64,000 bases of DNA from Actinocorallia herbida. GTDB taxonomy: Bacteria; Actinomycetota; Actinomycetes; Streptosporangiales; Streptosporangiaceae. The stretch is taken from the NCBI RefSeq assembly GCF_003751225.1, contig NZ_RJKE01000001.1, forward strand, positions 868,001 to 932,000, in the 5' to 3' direction. A program made the position numbers and the translations under genes. Positions 1-64,000 of the stretch are shown piece after piece; position 1 is the stretch's first letter; the number at the start of each line of letters is the position of its first letter. The notes under the pieces are model-generated. The model worked only from the letters and a program-made list of their open reading frames with translations, was not told where the DNA came from and ran no database searches.

Positions 1-194
1 CCGGCCGGGACGACGCGCTGCTCGCGGGCGGCGGGGTCGCGCCGGCCGCCGTGCGGTTCTCCATCGGCCTGGAGGACGCCGAGGATCTGATCAGGGACGC
101 GGCGGAGGCCCTCGACACGCTGCCGGTCGTGGACCACTCTGGGAGTGCGACGGCGGGGGCCGGACGTCTCAGCGAGGAGGCCGTGTCCGGCTGA
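1..194 (+). CDS. C-terminal end of a cystathionine gamma-synthase/lyase family PLP enzyme (partial)
   Basis: The reading frame is open from the window edge (first full codon at 3) to TGA 192-194. The visible part contains VRFSIGLEDAEDLIRDAAEAL, the typical last helix of the Cys/Met-metabolism PLP-enzyme family (cystathionine gamma-synthase, gamma-lyase, homocysteine synthase). The catalytic lysine lies upstream, outside the window, so the exact reaction cannot be assigned. About 20 low-complexity residues follow the family end. ddl begins 33 nt downstream on the same strand. Confidence 0.55.
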   Translation, partial: GRDDALLAGGGVAPAAVRFSIGLEDAEDLIRDAAEALDTLPVVDHSGSATAGAGRLSEEAVSG

Positions 195-227
195 CCGACC
201 GCCGAGGGCGATAGAGTCGGAGCCATC

Positions 228-1328
228 ATGCCGGAAAAGATCACAGTCGCCGTGGTGTTCGGCGGCCGAAGCTCAGAGCACGCCATCTCCTGCGTCACCG
301 CGGGCAGCGTCATGGCCGCCATCGACCCCGACCGCTACGAGGTGCTGCCCATCGGCATCGCCCGCGACGGCCGGTGGGTCCTCGCGCGCGATGAGCGGTT
401 GGCGATCAGCGACGGCGCCCTGCCCGAGGTCTCCGGCGACGGCCCCGCGCTCGCGCTGCCGTTCGACCCGGACGCCGCGGGGCTCGTCACCATCGAACCG
501 CACGAGATCCCGCGCGCGCTGGGCAAGGTCGACGTCGTCCTGCCGCTGCTGCACGGCCCGTACGGCGAGGACGGCACCATCCAGGGGATGCTGGAGCTGG
601 CGAACCTGCGCTACGTCGGCGCGGGCGTGCTGGCCAGCGCCGTCGGCATGGACAAGGCGTTCATGAAGCTGGTCTGGCAGGCCCAGGGCCTGCCGGTCGG
701 CCCGTACGTGATCATCACCGACCGCGAGTGGCGGCTGGAGCGCGAGCGCAAGCTGGACGAGGTCAAGCAGCTCGGCTGGCCCGTGTTCGTCAAGCCCGCC
801 CGCGCCGGATCCAGCATGGGCATCTCCAAGGTGAGCCGCGCCGAGGACCTCGTCCCGGCGATCGAGGCGGCCCGCGAGCACGACCCCAAGCTGATCATCG
901 AGTCGGGCATCGAGGGCGTCGAGGTCGAGTGCGGCGTCCTGGAGGGCGTCGGCGACGGACCCAACGAGGCGAGCCTCCCGGCCGAGATCGTCATGCTCGG
1001 CGAGCACGACTTCTACGACTTCGAGACCAAGTACCTCGACGGCACCTCGCGGCTGGAGATCCCCGCGGGCCTGCCCGGCGAGGTCGTCGAGCGGCTGCGC
1101 GCCACCGCGGTGCGGGCCTTCGACGCGCTCGGCTGCGAGGGCCTGGCCCGGGTCGACTTCTTCGTCACCCCCGAGCACGACCTGGTGCTGAACGAGATCA
1201 ACACGATGCCCGGGTTCACCCCGACCTCGGCGTTCCCGCAGATGTGGGCGGCGACCGGCCTCGAGTACTCCGAGCTGGTGGACCGGCTCATCCAGACGGC
1301 GCTCGCCCGTCCCCTCGGCCTGCGCTGA
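228..1328 (+). CDS. ddl: D-alanine--D-alanine ligase
   Basis: Cytosolic ATP-grasp enzyme that joins two D-alanines for the peptidoglycan stem peptide. The 366-residue product is the usual length. It starts with VAVVFGGRSSEHAISC (N-terminal domain signature), has HGPYGEDGTIQGML near residue 109, ATP-grasp segments (FVKPARAGSSMGISKV), and ends with the metal and substrate-binding DFFVTPEHDLVLNEINTMPG region. ATG 228 is preceded by GGAG at 219-222. It is transcribed after the PLP-enzyme gene and converges on the beta-propeller gene. Confidence 0.97.
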   Translation: MPEKITVAVVFGGRSSEHAISCVTAGSVMAAIDPDRYEVLPIGIARDGRWVLARDERLAISDGALPEVSGDGPALALPFDPDAAGLVTIEPHEIPRALGKVDVVLPLLHGPYGEDGTIQGMLELANLRYVGAGVLASAVGMDKAFMKLVWQAQGLPVGPYVIITDREWRLERERKLDEVKQLGWPVFVKPARAGSSMGISKVSRAEDLVPAIEAAREHDPKLIIESGIEGVEVECGVLEGVGDGPNEASLPAEIVMLGEHDFYDFETKYLDGTSRLEIPAGLPGEVVERLRATAVRAFDALGCEGLARVDFFVTPEHDLVLNEINTMPGFTPTSAFPQMWAATGLEYSELVDRLIQTALARPLGLR

Positions 1329-1339
1329 GGGACGGGCCA

Positions 1340-1370
1340 CCGCCCGGACGCCGCGTGAGCGCCCGGGCGG
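1340..1370. terminator. Possible bidirectional hairpin between ddl and the beta-propeller gene
   Basis: CCGCCCG at 1340-1346 pairs with CGGGCGG at 1364-1370 between two convergent genes. There is no clear T-run, so a role in termination is inferred from position. Confidence 0.35.
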
Positions 1371-1379
1371 CGTGCCGCC

Positions 1380-3302
1380 TCACCGCTGCGGCAGCCGGAT
1401 CCAGGCCTTGGACTGCAGGGTGGCGGCGTCGGTGATCTTGATTCCGGACTCCGAGAAGGTCCACACGGACCCGCCGAGGTAGACGGCGCGGCCGACCATC
1501 TCGTGCTTCCGCGGGTGGGTGATCTCGCCCAGCAGGGCGATCTTCTCGGAAGTGACGGACAGCACGAGGGTCTTCTCGAACGCCGGCAGGACCGTCAGGC
1601 CCGTCTCCGGCAGGAACAGGAAGCCGTGCGCGTCGTGCTCCACGACGGTCTGGACGTTCTTCACGTGGAGCTGGGACAGCCGGGTGGGGGAGTCGCCGGA
1701 CACGTCGAACAGGGACGCCTGGAAGCCTTGGATCCGTCCTTGGCGGTCGGCCTCCTGCCCGATGCCGAGGAGCCGTCCGTCGGCCGTCGGGTGCAGGTAG
1801 GCGGAGAACCCGGTGATCTTCAGCTCACCGAGGGCGCGCGGCGCGGCCGGGTCGGAGAGGTCGAGGGTGTAGAGCGGGTCGACCTGCCGGAAGGTGACGA
1901 CGTAGCCCCGGTCCCCGATGAAGCGGACCGAGTAGATGCGCTCGTCCTTCCCGAGCCCGCCGATCGCACCGAGCTCCTTCAGCTCGGTGCCTTGCGTGGA
2001 CAGGATGTGGACGCTGCTCTCTTCCTGCATGGCGTCGGTGACGGCGACGCGAAGGTTCCCCTCGTGCTCTGACAGCGAGTACTGGTTGAGGAGCAGCCCG
2101 GGAACCTCTCCGGAGCCCGTGTAGCGCGGTTCCTGCCCGGTGAAGGCGAAGCGGTGGACGCGAGTGCTCGCGACCTCGGAAGACTCCGGGCGGGAGAGCT
2201 GCGCGGGCTCGGCGTAGAAGACGTCGGCGCCCACGGTCTCCGTGACGTACAGGCTGTCGGCGGTCCCGTACACGGTCTCGCCTCCGCCGCTCACCACGGT
2301 CGCGGGACTGGTCTCGCCGAGGGGCCGGGTGAGGTCGAACGCCAGGATCGTCGTCATGGAGACGCCGTCGGCCTTCGCGGGGTGGCTGATCCGGTCGCAG
2401 GGGACCTGGTGGGTCACGGGGGAGCCCTCGGGCCCGGTGACGGTGTAGGACGGCTGGAAAGCCGCAAGAGGCGCGTTCTGGACGAGTTCGCGGTTGTGCT
2501 TCAGGAGGCGGGGCTCGGCCTCCTCCCAGCGGCGGAGGTCCCGCTTCTTCGGCCTGGGGAGGTCGAGCCGCGGCACACTGCCGAGGACGAGGCGGACGGT
2601 CGAGCCGACCTGACGGGCGTCGACGAGGTTCCCTGGGACCTCCAGCTCCGAGACGATCTTCCGCATCTGCAGGTCGACCTGGACGGCGTGGAGGCTCCCG
2701 TACATGCCGGGGTAGGGGCCCGCGAAGTCGTCGAAGGCGATCCGCGGGTCCACCGTGGTGCCGAGGACGAGGGCCGTGTCGCCGTTCAGGAGGAGCCTCG
2801 TGCCCCTCTCGAAGCCCTCGGGGAGGTCGATCTCGGCGGTGGTCGCGCCGGTGCGGGCGTCGAGGACGCGCAGCGCGCCCCCGGCGACGAGCAGCACGCG
2901 GGTCCCGTCGGTCTTGACCTCGTCGGGCTCGTCCACGCCCGCGACGTGCACGTTGGTCGTGGAGTACGCGTTGTCCGCCGCCGGTGCCGGGGCGGACATC
3001 GCGACGTCGGACTGGAGCTCGGCGGTACCGCCGGCCAGCATGTCGAAGAAGCCGTTCCGTCGGACGAGGGAGCCGTCCAGGTGGACGCCGTCGCCGTTGG
3101 ACAGCGTGCCGTAGGCGTCCACGAGGGGAGTGGCGGCGGCCCGCAGGGAGTCGAGCAGGTCGTCGCAGCCCGAATAGGAGACGAGGCCGATCTCGGGGAG
3201 CTCCACGGGGGCCTCGTCCGGGGGCGGAGGGCTCGCCGCGAGGGCGGCGAGGACGAGGCCCGGCACCAGGAGGAGCGCGGCCAGGGGGAGGGTACGTCGC
3301 AT
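1380..3302 (-). CDS. Secreted beta-propeller domain protein
   Basis: A 640-residue protein with a Sec-type signal (MRRTLPLAALLLVPGLVLAA) followed by a Pro-rich stretch. It belongs to the Beta_propel family (Pfam PF09826), recognised by YSTTNVHVAGVDEPDEVKTD near residue 113, then repeated blade-like segments such as VLLVAGGALRVLDARTGA, LYTLDLSDPAAPRALGELK and YLHPTADGRLLGIG. Its biochemical role is not known; the family is exported and probably binds a partner. ATG (complement 3300-3302) is the natural start because it gives an intact signal peptide. It is transcribed alone, convergent with ddl and divergent from the formamidase-like gene. Confidence 0.85.
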   Translation of the reverse strand: MRRTLPLAALLLVPGLVLAALAASPPPPDEAPVELPEIGLVSYSGCDDLLDSLRAAATPLVDAYGTLSNGDGVHLDGSLVRRNGFFDMLAGGTAELQSDVAMSAPAPAADNAYSTTNVHVAGVDEPDEVKTDGTRVLLVAGGALRVLDARTGATTAEIDLPEGFERGTRLLLNGDTALVLGTTVDPRIAFDDFAGPYPGMYGSLHAVQVDLQMRKIVSELEVPGNLVDARQVGSTVRLVLGSVPRLDLPRPKKRDLRRWEEAEPRLLKHNRELVQNAPLAAFQPSYTVTGPEGSPVTHQVPCDRISHPAKADGVSMTTILAFDLTRPLGETSPATVVSGGGETVYGTADSLYVTETVGADVFYAEPAQLSRPESSEVASTRVHRFAFTGQEPRYTGSGEVPGLLLNQYSLSEHEGNLRVAVTDAMQEESSVHILSTQGTELKELGAIGGLGKDERIYSVRFIGDRGYVVTFRQVDPLYTLDLSDPAAPRALGELKITGFSAYLHPTADGRLLGIGQEADRQGRIQGFQASLFDVSGDSPTRLSQLHVKNVQTVVEHDAHGFLFLPETGLTVLPAFEKTLVLSVTSEKIALLGEITHPRKHEMVGRAVYLGGSVWTFSESGIKITDAATLQSKAWIRLPQR

Positions 3303-3489
3303 ACCCGTCCAGACGGATGACGGCGCTTCCAGCGTTGCTCGGTGCCCCGCACGGGCGAGGTGGCCATTCGGACACAGAGAGTGAGATGACCCTTACCGCG
3401 CTGTAAAAGCCGGGAAACGGGTCCGAAACAGCGCACGGTGCACTATCTCCTTGGCTAGATATTTCTTCAGTCAGCGTGAAGGGGGCTTC

Positions 3490-4095
3490 GTGCCGCTCCT
3501 GTCGTACGGCGCCCAGACCGTCCCCGGGCACACCCGGTGGCACCCCGAGATCCCCGCCGTCGCGGAGGTGATCTCGGGCGGATCGGTGCGGATGGAGTGC
3601 CGCGGCTTCTGGGGCGCCCGCGAGGCCCTGCTGTGCGGGCCGATCGCCGTCGTCGGCGCCGAACCCGGCGACGTCATCGTGGTCGACGTCCTCGGCATCG
3701 GCAGAGCCGACGGGGGCCCCGCGCTCGGCGCCCATCCCGGAGTGGTCGGCTGCGCGCCCGGCGACGACGCCCTGCCCGTCGAGGTCGAGCCCGACGGCCC
3801 CCTGCTCGGCCGGGTGCGGCCCGGCCTCGCCGACTACCAGCCGGTCGCCGCGCGGGCTCTGCGCTCGGCGGCGCTGGCGGGCCAGATCGTCGGCTCCTGC
3901 GCCGACGCCCGCCTCACCGCGGGCTCGCGCATCGTCCTGCCGGTGCACGTGCGCGGCGCGAAGCTCTCGGCGGGCGACCTTCACTTCGGCGACGGCTGCA
4001 CCGCCCTGGACGGCTGGATCGACCTGCGCGTGAACCTCACCAAGCGCGGCGTCGAGCGGTTCCACGTGACGGGCCCGCTGCTGATGCCCGCCTGA
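3490..4095 (+). CDS. Compact acetamidase/formamidase (FmdA/AmdA) family protein
   Basis: About 201 residues, roughly half the length of usual FmdA amidases (about 400). It keeps the family anchors in order: VPGHTRWHPEIP, GPIAVVGAEPGDVIVVDVL, HPGVVGCAPG, RIVLPVHVRGAKLSAGDLHF and GWIDLRVNLTKRGVERF. The long insertions and the C-terminal part of FmdA are absent. The family hydrolyses formamide or acetamide to ammonia; whether this short form is active cannot be told. I prefer GTG 3490, which has GAAGGGGG at 3478-3485. An in-frame TTG at 3451 would add 13 residues. Divergent from the beta-propeller gene. Confidence 0.7.
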   Translation: MPLLSYGAQTVPGHTRWHPEIPAVAEVISGGSVRMECRGFWGAREALLCGPIAVVGAEPGDVIVVDVLGIGRADGGPALGAHPGVVGCAPGDDALPVEVEPDGPLLGRVRPGLADYQPVAARALRSAALAGQIVGSCADARLTAGSRIVLPVHVRGAKLSAGDLHFGDGCTALDGWIDLRVNLTKRGVERFHVTGPLLMPA

Positions 4096-4123
4096 ACGCG
4101 CCCGCCCGGACCGGGAGCCCGCG

Positions 4124-4606
4124 CTAGAACTGGCCCTCGGGCTTCTTGGGAAGGGCGTCCAGCGCCGAGGTGAACTCGGTGAGCAGCTCGCCCGGAGGGC
4201 TCCCGGCGGGCGTGTACTCCTGCGGGATCGTCACCTCGACGTAGGCGGTGCGGCCGACCAGCGTCCAGGTGGACGGCCGGTCGCCTTCGACGGGCAGCCA
4301 GTCGAGCCCGTCGACGGTCACCACGCGCTCGATCAGCCCGGAGTCGGGGTCGGCAGGCCGGGCCACCCCGCAGCGCACCGCGATCGCCGGACTGCCCCAC
4401 GCCGCGACGTACGGGGACGCCGGATCGGTCTCGCGGCGCTCCTTGCCGTCGACCTTCACCGGGTAGGACAACGCCTCGCAGGCGGCCGCGGCCGTCGCGT
4501 CGGGCGTCGGGACCGGGACCTGGACGGGACCGCCGGAGCAGCCCGAGACGAGCAGGGCGAGCCCGAGGGCCGCGCCGAGCGGCACAGCGGATCTGGCGGG
4601 AATCAC
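4124..4606 (-). CDS. DUF3515 family lipoprotein
   Basis: A 160-residue protein beginning with a lipoprotein signal peptide (VPLGAALGLALLVSGCSGG, lipobox LVSGC) and containing the DUF3515 pattern: an early CEALSYPV segment, AAWGSPAIAVRCGVARP, and GRTAYVEVTIPQEY. It should be exported and lipid-anchored; the function of the family is unknown. The start is fixed by context: its GTG (complement 4604-4606) overlaps the TGA of the RAM-domain gene as GTGA, so translation is probably coupled. DUF3515 genes are commonly found beside thiL and this small regulator in actinobacteria. Confidence 0.85.
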   Translation of the reverse strand: MIPARSAVPLGAALGLALLVSGCSGGPVQVPVPTPDATAAAACEALSYPVKVDGKERRETDPASPYVAAWGSPAIAVRCGVARPADPDSGLIERVVTVDGLDWLPVEGDRPSTWTLVGRTAYVEVTIPQEYTPAGSPPGELLTEFTSALDALPKKPEGQF

Positions 4607-4836
4607 AGATGCACGATAGGGCAGGTCAAAGTCCGGGTGATTCCGGGTACCCCCTGGATGCGGGCCACCACGAGCCTGCCCAGGTCGTCCATGTTCGGCG
4701 CCTCCGCCTTCACGATCACGTCGTAGGGACCTGTCACGTCGTCGGCCTCGACGGCGCCCTCGAGCCCCGAGACCGTGCGGGCCACTTCTGCGGCCCTGCC
4801 GACCTCGGTCTGGATCAGGATGTACGCCTGCACCAT
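4603..4836 (-). CDS. Stand-alone Lrp/AsnC ligand-binding (RAM) domain protein
   Basis: The 77-residue product (MVQAYILIQTEVGRAAEVAR...) is a bare RAM domain: beta-strand YILIQTEVG, then VSGLEGAVEADDVTGPYDVIVKAEA, then a helix and the final strand GITRTLTCPIVHL. It has no helix-turn-helix, so it cannot be a classical Lrp repressor. Such proteins form oligomers that bind amino acids and may partner with full-length Lrp proteins (family knowledge). Its stop overlaps the start of the DUF3515 gene by 4 nt. Divergent from thiL, whose start lies about 100 nt away. Confidence 0.85.
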   Translation of the reverse strand: MVQAYILIQTEVGRAAEVARTVSGLEGAVEADDVTGPYDVIVKAEAPNMDDLGRLVVARIQGVPGITRTLTCPIVHL

Positions 4837-4941
4837 CGCGTCTCCCCGGGCTGTGGGGTGGGAGAAAGAGCGTCCAGCGGTTCACCGTACCTTGGTCGTG
4901 GCCGGAAGCTGAGAGGGAGGGTCGTCATAGAGATCGGTGAG

Positions 4942-5841
4942 ATGGGCGAGTTCGGGTTGATCCAGAGGGTGACCGCGAGGTACCCGCAGGGTCCGCTGGT
5001 GGAACTCGGCCCCGGAGACGACGCCGCGGTGCTGCGCGCCCCGGACGGGCGGGTGGTGGCGACCGCCGACATGCTCGTCGAAGGCAGGCACTTCCGCACG
5101 GACTGGTCGTCGGCCTACGACGTGGGGCGCAAGGCCGCGGCGCAGAACCTCGCCGACGTCGTCGCGATGGGCGCCAGGCCGACCGCCCTGCTGATCGGGT
5201 TCGGCGCGCCCGCCGGGCTCGACGTGGCGTGGGCCGACGGCCTCAGCGACGGCCTGCGCGACGAGTGCGCGCTCCTCGGCGCCTCGATCGTCGGTGGCGA
5301 CACGGTGCGGAGCCCGACCCTCACCGTCGCGGTGACCGCGCTCGGTGATCTCGGCGGCGCGCCGCCGCTGACCCGGTCCGGCGCGCGCCCTGGAGACGTC
5401 GTCGCGGTGCGCGGGCGCATCGGGTGGGCCGCCACAGGGCTCGCGGCGCTGCTGGCCTCCTCGGCCGCCTCAGGGCCGTTCGTGGAAGCCCACCGCAGAC
5501 CGGAGCCGCCGTACACCGCGGGCGGGGAGGCCCGCGCGCTCGGCGCCACCTCGCTCGTGGACATCTCCGACGGGCTCGTCCAGGACCTCGGGCACATCGC
5601 CAGGGCCAGCGCGGTCCGGCTCGACCTCGCGGCGGAGCGGGTGCCGCTCGACCCGGGCGTCACGCTGGAGGACGCCCTGACGGGCGGCGACGACCACGCC
5701 TTCGCGGGAACGTTCCCGGCGGACGCCGCGCTGCCGCCGGAGTGGCGGGTGATCGGCGAGGTCGGCGCGGGGAGGCCGGGCTCGGTCACCGTCGACGACC
5801 AGGTGGTCGACAGGGGCGGATGGGACCATTTCGGTGCGTGA
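4942..5841 (+). CDS. thiL: Thiamine-monophosphate kinase
   Basis: ATP-dependent phosphorylation of thiamine monophosphate to the cofactor thiamine diphosphate, in the cytosol. The protein shows GEFGLIQRV, the metal site VELGPGDDAAVL, ATADMLVEGRHF, the GRKAAAQNLADVVAMGA helix, VGGDTVRS and LVDISDGLVQDLGHI, in the order of the AIR-synthase-like fold; about 300 residues is normal. The start is uncertain. ATG 4942 is the first standard in-frame codon near the family N-terminus but has no well-spaced Shine-Dalgarno. GAGAGGGAGG at 4911-4920 is ideally spaced for an in-frame ATA at 4927. Another thiamine gene, thiD, lies 0.8 kb downstream. Confidence 0.92.
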   Translation: MGEFGLIQRVTARYPQGPLVELGPGDDAAVLRAPDGRVVATADMLVEGRHFRTDWSSAYDVGRKAAAQNLADVVAMGARPTALLIGFGAPAGLDVAWADGLSDGLRDECALLGASIVGGDTVRSPTLTVAVTALGDLGGAPPLTRSGARPGDVVAVRGRIGWAATGLAALLASSAASGPFVEAHRRPEPPYTAGGEARALGATSLVDISDGLVQDLGHIARASAVRLDLAAERVPLDPGVTLEDALTGGDDHAFAGTFPADAALPPEWRVIGEVGAGRPGSVTVDDQVVDRGGWDHFGA

Positions 5842-5931
5842 GCGGTATTCCGTGAATCTAAGAGTTTTGTAAAAAGAAGAGACTTGGTAGGTGTCGTCTT
5901 GGTCATCCGGTAGGCGCGCTTGGTGCGCTTT

Positions 5932-5940
5932 TGGTATACA
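5932..5940 (+). promoter_or_regulatory. Possible extended -10 promoter of the CBM2-like gene
   Basis: TGGTATACA fits a TGN extended -10 (TATACA at 5935-5940) 22 nt before ATG 5963. No -35 element is visible at normal spacing. The 120-nt gap after thiL makes a separate promoter plausible. Confidence 0.4.
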
Positions 5941-5962
5941 TCCCAGGAACGAAGAGGATGGG

Positions 5963-6592
5963 ATGGGACGACACACCAAGTTCTGGGACCGGCCGGTGTT
6001 CGCCGACCGCCCACCGGTGCCCTCCCCTGTCGAGAAGGTACGGATGGCCTGGATCGGACGGACCCCCCTGATGCCGACGCTCGCCGGGGTAGCTGCCCTC
6101 GGCGTGATAACGGCAGCGTTCCTGACACAGGAGATCCCCCTGGACTTCGCGTCCCCGGGCGCTGAGCGCCCGGAGTCCGCGTCGTGCGCCGGATGCGACT
6201 CCATGAAGGCGGAAATGCCCGCGGCGGGCGCCCCGGTGGAGACCGCGGCCCCCGACGCCGAGCGCTCTGCGGCACCGGTGACACCACCGGGCCTGCGGGC
6301 GAGTTTCAAGCTGGACAAGACGACGGGCAGCGGCTTCACCGCGGTGCTGACCCTCCGCAACACCGGCGACAAGGCGGTCACCGGGTGGAAGCTGCGGTTC
6401 CGCCTCCCCAACGCGGTGGTGCAAGGCGCGGACGGCGCCACGGTGCAGATGCTCACCGCCAACGGCGGGGTGACCGTCCTGGACGGGACCGCGTCGATCG
6501 CGCCGGGCGGCACCCTGCGCGTCCCGTTCACCGGAGAGGGCGCCTGGTCCAACCCGACGAGCTGCCGCGTCAACGGGCTCAAATGCCGCTGA
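5963..6592 (+). CDS. Membrane-anchored CBM2-like (cellulose-binding type) domain protein
   Basis: A 209-residue protein with a basic cytosolic N-terminus, one membrane segment at about residues 36-56 (LMPTLAGVAALGVITAAF), a low-complexity Ala/Pro linker, and a C-terminal CBM2-type beta-sandwich from about residue 108 (GSGFTAVLTLRNTGDKAVTG, then WKLRFRLPN, and WSNPTSCRVNGLKC). It is not fused to a catalytic domain. The surface tryptophan usual before GF is absent here, so cellulose binding is doubtful. ATG 5963 has GAAGAGGA at 5951-5958. It sits between thiL and thiD on the same strand. Confidence 0.75.
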   Translation: MGRHTKFWDRPVFADRPPVPSPVEKVRMAWIGRTPLMPTLAGVAALGVITAAFLTQEIPLDFASPGAERPESASCAGCDSMKAEMPAAGAPVETAAPDAERSAAPVTPPGLRASFKLDKTTGSGFTAVLTLRNTGDKAVTGWKLRFRLPNAVVQGADGATVQMLTANGGVTVLDGTASIAPGGTLRVPFTGEGAWSNPTSCRVNGLKCR

Positions 6593-6628
6593 GCCGGGAC
6601 TTATCGGGCGTCTATTAGGCTTCCCGCT

Positions 6629-7432
6629 ATGGTTACCGCTCCTCCCCGTGTCCTGACCGTCGCCGGCTCCGACTCCGGGGGCGGTGCCGGCATCCAGGCC
6701 GACCTGAAGACGATGCTCGCGCTCGGCGTCCACGGGATGAGCGTGATCTGCGCGGTGACGGCGCAGAACTCCCTCGGCGTCCAGGGCTACTGGGAGCTGC
6801 CCCCGGAGGCGGTCGCCGCCCAGCTCGACTCGGTGCTCTCCGACATCGGCGCACAGGCGGTGAAGACGGGGATGCTGGCCTCGACCGCCCTGGTGGAGAC
6901 CGTCGCCGATCACCTGTGCGGCTATGACGCGCCGCTCGTGGTCGACCCCGTCGGCGTCAGCAAGCACGGGGACACGCTCCTGGCGGCCGACGCCGTCGAC
7001 GCGGTCCGCACGACGCTGCTGCCGCTCGCCACGGTCGTCACCCCCAACCTGTGGGAGGTGGAGCTGCTCACGGGCGTCAAGGTCGAGTCCGAGGACGACC
7101 TCATGCGAGCCGCCGAAGCCGTCAAGGAGCACGGCCCCGAATGGGTCCTCATCAAGGGCGGCCACTTGCCCACCCGTCCGGTGGACCTCCTCTACAACGG
7201 CTCGGAGACCCACCTGTTCTCCGACGAGCGCTACGACAACCGCCACACCCACGGCACAGGCTGCACCCTGGCTTCCGCCATCGCCTCCCACCTCGCCCTG
7301 GGCCTGTCCGTCCCCGACGCGGTGGCCGCCGCCAAGACCTACATCTCCGGCGCCATCCGCGCGGGCTTCCCCCTGGGCTCCGGCATCGGCCCCGTGGACC
7401 ACGCCTGGCGCACCCGCGCCCGGCCCGCCTGA
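6629..7432 (+). CDS. thiD: Hydroxymethylpyrimidine/phosphomethylpyrimidine kinase
   Basis: Ribokinase-fold enzyme phosphorylating HMP and HMP-phosphate in thiamine biosynthesis. Of 267 residues, the N-terminal [18 protein letters not shown] is the diagnostic substrate-binding motif. [19 protein letters not shown] and [13 protein letters not shown] follow, and the C-terminal anion hole and catalytic Asp are in [14 protein letters not shown]. Length and order are normal. It ends at a long perfect palindrome shared with the convergent rpmB gene. No TPP riboswitch is visible in the 36-nt gap before it. Confidence 0.96.
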
Positions 7433-7470
7433 CATCGCCGCCCCCTCCTCCGGCCGGGGGTCAGGGCATG

Positions 7471-7508
7471 GAGAAGGCCCGGTGAGCCGTGGCTCACCGG
7501 GCCTTCTC
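7471..7508. terminator. Bidirectional intrinsic terminator between thiD and rpmB
   Basis: GAGAAGGCCCGGTGAGCC at 7471-7488 and its exact reverse complement at 7491-7508 form an 18-bp perfect stem with a 2-nt loop, placed between two convergent genes. Confidence 0.85.
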
Positions 7509-7519
7509 AGGCTTTGCGA

Positions 7520-7717
7520 CTAGCGGGCCAGCGGACGCTGGACCTTGCCGGCCTTGAGGCAGGAGGTGCAGACGTTCACGCGCTTGGTCGTGCCCGCGAC
7601 CACGGCGCGGATGCGCTGGATGTTGGGGTTCCAGCGGCGCGGGGTGCGACGGTGCGAGTGGGACACGCTCATACCGAAGCCGGGGCCCTTGCCGCACACT
7701 TCGCAGTTGGCAGCCAC
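7520..7717 (-). CDS. rpmB: 50S ribosomal protein L28
   Basis: A 65-residue L28 with NCEVCGKGPGFGMSVSHSHR, RRTPRRWNPNIQRIRAVV and NVCTSCLKAGKV. The Cys pairs C5/C8 and C50/C53 make this the zinc-binding (C+) form. Start GTG (complement 7715-7717) with GGAGTT a few bases upstream gives the usual VAANCEVCG N-terminus. Actinobacteria often also carry a Cys-free, zinc-regulated L28 elsewhere; none is in this window. Divergent from the DAK2 gene. Confidence 0.96.
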   Translation of the reverse strand: MAANCEVCGKGPGFGMSVSHSHRRTPRRWNPNIQRIRAVVAGTTKRVNVCTSCLKAGKVQRPLAR

Positions 7718-7964
7718 GGTAACTCCAAACAGTTGAGAAATCAGCGCACCCCGGGCGGTTTGCGGCCGGGGCGCTACACGGAAAAGGTCCCCGCGCAGGG
7801 GGACGCTCGGACCAGGGTAGCCGAAGCCGCCGTGACTAGGCGAATCGAACCCCGATCTCCCCGCGGACGTGTGTCCGGAATGCCGGGAAAGCCGGTTCGG
7901 CATAGGCTTTTCCGGAGACGCGCTGCGCCGGCGGCGCCCTGTGCCTGCTCGGGAAAGGGATCTC

Positions 7965-9590
7965 GTGCCCGACACCCTGGACGGGCCCGCGGTACGCCGC
8001 TGGGCGCGCCTGGCGGCCGACGCGCTGGGCCGCGCCCGGACCGAGATCGACGCGCTCAACGTCTTCCCCGTCCCCGACCGGGACACCGGGACCAACCTGC
8101 ACCTGACCCTCCTGGCCGGCGCCGAGGCCGTCGAGGCGCTGCCGCGGGACGCGCCGCCGGCGGAGGTCTGGCGGGCGCTCGGCAGGGGCGCGCTCGTCGG
8201 CGCGCGCGGCAACTCCGGGGTGATCGTCAGCCAGGTGCTGTGCGGCCTCGCCGACACCCTCGGCCCGCGGCCCCCGGCGACCGGCCCCGACCTCGCCGAC
8301 GGCCTGGCGCACGCCGCCCGGCTCGCCCGCGCGTCGGTGTCGCGGCCCGCCGACGGCACGATCCTCACCGTGCTCGACGCCGCGGCGGCCGCGGCGGCGG
8401 CCCCGGAGGCGCTCTTCCCACCGCGCGACGCGGCGCCCGCGTCCCGGCTGGCCGAGACGCTGGCGGCGGCGGCGCGCGGCGCGCGCACGGCCTTGCGCGC
8501 CACTCCTGAGGGGCTGCCCCTCCTCGCGGAGCACGGCGTCGTGGACGCGGGGGCGGCCGGCCTGTGCGTCGTCCTGGACGCCCTGGCGGCCGTCGTCACC
8601 GAGGAGTACCCCGAGCGCTACGAGGTCCCCGCGCGGACCGAGCCGACCGTCGTGGTCCCGGCGCAGGGGCGTCGGCCAGGAGAGGCCGAAGGGGCCGGGT
8701 ACGAGGTGATGTACCTGCTGGAGGCCGAGGACTCCCGGGTCCCGGAGCTGCGCAAGGCGCTCGACGGCCTGGGCGACTCGCTCGTCGTCGTCGGGGGGGA
8801 CGGCCTGTGGAACGTCCATGTGCACGTGGACGACGCGGGCGCCGCCATCGAGGCGGGCCTCGCGGCGGGGCGCACCCGGAGGATCCGCGTCACCTATCTG
8901 GGCGGTTCGAGCCGTCCCAAGGCGCCCTGCAAGGGCCGTGGCGTGGTGGCGGTGACCGCGGCCGACGGTCTGGCCGCGCTCTTCGAGGAGGCGGGGGCCG
9001 TCGTCGTACGCCGCCCCTCAGGCGGGATGCCGCCTTTGGACGCCCTGGTGCAGGCGGTCCTCGGCGCGGGAGACGAAGTGGCCGTCCTGCCGAACGAGCC
9101 CGAGGTCCTGGCGCTCGCGGAGGCGGCGGCGGTGCGCGCCCGCGAAAGCGGCGTGCGCGTCTCGGTGATCCCGACGAAGGCGTCGGTGCAGGGGCTCGCG
9201 GCGCTCGCGGTGCACGATCCGGTCCGGCACTTCCGCGACGACGTGATCGCGATGACGGGCACGGCGCTGGCGACCCGCTTCGGCGGCCTCCAGATCGCGA
9301 CGGGCGAGGCGATGACGACCGTCGGGGTCTGCCGCGCGGGCGACGTGCTCGGCCTGATCGAGGGCGACGTGGTGATGATCGGGTCCTCGCCGGCGGAGGT
9401 GGCGAGGCAGGTGCTGGCCCGCATGCTCTCCGGCGGCGGCGAGCTGGTGACCGTGGTCACCGGCGCAGGGATCCCGGCGGGTTTCGCCGCCGGGATCGCC
9501 GAAGGACTGCGGGCGCAGCGGCCCGACGTGGAGATGACGGCCTATGACGGCGGCCAGGTCCTGTATCCGGTGCTCTTCGGGGTCGAATGA
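7965..9590 (+). CDS. DAK2 domain kinase, FakA-like
   Basis: A 541-residue protein with an N-terminal DAK2 (dihydroxyacetone-kinase phosphatase-like) nucleotide-binding domain, a middle domain (EVMYLLEAEDSRVPELRKAL) and a C-terminal domain ending in VEMTAYDGGQVLYPVLFGVE. FakA homologues phosphorylate fatty acids held by DegV-type FakB proteins for phospholipid synthesis; here that role is inferred. The metal loop reads NVFPVPDRDTGTNL, where most homologues have PDGDTGTN, and GARGNSGVIVSQ is intact. GTG 7965 follows AAAGGGA. The rpmB-DAK2-recG order is typical of actinobacteria. It overlaps the convergent hypothetical gene by 49 nt. Confidence 0.85.
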   Translation: MPDTLDGPAVRRWARLAADALGRARTEIDALNVFPVPDRDTGTNLHLTLLAGAEAVEALPRDAPPAEVWRALGRGALVGARGNSGVIVSQVLCGLADTLGPRPPATGPDLADGLAHAARLARASVSRPADGTILTVLDAAAAAAAAPEALFPPRDAAPASRLAETLAAAARGARTALRATPEGLPLLAEHGVVDAGAAGLCVVLDALAAVVTEEYPERYEVPARTEPTVVVPAQGRRPGEAEGAGYEVMYLLEAEDSRVPELRKALDGLGDSLVVVGGDGLWNVHVHVDDAGAAIEAGLAAGRTRRIRVTYLGGSSRPKAPCKGRGVVAVTAADGLAALFEEAGAVVVRRPSGGMPPLDALVQAVLGAGDEVAVLPNEPEVLALAEAAAVRARESGVRVSVIPTKASVQGLAALAVHDPVRHFRDDVIAMTGTALATRFGGLQIATGEAMTTVGVCRAGDVLGLIEGDVVMIGSSPAEVARQVLARMLSGGGELVTVVTGAGIPAGFAAGIAEGLRAQRPDVEMTAYDGGQVLYPVLFGVE

Positions 9591-9892
9591 GAAGCGACGC
9601 CGAGGACGCGGCAGACACTGGCTGCGGCCGCGTCGAGGTCTCCTGCGGCGGAGATCCGGTCTCCCCAGGGCCACCAGAGCGACTCGTCTTCGAGCACGAT
9701 CTCTTCGGCGACGCCGGGGGCCGCGGGGTTGCTGACGTGGAGGGCGGGCGGGCGTCCGATGGGCTGCTCGAGCCTTGCGCGCAGTCCGTGCGGGGCGAGC
9801 CGTTCCGCCAAGGAATCCAGGAGGCCGAGGTGCCTCTTGTGGATACTGGGGGTGGTGGCCAAAGCGACCATGATGGTGATGCTCCACTTCAT
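9542..9892 (-). CDS. Small hypothetical actinobacterial protein
   Basis: About 116 residues. The core PALHVSNPAAPGVAEEIVLE, then SLWWPWGDRISAAGDLDAAA, resembles a widespread small actinomycete protein of unknown function with a V-x-NP...WWxWGxxI pattern. No signal peptide or membrane segment is seen. ATG (complement 9890-9892) has no strong Shine-Dalgarno. The 3' end overlaps the DAK2 gene by 49 nt on the opposite strand. Upstream, a short dyad ACACC-N7-GGTGT at 9906-9922 lies between it and recG. Confidence 0.6.
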   Translation of the reverse strand: MKWSITIMVALATTPSIHKRHLGLLDSLAERLAPHGLRARLEQPIGRPPALHVSNPAAPGVAEEIVLEDESLWWPWGDRISAAGDLDAAAASVCRVLGVASHSTPKSTGYRTWPPS

Positions 9893-10014
9893 TGTGGGTG
9901 ATCTAACACACCTTACCAGGGTGTCCTTTTTTACCGTTTGGGGCAAGCCGTTTCCCCTGATCTTTACCTTGTCGCAGCCGGGCCGGCGCGCCTTCGTGAT
10001 CGACGGGTCGGCCG

Positions 10015-12219
<2,205 letters not shown>

Positions 12220-12287
12220 GAACGGGCCCTGGCTCGGGGCACGGACCAGATGATCGTGCCTCTACGAGGTATTGCCTACTAAACAGG

Positions 12288-12316
12288 TTGACATTGAAGG
12301 TTTTCTGGGCGACGAT
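12288..12316 (+). promoter_or_regulatory. Promoter of the leader peptide/HEAT-repeat unit
   Basis: A perfect -35 TTGACA (12288-12293), a 17-nt spacer and a weak -10 GACGAT (12311-12316) lie just before ATG 12323. Transcription would begin at or within a few bases of the ATG, giving a leaderless or near-leaderless message. The sequence immediately upstream (12270-12300) is unusually AT-rich for this genome. Confidence 0.55.
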
Positions 12317-12322
12317 CGTCCC

Positions 12323-12400
12323 ATGACCTCACTCCTGCTGGTCGGCCGCCCGCACGTCGATCTGCGACGCCAGGCGAGCTGCCTGTGTCGCCGCCGCTGA
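12323..12400 (+). CDS. Putative Cys-containing regulatory leader peptide
   Basis: A 25-codon ORF whose C-terminal part reads GRPHVDLRRQASCLCRRR before TGA. This fits the actinobacterial short leader-peptide pattern R-x-H-V-D-L-x-R-Q-x-S-x-x-C-R, usually found just upstream of sulfur-assimilation and cysteine genes, where translation of the Cys codons is thought to control the downstream gene. The two Cys codons lie 6 and 4 codons before the stop. There is no Shine-Dalgarno; the promoter position suggests leaderless translation. The HEAT-repeat gene starts 34 nt after the stop. Confidence 0.7.
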   Translation: MTSLLLVGRPHVDLRRQASCLCRRR

Positions 12401-12434
12401 TCCACGTACTCGGCCGACCCGGAAGGAGCCCCAC

Positions 12435-13262
12435 ATGTCCGACCTGACCATCTTCGAAGAACACCTCCGCGACCCCGACCCCCGCGTGCGCCGCGCCGCC
12501 GTCGAACTGCTCGGCGAGATCGCGCCGAGCGGCGCGGGCGACGCCCTCGCCTGGGCGCTCGCCGACGCCGACGCCGAAGTGCGCGCGGCCGCCGCGCTCG
12601 TCCTCACCACGCTGCGCCCGCCCGTCGGCGAGGACGGCATCGACGCGCTCCGCCTCGCCGCCTCCGGCGGAGGAGACCCCCTCGTCCGCGGCACCGCCCG
12701 CGCGCACCTGCGGCTGCTCGCCGAAGCGCACCGCGCGCTGTACGCCCAGGGACTCGCCGACGGAGAGCCCCAGATCCGCGCTCAGGCCGTCTTCGCCCTC
12801 ACCTGGCTCCGGGACGCCGGCGCCGTCCGCGAAGCCGCCGACGACCCGTCCCGCGACGTCCGGGTGGCGGTCGCCGACGGGCTCGCCCGCCTCGGCAGCG
12901 CCGACGGCCTCGACCAGCTCCTCGGCGACCACGACCCCGTGGTCCGCCTCGCCGCCCTCGACGCCGCCGAGACCCTCGGCCTCCCCGACGGGCTCGTCCC
13001 GCCCGTCCTCCGCTCCCTCGCCCACCCGGGCTGGCAGGTGCGCAAGCGCGCGGCCCGCACCCTCGCCTCCGCCCCCGCCACCTCCGCCGCCTCGCCCCTC
13101 ACCACGGCCCTTCGCGATCCCGTCGTCGACGTCCGCCGGGAAGCCGTCAAGTCCCTCGAACAGTGGGCCTCCAGCGACCCCGGCGTCCTCGCCGCCCTCA
13201 CCGAATCCCTCGCCGACCCCGACCCGGGCGTCCGCACCCAGGTCCGGTGGGCTCTTGCTTGA
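12435..13262 (+). CDS. HEAT-repeat protein
   Basis: A 275-residue protein made almost entirely of about eight or nine HEAT/PBS-lyase-like helical repeats. Examples are DPDPRVRRAAVELLGEIA, DADAEVRAAAALVLTTL, DPSRDVRVAVADGLARLG, DHDPVVRLAALDAAETLG and DPVVDVRREAVKSLEQWA. No signal peptide or catalytic motif is seen, so it is probably a cytosolic binding or scaffold protein. ATG 12435 follows GGAAGGAG at 12421-12428. It is preceded by the leader peptide, suggesting control by cysteine or sulfur supply (inference). A large hairpin follows its stop codon. Confidence 0.8.
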   Translation: MSDLTIFEEHLRDPDPRVRRAAVELLGEIAPSGAGDALAWALADADAEVRAAAALVLTTLRPPVGEDGIDALRLAASGGGDPLVRGTARAHLRLLAEAHRALYAQGLADGEPQIRAQAVFALTWLRDAGAVREAADDPSRDVRVAVADGLARLGSADGLDQLLGDHDPVVRLAALDAAETLGLPDGLVPPVLRSLAHPGWQVRKRAARTLASAPATSAASPLTTALRDPVVDVRREAVKSLEQWASSDPGVLAALTESLADPDPGVRTQVRWALA

Positions 13263-13285
13263 TCGCCCCGCCTTCGGCGTGGCGG

Positions 13286-13378
13286 TGATCGGCGCTTGAG
13301 ATCCCGGGGCCTGCCCCTGCGTCCTGCTCGCCTGGCGGCTCGCAGGACTCCGGGGCAGGCCCCGGGGCGCCCGATCAC
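13286..13378. repeat. Large composite inverted repeat after the HEAT gene
   Basis: CCCGGGGCCTGCCCC (13303-13317) pairs exactly with 13352-13366, inner GTCCTGC (13321-13327) pairs with GCAGGAC (13342-13348), and outer GTGATCGGCGC (from 13286) pairs with GCGCCCGATCAC (13367-13378) with one bulge. A smaller hairpin at 13261-13290 overlaps the HEAT stop codon. It may terminate transcription, but no T-run follows. Confidence 0.7.
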
Positions 13379-13390
13379 ACCGGTGTGGTT

Positions 13391-13590
13391 CCTCGTCAGG
13401 GCCCCTGGCCGTTGGCCGGGCTGGAATTCCTGTCGAGGGGGCTTCTTGTCAAGGCCGGTGGCCGTTGGCCGGGCTGGAGTTCCTGTTGAGGGGGCTTCTT
13501 GTCAGGGCCCGCGGCCGTTGGCCGGGTGGAACCCTTCTTTGAGGGGGTTCCTTGTCATGGGCCGTGGCTCGTGGTCGGGCTGGGGGCTTC
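13391..13590. repeat. Four-copy 53-bp tandem repeat
   Basis: Units begin at about 13391, 13444, 13497 and 13550; the motif GTCAGGG recurs at 13395, 13448, 13501 and 13554, and GTTGGCCGGG at 13411, 13464 and 13517, with a decayed copy at 13571. Together with the preceding hairpin it fills the 391-nt gap before rsmD. No gene is supported here. Confidence 0.8.
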
Positions 13591-13653
13591 TGGGGAGGCG
13601 GGGGCTGGAAGGGCATGGGCGGGGGGCGTCGCGGGGGCGGGAGAATGGGTCTT

Positions 13654-14241
13654 ATGACAAGGGTGATCGCCGGGGTGGCGGGGGGCCGGAGGCTGGCCAC
13701 GTTGGAGGGGCGGGAGACGCGGCCCACGGCCGATCGGGCTCGGGAAGGGCTGTTCTCCACGGTGCAGGCGCTGCTGGGGGACCTCTCGGGGATCCGGGCG
13801 GCTGATCTCTTCGCGGGATCGGGGGCGGTCGGTCTTGAGGCGCTGTCTCGGGGGGCGGGCCATGCGCTGCTCGTGGAGGCGCATCCGAAGGCCGCCAAGG
13901 TGATCCGGGAGAACATCGAGACGCTCCGGCTGCCGGGGGCGGTGCTCGTCACCGACAAGGTGGAGCGGCTCGTGCGGACGGCGCCGGACGAGCGCTACGA
14001 CTTCGTGTTCGCCGACCCGCCCTACGCGGTCTCCGACGAGACGATCGCCGAGATCCTCGAAGGGCTGCGCGACAACGGCTGGCTCGCCGACGGCGCCCTC
14101 ATCGCGATAGAGCGGGCCAAGAGGAGCCCGGCGCCGAAGTGGCCCGAGGGCTACCTCCCCGAACGCGAGAGGCGCTACGGCGAGGCGGTCATCCACTACG
14201 CGTCCTACGAGCTCCCGGAGCCCTCCGAGCACCCCGCGTAG
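13654..14241 (+). CDS. rsmD: 16S rRNA (guanine966-N2)-methyltransferase
   Basis: SAM-dependent Rossmann methyltransferase that modifies G966 of 16S rRNA. Of 195 residues, it begins MTRVIAGVAGGRRLATLEG, has RPTADRAREGLFS, the SAM site ADLFAGSGAVGLEALSRGA, and the catalytic FADPPY. ATG 13654 is chosen because the family starts with R-V-I-A-G; upstream in-frame codons run into the G-rich repeat region. Normally followed directly by coaD, but here a penicillin-binding protein gene lies between. Confidence 0.95.
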   Translation: MTRVIAGVAGGRRLATLEGRETRPTADRAREGLFSTVQALLGDLSGIRAADLFAGSGAVGLEALSRGAGHALLVEAHPKAAKVIRENIETLRLPGAVLVTDKVERLVRTAPDERYDFVFADPPYAVSDETIAEILEGLRDNGWLADGALIAIERAKRSPAPKWPEGYLPERERRYGEAVIHYASYELPEPSEHPA

Positions 14242-14247
14242 GCGGGG
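14232..14247 (+). terminator. Intrinsic terminator of rsmD
   Basis: CCCCGC-GTAG-GCGGGG followed by CTTTTCCTT. The loop contains the rsmD stop codon. Confidence 0.7.
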
Positions 14248-14263
14248 CTTTTCCTTCGCTTTT

Positions 14264-14288
14264 CCCGCCGCTCGTTAGCGTCGGCGGG
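14264..14288 (+). repeat. Hairpin at the start of the PBP gene
   Basis: CCCGCCG (14264-14270) pairs with CGGCGGG (14282-14288), ending 1 nt before the GTG start of the PBP gene and covering the only purine-rich sequence that could serve as its ribosome site. Confidence 0.45.
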
Positions 14289-14289
14289 T

Positions 14290-15711
14290 GTGAACGTCCA
14301 GCTCAGGCGTACCGCGGTGGTCGCGCTCGCCATGATCATCGCCATCATGGTCAACATCACCCTGATCATGGCGTTCCAGTCGGACCGGCTGCGGCAGGAC
14401 AGCCGCAACGCCCGGCAGTTCAACCGGCAGTACGAGCGCGACCGGGGCGCGATCCTCGCCGGGGACGTCCAGGTGGCGTACTCCGTGAAGAACGAGGACG
14501 GCAAGACCTACGACCGCCGGTACCGGGAAGGCGAGGTCTTCTCTCCGGTGACGGGCTACTTCGGCGCGTTCAGCAAGACCGGCCTGGAGCAGGGTATGAA
14601 CGCCGTGCTGGACGGGACCGACAGCACGGTCTCGGTACGCGGCCTCGTGGACTGGATCACGGGCAAGCTGCCGAAGGGCGGCGACGTGCACACCACGATC
14701 GTGCCCCGTGCCCAGCGGGTCGCGTACCGGCAGTTGAAGGCCAGCACTTCCCTCCAGGCCGCGGCCGTGGCCGTCAACGCCGAGACGGGCGCGATCGAGG
14801 CCATGGCGTCCTACCCGTCCTACGACCCGGCGACCGTCTCCGTGCGCGACGCGTCCGCCGCGAGCGGCGCGCTCAAGAAGCTGGAGGGCGCCGCGGGCGA
14901 CCCCCTGCTCAACAAGGCGACCCGCGAGCTGTACCCGCCCGGCTCGTCCTTCAAGATCGTGACGGCCGCGGCGGCGCTCGCGCACGGTATCGCCGAGGAC
15001 GGGACGGTGCCCGCGGGCGCGTCGTACCGGCTCCCGGGGACGACGACGAGCATCTCCAACAGCCACGACTCGGGGCCGTGCAGCGAGGCGCGGACGACCC
15101 TCATCAACGCTTTCGCCCAGTCCTGCAACACCACGTTCGCAGAGATCGGCGCCGAGGAGGTCGGCAACGCGGGGATGAGGGAGCAGTCCGAGTCCTTCGG
15201 CTACGGCACGCGCTTCGAGTACGCGCCGGGACTCAACGCCGTGGCCAGTGACTTTCCCGACACCGACGCGGCGCAGACGGCCCTGGCCTCCTACGGGCAG
15301 GGCGCGAACGTCGCCACGGTGCTCCAGATGGCCCTGGTCGCCGCCGCGGTGGAGAACGACGGCGTGCTGATGCGCCCCCACCTCGTCGAGAAGATCACCG
15401 TGCGGAACGCGACGATCGACACGACCGACCCGGTCGTCTTCGGCAGGGCGGTCACCGCGGGACGCGCCGCGGAACTGCGGCAGATGATGGAGGCGGTGGT
15501 CAGCGAGGGGACGGCCACCAACCTCCAGGGCGACGGCGTGGCGGGCAAGACCGGCACCGCCGACGTGGACGGCGCGGCCTACAACGACCGCTGGTTCGTC
15601 GGGTACACCGTCTCCGGACCGCACGCGATCGCGGTGATGACGCAGGGGGCAGGCTACGGGGGGAGCGTCGCGGGGCCGATCATGGCGGCCATCGCGGCCG
15701 CGCTCACCTGA
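14290..15711 (+). CDS. Penicillin-binding transpeptidase, PbpA-like class B PBP
   Basis: Membrane-anchored D,D-transpeptidase acting outside the cell on peptidoglycan. Residues 7-28 form a single N-terminal membrane segment (TAVVALAMIIAIMVNITLIM), followed by a PBP dimerisation region (VFSPVTGYFGAFSKTGLEQG). The transpeptidase domain carries SxxK at PPGSSFK (S219, K222), SxN at SCN (278-280) and KTG (420-422). The 473 residues and the dimerisation region resemble actinobacterial PbpA. GTG 14290 gives the intact membrane anchor. Its place between rsmD and coaD, without FtsW/RodA beside it, is unusual. Confidence 0.9.
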   Translation: MNVQLRRTAVVALAMIIAIMVNITLIMAFQSDRLRQDSRNARQFNRQYERDRGAILAGDVQVAYSVKNEDGKTYDRRYREGEVFSPVTGYFGAFSKTGLEQGMNAVLDGTDSTVSVRGLVDWITGKLPKGGDVHTTIVPRAQRVAYRQLKASTSLQAAAVAVNAETGAIEAMASYPSYDPATVSVRDASAASGALKKLEGAAGDPLLNKATRELYPPGSSFKIVTAAAALAHGIAEDGTVPAGASYRLPGTTTSISNSHDSGPCSEARTTLINAFAQSCNTTFAEIGAEEVGNAGMREQSESFGYGTRFEYAPGLNAVASDFPDTDAAQTALASYGQGANVATVLQMALVAAAVENDGVLMRPHLVEKITVRNATIDTTDPVVFGRAVTAGRAAELRQMMEAVVSEGTATNLQGDGVAGKTGTADVDGAAYNDRWFVGYTVSGPHAIAVMTQGAGYGGSVAGPIMAAIAAALT

Positions 15712-15784
15712 CCATCCTTGCCCCGGCTTCCGCCCGGGGAAGGGCCATTTGGTACCTTCGCGCCGTCTGCACCGAAAGGATTTG

Positions 15785-16270
15785 ATGGTCGTGCGCCGAG
15801 TCGTCTGTCCGGGCTCTTTCGACCCGGTGACAAATGGTCATCTGGACATCATCAGCCGTGCCTCCCGGCTCTACGACGAGGTCGTGGTCATGGTGTCGAT
15901 CAACCTGGCCAAGAAGAGCCTCTTCTCCGTCGAGGAGCGGCTCGACATGATCCGCGAGGTCACGCGGGACCTCGGCAACGTCAAGGTCGACTCCTTCCGG
16001 GGCCTGACCGTCGACTACTGCAAGCAGCACGACATCCCCGTGATCGTCCGTGGTCTGCGCGCCGTCACCGACTACGACTACGAGCTCCAGATCGCCCAGA
16101 TGAACAACAGGATGTCGGGGGTGGAGACGCTGTTCATGGCGACCAGCCCCGAGTACGCCTTCCTGTCGTCCAGCCTCATGAAAGAGGTCGTCCGGTGGGG
16201 CGGGGACGCGTCGGGGCTCGTGCCGGAGCTGGTGCACGAGCGGCTGATCGAGCGCTTGAAGGACGCCTGA
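15785..16270 (+). CDS. coaD: Phosphopantetheine adenylyltransferase
   Basis: Penultimate step of coenzyme A synthesis: ATP plus 4'-phosphopantetheine to dephospho-CoA. The 161-residue product has VCPGSFDPVTNGHLDII (the T/HxGH nucleotidyltransferase motif), VIVRGLRAVTDYDYELQIA and the ATP-site segment YAFLSSSLMKEV. Start ATG 15785 sits 4 nt after GAAAGGA; GTG 15791 is a weaker alternative. Confidence 0.96.
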   Translation: MVVRRVVCPGSFDPVTNGHLDIISRASRLYDEVVVMVSINLAKKSLFSVEERLDMIREVTRDLGNVKVDSFRGLTVDYCKQHDIPVIVRGLRAVTDYDYELQIAQMNNRMSGVETLFMATSPEYAFLSSSLMKEVVRWGGDASGLVPELVHERLIERLKDA

Positions 16271-16337
16271 ACGACGCCTGCCGCAGCCCGGGAATCGGGC
16301 TGATTCTGGCGGAATCGGGCGCAGGACCTGGGTTGAG

Positions 16338-16367
16338 TTGGGGTGAGCCCCCAGACACCGGTACCCT
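16338..16367 (+). promoter_or_regulatory. Possible promoter for DUF177-rpmF
   Basis: TTGGGG (16338-16343), an 18-nt spacer and TACCCT (16362-16367). If real, transcription starts near 16374, only a few bases before ATG 16380, which favours a translation start further downstream. Confidence 0.35.
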
Positions 16368-16379
16368 TGTCTATCGGCC

Positions 16380-17027
16380 ATGCCTGACGTGGCGATCCAA
16401 CCGTGCAAACGTGTTCACTCGGACCGGCGAAACGCCGGTCCAGAGTCGAGCCCTGAAGGGGGAGCCCTGTCCAGCCTCGATCCCAAGGCGCCGCTCGTCA
16501 TCGACACGAGGACGCTCGGCCGACGCCCGGGATCGATGAAGGAACAGCGGATCACCCCTCCCGCACCGGAGGGTCTGGGCGTCGAAATGGTCGGCGTTCC
16601 CACGAACGCCGAGATCGAGGTCGACCTTCGGCTCGAATCGGTGATGGAGGGCGTGCTCGTTTCGGGCACGGCGTTCTTGCCCATCCAGGGCGAGTGCGCG
16701 CGCTGCCTGGACGACATCTCCTTCACCCTGGAGGTGGATTTCCAGGAACTGTTCGTCTACGACGACACCCGATCTGGAGCGGGTGCCGACGACGACGAAC
16801 GCCGTCTTGACGGGGATCTCCTCGATCTGGAGCCGGTGCTCCGGGACGCGGTGGTGCTGGCACTGCCGCTGTCCCCCCTGTGCCAGGACGATTGTCCCGG
16901 CCTCTGCGCGGAATGCGGTGAGCGGTTGGCCGATGTCGGCCCCGAGCACACGCACGACGTCGCCGACCCCCGGTGGGCGGCATTGCAGGGCCTTGCCGAA
17001 CAACGAGAAGAAAGCCAGGAGGGCTGA
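16380..17027 (+). CDS. DUF177 (YceD) family protein
   Basis: Small protein encoded just before rpmF in most bacteria and linked to large-subunit rRNA metabolism. The core runs from LDPKAPLVIDTRTLGRRPGS through EGVLVSGTAFLPIQGECARC, FQELFVYDD and DDCPGLCAECGERLADVG, with four Cys in two CxxC-like pairs that could bind zinc. The ATG at 16380 gives 215 residues, but the first 29 do not look like the family. Homologues begin near LDPKAPL, where an in-frame CTG (16467) sits behind GAAGGGGGAG. rpmF starts 4 nt after the stop. Confidence 0.85.
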   Translation: MPDVAIQPCKRVHSDRRNAGPESSPEGGALSSLDPKAPLVIDTRTLGRRPGSMKEQRITPPAPEGLGVEMVGVPTNAEIEVDLRLESVMEGVLVSGTAFLPIQGECARCLDDISFTLEVDFQELFVYDDTRSGAGADDDERRLDGDLLDLEPVLRDAVVLALPLSPLCQDDCPGLCAECGERLADVGPEHTHDVADPRWAALQGLAEQREESQEG

Positions 17028-17031
17028 CAAA

Positions 17032-17208
17032 GTGGCCGTCCCGAAGCGGAAGAAGTCCCGCAGCAACACCCGCCACCGCCGGTCGCAGTGGAAGGCTCCG
17101 CGCATCGCGCTGGTGGAGTGCCCGCAGTGCCGTGACCAGAAGCTGCCCCACGTGGCCTGCTCCAACTGCGGTACCTACAACAAGCGGCAGGTCATCGAGA
17201 CGGCCTAG
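17032..17208 (+). CDS. rpmF: 50S ribosomal protein L32
   Basis: A 58-residue L32: VAVPKRKKSRSNTRHRRSQW then a zinc ribbon CPQC (C30, C33) and CSNC (C43, C46). GTG 17032 follows AGGAGGG at 17017-17023, which overlaps the end of the DUF177 gene, so the two are co-transcribed. Confidence 0.97.
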   Translation: MAVPKRKKSRSNTRHRRSQWKAPRIALVECPQCRDQKLPHVACSNCGTYNKRQVIETA

Positions 17209-17432
17209 TCGCTGCCGCGAGACCTACCCCCGGGGGCCGGTGCCGCACGCTTTTCGCGTGCGGGCCGTCCCCCGGTTTCGTCATAGGGGCAGTCCTCACC
17301 CGTGCGGCCACCTGAGGCCGTGGTGCACGCCGGAATCCTGCCGGCGCGCACCTCGCCCTCCGGACGCGGTCCCACCGAGTGACGGATCCGCCCTCATCCC
17401 GGCCCGCGGGCCTCGTCATGTGAGGAGCTGGA

Positions 17433-18164
17433 ATGACCGTCCCCACCGCAGCGCTGGAGGAGCGGATCGGCCTCAGCCTTGATCCGGCCCTGCTGGAGCG
17501 GGCGCTGACGCACAGGTCGTACGCCTATGAGAACGGCGGCCTGCCCACCAACGAGCGGCTGGAGTTCCTCGGGGACTCCGTGCTCGGCCTCGTCGTCACC
17601 GACACCCTGTACCGCGGCCACCCCGACCTGCCCGAGGGGCAGCTCGCCAAGCTGCGCGCGGCGGTGGTCAACATGAAGGCGCTCGCGGGCGTCGCCCGTG
17701 GCCTCGACCTCGGCGCGCACATCCGGCTCGGCAGGGGCGAGGAGGGGACCGGGGGCCGCGACAAGTCCTCGATCCTCGCCGACACCCTGGAGGCGCTGAT
17801 CGGCTGCGTCTACCTCGACCAGGGTCTCGGTGAGGCGTCCGCGCTCGTGCACCGGCTGTTCGACGGCCTGATCGCCAGCTCGTCGAAGCTCGGCGCCGGC
17901 CTCGACTGGAAGACCTCGCTCCAGGAGCTCACCGCCGACGAGGGCCTGGGCGTCCCGGAGTACCACGTGGACGAGAGCGGCCCCGACCACCAGAAGACGT
18001 TCCGCGCCTCGGTGCGGGTCGGCGGCAAGGCCTACGGGCTGGGTGAGGGCCGCAGTAAGAAGGACGCCGAGCAGAAGGCCGCGGAGGCCGCCTGGACGGA
18101 GATCCGCGCGGGGCTCGACGCCGCGGCCAAGTCGGCCAAGGCGGGCAAGGGCGGCGATGCCTGA
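17433..18164 (+). CDS. rnc: Ribonuclease III
   Basis: Double-strand RNA endonuclease for rRNA processing. The 243-residue product has the catalytic signature [18 protein letters not shown], the second acidic site [15 protein letters not shown], and a C-terminal dsRNA-binding domain ([20 protein letters not shown] ... [16 protein letters not shown]) followed by an Ala/Lys tail. ATG 17433 follows GAGGAG. It overlaps mutM by 8 nt. The 224-nt gap after rpmF holds no gene I can support. Confidence 0.97.
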
Positions 18165-19062
18165 ACTGCCAGAGGTCGAGGTCGTCCGCCGAGGGCTGGC
18201 GGACTGGGTCGCGGGCCGGACGATCTCGACCGTCGAGGTGCTGCACCCGAGGGCCATCCGCAGGTACCTGCCGGGGGAGTCGGAGTTCTCCGCCCGCCTG
18301 GCCGGGGTCACCCTTGCCGGGCCGAAGCGGCGCGGCAAGTATCTGTGGCTGCCTTACGGCGAGGACGACGCCGGCGGCGGCGGAGCCGTGCTCGCCCATC
18401 TGGGGATGAGCGGGCAGCTCCTCGTCGGCGCGGCCTCCGCCGCCCCGCAGAAGCACCTGCGGGTCCGCTTCACCTTCACCGACACCGGGACGCCCGACGG
18501 CACCGATCTGCGGTTCGTGGACCAGCGGACGTTCGGCCACCTCATGGTCTGCCCGCTCGTCCCGGACCGGGCGGGCGGCGCGGACCCCGTCCCGGACGTG
18601 ATCGCGCACATCGCGCCCGACCCGTTCGAGGCCGCCTTCGACGACGCGGCGTTCTTCGTCGCCCTGAAACGCAAGCAGACCGGGGTGAAGCGGGCGCTGC
18701 TCGACCAGTCCCTGATCAGCGGGGTGGGGAACATCTACGCGGACGAGGCCCTGTGGCTGGCCAAACTGCACGGAGAGCGCCTCACCTCCACGCTGACCAG
18801 GCCGAAGGCCGCGGAGCTGCTGGCGTCCGTCAGGGAGGTCATGGGGGCCGCGCTGACCGCGGGCGGGACCTCCTTCGACAGCCTCTACGTCAACGTCAAC
18901 GGGGAGAGCGGCTACTTCGCGCGCTCCCTGAACGCCTACGGCCGCCGCGACGAGCCCTGCCCGCGCTGCGGTACGCCGATCCGCCGGGAGGTCTTCATGA
19001 ACCGCTCGTCCTACAGCTGCCCCAAGTGCCAGCCGCGGCCGCGCGGCGTGAAGGCGTCCTGA
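18157..19062 (+). CDS. mutM: Formamidopyrimidine-DNA glycosylase
   Basis: Base-excision repair enzyme removing 8-oxoguanine and nicking the strand. The N-terminus [14 protein letters not shown] supplies the catalytic Pro2 and Glu3, and HLGMSGQLL, the helix-two-turn-helix [19 protein letters not shown] and the zinc finger CPRCGTPI...CPKC are present. 301 residues. ATG 18157 lies inside the end of rnc (8-nt overlap), the usual actinobacterial arrangement. Confidence 0.97.
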
Positions 19063-19367
19063 TGACGGCCGGGGGAGGCCCGGAAGGGGCCGCGGCGGAG
19101 GTCCGGCTGACCGCGTGGGTGCGCGGAAAGGTCCAGGGCGTGGGTTTCCGTTGGTGGACCAGGTCACGGGCGCTGGAACTGGGCCTCGTCGGCTCGGCGA
19201 ACAACCTGCGCGACGGCCGGGTCGAGGTCGTCGCCGAGGGGTCGAGAACGGCCTGTGAAAGCCTGCTGGAACTGCTCGGATCGGGCAACACGCCGGGGCG
19301 TGTTGATGGTGTTACTGAGCGGTGGGATGCGGCCCGCGGTAATGTTGAGGGTTTCGTGGAAAGATGA
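19062..19367 (+). CDS. acyP: Acylphosphatase
   Basis: Hydrolyses acyl phosphates such as carbamoyl phosphate. Of 101 residues, [16 protein letters not shown] carries the catalytic Arg and [19 protein letters not shown] the catalytic Asn. ATG 19062 overlaps the mutM stop as TGATG, so it is probably translated by reinitiation. Often found between mutM and smc in actinobacteria. Confidence 0.93.
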
Positions 19368-19469
19368 CCGACTGGCAATCCGCGACAGACCTGCTAAACT
19401 CTTTAGGACAGGGTTGTTACGGGTCTGTGACGTGCGACTTGACCGGCGTCCCGGCCAGTGCGACTCTAG

Positions 19470-19496
19470 TTGAGTTGATAACCGCTGCCCTATCAT
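19470..19496 (+). promoter_or_regulatory. Possible promoter of the small coiled-coil gene
   Basis: TTGAGT (19470-19475) and TATCAT (19491-19496) with a short 15-nt spacer, 50 nt before ATG 19546, in an AT-richer stretch. Confidence 0.35.
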
Positions 19497-19545
19497 GAGT
19501 GCAGTGTGATCTCTGCTGGTTACTCAGCGTGGAGGACCCTCAATC

Positions 19546-19728
19546 ATGGCGAAGGCTCTACTCGGCCACGTCGGCGGTCCCGACCCCCGGATGGTCGCGG
19601 AGATGCGACGTCTCCAGCGGCGGGTACGGGATCTGGAAGCCGAACTCGTTCGGCTCCAGGAGGAGAAGGACGCCCTCAGTACGTCTGAGGTCGTGCACTC
19701 CGTCGACCGAGAGCCCGCGCTCACCTGA
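19546..19728 (+). CDS. Small conserved coiled-coil protein
   Basis: A 60-residue protein starting MAKALLGHVGGPDPRM, then a charged amphipathic helix (MRRLQRRVRDLEAELVRLQE) that should form a coiled coil. Homologues with the same N-terminus are widespread in actinobacteria; function unknown. ATG 19546 has a GGAGGA-type site at about 19530. The 275-nt gap before smc contains only an 8-bp inverted repeat, AGGTTTTC/GAAAACCT (19839-19846 and 19859-19866). Confidence 0.8.
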   Translation: MAKALLGHVGGPDPRMVAEMRRLQRRVRDLEAELVRLQEEKDALSTSEVVHSVDREPALT

Positions 19729-20003
19729 CGCGCGGCTGTATCCGGGTATATCAGTACAGACCAAGTCCACACGCGGTCAATCCCGGGTACCGACAGACAG
19801 GGACGTCGATGACAATCGCGTCCCTTTTGTCATTTCACAGGTTTTCGTCACGGCTGTGGAAAACCTCGGTGTGCGCTTCCCGACGATGGGACGATGGGGA
19901 GGCCCGGCACCGGGGTTAAGCTGCTTTCCTTCACTCCCGGCCACCACCGGTCACTCGAAGGCCCGCCGCCGGGGGCCGCATCCGTGAGGGGGACAGTCCG
20001 CGC

Positions 20004-23000
20004 GTGTATCTCAAGAGCCTGACCCTGCGCGGGTTCAAGTCCTTCGCGTCCTCCACGACGCTGCGGTTCGAGCCCGGCATCACCTGCGTGGTCGGTCCGA
20101 ACGGCTCGGGCAAGTCCAACGTCGTCGACGCCCTCGCCTGGGTCATGGGCGAGCAGGGCGCCAAGTCGCTGCGCGGCGGCAAGATGGAGGACGTCATCTT
20201 CGCCGGCACGGCCAACCGCGCGCCCCTGGGCCGCGCCGAGGTCGTGCTGACCATCGACAACTCCGACGGCGCCCTGCCGATCGACTACTCCGAGGTCACG
20301 ATCAGCCGGCTGATGTTCCGGTCGGGCTCCAGCGAGTACTCGATCAACGGCGACGGCTGCCGGCTGCTGGACGTCCAGGAGCTGCTGTCGGACTCCGGCA
20401 TCGGCCGCGAGATGCACGTGATCATCGGCCAGGGCCAGCTCGACCAGGTGCTCAACGCAGGTCCCGAGGGCCGCCGCGCGATCGTCGAGGAGGCCGCGGG
20501 CGTCCTGAAGCACCGCAAGCGCAAGGAGAAGGCGCTGCGGAAGCTCGACGCGATGCAGGCCAACCTCACCCGCGTGCAGGACCTCACCACCGAACTGCGC
20601 CGCCAGCTCAAGCCGCTCGGCAAGCAGGCCGAGATCGCGCGCCGCGCCGCGATGATCCAGGCCGAGCTGCGCGACGCCAAGCTGCGGCTGCTCGCCGACG
20701 ATCTCGTCACCCTCGCCGCCAAGATCGAGCGCGAGACCGCGGACGAGGACTCGGTGCGCAGGCGCAGGGCCGAGGTGGAGGCCGCGCTGGCCACCGCCCA
20801 GGCCCGCGAGGAGCACCTGGACGCCGAGTCGGCCGAGGCCGCGCCCGTGCTGGCCGCGGTCCAGGAGACCTGGTTCCGGCTGTCGTCGCTCCAGGAGCGG
20901 CTGCGCGGCGTCGCCGACCTCGCCGCGGAGCGGCACCGGGGCGCGACGGGATTCTCCGGCGAGGAGCGGTTCGGCCGCGACCCCGAGGACCTGGAGCGCG
21001 AGGCCGAGGAGGTCCGCGCGCAGGAGGAGGTCCTGGCCGAGCGCCTCGAAGAGGCCCAGGGCACGCTGGAGCAGGCCGTCGGCGAGCGCGCGGGGGCCGA
21101 GTCGGCCCTGGCCGCCGAGGACCGGCGGATCCAGCAGCTCGCCAGGGCCGCCGCCGAGCGCCGCGAGTCCCTGGCCCGGCAGCGCGCCGCCCTCGACGCG
21201 CTGCGCTCCCGCCTCCAGGCGGCGGGCGCCGAGATCGGCAGGCTCACCGAGGCCCGCCTGGCCGCCGAGGACCGCGCGGTGGCCGCGCTGGCCGAAGCCG
21301 CGGCCTTCCAGTCCGAGAACGAGGTCGACCCGCGGCTCGCCGCCGACCTGGAGCTGGCCGAGGCCGCCCTCGCCGCGGCCAAGGAGAGCGCCGCGGCCGC
21401 GCGCACGGCGGTCGAGGGGCCGCAGCGGGCGCTCAAGGCGGCCCGCGAGCAGATCACCGCGGCCCGCACCGCCGACCAGCGCGCCCAGAAGGAGACCACC
21501 GCCCTCCAGGCCAGGATCGAGGCGCTCGAACTGGGCCTCGGGTCCGCCCCCGACGGCGGTGAGGCACTGCTGTCGTCCGGCCTCGCCGGGGTGGAGGGCA
21601 CTCTCGCGTCGGCGCTGGCAGTCCGTCCCGGCGCGGAGGCCGCGATCGCCGCGGTCCTCGGTGCGCTGACCGAGGCCGTCGCGGTGGCGTCGCTGGACAC
21701 CGCGGCCGAGGCCCTCGCGTTCCTGGGCGAGCGCGGCGCGGCCGCCGGACTCGTCATCGGCGCGGCGCCGAAGGTGCCGGGCACGGGCGATCCCTGCCCG
21801 TCCGGAGGTGTCTGGGCGGCGGAGCTGGTGACCGTGCCCGAGCCACTGCGCCCCGCGCTGGACCGGCTGCTAGAAGGCGTCGTCGTGGTGGACGACCCGG
21901 CGCGGGCGCGGGAGATCGTCGCCGGCGAGCCCCGGCTGCGCGCGGTCACCCGCGACGGCAGGCTGCTGGGCGCCCACTGGGCGCGCGTCGGCTCCTCCAG
22001 CGGGCAGGGCCCGCTCCAGATGCGCGCCTCGCTGGACGAGGCGGTGGCCGCGCTCGGCCGGGCGCACGAGGCCGCGGAACTGAGTGCCGCGAGTCTTGAG
22101 GAGGCCGCCGAGGCAGAGGCCGAGGCGCAGCTCGCGGTCGAGGAGGCCCAGGCGCTGTCGGCCGCCGCGCAGGCCGGTGTCGGCCAGGCCCAGTCCGAGC
22201 TCGACGGGGTCCGCGCCAGGCTCCGCGAGGCCGACGCCGCTGCCGCCCAGGAGGCCAAGCAGGAGGCCCGCCTCCAGGCCGCCGCACACGCGGCCGGGCA
22301 GGAGGCCGAGCGGCTGGCGGGCAACGTCCGCGACGCCGAAGACCACCGGGACACCACCGCCGAGCGCCTCGCCGAGATGGAGGAGCGCTACGAGGCCGAC
22401 GCGGAGGCCGAGCCCGAGGAGGAGCCCGACACCGAGATCCGCGAGGAGCTCGCCGAACGCGTCGGCGAGCTGCGCGGCACCGAGATGGAGGCGCGCCTCG
22501 CCGTCCGCACCGCCGAGGAGCGCGCGGGCGCCCTCGCCGGCCGCGCCGACGCGCTGGACCGGCAGGCCGAGGCCGAGCGCCGCAACCGGGCGCTCGCGGT
22601 CGAGCGGCGCCGCCGCCGCGAGGAGCAGGCGCGCATCGCGCGGGCCGTCCAGGACGGCGCGCAGATCGCGCTGGCCCGGATCGCGCGGTCCCTGGAGGTC
22701 GCGGTCGCCGAGCGGGAGGACGCCGAGCGCCGCCGTGCCGCCCGCGAGGAGGAACTGAAGATCGTCCGCGGGCAGGTCCGCGAGTACGCCACCCAGCTCG
22801 AGCGCCTGGTGAACGTGGTGCACGGCAGTGAGGTGGCGCGGGCCGAGCAGCGGCTGCGGCTGGAGCGGCTCCAGGAGAAGGCGCTGGAGGAGTACGGCAT
22901 GGAGGTGGAAGGGCTGGTCGCCGAGTACGGCCCGGACCAGCTCGTCCCGCCGCAGGACCCCGAGGCGTCGCCCGAGCCGTTCGACCGGGCCGTCCAGGAG

Positions 23001-23645
23001 AAGCGGGCCAAGGCCGCCGAGCGGCAGATGGCCCAGCTCGGCAAGGTCAACCCGCTCGCCCTCGAGGAGTTCGCGGCGCTGGAGGAGCGGCACGCCTTCC
23101 TCACCTCGCAGCTGGAGGACCTGAAGAAGACCCGCAGGGATCTTTTCGACATCGTGAAGGACGTCGACCAACGGGTACAGGAGGTGTTCGCCGCGGCCTA
23201 CGCCGAGACCGCCGAGCACTTCGCCGGGATCTTCGGCAGGCTGTTCCCCGGCGGCGAGGGCTCGCTGTCCCTCACCGACCCCGACGACATGCTCGCCACC
23301 GGCATCGAGGTCGCCGCCCGTCCGCCCGGCAAGAAGGTGAAGCGGCTGTCGCTGCTGTCCGGCGGGGAGCGCTCGCTGGTGGCGATCGCCTTCCTCGTCG
23401 CGGTGTTCAAGGCGCGGCCGAGCCCGTTCTACGTGCTCGACGAGGTCGAGGCCGCGCTGGACGACACCAACACCCAGCGGCTCATCGGCGTCTTCGAGGA
23501 ACTGCGCGACACGTCCCAGCTCATCGTCATCACCCACCAGAAGCGGACGATGGAGGGCGCGGACGCGCTGTACGGCGTCAGCATGCGCGGCGACGGCGTC
23601 TCCCAGGTGATCAGCCAGCGGCTCCGCGAGGCCGAACCGGCCTGA
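20004..23645 (+). CDS. smc: Chromosome segregation ATPase SMC
   Basis: Condensin ATPase that loads at ParB-parS and aligns chromosome arms. The 1213 residues show an N-terminal head with Walker A (GPNGSGKSN, about residues 32-40), a first coiled coil, a hinge around residues 510-660 (GVEGTLASALAVRPGAEAAI), a second coiled coil rich in Glu/Ala/Arg, and a C-terminal head with the ABC signature LSGGERSLVAIAFLV and Walker B FYVLDEVEAALDD. GTG 20004 follows GAGGGGGA at 19986-19993. ftsY lies 30 nt downstream. Confidence 0.98.
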   Translation: MYLKSLTLRGFKSFASSTTLRFEPGITCVVGPNGSGKSNVVDALAWVMGEQGAKSLRGGKMEDVIFAGTANRAPLGRAEVVLTIDNSDGALPIDYSEVTISRLMFRSGSSEYSINGDGCRLLDVQELLSDSGIGREMHVIIGQGQLDQVLNAGPEGRRAIVEEAAGVLKHRKRKEKALRKLDAMQANLTRVQDLTTELRRQLKPLGKQAEIARRAAMIQAELRDAKLRLLADDLVTLAAKIERETADEDSVRRRRAEVEAALATAQAREEHLDAESAEAAPVLAAVQETWFRLSSLQERLRGVADLAAERHRGATGFSGEERFGRDPEDLEREAEEVRAQEEVLAERLEEAQGTLEQAVGERAGAESALAAEDRRIQQLARAAAERRESLARQRAALDALRSRLQAAGAEIGRLTEARLAAEDRAVAALAEAAAFQSENEVDPRLAADLELAEAALAAAKESAAAARTAVEGPQRALKAAREQITAARTADQRAQKETTALQARIEALELGLGSAPDGGEALLSSGLAGVEGTLASALAVRPGAEAAIAAVLGALTEAVAVASLDTAAEALAFLGERGAAAGLVIGAAPKVPGTGDPCPSGGVWAAELVTVPEPLRPALDRLLEGVVVVDDPARAREIVAGEPRLRAVTRDGRLLGAHWARVGSSSGQGPLQMRASLDEAVAALGRAHEAAELSAASLEEAAEAEAEAQLAVEEAQALSAAAQAGVGQAQSELDGVRARLREADAAAAQEAKQEARLQAAAHAAGQEAERLAGNVRDAEDHRDTTAERLAEMEERYEADAEAEPEEEPDTEIREELAERVGELRGTEMEARLAVRTAEERAGALAGRADALDRQAEAERRNRALAVERRRRREEQARIARAVQDGAQIALARIARSLEVAVAEREDAERRRAAREEELKIVRGQVREYATQLERLVNVVHGSEVARAEQRLRLERLQEKALEEYGMEVEGLVAEYGPDQLVPPQDPEASPEPFDRAVQEKRAKAAERQMAQLGKVNPLALEEFAALEERHAFLTSQLEDLKKTRRDLFDIVKDVDQRVQEVFAAAYAETAEHFAGIFGRLFPGGEGSLSLTDPDDMLATGIEVAARPPGKKVKRLSLLSGGERSLVAIAFLVAVFKARPSPFYVLDEVEAALDDTNTQRLIGVFEELRDTSQLIVITHQKRTMEGADALYGVSMRGDGVSQVISQRLREAEPA

Positions 23646-23675
23646 GCGCCCGGAGTCTGCGAGACTGGACGGGCT

Positions 23676-24824
23676 ATGGAATATCTGATTCTCGGTATCG
23701 CGCTGCTCGTGATCATCGCGGTCGGCGGGACTGTCGCGCTGCTGCGGTCCCGCTCGGGCGCCCCGACCATCGAGGCGCCGCCAGAGGCGCCGCAGATCAC
23801 CGAACCGAAGGGCACCGGTGCGGATCTCGGGGAGGGCGGGGTCGCCACGGCCCCGGCGCCACCCTCCGCCCAGGCGCCGCCCGCGCCCGAGATCGAGGTG
23901 CCGCCGCCGAGCGCGGGCCGGCTCCAGCGGCTGCGCGCGCGCCTCGCCCGCTCCCAGAGCACCCTCGGACAGGGGCTGCTCGCCCTGCTGTCCCGGGATT
24001 CCCTGACCGACGACGACTGGGACGAGATCGAGGACATCCTCATCACCGCCGACGTCGGCGTCACCCCGTCCCGGATGATCGTCGACGAGCTGCGCACCCG
24101 GGTCCGGGTCGACGGCAAGCGGGGCCCGGACGAGGTCAAGGCGATGCTGCGCGAGCAGCTCATCGCGCAGATCGGCCCGGATCTCCCGCGCGGCCTCAAG
24201 GTGGACAAGCACGGGGGCAACCCGGCGGTCGTCATGGTCGTCGGCGTCAACGGCACCGGCAAGACCACGACCACGGGCAAGCTGGCCCGCGTCCTGGTCG
24301 GCGACGGCAAGTCCGTCGTGCTGGGCGCCGCGGACACCTTCCGCGCCGCCGCAGCCGACCAGCTCGTCACCTGGGGCGAGCGCGTGGGCGCCAGGACCGT
24401 GCGCGGCCCGGAGGCGGGCGACCCGGCCAGCGTCGCGTTCGAGGCGGTCAAGGAGGGCATCGCCGAGGGCGTCGACACCGTCATCATCGACACCGCGGGC
24501 CGGCTGCACACCAAGGTCGGCCTCATGGACGAGCTCGGCAAGGTCAAGCGGGTGATCGAGAAGCAGGCCGCGGTGGACGAGGTGCTGCTGGTCCTGGACG
24601 CCACGACGGGCCAGAACGGCCTCACCCAGGCCCGCGTGTTCGCCGAGGCGGTGAACATCACCGGGATCGCGCTGACCAAGATGGACGGCACCGCCAAGGG
24701 CGGCATCGTCATCGCCGTCCAGCGCGAGCTCGGCGTCCCGGTGAAGCTCGTCGGCCTGGGCGAGGGCCCCGACGACCTCGCCCCGTTCGAGCCCGGCGCC
24801 TTCGTCGACGCCATCCTCGGCTGA
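23676..24824 (+). CDS. ftsY: Signal recognition particle receptor FtsY
   Basis: SRP receptor GTPase for co-translational membrane targeting; partner of Ffh encoded at 38996. The 382 residues include an N-terminal membrane segment (YLILGIALLVIIAVGGTVAL), a Pro/Ala/Glu linker, and an NG domain with G1 GVNGTGKTTTTGKLAR near residue 190, DTFRAAAADQL, DTAGRLHTK and TKMDGTAKGG. The membrane anchor is usual in actinobacterial FtsY. Confidence 0.97.
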   Translation: MEYLILGIALLVIIAVGGTVALLRSRSGAPTIEAPPEAPQITEPKGTGADLGEGGVATAPAPPSAQAPPAPEIEVPPPSAGRLQRLRARLARSQSTLGQGLLALLSRDSLTDDDWDEIEDILITADVGVTPSRMIVDELRTRVRVDGKRGPDEVKAMLREQLIAQIGPDLPRGLKVDKHGGNPAVVMVVGVNGTGKTTTTGKLARVLVGDGKSVVLGAADTFRAAAADQLVTWGERVGARTVRGPEAGDPASVAFEAVKEGIAEGVDTVIIDTAGRLHTKVGLMDELGKVKRVIEKQAAVDEVLLVLDATTGQNGLTQARVFAEAVNITGIALTKMDGTAKGGIVIAVQRELGVPVKLVGLGEGPDDLAPFEPGAFVDAILG

Positions 24825-24984
24825 TTTCCCGGAAAGGCCCGCGGAAGATCGGGCCGGAGACCAGGAAGAAAGATCGGTTTGACGGAATCTAGCCGCTGCG
24901 GATAACCGGGCTTGGAACGTTCCCCCTCGATCTGTGCTTACGTGAGGAGATAGGCACGAACCCGTACAGATCGGGGGGATCGAA

Positions 24985-25680
24985 GTGTCAACACCGACCA
25001 GGCGCCCGCACGGCGCGACATCCGCGGGGGGAGAGGCCGCTCCTGGGGGCGCGCCGAGCGGTTCGCCCGCCCAGACGACCGGGGGAATGCACGGGGAGAT
25101 GGCCGCAGAACGCGGTATGCCCCCGCTGCTTTCCGCCGAGCAACGCATCACCTCGACGGCGTCGAAGGCGTCGGCGATCTCCGCGGGAGTGCTGATCATC
25201 GGCACTCTGCTGCCGTGGATAAGCGTGACCTTCTTCAGCGCCGCGACGATGAGCGGCGTCCGGTTGTGGGAGGGCAAGATCGCGTTGGTCCTCGCCTTCC
25301 TCGCCGGTGCGATGGCCCTGGCCGCGCTGGTGACCGACGGCAACCGCCGCGGCATGCTCATGGGCTCGGCCATCTGCGGCGTCCTCGCGTTCATCGCCTG
25401 CGTGGTCTTCGCGTTCCGCTTCGGTAACGCGCTGGACATCCCGCCCGTCCTGGGCGGCAGCGAGGCGGTGGCGCTGGCCGACGCGGGCATCGGCCTGGAC
25501 GCCGGCTGGTACCTGTCGATCGCCGCGAGCATCGCGCTCACCGGCTTCGCCCTGTGGGGCGCGATGGCGCACAAGCAGACGGCCCAGGTACCGGGCATGG
25601 AGTGGGTCGACCCGGGTGCGCCCGGCGGCACCCACACGGCGGGAGGCGCGCACACCAGCGGCACCCACCGTCAGCCCTGA
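24985..25680 (+). CDS. Four-helix membrane protein of unknown function
   Basis: A 231-residue protein with a Gly/Pro/Ala-rich cytosolic N-terminus of about 60 residues, then four predicted membrane helices: ASAISAGVLIIGTLLPWISV, ALVLAFLAGAMALAALV, LMGSAICGVLAFIACVVFAF and GWYLSIAASIALTGFALWGA. The tail is Gly/Thr/His-rich. I do not recognise the family. GTG 24985 follows a G-run (24972-24977) acting as ribosome site. A 10-bp palindrome GGAACGTTCC lies at 24914-24923, in the 160-nt gap after ftsY. Confidence 0.7.
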   Translation: MSTPTRRPHGATSAGGEAAPGGAPSGSPAQTTGGMHGEMAAERGMPPLLSAEQRITSTASKASAISAGVLIIGTLLPWISVTFFSAATMSGVRLWEGKIALVLAFLAGAMALAALVTDGNRRGMLMGSAICGVLAFIACVVFAFRFGNALDIPPVLGGSEAVALADAGIGLDAGWYLSIAASIALTGFALWGAMAHKQTAQVPGMEWVDPGAPGGTHTAGGAHTSGTHRQP

Positions 25681-25691
25681 CCCTGCCAGGC

Positions 25692-25725
25692 AAGGGGGAC
25701 CGGCCCACGCGGGCCGGTCCCCCTT
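25692..25725 (+). terminator. Intrinsic terminator after the membrane protein gene
   Basis: AAGGGGGACCGGCCC (25692-25706) and its exact complement (25711-25725) form a 15-bp stem with loop ACGC, ending in TTT. A second small hairpin TCCCGA-GATT-TCGGGA follows at about 25730-25745. Confidence 0.9.
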
Positions 25726-25808
25726 TGCGTCCCGAGATTTCGGGAAAGTCACGGTTCGGACGCTGTATTCGATGATCGCTTGACGCGGGTTGGAACGATG
25801 CGAGAGGG

Positions 25809-25855
25809 GAAACACTTGTGAAACATCGGTTCTGCATGTTTCACACGTCGGAAAC
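25809..25855 (+). promoter_or_regulatory. Probable nitrogen-control (GlnR-type) operator before amt
   Basis: Two elements of the form nnnAC-N6-GAAAC are visible: GAAAC-N6-GAAAC at 25809-25824 and TTCAC-N6-GAAAC at 25840-25855, their starts 31 bp (three helical turns) apart. The same stretch contains a perfect 9-bp dyad, GTGAAACAT (25818-25826) with ATGTTTCAC (25836-25844). GlnR in actinobacteria recognises gTnAC-N6-GaAAC pairs upstream of amt. The first half-sites deviate, so assignment to GlnR is an inference. Confidence 0.55.
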
Positions 25856-25937
25856 ATCTGTGCCGCGAGGGTGAAACCGCCGAGGAAGAGTCTTCTGGGC
25901 GAAAGGCAAATCCGCACTTGGAGGGGCGCTCTTCCTC

Positions 25938-27589
<1,652 letters not shown>

Positions 27590-27617
27590 GCGGCTGTCGG
27601 GTTCGGGGGAGAGCGCG

Positions 27618-27651
27618 AGGGGCGTTCCGGAGTACATTCCGGAGCGCCCCT
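27618..27651 (+). terminator. Hairpin between glnB and glnD
   Basis: A 14-bp stem (27618-27631 with 27638-27651, one G-U pair) loops over GTACAT, followed by TACTCTG. It probably reduces read-through, so that glnD is made in smaller amounts than PII. Confidence 0.65.
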
Positions 27652-27667
27652 TACTCTGTGCGGAGAG

Positions 27668-29935
27668 GTGAAGGGCTTGAGTTTCGCGACGGAACGGGCC
27701 ACCCGGGTGGCCGAGCTTGACGAGTGGCTTGCGGAGTTGGTGGCGGACGCCGAGGGCGTCGCGCTCGTGGCGGTCGGCAGCCTCGGCCGAAGAGACCTCA
27801 CCCCGGGAGGGGATCTCGACCTCGTCCTGCTGCACGAGGGACGGGCGGACATCGCCGAGCTCGCCGAGAAGATCTGGTACCCCGTCTGGGATCGCGGCCT
27901 CCAGCTCGACCATTCGGTGCGCACGGTCGCCGAGGCCAGGGCCGTCGCGGGGGAGGACCTCAAGGCCCTGATGGGGCTGCTGCACGGCAGGTGCGTCGCG
28001 GGGGACCGCCGGCTCGCCGAGGACGTGCGCTCCAAGGTGCTGGCCGACTGGCGCGCCTCGGCGCGGACCCGGCTGCCGGAACTGCGGGAGATGACCGCGG
28101 AAAGGTGGGAACGGCTGGGCGAGCTCGCCTTCCTCCTGGAAGGCGACGTCAAGGACGCCAAGGGCGGACTGCGCGACGTGCACGTGATGCAGGCCGTGGT
28201 CGCGACCTGGGCGGTGCCCGAGCCGTCCTCAAGGGTCAGGGCCGCCTACGACACCCTCCTCGACATCCGTCACGCGCTGCACAAGCGCACGGGCCGCTCC
28301 GCCGACCGCCTCCTGCTGCAGGAACAGGACGGCGTCGCCGAGGAACTCGGCCTGGCCGACGGCATCGCGCTGCTCGGGGCCGTCGCCGAGGCCGCCCGGA
28401 CGATCTCCTACGCGGCCGACACCGTCTGGCGGAACGTCGAGCGCTTCTGCGCCCCGCCCGCGCGCGCCGAGCGCACGCCCATCGCCGACGGCCTCGTCGA
28501 GTACCAGGGAGAGGTGGTCCTGGCGCGCGGCGCGAACCTCGCGGACCCGTCGATGCCGCTGCGCGCGGCCGCCGCCTCGGCCAACGCGGGCCTCCCGCTC
28601 GCCCCCGCGACGCTCGACCAGCTCGCCAAGTCCTTCACCGCCCTGCCCGTCCCGTGGCCGGAGTCCGCCCGCACCGCCCTGGTCTCGCTGCTGGGCGCGG
28701 GCCCCGCGGCGATCCCCGTCTGGGAGGGGCTGGACCAGGTGGGCCTCGTGGTGCGGATGATCCCGGACTGGACCCGGGTCAGGAACCGGCCGCAGCGCAA
28801 CGCCGTCCACAAGTGGACCGTCGACCGGCACCTCATGGAGGCCGCCGCGGGCGTCGCGGCCCGCATCCGCGACTCCTCCCGCCCCGACCTGCTGCTCGTG
28901 GGCGCCTTCCTGCACGACATCGGCAAGGACGGCTCGGGCCGCGACCACTCGATCGCGGGCGCCGAGCACACCCGGGTGATCGCCGCCTACCTCGGCTTCC
29001 CCAAGGAGGACGTCGAGGTCCTGGAGGCCGTCGTCCTGCACCACCTGCTGCTGCCCGACACCGCGACCCGCCGAGATCTCGACGATCCGCGCACCATCGA
29101 GACCGTCGCCGAGGCCGTCGGGACGCCGCTCGTCCTCGAACTGCTGCACGCGCTCGCCGCCGCCGACGCGGGCGCGACGGGCCCCGCCGCGTGGGGTTCC
29201 TGGAAGGCCAGGCTCATCGACGAGCTCGTCCGGCGCACCGGGGCCGCCCTGCGCGGCGACGAGCCGCCGCGCACGCCCGCGCCGACCTCCGCCCAGCTCG
29301 CGCTGGCCAGGCACGACGGCGTCGCCGTCCGGGTCAGCAGCTCCGCGGTCCGCGGCACCTGGGCGCGGCACACGGGCGGGTCGCTGAGCATCACCGTGGT
29401 CGCCTGGGACCGTCCCGGGCTGCTCTGGCAGGCCGCGGGCGTGCTCGCCCTGCACAGGCTGGTCCTGCGCACCGCACGGACGTTCTCGCACGGCGACGTC
29501 GGCGGCGGCAACGCCGTCATCGAGTTCACCGCGCAGCCCGAGTTCGGCAGCCCGCCGGAGCCCGCGTCGATCGAGGCGGACCTGCGCCGCGCCCTCGCCG
29601 GGCGGCTCGACGTGGCCGACCGGCTGGAGCGGCGCGCCAAGGCCGTCCGGACCAGGCCCGGCGTGCCGGTCGCGCCGCCCAGGGTCACCTTCGTGGAGGA
29701 GGCGTCGAGCACCGCCACCGTGGTGGAGGTCCGCGCGCACGACAGGCCGGGCCTGCTGTGGCGGATCGGCCGGGTCCTGGGCGACTGCGGCCTGCACATC
29801 CGCGCCGCGAAGATCGACACGCTGGGCTCGGAGGCCGTCGACGTGTTCTACGTCGTCGGGCACGACGGCGGCCCGGTGACCGACGACGTGCTGCGCGGCG
29901 AGATCGAAGAGGACATTCTCAGCGCGCTCGGCTGA
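27668..29935 (+). CDS. glnD: Protein-PII nucleotidyltransferase GlnD
   Basis: Bifunctional sensor that modifies and de-modifies PII according to nitrogen status. The 755 residues contain an N-terminal nucleotidyltransferase domain (VGSLGRRDLTPGGDLDLVLL), a helical region (EGDVKDAKGGLRDVHVMQAV), an HD phosphohydrolase domain (LLVGAFLHDIGKDGSGRDHS) and two C-terminal ACT domains (ITVVAWDRPGLLWQAAGVLA and VVEVRAHDRPGLLWRIGRVL) for glutamine sensing. GTG 27668 is preceded directly by GGAGAG, too close to be a good ribosome site; TTG 27677 is possible. In actinobacteria the reaction is usually adenylylation. Confidence 0.95.
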   Translation: MKGLSFATERATRVAELDEWLAELVADAEGVALVAVGSLGRRDLTPGGDLDLVLLHEGRADIAELAEKIWYPVWDRGLQLDHSVRTVAEARAVAGEDLKALMGLLHGRCVAGDRRLAEDVRSKVLADWRASARTRLPELREMTAERWERLGELAFLLEGDVKDAKGGLRDVHVMQAVVATWAVPEPSSRVRAAYDTLLDIRHALHKRTGRSADRLLLQEQDGVAEELGLADGIALLGAVAEAARTISYAADTVWRNVERFCAPPARAERTPIADGLVEYQGEVVLARGANLADPSMPLRAAAASANAGLPLAPATLDQLAKSFTALPVPWPESARTALVSLLGAGPAAIPVWEGLDQVGLVVRMIPDWTRVRNRPQRNAVHKWTVDRHLMEAAAGVAARIRDSSRPDLLLVGAFLHDIGKDGSGRDHSIAGAEHTRVIAAYLGFPKEDVEVLEAVVLHHLLLPDTATRRDLDDPRTIETVAEAVGTPLVLELLHALAAADAGATGPAAWGSWKARLIDELVRRTGAALRGDEPPRTPAPTSAQLALARHDGVAVRVSSSAVRGTWARHTGGSLSITVVAWDRPGLLWQAAGVLALHRLVLRTARTFSHGDVGGGNAVIEFTAQPEFGSPPEPASIEADLRRALAGRLDVADRLERRAKAVRTRPGVPVAPPRVTFVEEASSTATVVEVRAHDRPGLLWRIGRVLGDCGLHIRAAKIDTLGSEAVDVFYVVGHDGGPVTDDVLRGEIEEDILSALG

Positions 29936-29944
29936 CGTCGGCGC

Positions 29945-29982
29945 ACGGCACCCCACCGGACACGGTTCCGGCGGGGTGCCGT
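29945..29982 (+). terminator. Intrinsic terminator after glnD
   Basis: A 16-bp stem with one mismatch pairs 29945-29960 with 29967-29982 around a 6-nt loop. It ends the nitrogen operon before the phosphate locus. Confidence 0.75.
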
Positions 29983-30119
29983 CGCGTTCCGGCCCTGGGA
30001 CGCGGTGACCGCGTGTGATGTTCGCTGTCTTTTGTGTTGTTTGTTAGCAATTCGCCTATTGAGGTGAGATCGGACATCTGAACCGGCGTCGTGCGTTCGT
30101 CTGGTGGGCCCAAGGTAAG

Positions 30120-30180
30120 CCTCCGCGAGCTGAGTGGCTCGCCGGCGGCGGTCATGCCGCCGAAGCATCTTCGCGGAGGA
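30120..30180 (+). promoter_or_regulatory. Leader hairpin that can sequester the ribosome site of the first PstS-like gene
   Basis: CCTCCGCGA (30120-30128) is the exact complement of TCGCGGAGG (30171-30179), which contains the GGAGGA ribosome site of ATG 30184. Alternative inner hairpins (CGAGC/GCTCG near 30126-30141 and GGCGG/CCGCC near 30145-30160) would compete with it. It could be a translational switch; no known riboswitch class is recognised. A weak promoter TTGTGT-N19-TATTGA lies at 30032-30062. Confidence 0.45.
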
Positions 30181-30183
30181 AGA

Positions 30184-31212
30184 ATGCTCAAGAAGATGGT
30201 CCTCAGCGCGGCGGCAGTCGCGCTGGCCGTCTGCGCCGTCCAGGTTCCGGCGAACGCCGACCCGGGCTTCACGCCGGCCAAGACCGACTTCGTCGGGGTC
30301 GGTTCGGACACGACGCAGGACGTCGTGAACGCGCTCGCCGCCGCGTACAACAAGACGAAGCCGGCCAACAAGCTCGCCAGCTTCAACGCGACCGGCTCGG
30401 CCACCTTCGTGCCGAAGAAGGGCCTGCCCAAGCGGGCCCGCGTGGTCGGCTCCAGCAACGGCATCAAGGCGCTGCTGGCCGACACCGAGGGCGCTTACGA
30501 CTTCGCCCGTTCCTCGCGCGCGAAGAAGACCGACGGCAGCGAGGCCACGCTGAGCTTCTACGCCTTCGCGCAGGACGGCGTCACCTGGGCGGTGAACTAC
30601 AACAGCTTCGCGCCCAAGAGCCTGAAGAAGTCCCAGCTCGCCAACATCTACAAGTGCTCCGGCGCGGCCCGCTACTGGGACCAGGTCGGCGGCAAGAAGA
30701 ACGGCAAGAAGCGCGTCGCCATCAAGCCGTGGCTGCCGCAGGCCGGCTCCGGCACCCGCTCCTTCTTCCTCGGCGCGATCGGCCTGACCGACGCCCAGGT
30801 CGGCTCCTGCGTGAACCAGAAGGCCACCAACATCGAGAACGACGGCACCAAGGTCGGCGCGGGCCGCGCCGCCATCGCGCCGTTCTCCATCGCGCAGTGG
30901 GTCGCCCAGGCGATCAACCACAAGAGCGATCGCCACGGCAAGCTCGTCCTCGGCAAGATCTCGGGCGTCTCGCCGACCACCGGCAAGATCACCGTCACCA
31001 AGAAGGGCGGCGTCAAGGGCAAGAACATCCGCCTGAACGCCGCCGACTTCCCGCACCAGTTCCTGCGGCTGGTCTACAACGTCGTCCGCACCGGCGACGC
31101 CGCCGAGTTCGAGCCGGTCTTCGGCCCGACCGGCTACGTGTGCGACCAGACCGCGCTCATCCGCTCCTACGGCTTCGAGCCGATCGGTGGCGGCTGCGGC
31201 GCGCTGTCCTAG
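30184..31212 (+). CDS. Secreted PstS-like substrate-binding protein
   Basis: About 342 residues with a Sec signal peptide (MLKKMVLSAAAVALAVCAVQ, cleavage after VPANA). The mature part has the PBP-like phosphate-binding fold: FVGVGSDTTQDVVNALAAAY, FNATGSATFVP, GAYDFARSSR, the second anion-site segment PQAGSGTRSFFLGAIGL, and FSIAQWVAQAINH. Unlike usual Gram-positive PstS it has neither a lipobox nor a C-terminal membrane segment, so it should be free or loosely held. ATG 30184 follows GGAGGA. A strong hairpin separates it from pstC. Confidence 0.8.
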   Translation: MLKKMVLSAAAVALAVCAVQVPANADPGFTPAKTDFVGVGSDTTQDVVNALAAAYNKTKPANKLASFNATGSATFVPKKGLPKRARVVGSSNGIKALLADTEGAYDFARSSRAKKTDGSEATLSFYAFAQDGVTWAVNYNSFAPKSLKKSQLANIYKCSGAARYWDQVGGKKNGKKRVAIKPWLPQAGSGTRSFFLGAIGLTDAQVGSCVNQKATNIENDGTKVGAGRAAIAPFSIAQWVAQAINHKSDRHGKLVLGKISGVSPTTGKITVTKKGGVKGKNIRLNAADFPHQFLRLVYNVVRTGDAAEFEPVFGPTGYVCDQTALIRSYGFEPIGGGCGALS

Positions 31213-31238
31213 CCGCGGCACGCGACTGAAGCACCCGA

Positions 31239-31274
31239 GCCGAAGGCGACCGGCGCCGTCCGGTCGCCTTCGGC
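31239..31274 (+). terminator. Hairpin between the first PstS-like gene and pstC
   Basis: Perfect 15-bp stem (31239-31253 with 31260-31274), loop CGCCGT, followed by CCTTGTCCT. It probably lets the binding protein be expressed above the transporter. Confidence 0.8.
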
Positions 31275-31302
31275 CCTTGTCCTCGTAAGAACGGTCAGCA
31301 CG

Positions 31303-32307
31303 ATGAGCATCGCCTCTCCGGCGCCTCCCCATGCCGAGCCCGTCGCGGAGCAGAAGCGGCGGACCACCGCGCGCCTCCTCCCGGTGGACGTCGCCTTCCG
31401 CACGGCGGTACGCGGCTCGGGCTTGACGCTCCTGGTCATCCTCGGCTTCATCGGCCTCTTCCTGGCCCTCCGCGGCTTCTCGGCGCTCGACACCGCCGGG
31501 CACCGCTTCTTCACCACGCAGACCTGGGACCCGGAGCTGCACGACTTCGGCATCGCCTCGGTGCTGCCGGGCACCGTCGAGATCGCGCTGACCGCGCTGG
31601 TGGTCGGCGTGCCGATCGCGGTGTTCGCCGCGCTGTACATCAGCGAGTACGCGGCGCCGGGCATGCGCCGCGCGCTGATCGCGCTCATCGACCTCATGGC
31701 CGCGATCCCCTCGATCCTCTACGGGCTCTGGGGGGTGACGTTCCTCCAGCCGCGCCTGATCGGAGTCTCGCGCTGGCTGTCGGACCACGCGTCCTTCCTC
31801 CCCTTCTTCCGGGTCGACACCGACCACGCGGACCCCGGTTCCTTCACCTCCTCGCACTTCATCGCCGGCCTCGTCGTCGGCATGATGGTGATCCCGATCT
31901 GCTGCTCGCTGTCGCGGGAGGTGTTCTCCCAGGCCCCGCAGGCGGAGCGGGAGGCGGCCTACGCGCTCGGCTCGACCCGCTGGGGCATGATCCGCACCGT
32001 GGTGCTGCCGTTCGGGCGCGGCGGCGTCATCGGCGCGGCGATGCTCTCGCTGGGCCGCGCGCTGGGGGAGACCATCGCGGTCGTCCTCATCATCTCCCCG
32101 GACTTCCGCGCCACCCTCCACGTGCTGGAGGGCGCGGGCAACTCCATCTCCGCGCTCATCGCGCTGCGCTACTCCGACTCCAGCGAGTTCGGCCTGTCGG
32201 CCCTCATGGCCGCGGGACTCGTGCTGTTCGCGGTGACGCTCGTCATCAACTTCTTCGCCGCCATGATCATCAACCGCAGCCGTTCCGGCGCGTCGACCGA
32301 GGCCTGA
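31303..32307 (+). CDS. pstC: Phosphate ABC transporter permease PstC
   Basis: Membrane subunit of the high-affinity phosphate importer. The 334 residues have six predicted helices, starting GLTLLVILGFIGLFLALRGF. The EAA-type coupling loop is SREVFSQAPQAEREAAYALG, followed by STRWGMIRTVVLPFGRGGVI and GRALGETIAVVLI. The intracellular N-terminus is short. pstA starts 3 nt after its stop. Confidence 0.95.
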   Translation: MSIASPAPPHAEPVAEQKRRTTARLLPVDVAFRTAVRGSGLTLLVILGFIGLFLALRGFSALDTAGHRFFTTQTWDPELHDFGIASVLPGTVEIALTALVVGVPIAVFAALYISEYAAPGMRRALIALIDLMAAIPSILYGLWGVTFLQPRLIGVSRWLSDHASFLPFFRVDTDHADPGSFTSSHFIAGLVVGMMVIPICCSLSREVFSQAPQAEREAAYALGSTRWGMIRTVVLPFGRGGVIGAAMLSLGRALGETIAVVLIISPDFRATLHVLEGAGNSISALIALRYSDSSEFGLSALMAAGLVLFAVTLVINFFAAMIINRSRSGASTEA

Positions 32308-32310
32308 GCC

Positions 32311-33531
32311 ATGACCATCGCCGATCCGCGCACCGACCCGCCCGCCGCGACCGACCGGGCGGCGGAGCCCCGGCCGGCGCCGCGCGGCCGCTTCCGCCCC
32401 GGTGGCGCCGTCCGCGAGGACCGCTTCGCCCTGGCCGGGGCCGCCGTGGCGAGCCTGACCCTGGTGTGGATCCTGTTCACCAGGCTGCTGCCCTTCACCG
32501 GCGCGCTCGGCTTCGCCGCGTGCTGGTACGTGGCCTTCCTTCTCCTGTACGCGGTCATCGTGACGCACGAGCACGGGCGGCTCGCCGCGGCCGACCGCCT
32601 GGTGAGCGTGCTCGTGCACAGCGCGGGGCTGCTCACCGTCACCGTCATCGCGGCGATCCTCGGGTTCACCGTGCTGCGCGGGGCGCAGGCGTTCGCGCAC
32701 GCCAACTTCTTCACCCAGACGATGTCCGACACCGGCGCGCTCGACCCGCTCACCAGCGGCGGCGTGCTCCACGCCGTCGTCGGCTCGCTGATTCAGCTCG
32801 GCATCGGGGTGGCCATCGCGATGCCGCTGGGGATCGCCACCGCGCTGTTCCTGGTCGAGGTCGGCGGGCGGCTGACCCGTCCGGTGCGGCTCATCGTCGA
32901 CACGATGAGCGCGCTGCCGTCCGTCCTGGCGGGGCTGTTCGTGCTCGCCGCCTTCATCCTGACCTTCGGGTTCCAGAAGTCCGGTCTCGCCGCCGCCCTG
33001 GCCATCGCGATCATGATGGTGCCGATCGTCACCCGGGCGTCCGAGGTCGTCCTGCGGCTGGTGCCGGGCGGGCTGCGCGAGGCCGCCTACGCGCTCGGCG
33101 CCGGGCAGTGGCAGGTCGTGCGGCACGTGGTGCTGCCGACGGCGCGCTCCGGCCTGGCGACCGGCATCGTGCTGGCGATGGCGCGCGGAGTGGGCGAGAC
33201 CGCCCCGGTGCTGCTGACGGCGGGGTTCGCGCGCGGCATGAACGCCGACCCCTTCGAGGGGAACATGACGAACCTCCCCCTCTACATCTACACCTACGTG
33301 AAGTTCCCGCAGCCGGACATGGTCTCGCGGGCGTTCGGGGCGGCCCTGGTGCTGGCGCTCGTCGTCCTCGTGCTCTTCACCGTCGCGCGCCTCCTGGGGG
33401 GTGCGGCGCCCGGGCAGATGACGCGCCGCGCCCGCCGCAGGCTCGCGGCGGCCGAGCGCGCCTCCGCCCCGGCCCCCGCCCCGCTGCCGGTGAAGTCACC
33501 CCTCCCATCCGAGAAGGAGACGTCCGCATGA
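32311..33531 (+). CDS. pstA: Phosphate ABC transporter permease PstA
   Basis: Second permease subunit. The family core is seen in HAVVGSLIQLGIGVAIAMPL, LPSVLAGLFVLAAF, the coupling loop VPGGLREAAYALGAGQWQVV and ARGVGETAPVLLTAGF. At 406 residues it is about 100 longer than most PstA. Two extra membrane helices precede the core (ALAGAAVASLTLVWILFTRL and ALGFAACWYVAFLLLYAVIV), and a basic, Pro-rich cytosolic tail follows it. Its stop overlaps the pstS start by 4 nt. Confidence 0.95.
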   Translation: MTIADPRTDPPAATDRAAEPRPAPRGRFRPGGAVREDRFALAGAAVASLTLVWILFTRLLPFTGALGFAACWYVAFLLLYAVIVTHEHGRLAAADRLVSVLVHSAGLLTVTVIAAILGFTVLRGAQAFAHANFFTQTMSDTGALDPLTSGGVLHAVVGSLIQLGIGVAIAMPLGIATALFLVEVGGRLTRPVRLIVDTMSALPSVLAGLFVLAAFILTFGFQKSGLAAALAIAIMMVPIVTRASEVVLRLVPGGLREAAYALGAGQWQVVRHVVLPTARSGLATGIVLAMARGVGETAPVLLTAGFARGMNADPFEGNMTNLPLYIYTYVKFPQPDMVSRAFGAALVLALVVLVLFTVARLLGGAAPGQMTRRARRRLAAAERASAPAPAPLPVKSPLPSEKETSA

Positions 33532-35006
33532 GCGCTCGACGTCTGGGGGCGCTCGCACTGGCGTCCCTGATCGCACTCCTGCCCGTCCGCCCCGCCGCGG
33601 CGGCCGATTTCGTGCCCGTGACGGGCAGCGGCTCGACCTGGAGCCAGGTGGCGCTGGACCAGTGGGCGGCCGCGGTCAAGAAGAACGGCATCACCGTCAA
33701 CTACACCGGGTCGGGCTCGACCGCGGGGCGCACCGACTTCCGCAGCTCCCAGGTCGACTTCGCCGTCTCGGAGATCCCCTTCCAGCTGCACCCCGAGGAC
33801 GGCAGCCCGGCCGAGGTGAGCAAGCGCGCCTACGCCTACATGCCGATCGTCGCGGGCGGCACGTCGTTCATGTACCACCTCACCAAGAACGGCAAGCGGG
33901 TGGAGAACCTGCGGCTGTCGGGCGACACGCTCACCAAGATCTTCACCGGGAAGATCACCAACTGGAGCGACCCGGCGATCACCAAGGACATGAACGGCGT
34001 GGCGATGCCGAACCGGAAGATCACTCCGGTGACGCGCTCGGACGGCTCGGGCACCACCGCGCAGTTCTCCCTGTGGATGGACACCCAGTACCCCGACCTG
34101 TGGCGGCCCTTCTTCAAGAAGAAGGGCCTGACCTCGTACTATCCGACGCTGCCCGGAGGCAAGCAGCAGAACGGCTCCAACGGCGTGGCCGCCTACGTGT
34201 CGGCCAGCTACGGAGAGGGCGCCATCACCTACGTCGAGTACGCCTACGCGCGGAACGCGGGCTACCCGGCCGTCAAAGTGAAGAACAAGTCCGGCTACTT
34301 CACGCTGCCGACCGCGTCCAACGTCGCGGTCGCGCTCACCAAGGCCGAGATCAACTCCGACCTGACCCAGAAGCTCGAGGGCGTCTACGACAGCGCCGAC
34401 AAGCGCGCTTATCCGCTGTCGAGCTATTCGTACATGATCATCCCGACGTCCACGCAGGCGCCCTTCACCAAGGAGAAGGGCCAGACGCTCTCGACGTTCA
34501 TCGACTACTTCCTGTGCTCCGGCCAGCAGAAGGCGCCGGAACTCGGCTACTCGCCGCTGCCGAAGAACCTGGTCGAGGCCGCCTACACGCAGATGAACCG
34601 GATACCCGGTCACATCTCGGCGGGGGCGGACCTGTCCACCTGCCACAACCCCACCTTCGAGGGCGGCGAGAACGTGCTGCTCAAGACCGCCCCGCAACCC
34701 GAGGCGTGCGACCAGGAGGGCAAGATCCCCTGCGGCGAGCCCGGCGCGGGCACCACCGCCACCGGCGACGCGCCGGACGCGAGCGCCGCGCCGACCGCGG
34801 GCGCCACCACGGCGGCCGTCGCCGCGGACGGGCCGGTGGTCGCGGCGGACAGCACCGCCTTCGCCGAGCCGGTCGAGGTCGCGGCGCAGAGCGGGGTGGG
34901 GCTGGTCGCCGGGGCGGTCTCCGCCGCGGTGCTGCTGGGGGCGCTCGTGCTGCCCCCGGTCCTCACCGCCTACACCCGCCGCCGCCGCGCGGGAGGACAG
35001 CGATGA
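33528..35006 (+). CDS. pstS: Phosphate-binding protein PstS with C-terminal membrane anchor
   Basis: A 492-residue protein with a Sec signal peptide ending PVRPAAAA and no lipobox. The phosphate-binding domain has VTGSGSTWSQVALDQWAAAV, NYTGSGSTAGRTDF, the anion-site RSDGSGTTAQFSLWM, NGSNGVAAYVSASYGEGAIT and YSYMIIPTST. After an Ala/Thr-rich linker (residues about 405-455) comes a membrane helix (GVGLVAGAVSAAVLLGALVL) and a basic tail TRRRRAGGQR, so it is tethered by protein rather than lipid. ATG 33528 overlaps the pstA stop as ATGA, and its own stop overlaps the next gene the same way. Confidence 0.9.
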   Translation: MSARRLGALALASLIALLPVRPAAAADFVPVTGSGSTWSQVALDQWAAAVKKNGITVNYTGSGSTAGRTDFRSSQVDFAVSEIPFQLHPEDGSPAEVSKRAYAYMPIVAGGTSFMYHLTKNGKRVENLRLSGDTLTKIFTGKITNWSDPAITKDMNGVAMPNRKITPVTRSDGSGTTAQFSLWMDTQYPDLWRPFFKKKGLTSYYPTLPGGKQQNGSNGVAAYVSASYGEGAITYVEYAYARNAGYPAVKVKNKSGYFTLPTASNVAVALTKAEINSDLTQKLEGVYDSADKRAYPLSSYSYMIIPTSTQAPFTKEKGQTLSTFIDYFLCSGQQKAPELGYSPLPKNLVEAAYTQMNRIPGHISAGADLSTCHNPTFEGGENVLLKTAPQPEACDQEGKIPCGEPGAGTTATGDAPDASAAPTAGATTAAVAADGPVVAADSTAFAEPVEVAAQSGVGLVAGAVSAAVLLGALVLPPVLTAYTRRRRAGGQR

Positions 35007-37201
35007 CCCGTCGCACGATCTGGGCCGCCGTCACCGCCGTCGCCGTGGCGTTCTGCACCGCGGCGGCCGCCTCGCCGCAGCCCCCCACCACCCCGTCGGC
35101 GACGCCCGAGGCCACCGCGAGCGAGACCCCGGGAGAGACCCCGACGGTCGACCCGAGCCCGAGCACGCCCGCGACCGACGACCCCGAGTACCCGGCGAAC
35201 ACCAAGGGCAAGGTGACGCTCGACCAGTCCACCGACCTGGTCAACCAGGTCATCCGGGTGAGCTGGCAAGGGTTCGAACCGAGCTCCGACGCGTTCCTCA
35301 GCGACAGCACCACCCACGTCGTCCGGGTCTACCAGTGCCGCGGTCAGGAACCCGAGTCCATCGCCGACTGCTACGGCTCGGGCTCCTTCACCTACCCCGA
35401 CAAGCCCAAGGACGGCGGCGTGCTGCCCGACGGGCCGACCAACGCCGTCACCGCCCTGACCGCGAAGAACGGCAAGGGCTACGCCGACGTCGAGGTGCGC
35501 ACCATCGCCGAGTCGGCGAGCCTCGGGTGCGACACCGCCGGCGACTGCTCGATCGCGGTGATCCCCAACGACGGCGACCCGGCCAGGCCCGCCCTGGACG
35601 GCCAGCTCGCCACCCAGGCGTACCTCGACTCCGCCTGGGCCTGGGCCAACCGGGTCGTCGTGCCGATCGGCTTCTCGCCGTCGGCGGCCACCTGCGCGCT
35701 GGAGGACGCCGACTTCCGCGTCAGCGGATCACCCCAGGCCAAGCGGCTCATCGAGCGCTGGCAGCCGGGGCTGTGCACGTCCAAGGCGGACGTGGACGTC
35801 GACTACACCTCGCTCGGCGAGCCGCTGGCCCGCTCCAGCTTCCAGACCAACGGCACCGACGTCGCGCTGACGACCCGGCCCGAGGACGCCGCCGCGTCGC
35901 GCGCGTTCGACTACGCGCCGGTCGGCATCTCCGGCATCTCGATCGCCTACCGGATCGACGACGCCGACACCGGCAAGCCGATCACCGACATCAAGCTGAC
36001 ACCCCGCCTCGTCGCCAAGATCCTCACCGAGTCCTACTCGATGAGCGCCGCGTGCGGACCCGGTGTGAAGGACTGCAACAAGGCGACCGAGGACAACCCG
36101 CAGGACATCTTCCAGGACCCGGAGTTCCTCAAGCTCAACGGCGAGGACCGCTCCTGGCCGAGCATGGGCTGGCCGACCGTCGTGTCCGGCGACAACGACC
36201 TCACCTACGAGCTGACCCGCTGGCTGGCCGCCGACCCCACCGCCGCGGCCTTCCTCAACGGCGCCAAGGCCCCCGGCGGGATGACGGTGAACAAGAACTT
36301 CAAGGGCGCGGAGTTCCCCGCGAGCGCGTTCGTCTCCCGGGACCCGGACAAGCGGTTCATCCACGGGTTCATCCCGGTGCTCGGGCTCTCCGAGGTCGCC
36401 CGCTTCCTGGTGACGAACCGGGACAACAGCGAGAACTACGTCAAGGACCAGTACGGCAACTACGTGAAGACCCCGCCGTACGCCGTCGGCAACCGCGGGC
36501 TGTTCGCGATCGTCGCCACCTCCGACGCGCAGGCGCTGCGGTTCTCCTCGGCGCGGCTGCGCAACGCGGCGGGCAAGTACGTGGCGCCCACCGACGCGTC
36601 CATGGCCGCGATGCTGAAGCACCTGAAGACCAACGCCGACGGCGTGACACAGCTGCCCGACTACGCGGCCGAGGACGCCAAGGCCTACCCGCTGACCCAC
36701 GTCCAGTACGCCGAGGTGCCCACGAACGGGGTCGCCGCGGCCAAGGCGAAGAAGATCGCCGCGTTCCTCCGGCACGCGGCGGGCCCCGGGCAGAAACCCG
36801 GTGTCCGGCCCGGCACGCGGCCCGTCGGCTATGTGCCGCTGACCGCCGCGATGAAGGCGCAGACGAAGAAGGCGGCGAAGGACGTCATCGCCCAGAAGGG
36901 CACGATCCCCGAGCCGCCCGGCGCCGCCGCGCCGGACGTGCCGGAGGCCGTCGAGACGTCCCAGCCGGTCTCGCTCCCGGCGATCGGCGCGGGCGCGCCC
37001 GCACCCATGGGCGGGCGCCTGTCGGCCGACGCGGCGGCGCTGCTCGGCTGGCTGCTGCCCGCCCTGCTCGGCACCGGCCTCGCGGCCGCGCTGGCCGGGA
37101 CCGTCCTTTACGGCGCGGGCAGGTTCGGCACGTTCGTCCCGCCGCTGCCGCGCGTGAGTCCGCGCTCCTTCCGGGGCGTGGGAAGGAGGCGAAAGCCGTG
37201 A
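35003..37201 (+). CDS. Large PstS-like substrate-binding protein with C-terminal membrane anchor
   Basis: A 732-residue exported protein: signal peptide (MTRRTIWAAVTAVAVAFC...), a Thr/Pro/Glu-rich linker, an Ig-like beta region (QVIRVSWQGFEPSSDAFLSD) and a long PBP-like region (DVALTTRPEDAAASRAFDYA, ISIAYRIDD, YPLTHVQYAEVPTNG). A Pro/Ala linker contains SLPAIGAG, followed by one helix (LLGWLLPALLGTGLAAALAG) and a basic tail ending GRRRKP. It may deliver phosphate or a related anion to the same permease, or act as a surface scaffold. Starts and ends with 4-nt overlaps, so it is coupled to pstS and to the sortase-like gene. Confidence 0.75.
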   Translation: MTRRTIWAAVTAVAVAFCTAAAASPQPPTTPSATPEATASETPGETPTVDPSPSTPATDDPEYPANTKGKVTLDQSTDLVNQVIRVSWQGFEPSSDAFLSDSTTHVVRVYQCRGQEPESIADCYGSGSFTYPDKPKDGGVLPDGPTNAVTALTAKNGKGYADVEVRTIAESASLGCDTAGDCSIAVIPNDGDPARPALDGQLATQAYLDSAWAWANRVVVPIGFSPSAATCALEDADFRVSGSPQAKRLIERWQPGLCTSKADVDVDYTSLGEPLARSSFQTNGTDVALTTRPEDAAASRAFDYAPVGISGISIAYRIDDADTGKPITDIKLTPRLVAKILTESYSMSAACGPGVKDCNKATEDNPQDIFQDPEFLKLNGEDRSWPSMGWPTVVSGDNDLTYELTRWLAADPTAAAFLNGAKAPGGMTVNKNFKGAEFPASAFVSRDPDKRFIHGFIPVLGLSEVARFLVTNRDNSENYVKDQYGNYVKTPPYAVGNRGLFAIVATSDAQALRFSSARLRNAAGKYVAPTDASMAAMLKHLKTNADGVTQLPDYAAEDAKAYPLTHVQYAEVPTNGVAAAKAKKIAAFLRHAAGPGQKPGVRPGTRPVGYVPLTAAMKAQTKKAAKDVIAQKGTIPEPPGAAAPDVPEAVETSQPVSLPAIGAGAPAPMGGRLSADAAALLGWLLPALLGTGLAAALAGTVLYGAGRFGTFVPPLPRVSPRSFRGVGRRRKP

Positions 37202-38082
37202 CCGCCGTCGAAGAACTCCCCGTGCGGGCGGAGGCGCCCGAAGCGCCCGAGCCGCCGGCGCGGCCGCGCTCCGCCGATCCGCCGCTGCGGATCGCAGGGG
37301 TGAGCCTCGGGCTGCTCGGCGTGTTCGTGCTCGGGTTCCTCGCCTACCTCGCGGTGCTCTCCCCGCTCCAGCACGACCGGGACCAGGAGGTCCGCTACGC
37401 CGACTTCAGGAAGGAACTCGCCGAGGGCGTCGCGCCCGTCGCCCCGCCGATCTCCGCCGGGGCATCGGTGGCCGTCCTGGAGATCCCCCGGCTCGGGCTG
37501 CGCGAGGTCGTCGTGGAAGGGACGACGTCCGCCGAACTGGTGCACGGGCCCGGCCACCGCCGCGACACCCCGCTGCCCGGGCAGCCGGGCATCAGCGTGA
37601 TCCTCGGACGCGCGGGCACCTACGGCGGCCCGTTCGGCGCGCTCGGCAAGCTGCACACGGGTGACGTCATCACGGTGATCACCGGCCAGGGACTCGCCTC
37701 CTACACCGTCAGCGGCGGCGGGCCGTCGATCCTGCCGCCGGAGTCGGGCTCCTCGACCCTCGTGCTGGTGACCGCCGACAGCGGTGTCGCCCCGCACGGC
37801 GAGGCGCTGGTGACGGCCAGGCTCACGAGCCGTCCGGTGGCCGGGAACTCCGCGGAGCCGCCGCGCATCGGCCGGTCCGAGGTCGGCCTCAGCGCCGACC
37901 CCGGCGCGCTGCTCCCGCTGCTCCTCTGGGCGGAGGCGCTCCTCCTGGCCGCCGGGCTGACGACCTTCTCCTACCTGCGCTGGTCGAGGTGGCCCACCTA
38001 CGTCGTCTCCTCGCCCGTCCTGCTGGCGGTGCTCTGGAACATCTACGAGAGCCTCGCCCGGCTCCTCCCCAACACGCTCTGA
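37198..38082 (+). CDS. Sortase-fold membrane protein lacking catalytic residues (pseudosortase)
   Basis: A 294-residue protein with a Pro/Glu/Ala-rich cytosolic N-terminus, a membrane helix (residues 31-54), an extracellular sortase-like domain (about 85-210) and two further hydrophobic segments (about 236-285). The fold is seen in [50 protein letters not shown] and SSTLVLVT. The active His of the GHR motif is Arg138 (ILGRAG). The active Cys of TLxTC is Ala193 (LVTADSG), and the usual Arg in the last strand is not found. It is therefore probably not a transpeptidase. GTG 37198 overlaps the upstream stop by 4 nt; pstB follows 17 nt later. Confidence 0.75.
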
Positions 38083-38099
38083 GACAAGACGGGCCCGAC

Positions 38100-38948
38100 A
38101 TGACCTCGCACGACAAGACCCTGACCGACCTGACCCCGATCGACCGGACGGCCGTCCTGGACGGTCTCACGCGCCGCCCCGGAGGTGGTCTCGTGGCCAC
38201 CGACGTCTCCGCCTGGTTCGGCGAGCGCAAGGTGCTCGACCGGGTGGGCCTGGCCATGGAGCCGGGCCGGGTGACCGCCCTGATCGGCCCGTCGGGCTGC
38301 GGCAAGTCGACCTTCCTGCGGATCCTCAACCGGATGCACGAGCTGATCCCGTCGGCGTCGCTCGCGGGGGAGGTGGCCCTCGACGGCGAGGACATCTACG
38401 CGCCGGGACGCCGTATCACCGAGGTGCGCCGCCGCATCGGCATGGTGTTCCAGAAGCCCAACCCCTTCCCCACCATGTCGATCTACGACAACGTCACCTC
38501 CGGGCTGAAGCTCTCCGGCCTGAAGACCCCCGACAAGGACGCGCTCGTGGAGCAGTGCCTGCGCCGCGCCGGGCTGTGGAACGAGGTCGAGAAGCGGCTG
38601 CGCGCCCCCGGCGGCGCCCTGTCGGGCGGGCAGCAGCAGCGCCTGTGCATCGCGAGGTCGCTGGCCGTCTCGCCCGAGGTGCTGCTCATGGACGAGCCGT
38701 GCTCGGCCCTCGACCCCACCTCGACCAGGCGGATCGAGGAGACGATAGGGGAGCTCGCCGCCGAGGTGACCATCGTCATCGTCACCCACAACATGCAGCA
38801 GGCGCACCGCGTGTCCGACACCTGCGCGTTCTTCCTCGCCGAGCAGGACACCCCCGGCCGTATCGTGGAATCCGGTCCCACATCGGAGATCTTCGACAAT
38901 CCCGCCGACCCCAGGACCGCCGACTACGTCAACGGGCGCTTCGGATAG
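38100..38948 (+). CDS. pstB: Phosphate ABC transporter ATPase PstB
   Basis: ATPase of the phosphate importer, 282 residues. Walker A is [20 protein letters not shown], the Q-loop [17 protein letters not shown] is typical of PstB, the signature is [16 protein letters not shown], Walker B is [20 protein letters not shown], and the H-loop [13 protein letters not shown]. An N-terminal extension of about 35 residues precedes the domain. No phoU follows. ATG 38100 has only a weak ribosome site. Confidence 0.96.
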
Positions 38949-38995
38949 GTAGGCTGTCTGCGTTTCCCATTTTCCGCGTCACGCTAGGACGGGTC

Positions 38996-40528
38996 GTGTT
39001 CGAGAATCTCTCCGATCGGCTGACTTCGGTCTTCACCAACCTGCGCAGCAAGGGCAGGTTGTCGGAGTCCGACATCAATGCCACCGCGCGGGAGATCCGG
39101 GTCGCGCTCCTCGAGGCGGACGTCGCGCTGCCGGTGGTCAAGGGGTTCATCGAGAACGTCAAGGAGCGGGCGCGCGGCGTCGACGTCTCCAAGGCGCTGA
39201 ACCCCGCGCAGCAGGTCGTCAAGATCGTCAACGACGAGCTGATCGAGATCCTGGGCGGTGAGACCCGGCGCGTCCGGTTCGCCAAGACCGCCCCGACGGT
39301 CATCATGCTCGCGGGCCTCCAGGGCGCCGGTAAGACCACCCTGGCGGGCAAACTGGCCCGCTGGCTCAAGGAGGAGGGCCACACGCCCCTCCTGGTGGCC
39401 TGCGACCTCCAGCGCCCCAACGCCGTCCAGCAGCTCCAGGTGATGGGCGAGCGGGCCGGGGTCCCGGTCTTCGCGCCCGAGCCGGGCAACGGCGTCGGCG
39501 ACCCCGTCCGGGTCGCGCAGTCGTCGATCATCGAGGCCAAGCGCGCCCAGCACGACGTGGTGATCATCGACACCGCGGGCCGGCTCGGCATCGACACCGA
39601 GATGATGCAGCAGGCCATCGACATCCGGCAGAGCACCCAGCCGGACGAGGTCCTGTTCGTCGTCGACGCCATGGTCGGCCAGGACGCGGTCAACACCGCC
39701 CAGGCGTTCATGGACGGCGTCGGCTTCGACGGCGTCGTGCTCACCAAGCTCGACGGCGACGCCCGCGGCGGCGCGGCGCTGTCCATCCGGCAGATCACCG
39801 GCCGGCCGATCATGTTCGCCTCCACGGGCGAGAAGCTCGAGGACTTCGACGTCTTCCACCCCGACCGGATGGCCGGCCGGATCCTGGACATGGGCGACAT
39901 CCTCACCCTCATCGAGCAGGCCCAGCGCCAGTTCGACGAGGAAGAGGCGGCCAAGATGGCCGGGAAGCTCGCCTCGGGCGAGGACTTCACGCTGGACGAC
40001 TTCCTCCAGCAGATGATGATGATCCAGAAGATGGGCCCGATCGGGAACCTGCTGGGCATGCTGCCCGGCATGGGCCAGATGCGGCAGCAGATCGACCAGA
40101 TCGACGATCGCGACCTCGACCGGGTCGCCGCGATCATCCGGTCCATGACGCCCGGCGAGCGCGCCGAACCGAAGATGATCAACGGCTCGCGCCGCGCCCG
40201 CATCGCCAAGGGCTCCGGCACCACGGTCGGCGAGGTCAGCTCGCTCGTCACCCGGTTCTTCCAGGCCCAGAAGATGATGAAGGCCATGGCCGGCGGCATG
40301 GGGATCCCCGGAATGCCGGGCACCCGCCGTGGCAAGCCCGCCAAGCAGGTCAAGCCCAAGAAGGGCAAGCGCCAGTCCGGCGACCCCCGCAAGCGGGCCC
40401 TGGGCCCCGGTGCGAAGCCCGAGGAGCAGCAGGGCGGCCTGCCCCCGGCCTTCGGCGGCGGCCTGCCCCAGCAGCTCCCCCCGGGCTTCCAGATGCCCGA
40501 CCTGGGCGACTTCGGCAAGAAGGACTGA
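38996..40528 (+). CDS. ffh: Signal recognition particle protein Ffh
   Basis: GTPase of the signal recognition particle, working with FtsY (23676). The 510 residues have an N domain (FENLSDRLTSVFTNLRSKGR), a G domain (LAGLQGAGKTTLAGKLARWL, DTAGRLGIDTEMM, TKLDGDARGGAALS) and a Met-rich M domain (FLQQMMMIQKMGPIGNLLGM, MIRSM-like segments). A Gly/Pro-rich tail ends the protein. GTG 38996 follows GGACGGG. Confidence 0.97.
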   Translation: MFENLSDRLTSVFTNLRSKGRLSESDINATAREIRVALLEADVALPVVKGFIENVKERARGVDVSKALNPAQQVVKIVNDELIEILGGETRRVRFAKTAPTVIMLAGLQGAGKTTLAGKLARWLKEEGHTPLLVACDLQRPNAVQQLQVMGERAGVPVFAPEPGNGVGDPVRVAQSSIIEAKRAQHDVVIIDTAGRLGIDTEMMQQAIDIRQSTQPDEVLFVVDAMVGQDAVNTAQAFMDGVGFDGVVLTKLDGDARGGAALSIRQITGRPIMFASTGEKLEDFDVFHPDRMAGRILDMGDILTLIEQAQRQFDEEEAAKMAGKLASGEDFTLDDFLQQMMMIQKMGPIGNLLGMLPGMGQMRQQIDQIDDRDLDRVAAIIRSMTPGERAEPKMINGSRRARIAKGSGTTVGEVSSLVTRFFQAQKMMKAMAGGMGIPGMPGTRRGKPAKQVKPKKGKRQSGDPRKRALGPGAKPEEQQGGLPPAFGGGLPQQLPPGFQMPDLGDFGKKD

Positions 40529-40533
40529 CCCCG

Positions 40534-40576
40534 ACCGCCCCGGCGCTCTGCGGGAAACGCAGGGTGCGGGGGCGGT
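40534..40576 (+). terminator. Intrinsic terminator after ffh
   Basis: ACCGCCCC (40534-40541) pairs with GGGGCGGT (40569-40576), with inner CTGCG/CGCAG around GGAAA, followed by TTCGG. Confidence 0.7.
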
Positions 40577-40610
40577 TTCGGAGTGGCGTGGGCGAGCAGT
40601 CACTCGGATC

Positions 40611-40619
40611 TGGCAGAAT
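40611..40619 (+). promoter_or_regulatory. Possible extended -10 promoter of the rpsP operon
   Basis: TGGCAGAAT contains CAGAAT at 40614-40619 with an upstream TG. It leaves a leader of about 130 nt before rpsP in which I see no clear structure. Confidence 0.35.
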
Positions 40620-40753
40620 GGGATGCTGGAAACCCGGTACGTGAGGCGCCCTCTCATCGCCCTAGCGCCCGGAGTCCATCTGAACGGCTCCGCTCTGGTC
40701 CCCACCCTTGCGGTCGTCGTTCTCCTGTTACTGAAACCGGAGTTACCACACCC

Positions 40754-41194
40754 GTGGCTGTCAAGATCAAGCTCAAGCGTCTCGGTAAGATCCGCGGCGC
40801 CCAGTACCGCATCGTCATCGCCGACGCCCGCACCAAGCGGGACGGTCGCGCGATCGAGGAGATCGGCAAGTACCACCCGAAGGAGGAGCCCTCGCTGATC
40901 GAGGTCGAGTCCGAGCGGGTGCAGTACTGGCTGGGCGTCGGCGCGCAGCCGACCGAGTCCGTCGAGAAGCTGCTCAAGATCACCGGCGACTGGCAGAAGT
41001 TCAAGGGCCTTCCCGGCGCCGAGGGCACGCTGAAGACCGCCGAGCCCAAGGCCGACAAGGGCGCGCTGTTCGCCGCCGCCTCCAAGGAGGCCGCGAACCT
41101 CGACGGTGGCGCCGCCACCACGCCGAAGGCGGCCAAGAAGAAGGCCGAGCCCAAGGAAGAGTCCGCCGAGACCGAAGCCCCGAGCGAGGCCTAA
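40754..41194 (+). CDS. rpsP: 30S ribosomal protein S16
   Basis: S16 core ([20 protein letters not shown] ... [36 protein letters not shown]) with a Lys/Glu/Ala-rich C-terminal extension of about 50 residues, common in actinobacteria. 146 residues. GTG 40754 has GGAG about 11 nt upstream. First gene of rpsP-khpA-rimM-trmD. Confidence 0.97.
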
Positions 41195-41437
41195 GTGCTC
41201 GAAGAAGCGCTCGAGCACCTGGTCCGTGGCATCGTCGATCACCCCGACGAGGTGCAGGTCAACGCCAAGCGGATCCGCGGTGGCCGAGTCCTCGAGGTGC
41301 GTGTGCACGCCGAGGACCTCGGCAAGGTCATCGGCCGGAGCGGTCGTACCGCGAAGGCCCTCCGCACGGTCATGGGCGCCCTCTCGGGCGGCCGTTATGT
41401 CCGTGTGGACCTGCTCGACGTCAACGAGGTCCGCTGA
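41195..41437 (+). CDS. khpA: KH-domain RNA-binding protein KhpA
   Basis: An 80-residue single KH domain with the RNA-binding loop VIGRSGRTAKALRTVMGAL (GxxG). KhpA acts with KhpB/Jag on small RNAs and cell division in other Gram-positives (family knowledge). GTG 41195 directly follows the rpsP stop, with no gap. Confidence 0.93.
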   Translation: MLEEALEHLVRGIVDHPDEVQVNAKRIRGGRVLEVRVHAEDLGKVIGRSGRTAKALRTVMGALSGGRYVRVDLLDVNEVR

Positions 41438-41440
41438 CCA

Positions 41441-41941
41441 GTGCAATTGGTAGTGGGCCGCATCGGCAAACCGCACGGTATCCGTGGCGACGTCACCGTC
41501 GACGTCCGTACTGACGACGCCGACACCCGGTTCGCACCGGGTGAGGCGCTCGCCACGGATCCCGTGTCGGCCGGTCCGCTGACGGTCGCGTCGGCCCGCT
41601 GGCACAGCGGGCGTCTCGTGGTGCGCTTCGAGGGGGTCGCCGATCGCAACGGCGCCGAGGGGCTGCGCGGCATCTGGCTGGTGATCGATTCCGCGGAGAT
41701 CCTGCCCTCGTCCGATCCGGACGAGTTCCACGACCAGCAGCTCATCGGGCTGAGGGTCGTCACCACTTCCGGCGAGGAGATCGGGACGGTCTCGGAGATC
41801 CTGCATCACGCGCAGGAGCTCATCGTGGTGGACACCCCCGCCGGTGACCGTTATGTGCCTTTCGTCGCGGCGATCGTCCCGGAGGTCGACCTCGAAGGCG
41901 GCCGGCTGGTCGTCGATCCGCCCGGCGGGCTCTTCGACTAG
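41441..41941 (+). CDS. rimM: Ribosome maturation factor RimM
   Basis: A 166-residue 30S assembly factor that binds S19. The N-terminal domain starts VVGRIGKPHGIRGDVTVDVR, and the C-terminal PRC-barrel runs DEFHDQQLIGLRVVTTSGEE to YVPFVAAIVPEVDLEGGRLV. GTG 41441 lies 3 nt after khpA. Confidence 0.95.
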   Translation: MQLVVGRIGKPHGIRGDVTVDVRTDDADTRFAPGEALATDPVSAGPLTVASARWHSGRLVVRFEGVADRNGAEGLRGIWLVIDSAEILPSSDPDEFHDQQLIGLRVVTTSGEEIGTVSEILHHAQELIVVDTPAGDRYVPFVAAIVPEVDLEGGRLVVDPPGGLFD

Positions 41942-41961
41942 CGACCCTCCCGGATCCTCAC

Positions 41962-42750
41962 GTGCGCTTCGACGTCATCACGATCTTCCCCGAGTACTTC
42001 TCGCCCCTGTCGGCCTCCCTGCTGGGCAAGGCCGCCGACAAGGGGCTTCTGTCGTTCGGCGTGCACGACCTGCGCGACTGGGCCTACGACAGGCACCGCA
42101 CCGTGGACGACACGCCGTACGGCGGCGGTCCCGGCATGGTCATGAAGCCCGCCCCTTGGGGTGAGGCCCTGGACGACGTGCTGACGCCGGAAAGCCGGCT
42201 CGTCGTCCCCACCCCGTCAGGCAGGCCGTTCACTCAGGCCGTCGCGGGAGAACTCGCCTCCGCGCCCCACCTCGTCTTCGCGTGCGGGCGCTACGAGGGC
42301 ATCGACTCGCGCGTCATGGCGCACTACCGGGACGTCGTAGAGGTCCACGAGCTCAGCATCGGCGACTACGTGCTCGCCGGGGGAGAGGTCGCGGTCCTGG
42401 TGATGGTCGAGGCGGTCTCCCGGCTCGTGCCCGGCGTCCTCGGCAACGCCGAGTCCGTCTCCGACGACTCCTTCGCGCCCGGCCGGATGGAGACCCTCGT
42501 CGAAGGGCCCGTCTACACCAAGCCGCCCGTCTGGCGCGATCGGGAGGTGCCCGCGGTCCTGAAGTCGGGCCACCACGGGAAGATCGCGCGCTGGCGGCGC
42601 GACGAGGCGTTCCGCCGGACCGCCGCGCTGCGGCCCGACCTCCTGGCGCGGCTGGACCCCAAGGCGCTGGACAAGCACGACCGCAGGCTCCTGGCGGAGC
42701 TCGGGCTGGGCGACCTCGCGGTGCCCGGCCGGCACGCGCTGGACGGCTGA
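41962..42750 (+). CDS. trmD: tRNA (guanine37-N1)-methyltransferase
   Basis: SPOUT methyltransferase for m1G37, which prevents frameshifting. 262 residues. MRFDVITIFPEYFSPLSASL, DDTPYGGGPGMVMKPAP, the knot segment LVFACGRYEGIDSRVM and SIGDYVLAGGEVAVLVM are intact. GTG 41962, 20 nt after rimM. The 175-nt gap before rplS has GC-rich hairpin-forming sequence near 42830-42855 but no gene. Confidence 0.97.
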   Translation: MRFDVITIFPEYFSPLSASLLGKAADKGLLSFGVHDLRDWAYDRHRTVDDTPYGGGPGMVMKPAPWGEALDDVLTPESRLVVPTPSGRPFTQAVAGELASAPHLVFACGRYEGIDSRVMAHYRDVVEVHELSIGDYVLAGGEVAVLVMVEAVSRLVPGVLGNAESVSDDSFAPGRMETLVEGPVYTKPPVWRDREVPAVLKSGHHGKIARWRRDEAFRRTAALRPDLLARLDPKALDKHDRRLLAELGLGDLAVPGRHALDG

Positions 42751-42925
42751 TCGCCCGCGGGCCGCCGGTGATCGGGTGAGTGCGCTCCGATTTGGAGGAG
42801 CACCCCGAAGGTATGGCAAACTAGAGCGTCGCGTGCTTTCGCGCGCGCTCATACGTCCCCGCACCTGACGCCCCCATCTCCACTCTGGGGCCTCTCCGGT
42901 CCGGGCCAGCAAGCAAGGACACTCC

Positions 42926-43279
42926 ATGCACACCCTGATCCAGGAGATCGAGAAGGCCGCGCTGCGGTCGGACCTCCCGAGCTTCCGCCCCGGTGACACC
43001 GTCAAGGTGCACGTGCGGATCACCGAGGGCAAGGTCAGCCGTATCCAGCTCTTCGAGGGCGTCGTGATCCGCCGTCAGGGCGGCGGCGCGCGCGAGACCT
43101 TCACCGTCCGCAAGGTCAGCAAGGGCGGCTACGGCGTCGAGCGGACCTTCCCGCTCAACCTCCCGGCCATCGAGAAGCTCGAGGTCACCATCCGCGGTGA
43201 CGTGCGCCGCGCCAAGCTCTACTACCTGCGCAACCTGCGCGGCAAGGCCGCCCGCATCAAGGAGAAGCGCGACTTCTAG
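42926..43279 (+). CDS. rplS: 50S ribosomal protein L19
   Basis: A 117-residue L19: [54 protein letters not shown] and a C-terminal [23 protein letters not shown] 42926 follows AAGGA. A strong terminator follows. Confidence 0.97.
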
Positions 43280-43301
43280 TCGTCACTCCCCACGGGACTT
43301 T

Positions 43302-43337
43302 CCGAACGCCTGGCCTCTTACGGGGCCGGGCGTTCGG
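43302..43337 (+). terminator. Intrinsic terminator after rplS
   Basis: CCGAACGCCTGGCC (43302-43315) pairs with 43324-43337 with one G-U pair, followed by CGTTCTT. Confidence 0.8.
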
Positions 43338-43406
43338 CGTTCTTGGCCGCCGCATGGCCTTGGCCCGCGGGGGCGCCGGGCGGGGCAGCGCTAGGCTCGC
43401 TCTCTG

Positions 43407-44312
43407 ATGAGTGACGAAGAACCAGGGCCCAGCGCGTCCGGGGAGGATCGGAGACCGGTGCGTTCCGACATCGACGGCGTCAGCGCCGACGAGGGCGAGG
43501 GGACAGACGGCCCCGAGGGCCCAGAAGGCCCCGAAAGCCCGGAAGAGGTTTCCGACGGAAAGAAGCAGGGCTCCTTCTGGAAGGAACTGCCCCTGCTGAT
43601 CGCGGTGGCGCTGGTCCTGGCCCTGGTGATCAAGACCTTTGTCGTGCAGGCGTTCTACATCCCGTCCTCCTCGATGGAGGAGACGCTCCAGATCGGCGAC
43701 CGCGTCCTGGTCAACAAGCTGGTCTACAAGATCCGGGACATCGAGCGCGGCGACGTCGTCGTCTTCAGCGGGCTGGAGAGCTGGGACCCCGAGGTCGACG
43801 TGGCCGAGCCGACCAATCCCGTCCAGCGCGTCCTGCGGGCCGTGGGGACGGCGTTCGGGGTCGTCGCGGGGGAGAAGGACTACATCAAGCGGGTCGTGGG
43901 CGTGCCCGGCGACCACGTGGTCTGCTGCGAGGCGTCGACCGGCAGGATCACCGTCAACGACGTCCCGCTGGACGAGACCGCCTACCTGTACACCGATCCG
44001 ATCACCGGCAAGCAGAACGTGCCGTCCACCCAGAAGTTCGACGTCGTCGTGCCGCCCGGAAGGCTGTGGGTCATGGGCGACCACCGCGAGGTGTCGTGGG
44101 ACTCCCGGGGGCACCAGGCCGACCCCGGCGCCGGCACCATCCCGGTCGGCAGCGTGATCGGGAGGGCGTTCGTGGTGGTGTGGCCGCTTCGGCACTGGCA
44201 GATCCTGGACATCCCCGCGACGTTCTCGCAGCCGTCCCTCGGGGCGGGCGGGGCGGGGAGCGCCCCGGGTGGCGCCGTGGCGGCCCCGCAGGTCCTGGCG
44301 CGCCGCGATTGA
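43407..44312 (+). CDS. lepB: Signal peptidase I
   Basis: Membrane protease removing Sec and Tat signal peptides. The 301 residues have an acidic cytosolic N-terminus (about 55), a membrane helix (LPLLIAVALVLALVIKTFVV), the catalytic Ser in FYIPSSSMEETL (Ser89), the catalytic Lys in KDYIKRVVGVPGDHV (Lys161), and GDHREVSWDSRGH, which corresponds to GDNRxxSxDSR with His for Asn. A Gly/Ala-rich tail ends it. ATG 43407. Confidence 0.95.
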   Translation: MSDEEPGPSASGEDRRPVRSDIDGVSADEGEGTDGPEGPEGPESPEEVSDGKKQGSFWKELPLLIAVALVLALVIKTFVVQAFYIPSSSMEETLQIGDRVLVNKLVYKIRDIERGDVVVFSGLESWDPEVDVAEPTNPVQRVLRAVGTAFGVVAGEKDYIKRVVGVPGDHVVCCEASTGRITVNDVPLDETAYLYTDPITGKQNVPSTQKFDVVVPPGRLWVMGDHREVSWDSRGHQADPGAGTIPVGSVIGRAFVVVWPLRHWQILDIPATFSQPSLGAGGAGSAPGGAVAAPQVLARRD

Positions 44313-44397
44313 CGGTGACCGGATCCACACCCGTCCATGACGGGGGATCTCGTCGGGCATTGGGTGGTCGTCCGTCGGTGGGCGTAAAGTTCCGGGT

Positions 44398-44430
44398 ATG
44401 TACAGCCGCTCGATCGGGCTCCTCCCGTGA
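44398..44430 (+). CDS. Possible 10-residue upstream ORF coupled to rnhB
   Basis: ATG 44398 opens a micro-ORF, MYSRSIGLLP, whose TGA (44428-44430) overlaps the GTG start of rnhB as GTGA. It sits behind TTCCGGG. It may serve translational coupling or be chance. Confidence 0.3.
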   Translation: MYSRSIGLLP

Positions 44431-45143
44431 TCACAGGCACACGGCGCCCGGTGCGGTTCACCCCGCGGCGGGACGCCGGGATGTACGGCTATGAGCGCGC
44501 TCTGGCGCACGGCGGCTTCGCCCGCGTCGCAGGGGTCGACGAGGCGGGGCGCGGAGCCTGCGCGGGGCCGCTGGTGGTGGCCGCGGTGATCCTCGACGGC
44601 CTGAAGGTGCCCGGCCTCGCCGACTCCAAGCTGCTGACCGCGGCCAGGCGTGAGGCCCTGTACGCGGAGATCACCGCGCGGGCCGTCTGGTCGGTCCTCG
44701 TGGTGCCGAGCGCCGAACTGGACCGGGTGGGGCTGCACGCCAGCAACGTCACGGGAATGCGGCGGGTCCTGCGGACGCTGTCGGTCGAGCCGTCCTACGT
44801 GCTGACGGACGGGTTCGGCGTGCCGGGCCTGGAGGTGCCCAGCCTCCGGGTGATCAAGGGCGACCGGGCGGTGGCCTGCATCGCCGCGGCCTCGGTGGTC
44901 GCCAAGGTCACCAGGGACCGGATCATGGCGGACCTGCACGGGGTGTATCCGCAGTACGGTTTCGCCGTGCACAAGGGTTACAGCACGCCGGAGCACATGG
45001 CCGCCCTGGCGAGCCACGGACCCTGCCCGGAGCACCGTTTCTCCTTCGTCAACGTCCGGGCGAGGGTCGCGGACGGCTCGGGAGTGGTCGCGCTCCCGGG
45101 CATGGTGAACAATGAGCAGATGGGAGGAGAAGATGAGCGCTGA
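44427..45143 (+). CDS. rnhB: Ribonuclease HII
   Basis: Removes single ribonucleotides and RNA from RNA-DNA hybrids. Of 238 residues, VAGVDEAGRGACAGPLVVAA carries the first two catalytic acids, ADSKLLTAARRE follows, and KGDRAVACIAAASVVAKVTR plus the Asp in MADLHGVYPQYGFAVHKGYS complete the site. GTG 44427 gives about 30 residues before the core; a start near the ATG of MYGYERAL (about 44481) is also possible. Its 3' end overlaps the DUF2469 gene. Confidence 0.95.
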   Translation: MITGTRRPVRFTPRRDAGMYGYERALAHGGFARVAGVDEAGRGACAGPLVVAAVILDGLKVPGLADSKLLTAARREALYAEITARAVWSVLVVPSAELDRVGLHASNVTGMRRVLRTLSVEPSYVLTDGFGVPGLEVPSLRVIKGDRAVACIAAASVVAKVTRDRIMADLHGVYPQYGFAVHKGYSTPEHMAALASHGPCPEHRFSFVNVRARVADGSGVVALPGMVNNEQMGGEDER

Positions 45144-45441
45144 GGACCTGGAGAAGTACGAGACCGAGATGGAGCTCCAGCTCTATCGTGAATACCGTGA
45201 CGTCGTGGGCCTGTTCACCTATGTGGTGGAGACCGAGCGCAGGTTCTACCTGACCAACACGGTCGATCTCCAGGTGCGGGCACTCGAGGGCGGTGAGGTG
45301 TACTTCGAGGTCACCATGCAGGACGCCTGGGTCTGGGATATGTACCGTCCTGCGAGGTTTGTGAAGAATGTGCGGGTCGTCACGTTCCATGATGTGAACG
45401 TCGAGGAGCTGGCCAAGCCCGATCTTCAACTGCCGAACTAG
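45133..45441 (+). CDS. DUF2469 family protein
   Basis: A 102-residue acidic protein (MSAEDLEKYETEMELQLYRE, YLTNTVDLQVRALEGGEVYF, MQDAWVWDMYRPARFVKNVR) of the actinobacterial DUF2469 family, always found after rnhB; function unknown. ATG 45133 is preceded by GGGAGGAGAAG, an excellent ribosome site inside the end of rnhB (11-nt overlap). Confidence 0.9.
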   Translation: MSAEDLEKYETEMELQLYREYRDVVGLFTYVVETERRFYLTNTVDLQVRALEGGEVYFEVTMQDAWVWDMYRPARFVKNVRVVTFHDVNVEELAKPDLQLPN

Positions 45442-45517
45442 GCCGATTTTCTTCTTCTCCGTTATCGCCTGGTCGGTCGGTCTTTGTCGGCCGTTTTTCA
45501 CGCCGTCTCCGCAGAAG

Positions 45518-45526
45518 TTATCCACA
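45518..45526 (+). promoter_or_regulatory. Single consensus DnaA box
   Basis: TTATCCACA is a perfect DnaA-box sequence in the 151-nt gap before yraN. It stands alone, so it is not an origin; it could titrate DnaA or regulate yraN. Confidence 0.4.
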
Positions 45527-45539
45527 GAATGCGATTCGG
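45521..45539 (+). repeat. Copy 1 of a 19-bp inverted repeat pair
   Basis: TCCACAGAATGCGATTCGG here recurs with one mismatch on the opposite strand at 52329-52347, flanking the yraN-to-M23 segment. Confidence 0.6.
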
Positions 45540-45592
45540 GTCCGGTTCGTCCGGGCGGGTGGATGCAGGGTCGGGGGTGGAGGTGATCGGCG

Positions 45593-45949
45593 ATGAACGC
45601 CAACCACGAACTCGGCCGGCGCGGTGAGGAAGCCGCGGCCGCCTACCTGCGCGAACTCGGCTGGCGGGTGCTGGACCGCAACTGGCGCTGCCCCGAGGGT
45701 GAACTCGACATAGTCGCCCTGGAAGGGCGCACCCACGTCTTCTGCGAGGTCAAGACCCGCCGCACCCTCGCCTTCGGCCACCCCGCCGAAGCGGTGACCC
45801 CCGCGAAAGCCCGTCGTTTAAGAGGACTCGCCCTGCGCTGGTCCCGCGAACACGGGGTGCGCGCCGCGGGAATCCGCATCGACCTGATCGGCCTCATCGG
45901 CGGCGGGCCCGCGGGCTTCACCGTCGAGCACCTGCGGGAGGTGGCGTGA
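45593..45949 (+). CDS. yraN: UPF0102 (YraN) endonuclease-like protein
   Basis: A 118-residue restriction-endonuclease-fold protein: NHELGRRGEEAAAAYLRELG, then the PD-(D/E)xK core GELDIVALEGRTHVFCEVKT (D, E-V-K). The family is always near rnhB and yifB; its role is not established. ATG 45593. yifB starts by a 1-nt TGATG overlap. Confidence 0.92.
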   Translation: MNANHELGRRGEEAAAAYLRELGWRVLDRNWRCPEGELDIVALEGRTHVFCEVKTRRTLAFGHPAEAVTPAKARRLRGLALRWSREHGVRAAGIRIDLIGLIGGGPAGFTVEHLREVA

Positions 45950-47493
45950 TGGCGCTCGCCCGCACCCGGTCCGTCGGCCTGGTCGGGGTCCGCGGCCACC
46001 TCGTCGACGTCGAGGCCGCGATCACCAACGGGACGCCGGGCCTGCACCTGTTCGGGCTGCCCGACACGGCGCTCAGCGAGGCCAGAGGCCGGGTCCGGGC
46101 GGCGATCCTGCACTCGGGGGAGGACTGGCCGAGCCGGCATGTGACCGTCGCGCTCGGCCCCGCCGACCTGCCCAAGGGCGGCGCGGGATTCGACCTGGCC
46201 ATCGCGGTGGCGGTGCTCGCCGCGGCGGGGGTACTGCCCCTCACGGCCTGCGCGGAGCCCGTCATGATCGGGGAACTCGGCCTGGACGGCAGGCTCAGGC
46301 CCGTCCAGGGGGCGCTCCCGGCCGTCATGGCCGCGGCCGAGGCGGGGTTCCGGAGCGTGGTGGTGCCCCGGGCCAACCGGGAGGAGGCGGAACTCGTCCC
46401 GGGCCTGCGGGTCCTGGCCGTGGCGTCGCTGCGGGGGCTGCTGTGCGAACTGCGCGGCGATCCCCCTCCCGAAGAGCCCGAGCCCCAGGGGCCCGAGGCG
46501 TACTCCGTGCTGGAGGCGCGCCCGTCGCGTCGCGGGATGCTCGACCTCGCCGACGTGCGGGGCCAGGCCGCGGGCAGACGGGCACTGGAGATCAGCGCGG
46601 CGGGCGGGCACCACCTGTTCCTGCTCGGGCCGCCCGGATGCGGCAAGACCATGCTCGCCGAGCGGCTGCCCAGCCTGCTTCCCCCGCTGGAACGGCAGAC
46701 CGCGCTGGAGGTCACCGCGATCCACTCCGTGGCCGGCACGCTCCCGCCAGGGCAGCCGCTCATCGGCGATCCGCCCTTCCAGGCGCCGCACCACACCGCG
46801 TCCCGCACGGCGATGATCGGCGGCGGCTCCGGCCGCCGCGTCCGTCCGGGCGCGATCAGCCTCGCCCACGCGGGGGTCCTCTTCATAGACGAGGCTCCCG
46901 AGTTCTCCGGCGGGGTGCTCGATTCGATGCGCCAGCCGATGGAGCAGGGCGAGGTGCGGATCGACCGCACCGCGTTCACCGTCCGCTTCCCCGCCCTGTT
47001 CACGCTGGTGATGGCCGCCAACCCGTGTCCCTGCGCCGCCGCGAAGGTCCTGCAATGCCGCTGCACGCCCGCGATCCGTTCCCGGTACCTGTCCCGCATC
47101 TCCGGCCCGCTCCTGGACCGCGTCGACCTCAAGCTGGAGCTGAGCCCGGCCACCCGCGCCGAACTCCGCTACGACCTGGAGGCCGCCGAGTCCAGCGCGA
47201 CCGTGTCCGCACGCGTCCTGGAGGCCCGCGAACGCGCCCTGAAACGCATGGCGGGCCTGCCCTGGCGCACCAACAGCGAAGTCCCCGGCCCCGAACTCCG
47301 CCGCCGCTTCGCCCCACCCCCCGAAGCCCTCCTCCCCCTGGAACTGGCCCTCCAGGACGGCTCGCTCAGCGCCCGAGGCATGGACCGCGCCCTGCGCGCC
47401 GCCTGGACCATCGCCGACCTGGCCGGCCGCGAGACCCCGGCCCCCTGGGACACCGCCGAAGCCCTCTCCTTCTGGCAGGGCCACACCTCCTGA
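45949..47493 (+). CDS. YifB/ComM family Mg-chelatase-like AAA+ ATPase
   Basis: A 514-residue protein: N-terminal Lon-like domain (GVRGHLVDVEAAITNGTPGL, GGAGFDLAIAVAVL), AAA+ core with Walker A LLGPPGCGKTMLAERLPSLL and Walker B GVLFIDEAPEFSGGVLDSMR, then the MgChl C-terminal domain with NPCPC. ComM homologues act as DNA helicases helping branch migration during transformation; it precedes dprA as usual. ATG 45949 overlaps the yraN stop; GTG 45946 is an alternative. Confidence 0.92.
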   Translation: MALARTRSVGLVGVRGHLVDVEAAITNGTPGLHLFGLPDTALSEARGRVRAAILHSGEDWPSRHVTVALGPADLPKGGAGFDLAIAVAVLAAAGVLPLTACAEPVMIGELGLDGRLRPVQGALPAVMAAAEAGFRSVVVPRANREEAELVPGLRVLAVASLRGLLCELRGDPPPEEPEPQGPEAYSVLEARPSRRGMLDLADVRGQAAGRRALEISAAGGHHLFLLGPPGCGKTMLAERLPSLLPPLERQTALEVTAIHSVAGTLPPGQPLIGDPPFQAPHHTASRTAMIGGGSGRRVRPGAISLAHAGVLFIDEAPEFSGGVLDSMRQPMEQGEVRIDRTAFTVRFPALFTLVMAANPCPCAAAKVLQCRCTPAIRSRYLSRISGPLLDRVDLKLELSPATRAELRYDLEAAESSATVSARVLEARERALKRMAGLPWRTNSEVPGPELRRRFAPPPEALLPLELALQDGSLSARGMDRALRAAWTIADLAGRETPAPWDTAEALSFWQGHTS

Positions 47494-47994
47494 CCGCACC
47501 AGCCGAAGAACGCACGACCACCCCGAACCGATCACGCGAAGCGTCGCCGCGGGGCGGGGCACGCATTCAGCGGGTCGAAGGGAAGGAGGCGAGACGATCG
47601 CGGGGAGCGCGGCCGCGGGGCGGGGCACGCGTTCGGCGGGTCCAACGGAGGGAGGTGGGACGGGCGGTGAGCCGGGCGTGGGGACGGTGGCCGCGGGGTG
47701 GGGCGTGTGTCCGGCGGGCTGAGGGGAGGAGGCGGAGGGCGGGAGCGTGCCGGTCGGGTGTGCTCGGACGGGAAATGAGCGGAGGTTCGGTGGGACGGGG
47801 TCCGTGCGTGTCCTGCGGGTGAGGGAGGAGCGTGGGGTGCGGGGCGGGGACATGTGCGATGCGGCCGGGCGGGCAGGGCCGCGGTGGCGGGGCGGAGGAG
47901 GAAGGCGTGACGGCGGATCGGTCGGTTGGTGGGTGCGGGTGAGGTGGGTGGGGGGTTTGTGTGGTTCTGGGTGGGTTTTGGGAGGGGGAAGGTG
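47494..47994. other. 500-nt G-rich spacer between yifB and dprA
   Basis: No gene is supported. The + strand is strongly G-rich. A module beginning CCGCGGGGYGGGGC recurs at 47547, 47613 and 47691 (steps of 66 and 78 nt), each followed by a purine-rich GGAGG-type stretch, and many G-runs could form quadruplexes near 47930-47990. Confidence 0.6.
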
Positions 47995-49134
47995 ATGGAG
48001 GACGAGAGGGTGGCGCGGGTCTGGCTCAGTGGGGTGTGCGAGCCGGGGGACGCGAGCGTGTGGCGGTTGGTGCGGGAGGTCGGGGCGGCGGAGGCCGTCG
48101 CGGCGATTCAGCGGGGGAGGGTGCCCCGGGGGAGCGGGGCCACGGAGAAGAAGGTGGTGGGGTGGGGGATGCGGGCGGGGGCGTTCGATCTGGAAGGGGC
48201 GCTGTTCATCTGCGCGCAGTTCGGCGGGCGGGTCGTGTGCCCGGGAGACGCGGAGTGGCCCTCCACCCTCGACCAGCTCGGTGAGGCGGCGCCGCTGCTG
48301 CTGTGGGTGCGGGGCTCCGTCGACCTGCGGGCGGTGTGCCTGAGATCCGTCGCGGTCGTCGGGGCGCGGGCGGCGAGCCCCTACGGGCTGCGCGCCGCCG
48401 CGGACCTCGGGGCCGAGCTCGCCGACCGCGGCTGGACCGTGGTGAGCGGCGGCGCCCTCGGCGTCGACGGGGCCGCCCACCGGGGCGTGCTCGCGGCCGA
48501 CGGCACCACGGTCGCCGTCCTGGCCAGCGGCGTCGACGTGGCCTACCCGCCCCGGCACGAGGCGATGTTCGGCGAGATCGCCGCGGCGGGGCTGCTGGTG
48601 AGCGAGTGGCCGCCGACGGTCCATCCGACGCGGCCGAGGTTCCTCGTCCGCAACCGGGTCATCGCCGCGCTCACCAAGGGGACCGTGGTGGTCGAGGCGG
48701 ACCTGCGCAGCGGCGCGCTCAACACGGCCCACCACGCCCGCTCGCTGGGCAGGCACCTCATGGCCTATCCGGGGCCGGTCACCTCGCTGATGTCCCGCGG
48801 CTGCCACGAGCTGCTCCGCGCGACCCCGCCGCACACCAGGCTCGTCACCTGCGCCGCCGACGTGCTGGAGGAGGTCGGCCCCATCGGCGAGGGACTGGAC
48901 CGCCCCGACGGCCGCCCCGTCCTCCCCCGCGACCACCTGGACCCCGACACCAGGGCGGTCCTGGAGGCGGTCCCCGCAGGCTCCCGAGGCGCCCCCACCC
49001 ACGCCATAGCCGTCGCCGCCTCCCTCGACCTCCCCACCACCCGAAGCCGCCTGGCCCTCCTGGCCGCCACCGGCTTCATTGACCGCACCCGGTCCGGCTG
49101 GCGCCTCCGCACCCCCCACACCCCACCCCTCTGA
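47995..49134 (+). CDS. dprA: DNA-processing protein DprA
   Basis: RecA loader for incoming single-stranded DNA. The 379 residues hold a Rossmann-like core (LRSVAVVGARAASPYGLRAA, WTVVSGGALGVDGAAHRGVL, YPPRHEAMFGEIAAAGLLVS, RPRFLVRNRVIAALTKGTVV, SGALNTAHHARSLGR) and a C-terminal winged-helix domain. The SGxARGID motif is SGGALGVDGAAH here. ATG 47995 (or GTG 47992) follows GGAGGGGGAAG. Codon bias of the first 80 codons is more G-rich than the rest. Confidence 0.92.
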   Translation: MEDERVARVWLSGVCEPGDASVWRLVREVGAAEAVAAIQRGRVPRGSGATEKKVVGWGMRAGAFDLEGALFICAQFGGRVVCPGDAEWPSTLDQLGEAAPLLLWVRGSVDLRAVCLRSVAVVGARAASPYGLRAAADLGAELADRGWTVVSGGALGVDGAAHRGVLAADGTTVAVLASGVDVAYPPRHEAMFGEIAAAGLLVSEWPPTVHPTRPRFLVRNRVIAALTKGTVVVEADLRSGALNTAHHARSLGRHLMAYPGPVTSLMSRGCHELLRATPPHTRLVTCAADVLEEVGPIGEGLDRPDGRPVLPRDHLDPDTRAVLEAVPAGSRGAPTHAIAVAASLDLPTTRSRLALLAATGFIDRTRSGWRLRTPHTPPL

Positions 49135-49167
49135 CCTCCACCCGCACCTGCCCGGCCCCCGGCCTTT

Positions 49168-49283
49168 CCCGCCCTGCTCTGCCGCGCCCTTCGCGCGGAT
49201 CTGGGAAGGGTCGCGTGATTCCGGTCCCGCCCTGCTCTGCTGTGCCCTTCGCGCGGATCCGGGAAGGGTCGCGTGATTCCGGG
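49168..49283. repeat. Two-copy 58-bp tandem repeat
   Basis: Copies at 49168-49225 and 49226-49283 differ at about four positions. Each contains CCCTTC...GAAGGG, a small inverted repeat. They lie in the 255-nt gap between convergent dprA and the sigma-factor gene and may act as terminators. Confidence 0.8.
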
Positions 49284-49389
49284 GAAGGGGTGAGCGCGAA
49301 GCCGGGGGCGGTGGGCCGGACGGTCGTGGTCCTGGGGCCGGGGTGGGGTGCCGTTGGAGGCGGAACTCCGGGGTCGGGTGGGGTGGGGG

Positions 49390-50652
49390 TCAGGGGGATC
49401 GGGATTTTTGGAGGTAGAGGGATTTCTCTTGGGGGTTCTGGGTCTTCCGGGCGGCTTGGAGGTAGGCGGTGCGGGCTTCGGAGGTGCGGCCCAGACGGGC
49501 CAGGAGGTCGGCGCGGGCGGCGGAGAGATGGGGGGAGTCGGGGAGGGTCGTGGTGAGGGGGGCGAGCATGGCGAGGGCTTGTTCCGGGCCTTCGGACATG
49601 GAGACGGCCATGGCGTGGTTCAGGGTGACCACGGGGGAGGGCCAGCGGGCGGAGAGCTGGGCGTAGAGGGCGGTGATGCGGGGCCAGTCGGTTTCGGGGA
49701 AGGAGGGCGAGGTCGCGTGGCAGGCGGCGATGGCGGCCTGGAGGGTGTAGCGGCCGGGAGGGCCGGACGCGGCGGCGCGCTCCAGGGCGGCCATGCCCCT
49801 GCGGATGAGGAGGCGGTCCCAGCGGCGGCGGTCCTGGTCGGGGAGGAGGACGGGGGAGCCGTCGGGCGCGGCGCGGGCGGGCAGGCGGGAGCCGTGCAGC
49901 TCGGTGAGGGCCTGGAGGCCGTGGGTCTCCGGCTCGTCGGGCAGCAGCCCGGCGAGCAGGCGCGCCAGGCGCATCGCCTCCTCGCACAGGGACGGACGGG
50001 TCCAGTCGGTCCCGGCGGTCGCCGAGTAGCCCTCGTTGAAGATCAGGTAGACCACGCCGAGGACGGAGGTGAGGCGCTCGGGGAGGTCGGCGGCCGTCGG
50101 GAGCTCGTAGGGCACGCCCCGCTCCGCGAGGGTCCGCTTGGCCCGGACGATGCGCTGGGAGGCGGCGGCCTCGGAGATCAGGAACGCCCTGGCCACCTCC
50201 TCGGTGGTCAGGCCGCCGAGGAGGCGGAGCGTGAGCGCGGCCCTGCCCTCGGGCCGCAGGACGGGATGGCACGCGATGAAGATCAGCCGCAGGAGGTCGT
50301 CGCCGACGGGGTCGTCGAGCGCGGCGTCGAGGTCGGGTCCGGGGGCGTCGGAGAGATCCCTGCCGAGCTCGGCGACCTTGCGCTCGTGGACGCGGCGGCG
50401 GCGCAGCAGGTCCAGGGCCCGGTTGCGCGCGGTGAGCGCGAGCCAGCCGCCGGGGTTGGCCGGGACGCCGTCGCGGGGCCAGCGCTCGAGCGCGGCGAGG
50501 AGCGCGTCCTGGGCGAGTTCCTCCGCGAGGCCGACGTCCCCGGTGAGGCGGACGAGCCCGGCGATGATGCGGCCCGCCTCCAGCCGCCACACCGCCTCGA
50601 CGGCACGCGAAGGATCGGCCGGCGGGCCGCCGGCCGATCCTGGCGCGGTCAC
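49390..50652 (-). CDS. ECF sigma factor of the ECF42 (DGPF-linked) type
   Basis: About 420 residues: sigma2 region (AVEAVWRLEAGRIIAGLVRL, LAEELAQDALLAALERW, NRALDLLRRRR), sigma4 region (RPEGRAALTLRLLGGLTTEE, ISEAAASQRIVRAKRTLAER) and a long C-terminal helical extension with TPR-like repeats (VVYLIFNEGYSAT, ITALYAQLSARWPSPVVTLN, HAMAVSMSEGPEQALAML). ECF42 sigma factors have this extension and no anti-sigma factor; control is thought to run through the extension and the DGPF protein. GTG (complement 50650-50652) overlaps the DGPF stop as GTGA. Confidence 0.88.
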   Translation of the reverse strand: MTAPGSAGGPPADPSRAVEAVWRLEAGRIIAGLVRLTGDVGLAEELAQDALLAALERWPRDGVPANPGGWLALTARNRALDLLRRRRVHERKVAELGRDLSDAPGPDLDAALDDPVGDDLLRLIFIACHPVLRPEGRAALTLRLLGGLTTEEVARAFLISEAAASQRIVRAKRTLAERGVPYELPTAADLPERLTSVLGVVYLIFNEGYSATAGTDWTRPSLCEEAMRLARLLAGLLPDEPETHGLQALTELHGSRLPARAAPDGSPVLLPDQDRRRWDRLLIRRGMAALERAAASGPPGRYTLQAAIAACHATSPSFPETDWPRITALYAQLSARWPSPVVTLNHAMAVSMSEGPEQALAMLAPLTTTLPDSPHLSAARADLLARLGRTSEARTAYLQAARKTQNPQEKSLYLQKSRSP

Positions 50653-51005
50653 GGCGCGGTGAACACGGAGAGGACGTCCGCCTCCCCTTCCCAGTCGGGC
50701 CACAGGTCGCGGTGCAGCCGGAGGAACCTGGCGGCCCACTCGACCGCTTCGGCCCGGTCGCGCACCTGGTAGAGCGCGTAGCTGATCATCTCTTTGGTCT
50801 CGGCGAACGGTCCGTCGGTGACGGTGATCTCGCCGTCGGCGAGCGCAACCCGGGCGCCGCCCATGGCGCTGGGGGCCAGCCCGGCGGTGTCCAGCAGCGC
50901 GCCGGAGGCCGTCGCCTCCGCGCCGAGCGCGAGGATGGCGTCCATCAGGGCCTGCGGCGGGGGCGCGTCCATCGGCCCGCTCTTCAAGGTGACGAGATAG
51001 CGCAT
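50649..51005 (-). CDS. YCII/DGPF domain protein
   Basis: A 118-residue protein with the DGPF signature VTDGPFAETKEMISYALYQV and a typical start MRYLVTLKSGPM. The family is almost always encoded with ECF42 sigma factors and is usually their main target; biochemical role unknown. ATG 51003-51005 on the complement; the stop is shared with the sigma-factor start (4-nt overlap). Confidence 0.88.
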   Translation of the reverse strand: MRYLVTLKSGPMDAPPPQALMDAILALGAEATASGALLDTAGLAPSAMGGARVALADGEITVTDGPFAETKEMISYALYQVRDRAEAVEWAARFLRLHRDLWPDWEGEADVLSVFTAP

Positions 51006-51033
51006 CGGGTCTCCTGCCTGAGCTCGCGGGGGG

Positions 51034-51663
51034 TCAGCGCCGGTACTCGTGGAGGGCCAGCGCGCTCATCCACCCCATGATGCCGACCACGGCGGCGGTG
51101 AAGGCGAGATTCGCCCAAACCGCGCCCGCCCCCGCCGCGACGCAGCAGAACCCGACGGCCAGGGCGCCCCCGGCGACGCGGCTCGCGACGGGCGCGAACC
51201 GGCGTGCGAGCGGGAACGCGGCGGCGCCGGCCAGGCACAGGAGGCCGGCACCGGAGAGCGCCAGGTGCAGGGCGCCGTTCAGGGTGGGGGCGCCCGGCCC
51301 GTCAGGGGTGCCGGCGGGGAATCCGAAGCCGGGGTCCGCGGGGAAGAGACCGGCCCCGGCCATGCCCGCCGCGAACAGGCCGACGAGGACCGTGGCGCCC
51401 CGGCCCGCGCCGCCGCGCGCGAGCCCGACGGCGAAGGCCGCCGCCATGAGGCCGGTGAGGAGCAGGTTCGCCGACTGGATCCAGCCGTAGGGGCCGTTGG
51501 CGAGCATGCTCCACGCGTGCCGTCCGAAGTCGAAGCCCTCCTTCGTCAGCCCCTGCGCCACCGAGACCGTGACGTACACGGGCCCGGCGATGACGCCGTA
51601 GCCCAGCAGGGAACGGGTGACGCGGCTCTCGGCGGTGCAGGCCGTGTCGATCGTGGTGTCCAT
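51034..51663 (-). CDS. DUF998-like integral membrane protein
   Basis: A 209-residue protein with about six hydrophobic segments: LLGYGVIAGPVYVTVSVAQG, SANLLLTGLMAAAFAVGLA, GATVLVGLFAAGMAGAGLF, NGALHLALSGAGLLCLAGAA and ALAVGFCCVAAGAGAVWANL among them. The arrangement fits DUF998. ATG (complement 51661-51663) has GGAGGAG upstream. It is the first gene of an operon with the DGPF and sigma-factor genes (28-nt gap), so it is probably part of the same response. Confidence 0.75.
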   Translation of the reverse strand: MDTTIDTACTAESRVTRSLLGYGVIAGPVYVTVSVAQGLTKEGFDFGRHAWSMLANGPYGWIQSANLLLTGLMAAAFAVGLARGGAGRGATVLVGLFAAGMAGAGLFPADPGFGFPAGTPDGPGAPTLNGALHLALSGAGLLCLAGAAAFPLARRFAPVASRVAGGALAVGFCCVAAGAGAVWANLAFTAAVVGIMGWMSALALHEYRR

Positions 51664-51807
51664 GGCTTCTCCTCCGTTTCCCGGCACGGTCTCTCCGGCC
51701 GTACCAGTGCTACGAAGAGCCCGGCCCCGGACAGACGGCTCCCGCGACTTTTCTTAGAGATTTTTTCGAGGCCGCGGAACGGGGCCCGTGGCCAGGCGCT
51801 CCGCCGC

Positions 51808-52290
51808 TCAGGGACCGAGCGGAAGCAGGATGATCGGGGGCGGCGCGGGCAGGCCGAGCGGATCCAGGTAGGCCGCCCCGTGCCGGAGCCCCCAGTGGAG
51901 GCAGGTCGCGGGAGCGCAGTGGGACGGCCCGGCCGCGAGAGTCCCGATCCGCTGCCCGGCGACGACCCGGGCGCCCGGCCTCACCAGCGGAAGAACAGGC
52001 TCATAGGTGGTCCGGTAAGCCCCATGGGAGATCGTGACCACTCCCCGGGTGAAGACGGGCCCGGCAAAGGTGACGATCCCCTCGGCCCCCGCCAGGACGG
52101 CGCCGCCCGGGGCGCCGCCCGGGGCGCCGGCCAGGAGATCGACCCCCCGATGCCCGGCCAGCCAGTCCCGGGCCGGAGGATCGAACCCCCGCACCACGGA
52201 GAACGGCGGTTCCAGCGGCCACCCGGCGGGCGACGGAAGGGGCGGCGCCGCGCTGAGGACGGCGACGAGTACGGCGGACGGCGTGATCAT
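51808..52290 (-). CDS. M23 (LytM) peptidase-like exported protein
   Basis: A 160-residue protein with a short hydrophobic signal (MITPSAVLVAVLSAAPPL) and an M23 domain: VVRGFDPPARDWLAGHRGVD (HxxxD, first metal site), GVVTISHGAYRTTYEPV, and CLHWGLRHGAAYLDPLGLP. The usual HxH motif reads C-L-H, so one catalytic His is Cys. ATG (complement 52288-52290). The gene lies divergent from rpsB, the normal place for an M23 protein in actinobacteria. Confidence 0.85.
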   Translation of the reverse strand: MITPSAVLVAVLSAAPPLPSPAGWPLEPPFSVVRGFDPPARDWLAGHRGVDLLAGAPGGAPGGAVLAGAEGIVTFAGPVFTRGVVTISHGAYRTTYEPVLPLVRPGARVVAGQRIGTLAAGPSHCAPATCLHWGLRHGAAYLDPLGLPAPPPIILLPLGP

Positions 52291-52328
52291 GTGACCACTC
52301 TGCGCTCGATCCACCCTCCGAAAGGGCA

Positions 52329-52347
52329 CCGAATCGCGTTCTGTGGA
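52329..52347 (-). repeat. Copy 2 of a 19-bp inverted repeat pair
   Basis: Reverse complement of 45521-45539 with one mismatch, located upstream of the M23 gene. This copy lacks the full DnaA box (GTCCACA rather than TTATCCACA). Confidence 0.6.
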
Positions 52348-52579
52348 CGACCGTTCCGGCCTCCGCCGACCGCTCCGATTCGAGTAGGGGCGCTCGTTCC
52401 CCTAAACTGGGGGAACGGACGGGTGAACTCTGCCCTGCGCATGCGCGATCCCGGCCGAATTCTCAGCGTCCGCTCGCCGCTTTTGGGCGGGGCGCGTCTC
52501 CCAGGTCTGCAACCCGGCAGGGTCGTAGCGGGGCGCGTCCGGGCGTGACAGGCAACCGAAACGAAGAAGGAGTACGGGT

Positions 52580-53515
52580 ATGGCTCCCGTCGTCACGATG
52601 CGACAGCTGCTGGAAAGCGGCGTCCACTTCGGCCACCAGACGCGTCGGTGGAACCCGAAGATGAAGCGCTTCATCCTCACGGAGCGCAACGGCATCTACA
52701 TCATCGACCTGCAGCAGTCGCTCGCCCACATCGACCGCGCCTTCGAGTTCATCAAGGCGACCGTCGCGCACGGCGGCACGATCCTGTTCGTCGGCACCAA
52801 GAAGCAGGCCCAGGAGGCCATCGCCGAGCAGGCGACCCGCGTCGGCATGCCCTACGTGAACCAGCGCTGGCTGGGCGGCATGCTCACCAACTTCTCCACC
52901 GTGCACAAGCGCCTCCAGCGCCTCAAGGAGCTCGAGCTCCTCGACTTCGACGACGTGGCCGGCTCCGGCATGACGAAGAAGGAGCTGCTCGGTCTCAAGC
53001 GCGAGAAGGAGAAGCTCGAGAAGACCCTTGGCGGTATCCGCGACATGGCGAAGGTCCCCTCCGCCGTGTGGATCGTGGACACCAAGAAGGAGCACATCGC
53101 GATCAACGAGGCGAAGAAGCTCAACATCCCCGTCGTCGCGATCCTCGACACCAACTGCGACCCCGACGAGGTCGACTACCCGATCCCGGGTAACGACGAC
53201 GCCATCCGCGCCGTCAGCATCCTGACCCGCGTCGTCGCCGACGCCGCCGCCGACGGCCTGCTGGCCCGCTCCGGCGGTGGCTCCGACAAGGCCGCCGAGG
53301 TCGTCGAGCCGCTGGCCGAGTGGGAGCGCGAGCTGCTCGAGGGCAAGAAGGACGACGAGTCCGCCGCCGCCGCGCCGGCCGCCGAGGCCGCTCCGGAGGC
53401 CCCCGAGGCCCCTGCCGCCGAAGCCGCCGTCGAGGCCGCTCCGGAAGCCGCCGAGGCTCCGGCCGTCGAGGCCCCCGAGGCCGAGGCCGCGCCCGAGGCT
53501 CCGGCCGCCGAGTAA
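52580..53515 (+). CDS. rpsB: 30S ribosomal protein S2
   Basis: S2 core ([100 protein letters not shown]) with an Ala/Glu/Pro-rich tail of about 60 residues after residue 250. 311 residues. ATG 52580 follows AAGGAG. tsf follows, as in nearly all bacteria. Confidence 0.98.
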
Positions 53516-53551
53516 GTCCTTCTCCCCGACGACGAAGAAAGAACGCGAACC

Positions 53552-54388
53552 ATGGCGAACTTCACCGCCGCCGACGTCAAGCGGCTCCGTGAGCTCACCG
53601 GCTCCGGAATGATGGACTGCAAGAACGCGCTCACCGAGGCCGAGGGCGACTTCGAGAAGGCCGTCGAGATCCTGCGCCTCAAGGGCGCCAAGGATGTCGG
53701 CAAGCGCGCCGAGCGCACCGCGGGCAACGGCCTCGTGGCCGAGTATTTCAAGGGCGACGGCGACGGCACCCTGCTGGAGCTCAACTGCGAGACCGACTTC
53801 GTGGCCAAGCTGGAGTCCTTCGTGGCCCTGGCCGACAAGATCACGAAGTTCGCGGCCGAGTCCGGCGCCGTCGACGTCCCGGCCCTGCTGGGCGCGGAGA
53901 TCGAGCCGGGCAAGACCGTGCAGCTCCTCATCGAGGAGAACTCGGCCACCATCGGCGAGAAGCTCGAGCTGCGCCGCTTCGCGCACTTCACCGGCGCGTA
54001 CGTGGCCAGCTACCTGCACAAGTCGGACCCGCAGCTCCCGCCGACCACCGGTGTGCTGGTCCAGCTGTCGGCCCCCAACGCCGACGTGGCCAAGGACATC
54101 GCGCAGCAGATCGCGGCCATGTCGCCGAAGTACATCACCTTCGACGAGATCCCGGCCGACGTGATCGAGAAGGAGCGGGCCCTGGCTGAGACCAAGACCC
54201 GCGAGGAGGGCAAGCCCGAGGCCGCGATCGCCAAGATCGTCGAGGGTCGGGTCAACTCCTACCTGGCGGACTTCGTCCTGCTCAAGCAGGCGTTCGTCAA
54301 GGACAACAAGAAGACCGTCGCCAAGCTCCTCGAAGAGGCCGGCGTGACGGTCGAGCGTTTCGTGCGGTTCAAGGTCGGCCAGGCCTGA
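53552..54388 (+). CDS. tsf: Elongation factor Ts
   Basis: Nucleotide exchange factor for EF-Tu. The 278 residues start with a UBA-like domain ([22 protein letters not shown]-type region), then [17 protein letters not shown], the TDFVAK signature, and two core subdomains ending [17 protein letters not shown] 53552. Confidence 0.98.
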
Positions 54389-54418
54389 TCCTCCCGCCAC
54401 CGGCGGTACCGCCCCCAT

Positions 54419-54455
54419 GACGGTCCGCACCCCCCAACGGAGGGTGCGGGCCGTC
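54419..54455 (+). terminator. Hairpin between tsf and pyrH
   Basis: GACGGTCCGCACCC (54419-54432) pairs with 54442-54455 with one G-U pair; flanking CCCAT/ATGGG extends it. No T-run follows. Confidence 0.6.
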
Positions 54456-54494
54456 AATGGGAGAAACTGAACACAGTACGTGAGCAATGCCTAG

Positions 54495-55268
<774 letters not shown>

Positions 55269-55284
55269 GACGGGAGCCAACGCA

Positions 55285-55842
55285 GTGATCGACGAGATCC
55301 TCTTCGAAGCCGAGGAGAAGATGGACAAGGCGGTCTCGGTCGCCAAGGACGACTTCGCCGGCATCCGCACGGGCCGGGTCACCCCCGCGATGTTCAACAA
55401 GATCCTGGTGGAGTACTACGGTGCCCTCACCCCGGTGAACCAGCTCGCGTCCTTCCATCTCCCCGAGCCCCGCATGGTCGTCATCCAGCCGTTCGACAAG
55501 GGTTCCATGTCGGCGATCGAGAAGGCGATCCGCAACAGCGACCTCGGGGTGAACCCGGGCAACGACGGCGTGGTCATCAGGGTGGTCTTCCCGGAGCTCT
55601 CGGAGGAGCGCCGCAGGGAGTACATCAAGATCGCGGGCGGCAAGGCCGAGGACGCCAAGGTCTCGATCCGCAACATCCGCCGCAAGGCCAACGACACGCT
55701 CAACAAGCTCGTCAAGGACGGCGAGGCGGGTGAGGACGAGGTCCGGCGTGCGGAGAAGGAACTGGACGAGGCGACGAAGCGGTACGTGGCCTCGATCGAC
55801 GCCCTTCTTGAGCACAAGAAGGCCGAACTCCTCGAAGTCTGA
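55285..55842 (+). CDS. frr: Ribosome recycling factor
   Basis: A 185-residue [106 protein letters not shown] 55285 follows GGGAG. Its stop overlaps the cdsA ATG by 1 nt. Confidence 0.98.
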
Positions 55843-56675
55843 TGACGCAGGCAGTGGAGCCCACAACCAAGCGCAACCCGGGGCGCAACGTCCCGGTGGC
55901 CGTCGGTGTGGGAGCGGGGCTCGGCACCCTCGTGCTGGTCTCGCTCTACACCGTCCGTGAATCCTTCATGGTCGTCCTGCTCGTGTTCGGCGCGGTCGCG
56001 CTGCGCGAGCTCACGGGCGCCTTCGCGACGCGCGACATCGCCGTGCCGATGCTCCCGGTCGCCCTGGGCAGCGCGGCGATGCTGCCGGCGGCGTTCTACC
56101 AGGGCACCGGCGGCATGGCCGTCACCCTGGCGATGACCGTCCTCGTCACGCTGATCTGGCGGATGAAGGACGGCGCGGCGGGTTATGTGCGCGATGTCAC
56201 CGCGGCGGTCTTCACCGTGGTGTACCTGCCGTTCCTCGTCGGGTTCGCCATGCTCATGCTGGCCCATCCCGACGGCGCGGACCGGATCACCGTGTTCATC
56301 GCGGTCACCGTGGCCAGCGACATCGGCGGCTTCTTCGTCGGCGCCTACCTCGGCAAGCACAAGATCGCCCCCAAGATCAGCCCGAAGAAGACCTGGGAGG
56401 GTTTCGCGGGCTCGGCGATCACCTGCATGGCGGTGGGCGCGTGGCTGCTGACCTGGCGGCTCGACGGCCAGTGGTGGCAGGGCGTGATCCTCGGCGCCTG
56501 CGTGGTGCTGACGGCGACGCTCGGCGACCTCGTCGAGTCGATGATCAAGCGGGATCTGGGCATCAAGGACCTCGGCACGCTGCTGCCCGGCCACGGCGGG
56601 GTGATGGACCGGCTCGACTCGCTGCTGATCACGGTCCCGGTGGCCTGGATCCTGTTCGAGGCGTTCCTGCGATGA
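55842..56675 (+). CDS. cdsA: Phosphatidate cytidylyltransferase
   Basis: Makes CDP-diacylglycerol for phospholipid synthesis. The 277 residues have about eight membrane helices and the CDS signature near the C-terminus ([20 protein letters not shown], then [19 protein letters not shown]), plus [20 protein letters not shown] and [15 protein letters not shown] 55842; the stop overlaps rlmN as ATGA. Confidence 0.96.
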
Positions 56676-57880
56676 GCGACACTGAAAGCATGTCTTCCCA
56701 GGTAGCGCCCGAGCAGGCGGAGCCGCAGCAGCCGGAGAACACCGACCCGGAGGCGCAGCGCCAGGCCGTGGCGCCGCGCCGTCCCGGTCAGCTGATCTTC
56801 GCGGGGCCGCGCCGCGCCAAGCCGCCGCGCCATCTCGCCGACCTCACGGTCGCCGAGCGGCGCGAGGCGGTCGCGGCCCTGGGGGAGAAGCCTTTCCGGG
56901 CCGACCAGCTGTCCCGGCACTACTTCGAGAGGCTGATCAGCGATCCCGCGGAGATGCCCGACCTGTCGCAGAAGCTGCGCGACAAGCTCGGCCCCGAGCT
57001 GCTGCCCCGGCTGCTCACCTCGGTGCGCGATCTGGCCTGCGACGGCGGCAAGACCCACAAGACGGTCTGGAAGGCCTTCGACGGGGTGCTGTTCGAGTCG
57101 GTGCTCATGCGGTACCCCGAGCGGGTGACCATGTGCGTCTCCTCACAGGCCGGATGCGGGATGAACTGCCCGTTCTGCGCCACCGGGCAGGCCGGGCTGA
57201 CCCGCAACCTGTCGACCGGGGAGATCGTCGAGCAGGTCGCGGGGGGCCAGCGGGCGCTGAACCGCGGGGACATCGCGGGCGGCCCCGGACGCGTGAGCAA
57301 CATCGTCTTCATGGGCATGGGCGAGCCCCTGGCCAACTACAAGGCGGTGCTCGGCGCCGTGCGGCGGATCACCGAGCCGTCCCCGTCGGGCCTGGGCATC
57401 TCCCAGCGTGGCGTGACGGTCTCGACGGTCGGCCTGGTGCCCGCGATCCACAAGCTCACCGAAGAGGGCCTCTCGGTGCGGCTGGCGGTCTCGCTGCACG
57501 CCCCCGACGACGAGCTGCGCGACACCCTGGTCCCGATCAACACCCGGTTCAAGGTGCGCGAGGTCCTGGACGCCGCGTTCGGATACGCCAGGAAATCCGG
57601 ACGAAGGGTGTCGATCGAGTACGCCCTGATCAAGGACGTCAACGACCACGCGTGGCGGGCCGATCTGCTCGGGAAGCTCTTGAAAGGCAAGCTCGTTCAC
57701 GTCAATCTGATCCCGTTGAACCCGACACCCGGGTCGAAGTGGACGGCTTCGCGGCCGGAGGACGAGCGTGAGTTCGTCCGTCGCCTCGAGGCGCACGGCG
57801 TCGCCGTGACCGTCCGCGACACCCGTGGCCGGGAGATCGACGGCGCCTGTGGCCAGCTCGCCGCGGCGACCCAGAGCTGA
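56672..57880 (+). CDS. rlmN: Dual-specificity 23S rRNA/tRNA methyltransferase RlmN
   Basis: Radical SAM enzyme making m2A in 23S rRNA (A2503) and tRNA. The 402 residues have an N-terminal Pro/Glu/Gln tail, a helical domain ([18 protein letters not shown]), the cluster motif [15 protein letters not shown] (CxxxCxxC), [38 protein letters not shown] and the C-terminal catalytic Cys in [12 protein letters not shown] 56672 overlaps the cdsA stop by 4 nt. Confidence 0.97.
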
Positions 57881-57900
57881 CGTCCGAAGGAGTTCCACCG

Positions 57901-58740
57901 GTGGCCAGGTTTCCCCGCGCGCTGCGCGGTTACTTCGCCAGCGAGGTCGACGCGCTGATCGTCCGGATCGAGGGGGCGCTGGGCGTCCACGAGGAGCCGG
58001 TGCCGCCGATCACCGCGGCCGAGCTGCGCGAGACCAGGCTGGGCGTGGTCCTGCACGGCTACGACCGGCTCGCGGTGGACGCCGCGCTGCTGGAGTACGT
58101 GCGGCAGCTGGAGCACCGCGAGCGCGGCGACGCCGACCCCTACACCGAGACGGTGTCCGGCCAGGTGCCGTGGCTGGTGCGGTGGGTGTCCGAAGCGGAG
58201 TTCCCGGTCACCAGGGTCCGCGCCGCCTACCGCGAGCGCGACGTCGACGCCTTCCTCGACCGGGTCCTCGCGGGCCTGCGCGGCGAGGGGCCCGCGGTCT
58301 CGGGCCGCGCGGTGCGCGAGGCCGTCTTCGGCGGGGTCTTCTGGCGGGCGGGCTACGCCGAGCCCGCGGTCGACCGCTTCCTCAACGAGCTCGCCGCCGC
58401 ACTGGACCACCTTCAGCAGGTCCCCGCGGGGCCCGACGGCCGGGACGGGGCCGCGCCCGCGGACGGGCCGGGCGAGGCGGGCGAGCATCCCGTGGCCGAG
58501 TCCGCCGAAGGCGACGACTCCATGACGGCGGGGGAGACCGCCGAGACGGTTTCACCCGGCGAAGGAGCGGACGGCGCGGACGGCGAGTCCCCTCTCGCGG
58601 CGGAAGCCGACGGAGAGACCGCAAACGCGGACACGGACACGGAAGCCGACGCGGAGCCTGTGGCCGACGAGGAGCCCGCCGAAGAGCCCGACGTGTTCGC
58701 GGGCGCCGGCGGTGCCGAGGGCGGCTCCGCGCGGTCCTGA
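57901..58740 (+). CDS. DivIVA-motif protein with acidic tail
   Basis: A 279-residue protein containing four copies of the short DivIVA-like motif G/A-Y-x(3)-x-V-D-x-x-L: RGYFASEVDALIVRI (about 9-23), HGYDRLAVDAALLEY (52-66), AAYRERDVDAFLDRV (about 105-119) and AGYAEPAVDRFLNEL (about 143-157). The last 110 residues are acidic and Ala/Glu-rich, probably disordered. It may associate with the polar growth machinery (inference). GTG 57901 follows AAGGAG. Confidence 0.75.
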   Translation: MARFPRALRGYFASEVDALIVRIEGALGVHEEPVPPITAAELRETRLGVVLHGYDRLAVDAALLEYVRQLEHRERGDADPYTETVSGQVPWLVRWVSEAEFPVTRVRAAYRERDVDAFLDRVLAGLRGEGPAVSGRAVREAVFGGVFWRAGYAEPAVDRFLNELAAALDHLQQVPAGPDGRDGAAPADGPGEAGEHPVAESAEGDDSMTAGETAETVSPGEGADGADGESPLAAEADGETANADTDTEADAEPVADEEPAEEPDVFAGAGGAEGGSARS

Positions 58741-58797
58741 CGGACGTCCAGGCCCGGTCCGGGGCGGGACGCGGCCTCCCGGTTAGGGTGGGGCGGC

Positions 58798-59226
58798 ATG
58801 AGCGACTGCGTGTTCTGCCGGATCATCGCCGGAGAGGTCGCGGCGCACGTCGTCCTCGACGTCCCGGAGGCCGTGGCGTTCCTCGACGCCCGGCCGGTGT
58901 TCAAGGGCCACACGCTGGTCGTGCCGCGCGCCCACCACGAGACCCTGACCGACCTGCCCCCCGCCGAGATCGGCCCCTTCTTCGCCGTCGTCCAGCGGAT
59001 CGCCGGCGCCGTCGAGTCGGGCCTTGACGCGGCGGGCACGTTCGTGGCGATGAACAACCGCGTCAGCCAGAGCGTGCCCCACCTGCACGCGCACGTGGTC
59101 CCCCGCAACCGCAAGGACGGCCTGCGCGGCTTCTTCTGGCCCCGTCAGCGGTACGAGTCCGACGCCGAGCAGGCCGACTACGCCCGGCGCCTCGCCAAGG
59201 CCCTGGAGCCCGCTCAGGGCCGTTAA
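58798..59226 (+). CDS. HIT family nucleotide hydrolase
   Basis: A 142-residue HIT protein with CVFCRIIAGEVAAHVVLDVP, PVFKGHTLVVPRAHHETLTD and the catalytic triad QSVPHLHAHVVPR (HxHxH). Hydrolyses AMP-linked nucleotides such as Ap4A or adenosine phosphoramidate; substrate not known. ATG 58798. The stop TAA (59224-59226) overlaps the convergent Lrp gene stop by 3 nt within TTAA. Confidence 0.92.
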   Translation: MSDCVFCRIIAGEVAAHVVLDVPEAVAFLDARPVFKGHTLVVPRAHHETLTDLPPAEIGPFFAVVQRIAGAVESGLDAAGTFVAMNNRVSQSVPHLHAHVVPRNRKDGLRGFFWPRQRYESDAEQADYARRLAKALEPAQGR

Positions 59227-59693
59227 CGGGTGCCCCAGCTGTAGGTCTGCTTGCGGAGCTTGAGGTAGACGAAGCTCTCGGTGCCGACCACGGACGGCAC
59301 GGCGCGGATACGGCCGAGGATCTCCAGGAGCTGCTCGTCGGTCTCGGCGACGAGTTCGACCATGAGGTCGAAGGAGCCCGCGGTGATGACGACGTAGTCG
59401 ATCTCGGGCATGGCCGCGAGGTCGTCGGCGACCCGGGTGAGGTCGCCCTCGCACCGCACGCCGATCATCACCTGCCGGCTGAAGCCGAGCATGAGCGGGT
59501 CGGTGACCGCGACGATCTGCATGACGCCCGTGTCCAGCAGTCGCTGGACGCGCTGGCGGACGGCGGCCTCGGACAGGCCCACGGCCTTGCCGATCGCCGC
59601 GTAGGAGCGCCGCCCGTCCTGCTGGAGCTGCTCGATGATCTGCTTGGAGATCGCGTCGAGCTGGACACGGGCTGGGCGCGGGGGCTCGCTCAT
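59223..59693 (-). CDS. Lrp/AsnC family transcriptional regulator
   Basis: A 156-residue full-length Lrp: helix-turn-helix (LDAISKQIIEQLQQDGRRSY, AAIGKAVGLSEAAVRQRVQR) and RAM domain (VMIGVRCEGDLTRVADDLAA, VVITAGSFDLMVELVAETDE). ATG (complement 59691-59693) follows GAGGATGG. It is divergent from the aldehyde dehydrogenase gene and probably regulates it and the polyamine transporter, as in related actinobacteria (inference). Confidence 0.92.
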   Translation of the reverse strand: MSEPPRPARVQLDAISKQIIEQLQQDGRRSYAAIGKAVGLSEAAVRQRVQRLLDTGVMQIVAVTDPLMLGFSRQVMIGVRCEGDLTRVADDLAAMPEIDYVVITAGSFDLMVELVAETDEQLLEILGRIRAVPSVVGTESFVYLKLRKQTYSWGTR

Positions 59694-59918
59694 GGGTCCA
59701 TCCTCCCGTCTGGCCAGGGGTGACGTGCGCGGCGCGGCCGTGCGGACGGGAGGGAAGCCCTCCCATGTCAGGGCAGGCGGCAGCACATTACGGCAACGAA
59801 TCGCGGTCTTGCCGATTGAATCCGTCGAGAAATGCGATTGTAACAACGGAATCACTTGTCCCCGCCGTTATGCTCTGCGAAAGTCAAGCGATTACGGGAC
59901 CACCTGCGGAGGTCGAAG
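59694..59918. promoter_or_regulatory. Divergent control region between the Lrp and aldehyde dehydrogenase genes
   Basis: 225 nt, AT-richer from about 59790 to 59890. A small palindrome TTGT-A-ACAA lies at 59838-59846 and TATGCT at 59869-59874 could be a -10 for the + strand gene. Lrp proteins bind several AT-rich sites in such regions. Confidence 0.45.
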
Positions 59919-61355
<1,437 letters not shown>

Positions 61356-61379
61356 CAAAAGTCGGATATAAAACCATTC

Positions 61380-61432
61380 GTCCGCGCCGTCTCCCGGCGC
61401 CGCGGACACCCCGGGCTCCCCCCGAGCCCGGG
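61380..61432 (+). terminator. Tandem hairpins after the aldehyde dehydrogenase gene
   Basis: GTCCGCG (61380-61386)/CGCGGAC (61401-61407) and CCCGGGCTC (61410-61418)/GAGCCCGGG (61424-61432). They may terminate or attenuate transcription into the transporter genes; no T-run follows. Confidence 0.5.
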
Positions 61433-61519
61433 TCGGTCCCCCAGGAAAGATCCGCACCACGGAGGCGGCGGGCCCCCGCGCCCCCTCCCCGCGCACGACC
61501 CCCCGAAGGACAAGTGGTA

Positions 61520-62629
61520 ATGACGGAGACCCAGTCCGTTCTCCCCGCCATCGAACTGGTCGGCCTCGTCAAGGAGTTCACCGGCAACGGTGAGACGGTC
61601 CGGGCGGTCAAGGGCGTTGACATGCGGATCGAGGAGGGGGAGTTCTTCTCCCTTCTCGGGCCGTCCGGTTGCGGCAAGACGACGACGATGCGGATGATCG
61701 CCGGTTTCGACGAGCCGACGTCGGGCGAGGTGCGCCTGCACGGCAAGGACGTGACGGGTGTGCCGCCGAACAAACGCGACGTGAACATGGTGTTCCAGTC
61801 GTACGCCCTCTTCCCGCACATGACGGTCGCCGACAACGTCGCGTTCGGGCTGCGCCGCAAGGGCGTGGCCAAGGCCGAGGCCGCGGGCAGGGTCGGCGAG
61901 ATGCTGGAGATCGTGGGCCTGGCCGGGCGGGAGAAGCGCCGCCCCGCCGAACTTTCCGGCGGCCAGCAGCAGCGCGTCGCGCTCGCCCGCGCGCTCGTCA
62001 ACGACCCGCGCGCGCTCCTGCTCGACGAGCCGCTCGCCGCCCTCGACCTCAAGCTGCGCCAGAGCATGCAGGTCGAGCTGAAGCGCATCCAGCGCGAGGT
62101 CGGCATCACCTTCGTCTTCGTCACCCACGACCAGGGCGAGGCGCTGACGATGTCGGACCGGATCGCGGTCATGAACGACGGGCGGGTCGAGCAGCTCGGC
62201 AGCCCGCGCGAGATCTACGAGCACCCCGGGTCGAAGTTCGTCGCAGGGTTCATCGGCACCTCCAACCTGTTGTCCGGCACCGTCACCGAGCTGCGCGACG
62301 GCGTCGCGGTGATCGGGCTCGGTGACGCCGAGCGCATCGTGGTCCCCGCAGGGGACGCCGTGATGGGCGCGGACCTGGAGCTGACGGTCCGGCCCGAGAA
62401 GATCGACATGCGCGTCGAAGAGCCGGGGGCCGACCGCAGCAGGCTGCGCGGCACCGTCACCGAGGTCGTCTACCTCGGCACCAGCACCAACTACAACGTC
62501 CGGACGTCCCTCGGGACCACCATCACGGTGTTCACCCAGAACGCCTCGGACGCCGATGACATCGCCGTTCGGGGGGACAGCGTCTGGCTGTCGTGGGAAC
62601 CGCGGCACTCCTACGCGATCGGAGCCTGA
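61520..62629 (+). CDS. potA: Polyamine ABC transporter ATPase PotA
   Basis: A 369-residue ATPase: Walker A LLGPSGCGKTTTMRMIAGFD, Q-loop VFQSYALFPHMTVADNVAFG, signature [16 protein letters not shown], Walker B LLLDEPLAALDLKLRQ, H-loop FVTHDQGEALTMSDRIAVM, and a C-terminal TOBE domain (LELTVRPEKIDMRVEE, GTVTEVVYLGTSTNYNV). Substrate inferred from PotD and the neighbouring dehydrogenase. ATG 61520 follows GAAGGA at 61505-61510. Confidence 0.92.
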   Translation: MTETQSVLPAIELVGLVKEFTGNGETVRAVKGVDMRIEEGEFFSLLGPSGCGKTTTMRMIAGFDEPTSGEVRLHGKDVTGVPPNKRDVNMVFQSYALFPHMTVADNVAFGLRRKGVAKAEAAGRVGEMLEIVGLAGREKRRPAELSGGQQQRVALARALVNDPRALLLDEPLAALDLKLRQSMQVELKRIQREVGITFVFVTHDQGEALTMSDRIAVMNDGRVEQLGSPREIYEHPGSKFVAGFIGTSNLLSGTVTELRDGVAVIGLGDAERIVVPAGDAVMGADLELTVRPEKIDMRVEEPGADRSRLRGTVTEVVYLGTSTNYNVRTSLGTTITVFTQNASDADDIAVRGDSVWLSWEPRHSYAIGA

Positions 62630-62634
62630 AGCAC

Positions 62635-63846
62635 ATGAACGAGATCAACCCCCTCCTGCGCCGCGGCCTGACCCACCGCCGCGACTTCCTGCGCCTCATG
62701 GGCATCGGCGCCGTCGGCATGGCCGCGGCCGCGTGCGGTGTCGAGGGCCAGGGCGGCAAGCAGAACGTCACCCGGTCCGAGGTCGAGAAGTACTGGGCCG
62801 GCAAGACCAGGACCGGCAAGCTCAACTGGGCGAACTGGGTCGGCTACATGGAGGACGACCGGGCGACGCTCAAGGCGTTCACCAAGGCCACCGGCATCGA
62901 GGTGACCTACAAGGAGGTCATCAACGAGAACGCCGAGTGGTTCGGCAAGATCGACGCCCCGCTGCGCGCCAAGCAGTCGATCGGCTTCGACCTGATGGTC
63001 ATGTCGAACGGCATCCAGCTGGAGCAGTGCCGCCAGCTCGGCTACCTCGTGCCCCTGGACCACGCCAAGCTGCCGAACTTCGCGGCGAACGCGGGCGCCT
63101 CGTTCAAGAACCCGTCGTACGACCCGGACAACACCTTTACGATCCCCTACACCTCGGGCATCACGGGCATCGCGTACAACACCAAGTACGTGAAGGAGCC
63201 CATCACCAAGTGGGCCGACCTCCTCGACCCCAAGTACGAGGGCAAGATCGGCATGATGGGCGACTCCCAGGAGCTCGGCAACGTCGGCATGTTCCTGACC
63301 GGCGTCGACCCCGAGAAGTCCACCCCCGACGACTGGGCGAAGGCGGCCGCCAAGCTGCGCGAGCAGCGCCCGCTGGTGCGCAAGTACTACACCCAGGACT
63401 ACATCGAGGCCGTCACCAAGGGTGACGTGTGGATCACCATGGCCTGGTCCGGTGACGCCTACAGCCTCGCCGGTCCCGAGGTGAAGTTCGTGATCCCCGA
63501 AGAGGGCGGCACGATCTGGACGGACAACCTGTGCATCCCGTCCACCGCCGAGAGCCCGGTGGACGCGCTGGAGCTGATGAACTGGCTGTACGACCCGCGG
63601 GCCAACGCCACGCTGACGGAGTACATCAACTACATCACGCCGGTGCCCGGCACCAAGGAGTTCATCCGGCAGGACGCCGACGCCGCGTCCGGCGAGGACA
63701 AGGAGACGCTGGAGGCCCTCATCGAGAGCCCGCTGGTGTACCCGACCGACGCCGACCTGGCGAAGCTGCGCCGCTACCGGACCCTCACCCAGGCGGAGAA
63801 GGAGCAGTACCAGAGCGTCTTCACCCCGATCCCGCAGGGTTCGTAA
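62635..63846 (+). CDS. potD: Polyamine-binding lipoprotein PotD (Tat-type)
   Basis: A 403-residue spermidine/putrescine-binding protein. The N-terminus has a twin-arginine motif HRRDFLRLMGIGAVGMAAAA followed by Cys (lipobox AAAC), so it should be exported folded by Tat and lipid-anchored. The domain shows LNWANWVGYMEDDRATLKAF, TYKEVINENAEWFGKI, IPYTSGITGIAYNTKYVKEP, WADLLDPKYEGKIGMM and DVWITMAWSGDAYSLA. ATG 62635, 5 nt after potA. Confidence 0.92.
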   Translation: MNEINPLLRRGLTHRRDFLRLMGIGAVGMAAAACGVEGQGGKQNVTRSEVEKYWAGKTRTGKLNWANWVGYMEDDRATLKAFTKATGIEVTYKEVINENAEWFGKIDAPLRAKQSIGFDLMVMSNGIQLEQCRQLGYLVPLDHAKLPNFAANAGASFKNPSYDPDNTFTIPYTSGITGIAYNTKYVKEPITKWADLLDPKYEGKIGMMGDSQELGNVGMFLTGVDPEKSTPDDWAKAAAKLREQRPLVRKYYTQDYIEAVTKGDVWITMAWSGDAYSLAGPEVKFVIPEEGGTIWTDNLCIPSTAESPVDALELMNWLYDPRANATLTEYINYITPVPGTKEFIRQDADAASGEDKETLEALIESPLVYPTDADLAKLRRYRTLTQAEKEQYQSVFTPIPQGS

Positions 63847-63847
63847 G

Positions 63848-64000
63848 GTGCGGCGGCGTCTTACCCCCTACCTCCTGATCCTGCCGGGAGGACTCTGGCT
63901 CACCGTGTTCTTCGCGGTGCCGATCATCATGATGCTCTCCTTCTCCCTGATGGAGGGCAACCTGATCGACGGGTTCGCCTTCACGTTCCACTGGCAGAAC
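63848..64000 (+). CDS. potB: Polyamine ABC transporter permease PotB (partial)
   Basis: GTG 63848, 1 nt after the potD stop, opens a frame running to the window edge: RRRLTPYLLILPGGLWLTVF then FAVPIIMMLSFSLMEGN, the first membrane helix and start of the periplasmic loop of a PotB-type permease. The rest is outside the window. Confidence 0.8.
   Translation, partial: MRRRLTPYLLILPGGLWLTVFFAVPIIMMLSFSLMEGNLIDGFAFTFHWQN

Follow-up and report, generated by a model that had tools for sequence, protein, structure and literature searches.

What is a sortase-like protein doing among the genes of a phosphate transporter? In the window, by which we mean the whole 64,000-nucleotide stretch of Actinocorallia herbida DNA analysed here, seven genes of the plus strand, flanked by glnD-like and ffh-like genes (flank names were assigned by eye), follow one another in the order S1, pstC, pstA, S2, L, sortase-like gene and pstB. 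The typical Gram-positive PstS is a lipoprotein and its operon is pstSCAB, often with phoU; that contiguous order is not found at this locus. S1 (30184..31212) encodes a secreted, soluble PstS-like protein of 342 amino acids, and after it come the permease genes pstC (31303..32307) and pstA (32311..33531), the latter with an N-terminal extension. S2 (33528..35006) is a PstS with one C-terminal membrane helix, L (35003..37201) joins a neocarzinostatin-like N-terminal domain to a PstS-fold domain, the protein termed here the pseudosortase (37198..38082) has a class E-like sortase domain, and the closing ATPase gene, pstB (38100..38948), belongs to a clade apart from canonical PstB. A preliminary description had reported this order together with three 4-nt overlaps running from pstA to the sortase-like gene, and both hold: pstA/S2 and S2/L overlap by ATGA and L/sortase by GTGA, with gaps of 90 nt between S1 and pstC, 3 nt between pstC and pstA and 17 nt before pstB, on start codons picked by eye.

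Family profiles were exceeded by pstC (TIGR02138, 248.7 bits, cut-off 196.45), pstA (TIGR00974, 211.8 bits, cut-off 193.45), S2 (TIGR00975, 211.7 bits, cut-off 205) and S1 (Pfam PBP_like_2, over its cut-off), with pstB slightly under (TIGR00972, 333.2 bits, cut-off 343.2, E 8.4e-100). All matches of L are below cut-off (PBP_like_2 25.7 against 27, TIGR00975 50 against 205), its description coming from a predicted model. The sortase-like gene passes the cut-off of PF04203 with 46.5 bits and, at 68.6 against 160, falls below that of the NCBIfam model NF033747. Between S1 and pstC, on the plus strand at 31239..31274, lies a hairpin with a perfect 15-bp stem and a 6-nt loop (z -2.34; 5 of 200 shuffles fold equally well), which is also present in the sister genome L057 and is possibly a transcript attenuator or stabiliser. 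Rfam and tRNA searches of the window gave no hits and a plasmid search gave no match.

From sequence and predicted model the pseudosortase consists of an N-terminal helix, a sortase domain and two C-terminal helices that end in LLPNTL. The model has a sortase fold (mean pLDDT 75.4, pTM 0.67) with a TM of 0.72 by target length to 5go5, the best E-value being that of 5uus, a Corynebacterium diphtheriae sortase, and a profile built from 20 relatives finds as its best matches the class E sortase structures 5go6 and 5go5 (E 1.2e-27 for 5go5). For SrtE1 of Streptomyces coelicolor the available text of PMC5148588 gives His251, Cys320 and Arg329 as catalytic and proposes Tyr229 for LAxTG. The corresponding cysteine, histidine, arginine and tyrosine sites of the window protein hold Ala193, Arg138, Glu202 and Arg121. 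Is this one decayed gene, or a family? Residues were counted in 139 distinct rows out of the 171 extracted; because selection went by likeness to the window protein, a distant active member could be missed. The set includes L083 and two contig-edge pieces, L042 and L197, and leaves out L054, a 10-base stretch. At the cysteine site no row has Cys, the residues being Ala in 98, Thr in 14, Ser in 14, Gly in 9 and Val in 3, and the remaining row, L083, a gap in the alignment, reads Ala directly. The histidine site is Arg in 123, His in 10, Lys in 4 and gapped in 2; the tyrosine site is Arg in 104, Leu in 12, Tyr in 10 and others in the rest; and the catalytic arginine is kept by 10 of the 139. Twelve ordinary class E sortases from the same searches, serving as controls, all keep Cys, His and Arg, and have Tyr in 11 and Phe in 1. 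An LP[NSA]-type C-terminal tail ends 137 of the 139 pseudosortases and none of these 12 controls, the two without it being L083 as extracted and one row at a contig edge. An inactive sortase fold, as first supposed, is thus borne out, and the absence of the cysteine across the 139 rows together with retention of the tail suggests that the protein is retained for a purpose apart from catalysis. Residual catalysis through another nucleophile was considered and is not general, the 98 rows with Ala standing beside 28 with Thr or Ser. The ten rows that keep His belong to the divergent layout described below, a group whose main loss is thus the cysteine.

How far does the association with pst genes extend? 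Relatives were sought in order-level, named and class-wide samples, which share a few genomes, and in a phylum sample. In the order sample a pseudosortase was accepted at E < 1e-25 with a match reaching the C-terminal end; scoring was limited to 8 candidates per genome, and some may have been missed. Of 297 genomes 20 qualified, with 22 places among them, two of which are truncated by the end of a contig; a further 230 genomes gave weaker matches only. Setting the window aside, pstB, pstC or pstA is present at 20 of 21 places, the exception, L043, being a 6-kb contig. From the named collection the best 80 loci of 411 confirmed relatives were taken; Streptomyces, Kitasatospora, Frankia, Jiangella, Amycolatopsis, Micromonosporaceae and Nocardioides are included, and pstB is found at 77 of these 80, one of pstB, pstC or pstA at 78 and some pst-type gene at all 80. 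The closest relative among them is Actinocorallia sp. API 0066 (L057), with 86% identity in the pseudosortase, and a third Actinocorallia genome, G144, has weaker, class E-like matches only. Two layouts were met, one collinear and the other with the pseudosortase divergent from pstC-pstA-pstB-pstS. Of the conserved order originally proposed for a genome search the arrangement as such recurs; the gene order varies.

At a threshold of E 1e-22 or better the class-wide sample of 296 genomes yielded the pseudosortase in 38, which represent 23 of 115 genera and hold 45 places (40 in larger stretches, 4 in 1.5-kb flanks, plus the window). Counting the window, pstB, pstC or pstA is at 38 of these 45 places and any pst-type gene at 44. 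Seven of the 40 larger stretches, some of which end at contig ends, have no pstB, pstC or pstA; at L174 and L177 S1, S2 and L are present with no pstB within about 8 kb, and at L169, where the gene is some 50 bases from a contig end, no pst-type gene lies in the 8 kb on the other side. Of the 396 genomes in the phylum sample 13 have a match, and among nine places outside the class L247-L251 and L253 adjoin pst genes and have no Cys at the site. Ordinary class E sortases served here too as controls, with pst genes at none of 12 loci (flanks shorter, about 1.5 kb), and the two class E sortase loci of the window's own genome have none in the 16 kb around them. One weak 31% ABC match lies beside the class E control L027. 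The sortase-like gene is, then, not one that in relatives lives mostly away from pst genes, and we reject chance neighbourhood, the arrangement recurring across the order, named, class and phylum samples.

The partnership with L is close to complete. A search of the same 296 class-sample genomes with residues 68-650 of L, at E 1e-8 or better, found it in 40: 37 have both L and pseudosortase, one the pseudosortase alone (G311, 78% complete), three L alone (G360, 76% complete; G362, 94% complete; and G506) and 255 neither. The L-bearing contig of G506 has a pseudosortase piece that runs into its edge, and G362 carries L without a full-length pseudosortase. Component distances run parallel across 50 loci (r 0.76-0.94), and over those loci the correlations single out no specific partner.

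The three binding proteins are not lipoproteins of the usual kind. No lipobox is seen by eye in the S1, S2 or L of the window, and in relatives the pattern occurs in 1 of 49 S2, 0 of 56 L and 0 of 68 S1, with an internal control in the separate canonical PstS of the same genome, which reads ...LSAC; the absence that had been claimed for all three is confirmed. As to tethering, the C-terminal membrane helix noticed in two of them belongs to S2 and L, each of which has a single hydrophobic segment at its C-terminal end together with a basic tail. S1 is soluble: its signal is, by eye, of the signal peptidase I type, it has no membrane anchor, and a C-terminal hydrophobic segment is found in only 1 of 75 S1 rows. 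S1 nevertheless keeps the Ser-Gly-Thr-Arg of the phosphate loop in the window, with Ser and Gly in 68 of 68 rows and Thr in 65 of 68. In S2 the C-terminal helix is present in 55 of 56 complete rows, the exception (L084_16033) being an independent PstS encoded on the opposite strand, and a Pro-Pro accompanies helix and basic tail in the window protein and is found in 53 of the 56. The phosphate-contact positions used for S2 and L are what we take to be those of E. coli PstS. The window S2 keeps the contacts, with Glu at the Asp56 position; Ser36, Ser64, Arg170, Asp172, Ser174 and Gly175 are invariant in 49 of 49 rows, Glu occupies the Asp56 position in 38 and Asp in 11, and the Thr10 and Thr141 positions vary, Thr being found at the latter in 37.

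L is another matter. In its predicted model the PstS-fold domain resembles Mycobacterium tuberculosis PstS3 (TM 0.83 by target length), the N-terminal domain is neocarzinostatin-like (macromomycin, TM 0.64, E 8e-5), and residues 675-706 form the C-terminal helix, which 66 of 68 rows share, L092 and L106 being the exceptions. In an alignment with S2 the Thr10 position of L is Glu in 48 of 56 rows, that of Ser38 Glu or Asp in 56 of 56 and that of Gly140 Asp in 48 of 56, and Arg135 is not conserved; a like trend is seen in 34 class and phylum rows, a few of them from the same species. Most of the phosphate site is thereby lost, and L is probably no third receptor for phosphate; nor, with these replacements in the main clade, do we retain it as a second one. 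Nine of ten divergent-layout L proteins keep Ser38 and Arg135 (in L053 the Ser38 position is Glu), and the L proteins of L247 and L250 keep both. A further idea, a charge swap between the acidic site of L and the arginines at the His and Tyr sites of the pseudosortase, was appealing for the two main clades in a comparison of 14 rows, of which 4 of S2 type were not counted as L, but L247 and L250 contradict it and we place no weight on it.

The pump genes have features of their own. Ahead of the usual core the window pstA encodes two extra N-terminal hydrophobic segments, 39-57 and 66-84, and by simple hydropathy so do 24 of 31 complete rows. A second locus in the same genome, L210, is of the familiar kind, with a lipoprotein PstS (LSAC), pstC, a pstA of 299 amino acids, pstB and, upstream, a PHO-box-like repeat matching at 13 of 14. 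Across 20 chosen genomes PstB matches fall into two groups, at 72-89% (the window itself being 100%) and 55-62% identity, and all 13 chosen genomes with the locus type also have a canonical type. In a PstB tree 26 locus-linked rows separate from 15 canonical ones with 100/100 on each side, on midpoint rooting, with a program warning of long branches, and with L129_11556, which lies in a pseudosortase locus, counted as linked. The suggestion that the assembly suits a thick or specialised wall gains no evidence here, the locus being found in many actinobacterial genera, with canonical-type PstB alongside wherever looked for in the 13.

Set beside known systems, the locus shares with PstSCAB of E. 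coli, mycobacteria and Streptomyces PstC, PstA, PstB, one PstS with phosphate contacts and, in several relatives, PHO-box-like repeats. It differs in holding that PstS on a C-terminal helix rather than a lipid, in its second, tethered and degenerate PstS and soluble third PstS-like protein, in the two additional helices of PstA, and in having a pseudosortase, a split order and a PstB clade of its own beside a canonical operon. With the class E sortases, SrtE1 of S. coelicolor and SrtE of S. avermitilis, the pseudosortase shares its fold; unlike them it has no Cys, has mostly replaced the His, Arg and LAxTG tyrosine, and adds two C-terminal helices with an LPN-type end. Among the titles and opening lines of abstracts in the open-access literature we found none that ties a pst transporter to a protein of sortase type, and none describing a pseudosortase. 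In their available parts PMC5882110 and PMC9723661 mention both sortase and PstS and treat them apart, the former proposing that divergent Streptomyces sortases (SCO3737) are co-transcribed with their substrates, in another gene neighbourhood, and a Streptomyces review (PMC7866108) has PstSCAB with an anchored PstS and no occurrence of the word sortase.

The reading that we prefer, built on gene content, conservation, linkage, co-occurrence, catalytic loss, the S2 and L sites and the PstB clade, is that this is probably a phosphate importer of a variant Pst type, in which the receptors are tethered and a non-catalytic protein of sortase fold serves as scaffold. PstC, PstA with its added helices, and PstB would form the pump, with PstB driving uptake; S2 would be the phosphate receptor, anchored in the membrane through a helix of its own in place of a lipid and delivering phosphate to PstCA; and S1, being soluble, would scavenge in the wall and might pass phosphate to S2. 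L and the pseudosortase change in parallel with the pump, have lost their ancestral active residues and have kept their membrane modules, which makes a structural role most likely, that of keeping the receptors beside the pump. Docking to the stalks or to L would fall to the sortase fold, its two C-terminal helices packing in the membrane. We infer phosphate transport and a physical complex, as well as the docking and the part given to S1. The fuller form of this reading, offered tentatively, is that an ABC importer may have co-opted the sortase fold as a subunit, integral and non-catalytic, with the dead groove and L docking to each other or to the stalks and so keeping the tethered phosphate receptors at PstCA. 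That such a recruited-sortase assembly has spread across several classes of the phylum Actinomycetota is a conjecture which we put forward with similar reserve.

Sortases handle wall proteins, and the strongest alternative keeps the pseudosortase in that trade, holding or presenting LAxTG or LPxTG proteins with Ig-like domains to a real class E sortase, the pst genes being merely co-regulated neighbours. As a raw count, a protein with LxxTG motif, helix and basic tail is encoded within 9 kb at 38 of 79 loci from the best 80 of the 411 named relatives, in 34 of these 38 upstream within about 2.5 kb; several such neighbours carry Big_3_5 Ig-like domains, the S1 of L129 is itself fused to Big_3_5 domains, and WxL domains over cut-off occur at L067 and L083, with a WxL-interacting match below cut-off at L067. 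WxL surface-protein clusters are not known to carry pst genes, and WxL domains were not seen in the window operon. Against this, no such LxxTG protein was found at the other 41 of the 79 loci (some are short contigs) nor among the 19 ORFs called in window positions 28198-47198, yet the pseudosortase is kept; no LxxTG motif precedes a C-terminal helix in any of 75 S1, 56 S2 or 68 L; the tyrosine that the available text of PMC5148588 proposes for LAxTG is mostly Arg, as counted above; and the co-occurrence of the pseudosortase with L is nearly complete. We regard wall-protein handling as unlikely, and keep to the tethered importer.

Might that importer carry something other than free phosphate, a phosphate ester or another oxyanion for instance? 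The Glu that most S2 have in place of Asp56, the replaced site of L and the presence already of a canonical pstSCAB would fit; six S2 phosphate positions are invariant, however, and PHO-box-like repeats are enriched upstream of relatives, making another ligand quite improbable. With a PHO-box core taken from the direct repeats printed in the available part of PMC3004843, and 25 relatives chosen for their available upstream stretch (related species not being independent), repeats of at least 12/14 occur in 8 of the 25 against 1.1% of control stretches, and repeats at p < 0.05 in 14 and not in 11; upstream of the locus in the window and its sister L057 no PHO box beats the control. Canonical pst also signals, and a degenerate receptor with a dead enzyme would suit regulatory parts reporting the state of S2 or the transporter to PhoR or PhoU, but the single full-length PhoU match of the genome lies outside the locus and no kinase gene was noticed in the window operon, leaving phosphate sensing very improbable.

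Where might the importer's sortase fold have come from? Two of the places outside the class, L252 and L254, have active-type sortases that keep GHY, GHR and TCHP/ACHP motifs and end, in LLPANY or LLPSNF, with a C-terminal hydrophobic module like that of the pseudosortase; about 17 kb of sequence at each holds no pst genes. One weak 30% ABC match lies in L254. L255, read as far as its in-frame stop, resembles an ordinary class E sortase. Sortases of the L252/L254 type are likely to be close to the ancestral form, and the shared module suggests that the pseudosortase descends from an active sortase which already carried it; the two unlinked cases further suggest that loss of the cysteine accompanied linkage to pst.

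Read in this way, the sequences suggest that an enzyme which of old dealt with surface proteins now serves a nutrient importer as a structural component. If true, a cell-wall transpeptidase would have become part of a transporter, while its own likely active ancestor survives in L252 and L254. The LPN-ending pseudosortase with L would then be the marker of a second phosphate-acquisition route in actinobacteria, one that covers antibiotic-producer genera with phosphate-controlled secondary metabolism.

The gap between the gene for the soluble PstS-like protein S1 and pstC holds a perfect hairpin with a 15-bp stem (window 31239-31274), which is also present, its loop altered, in the sister genome, Actinocorallia sp. 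API 0066. The locus itself occurs twice in three genomes of genus g97 (G352, G421 and G402; loci L174, L177 and L172), with pstB not found, within the stretch examined, at one of the two copies.

Possible ancestors of the pseudosortase are two active-type sortases (L252:8063-8929, minus strand; L254:7812-8747, plus strand) from other classes of the phylum than the window's, both catalytically complete, class E-like, with its C-terminal LLPxx module, and adjoined by cytochrome c biogenesis-like genes (named by eye). In main-clade versions of L, the large tethered PstS-fold protein, the positions of the PstS phosphate contacts Thr10, Ser38 and Gly140 carry acidic residues; these L proteins may bind cations or basic surfaces on proteins.

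Two pst-pseudosortase loci include a WxL-domain protein (L067:3038-4609; L083:5048-6604). Elsewhere in the window's own genome (L055, C1:6666000-6682000) the gene for a class E sortase of the ordinary kind has as neighbours proteins with WxL-interacting, neocarzinostatin and LPxTG-anchor matches, all above the cut-off, and a WxL match below it; this is perhaps an actinobacterial WxL-type surface cluster. At L129:9925-11484 S1 is fused to Big_3_5 Ig-like domains, which in other loci belong to the locus's LAxTG wall protein; the fusion suggests that S1 docks to this wall protein.
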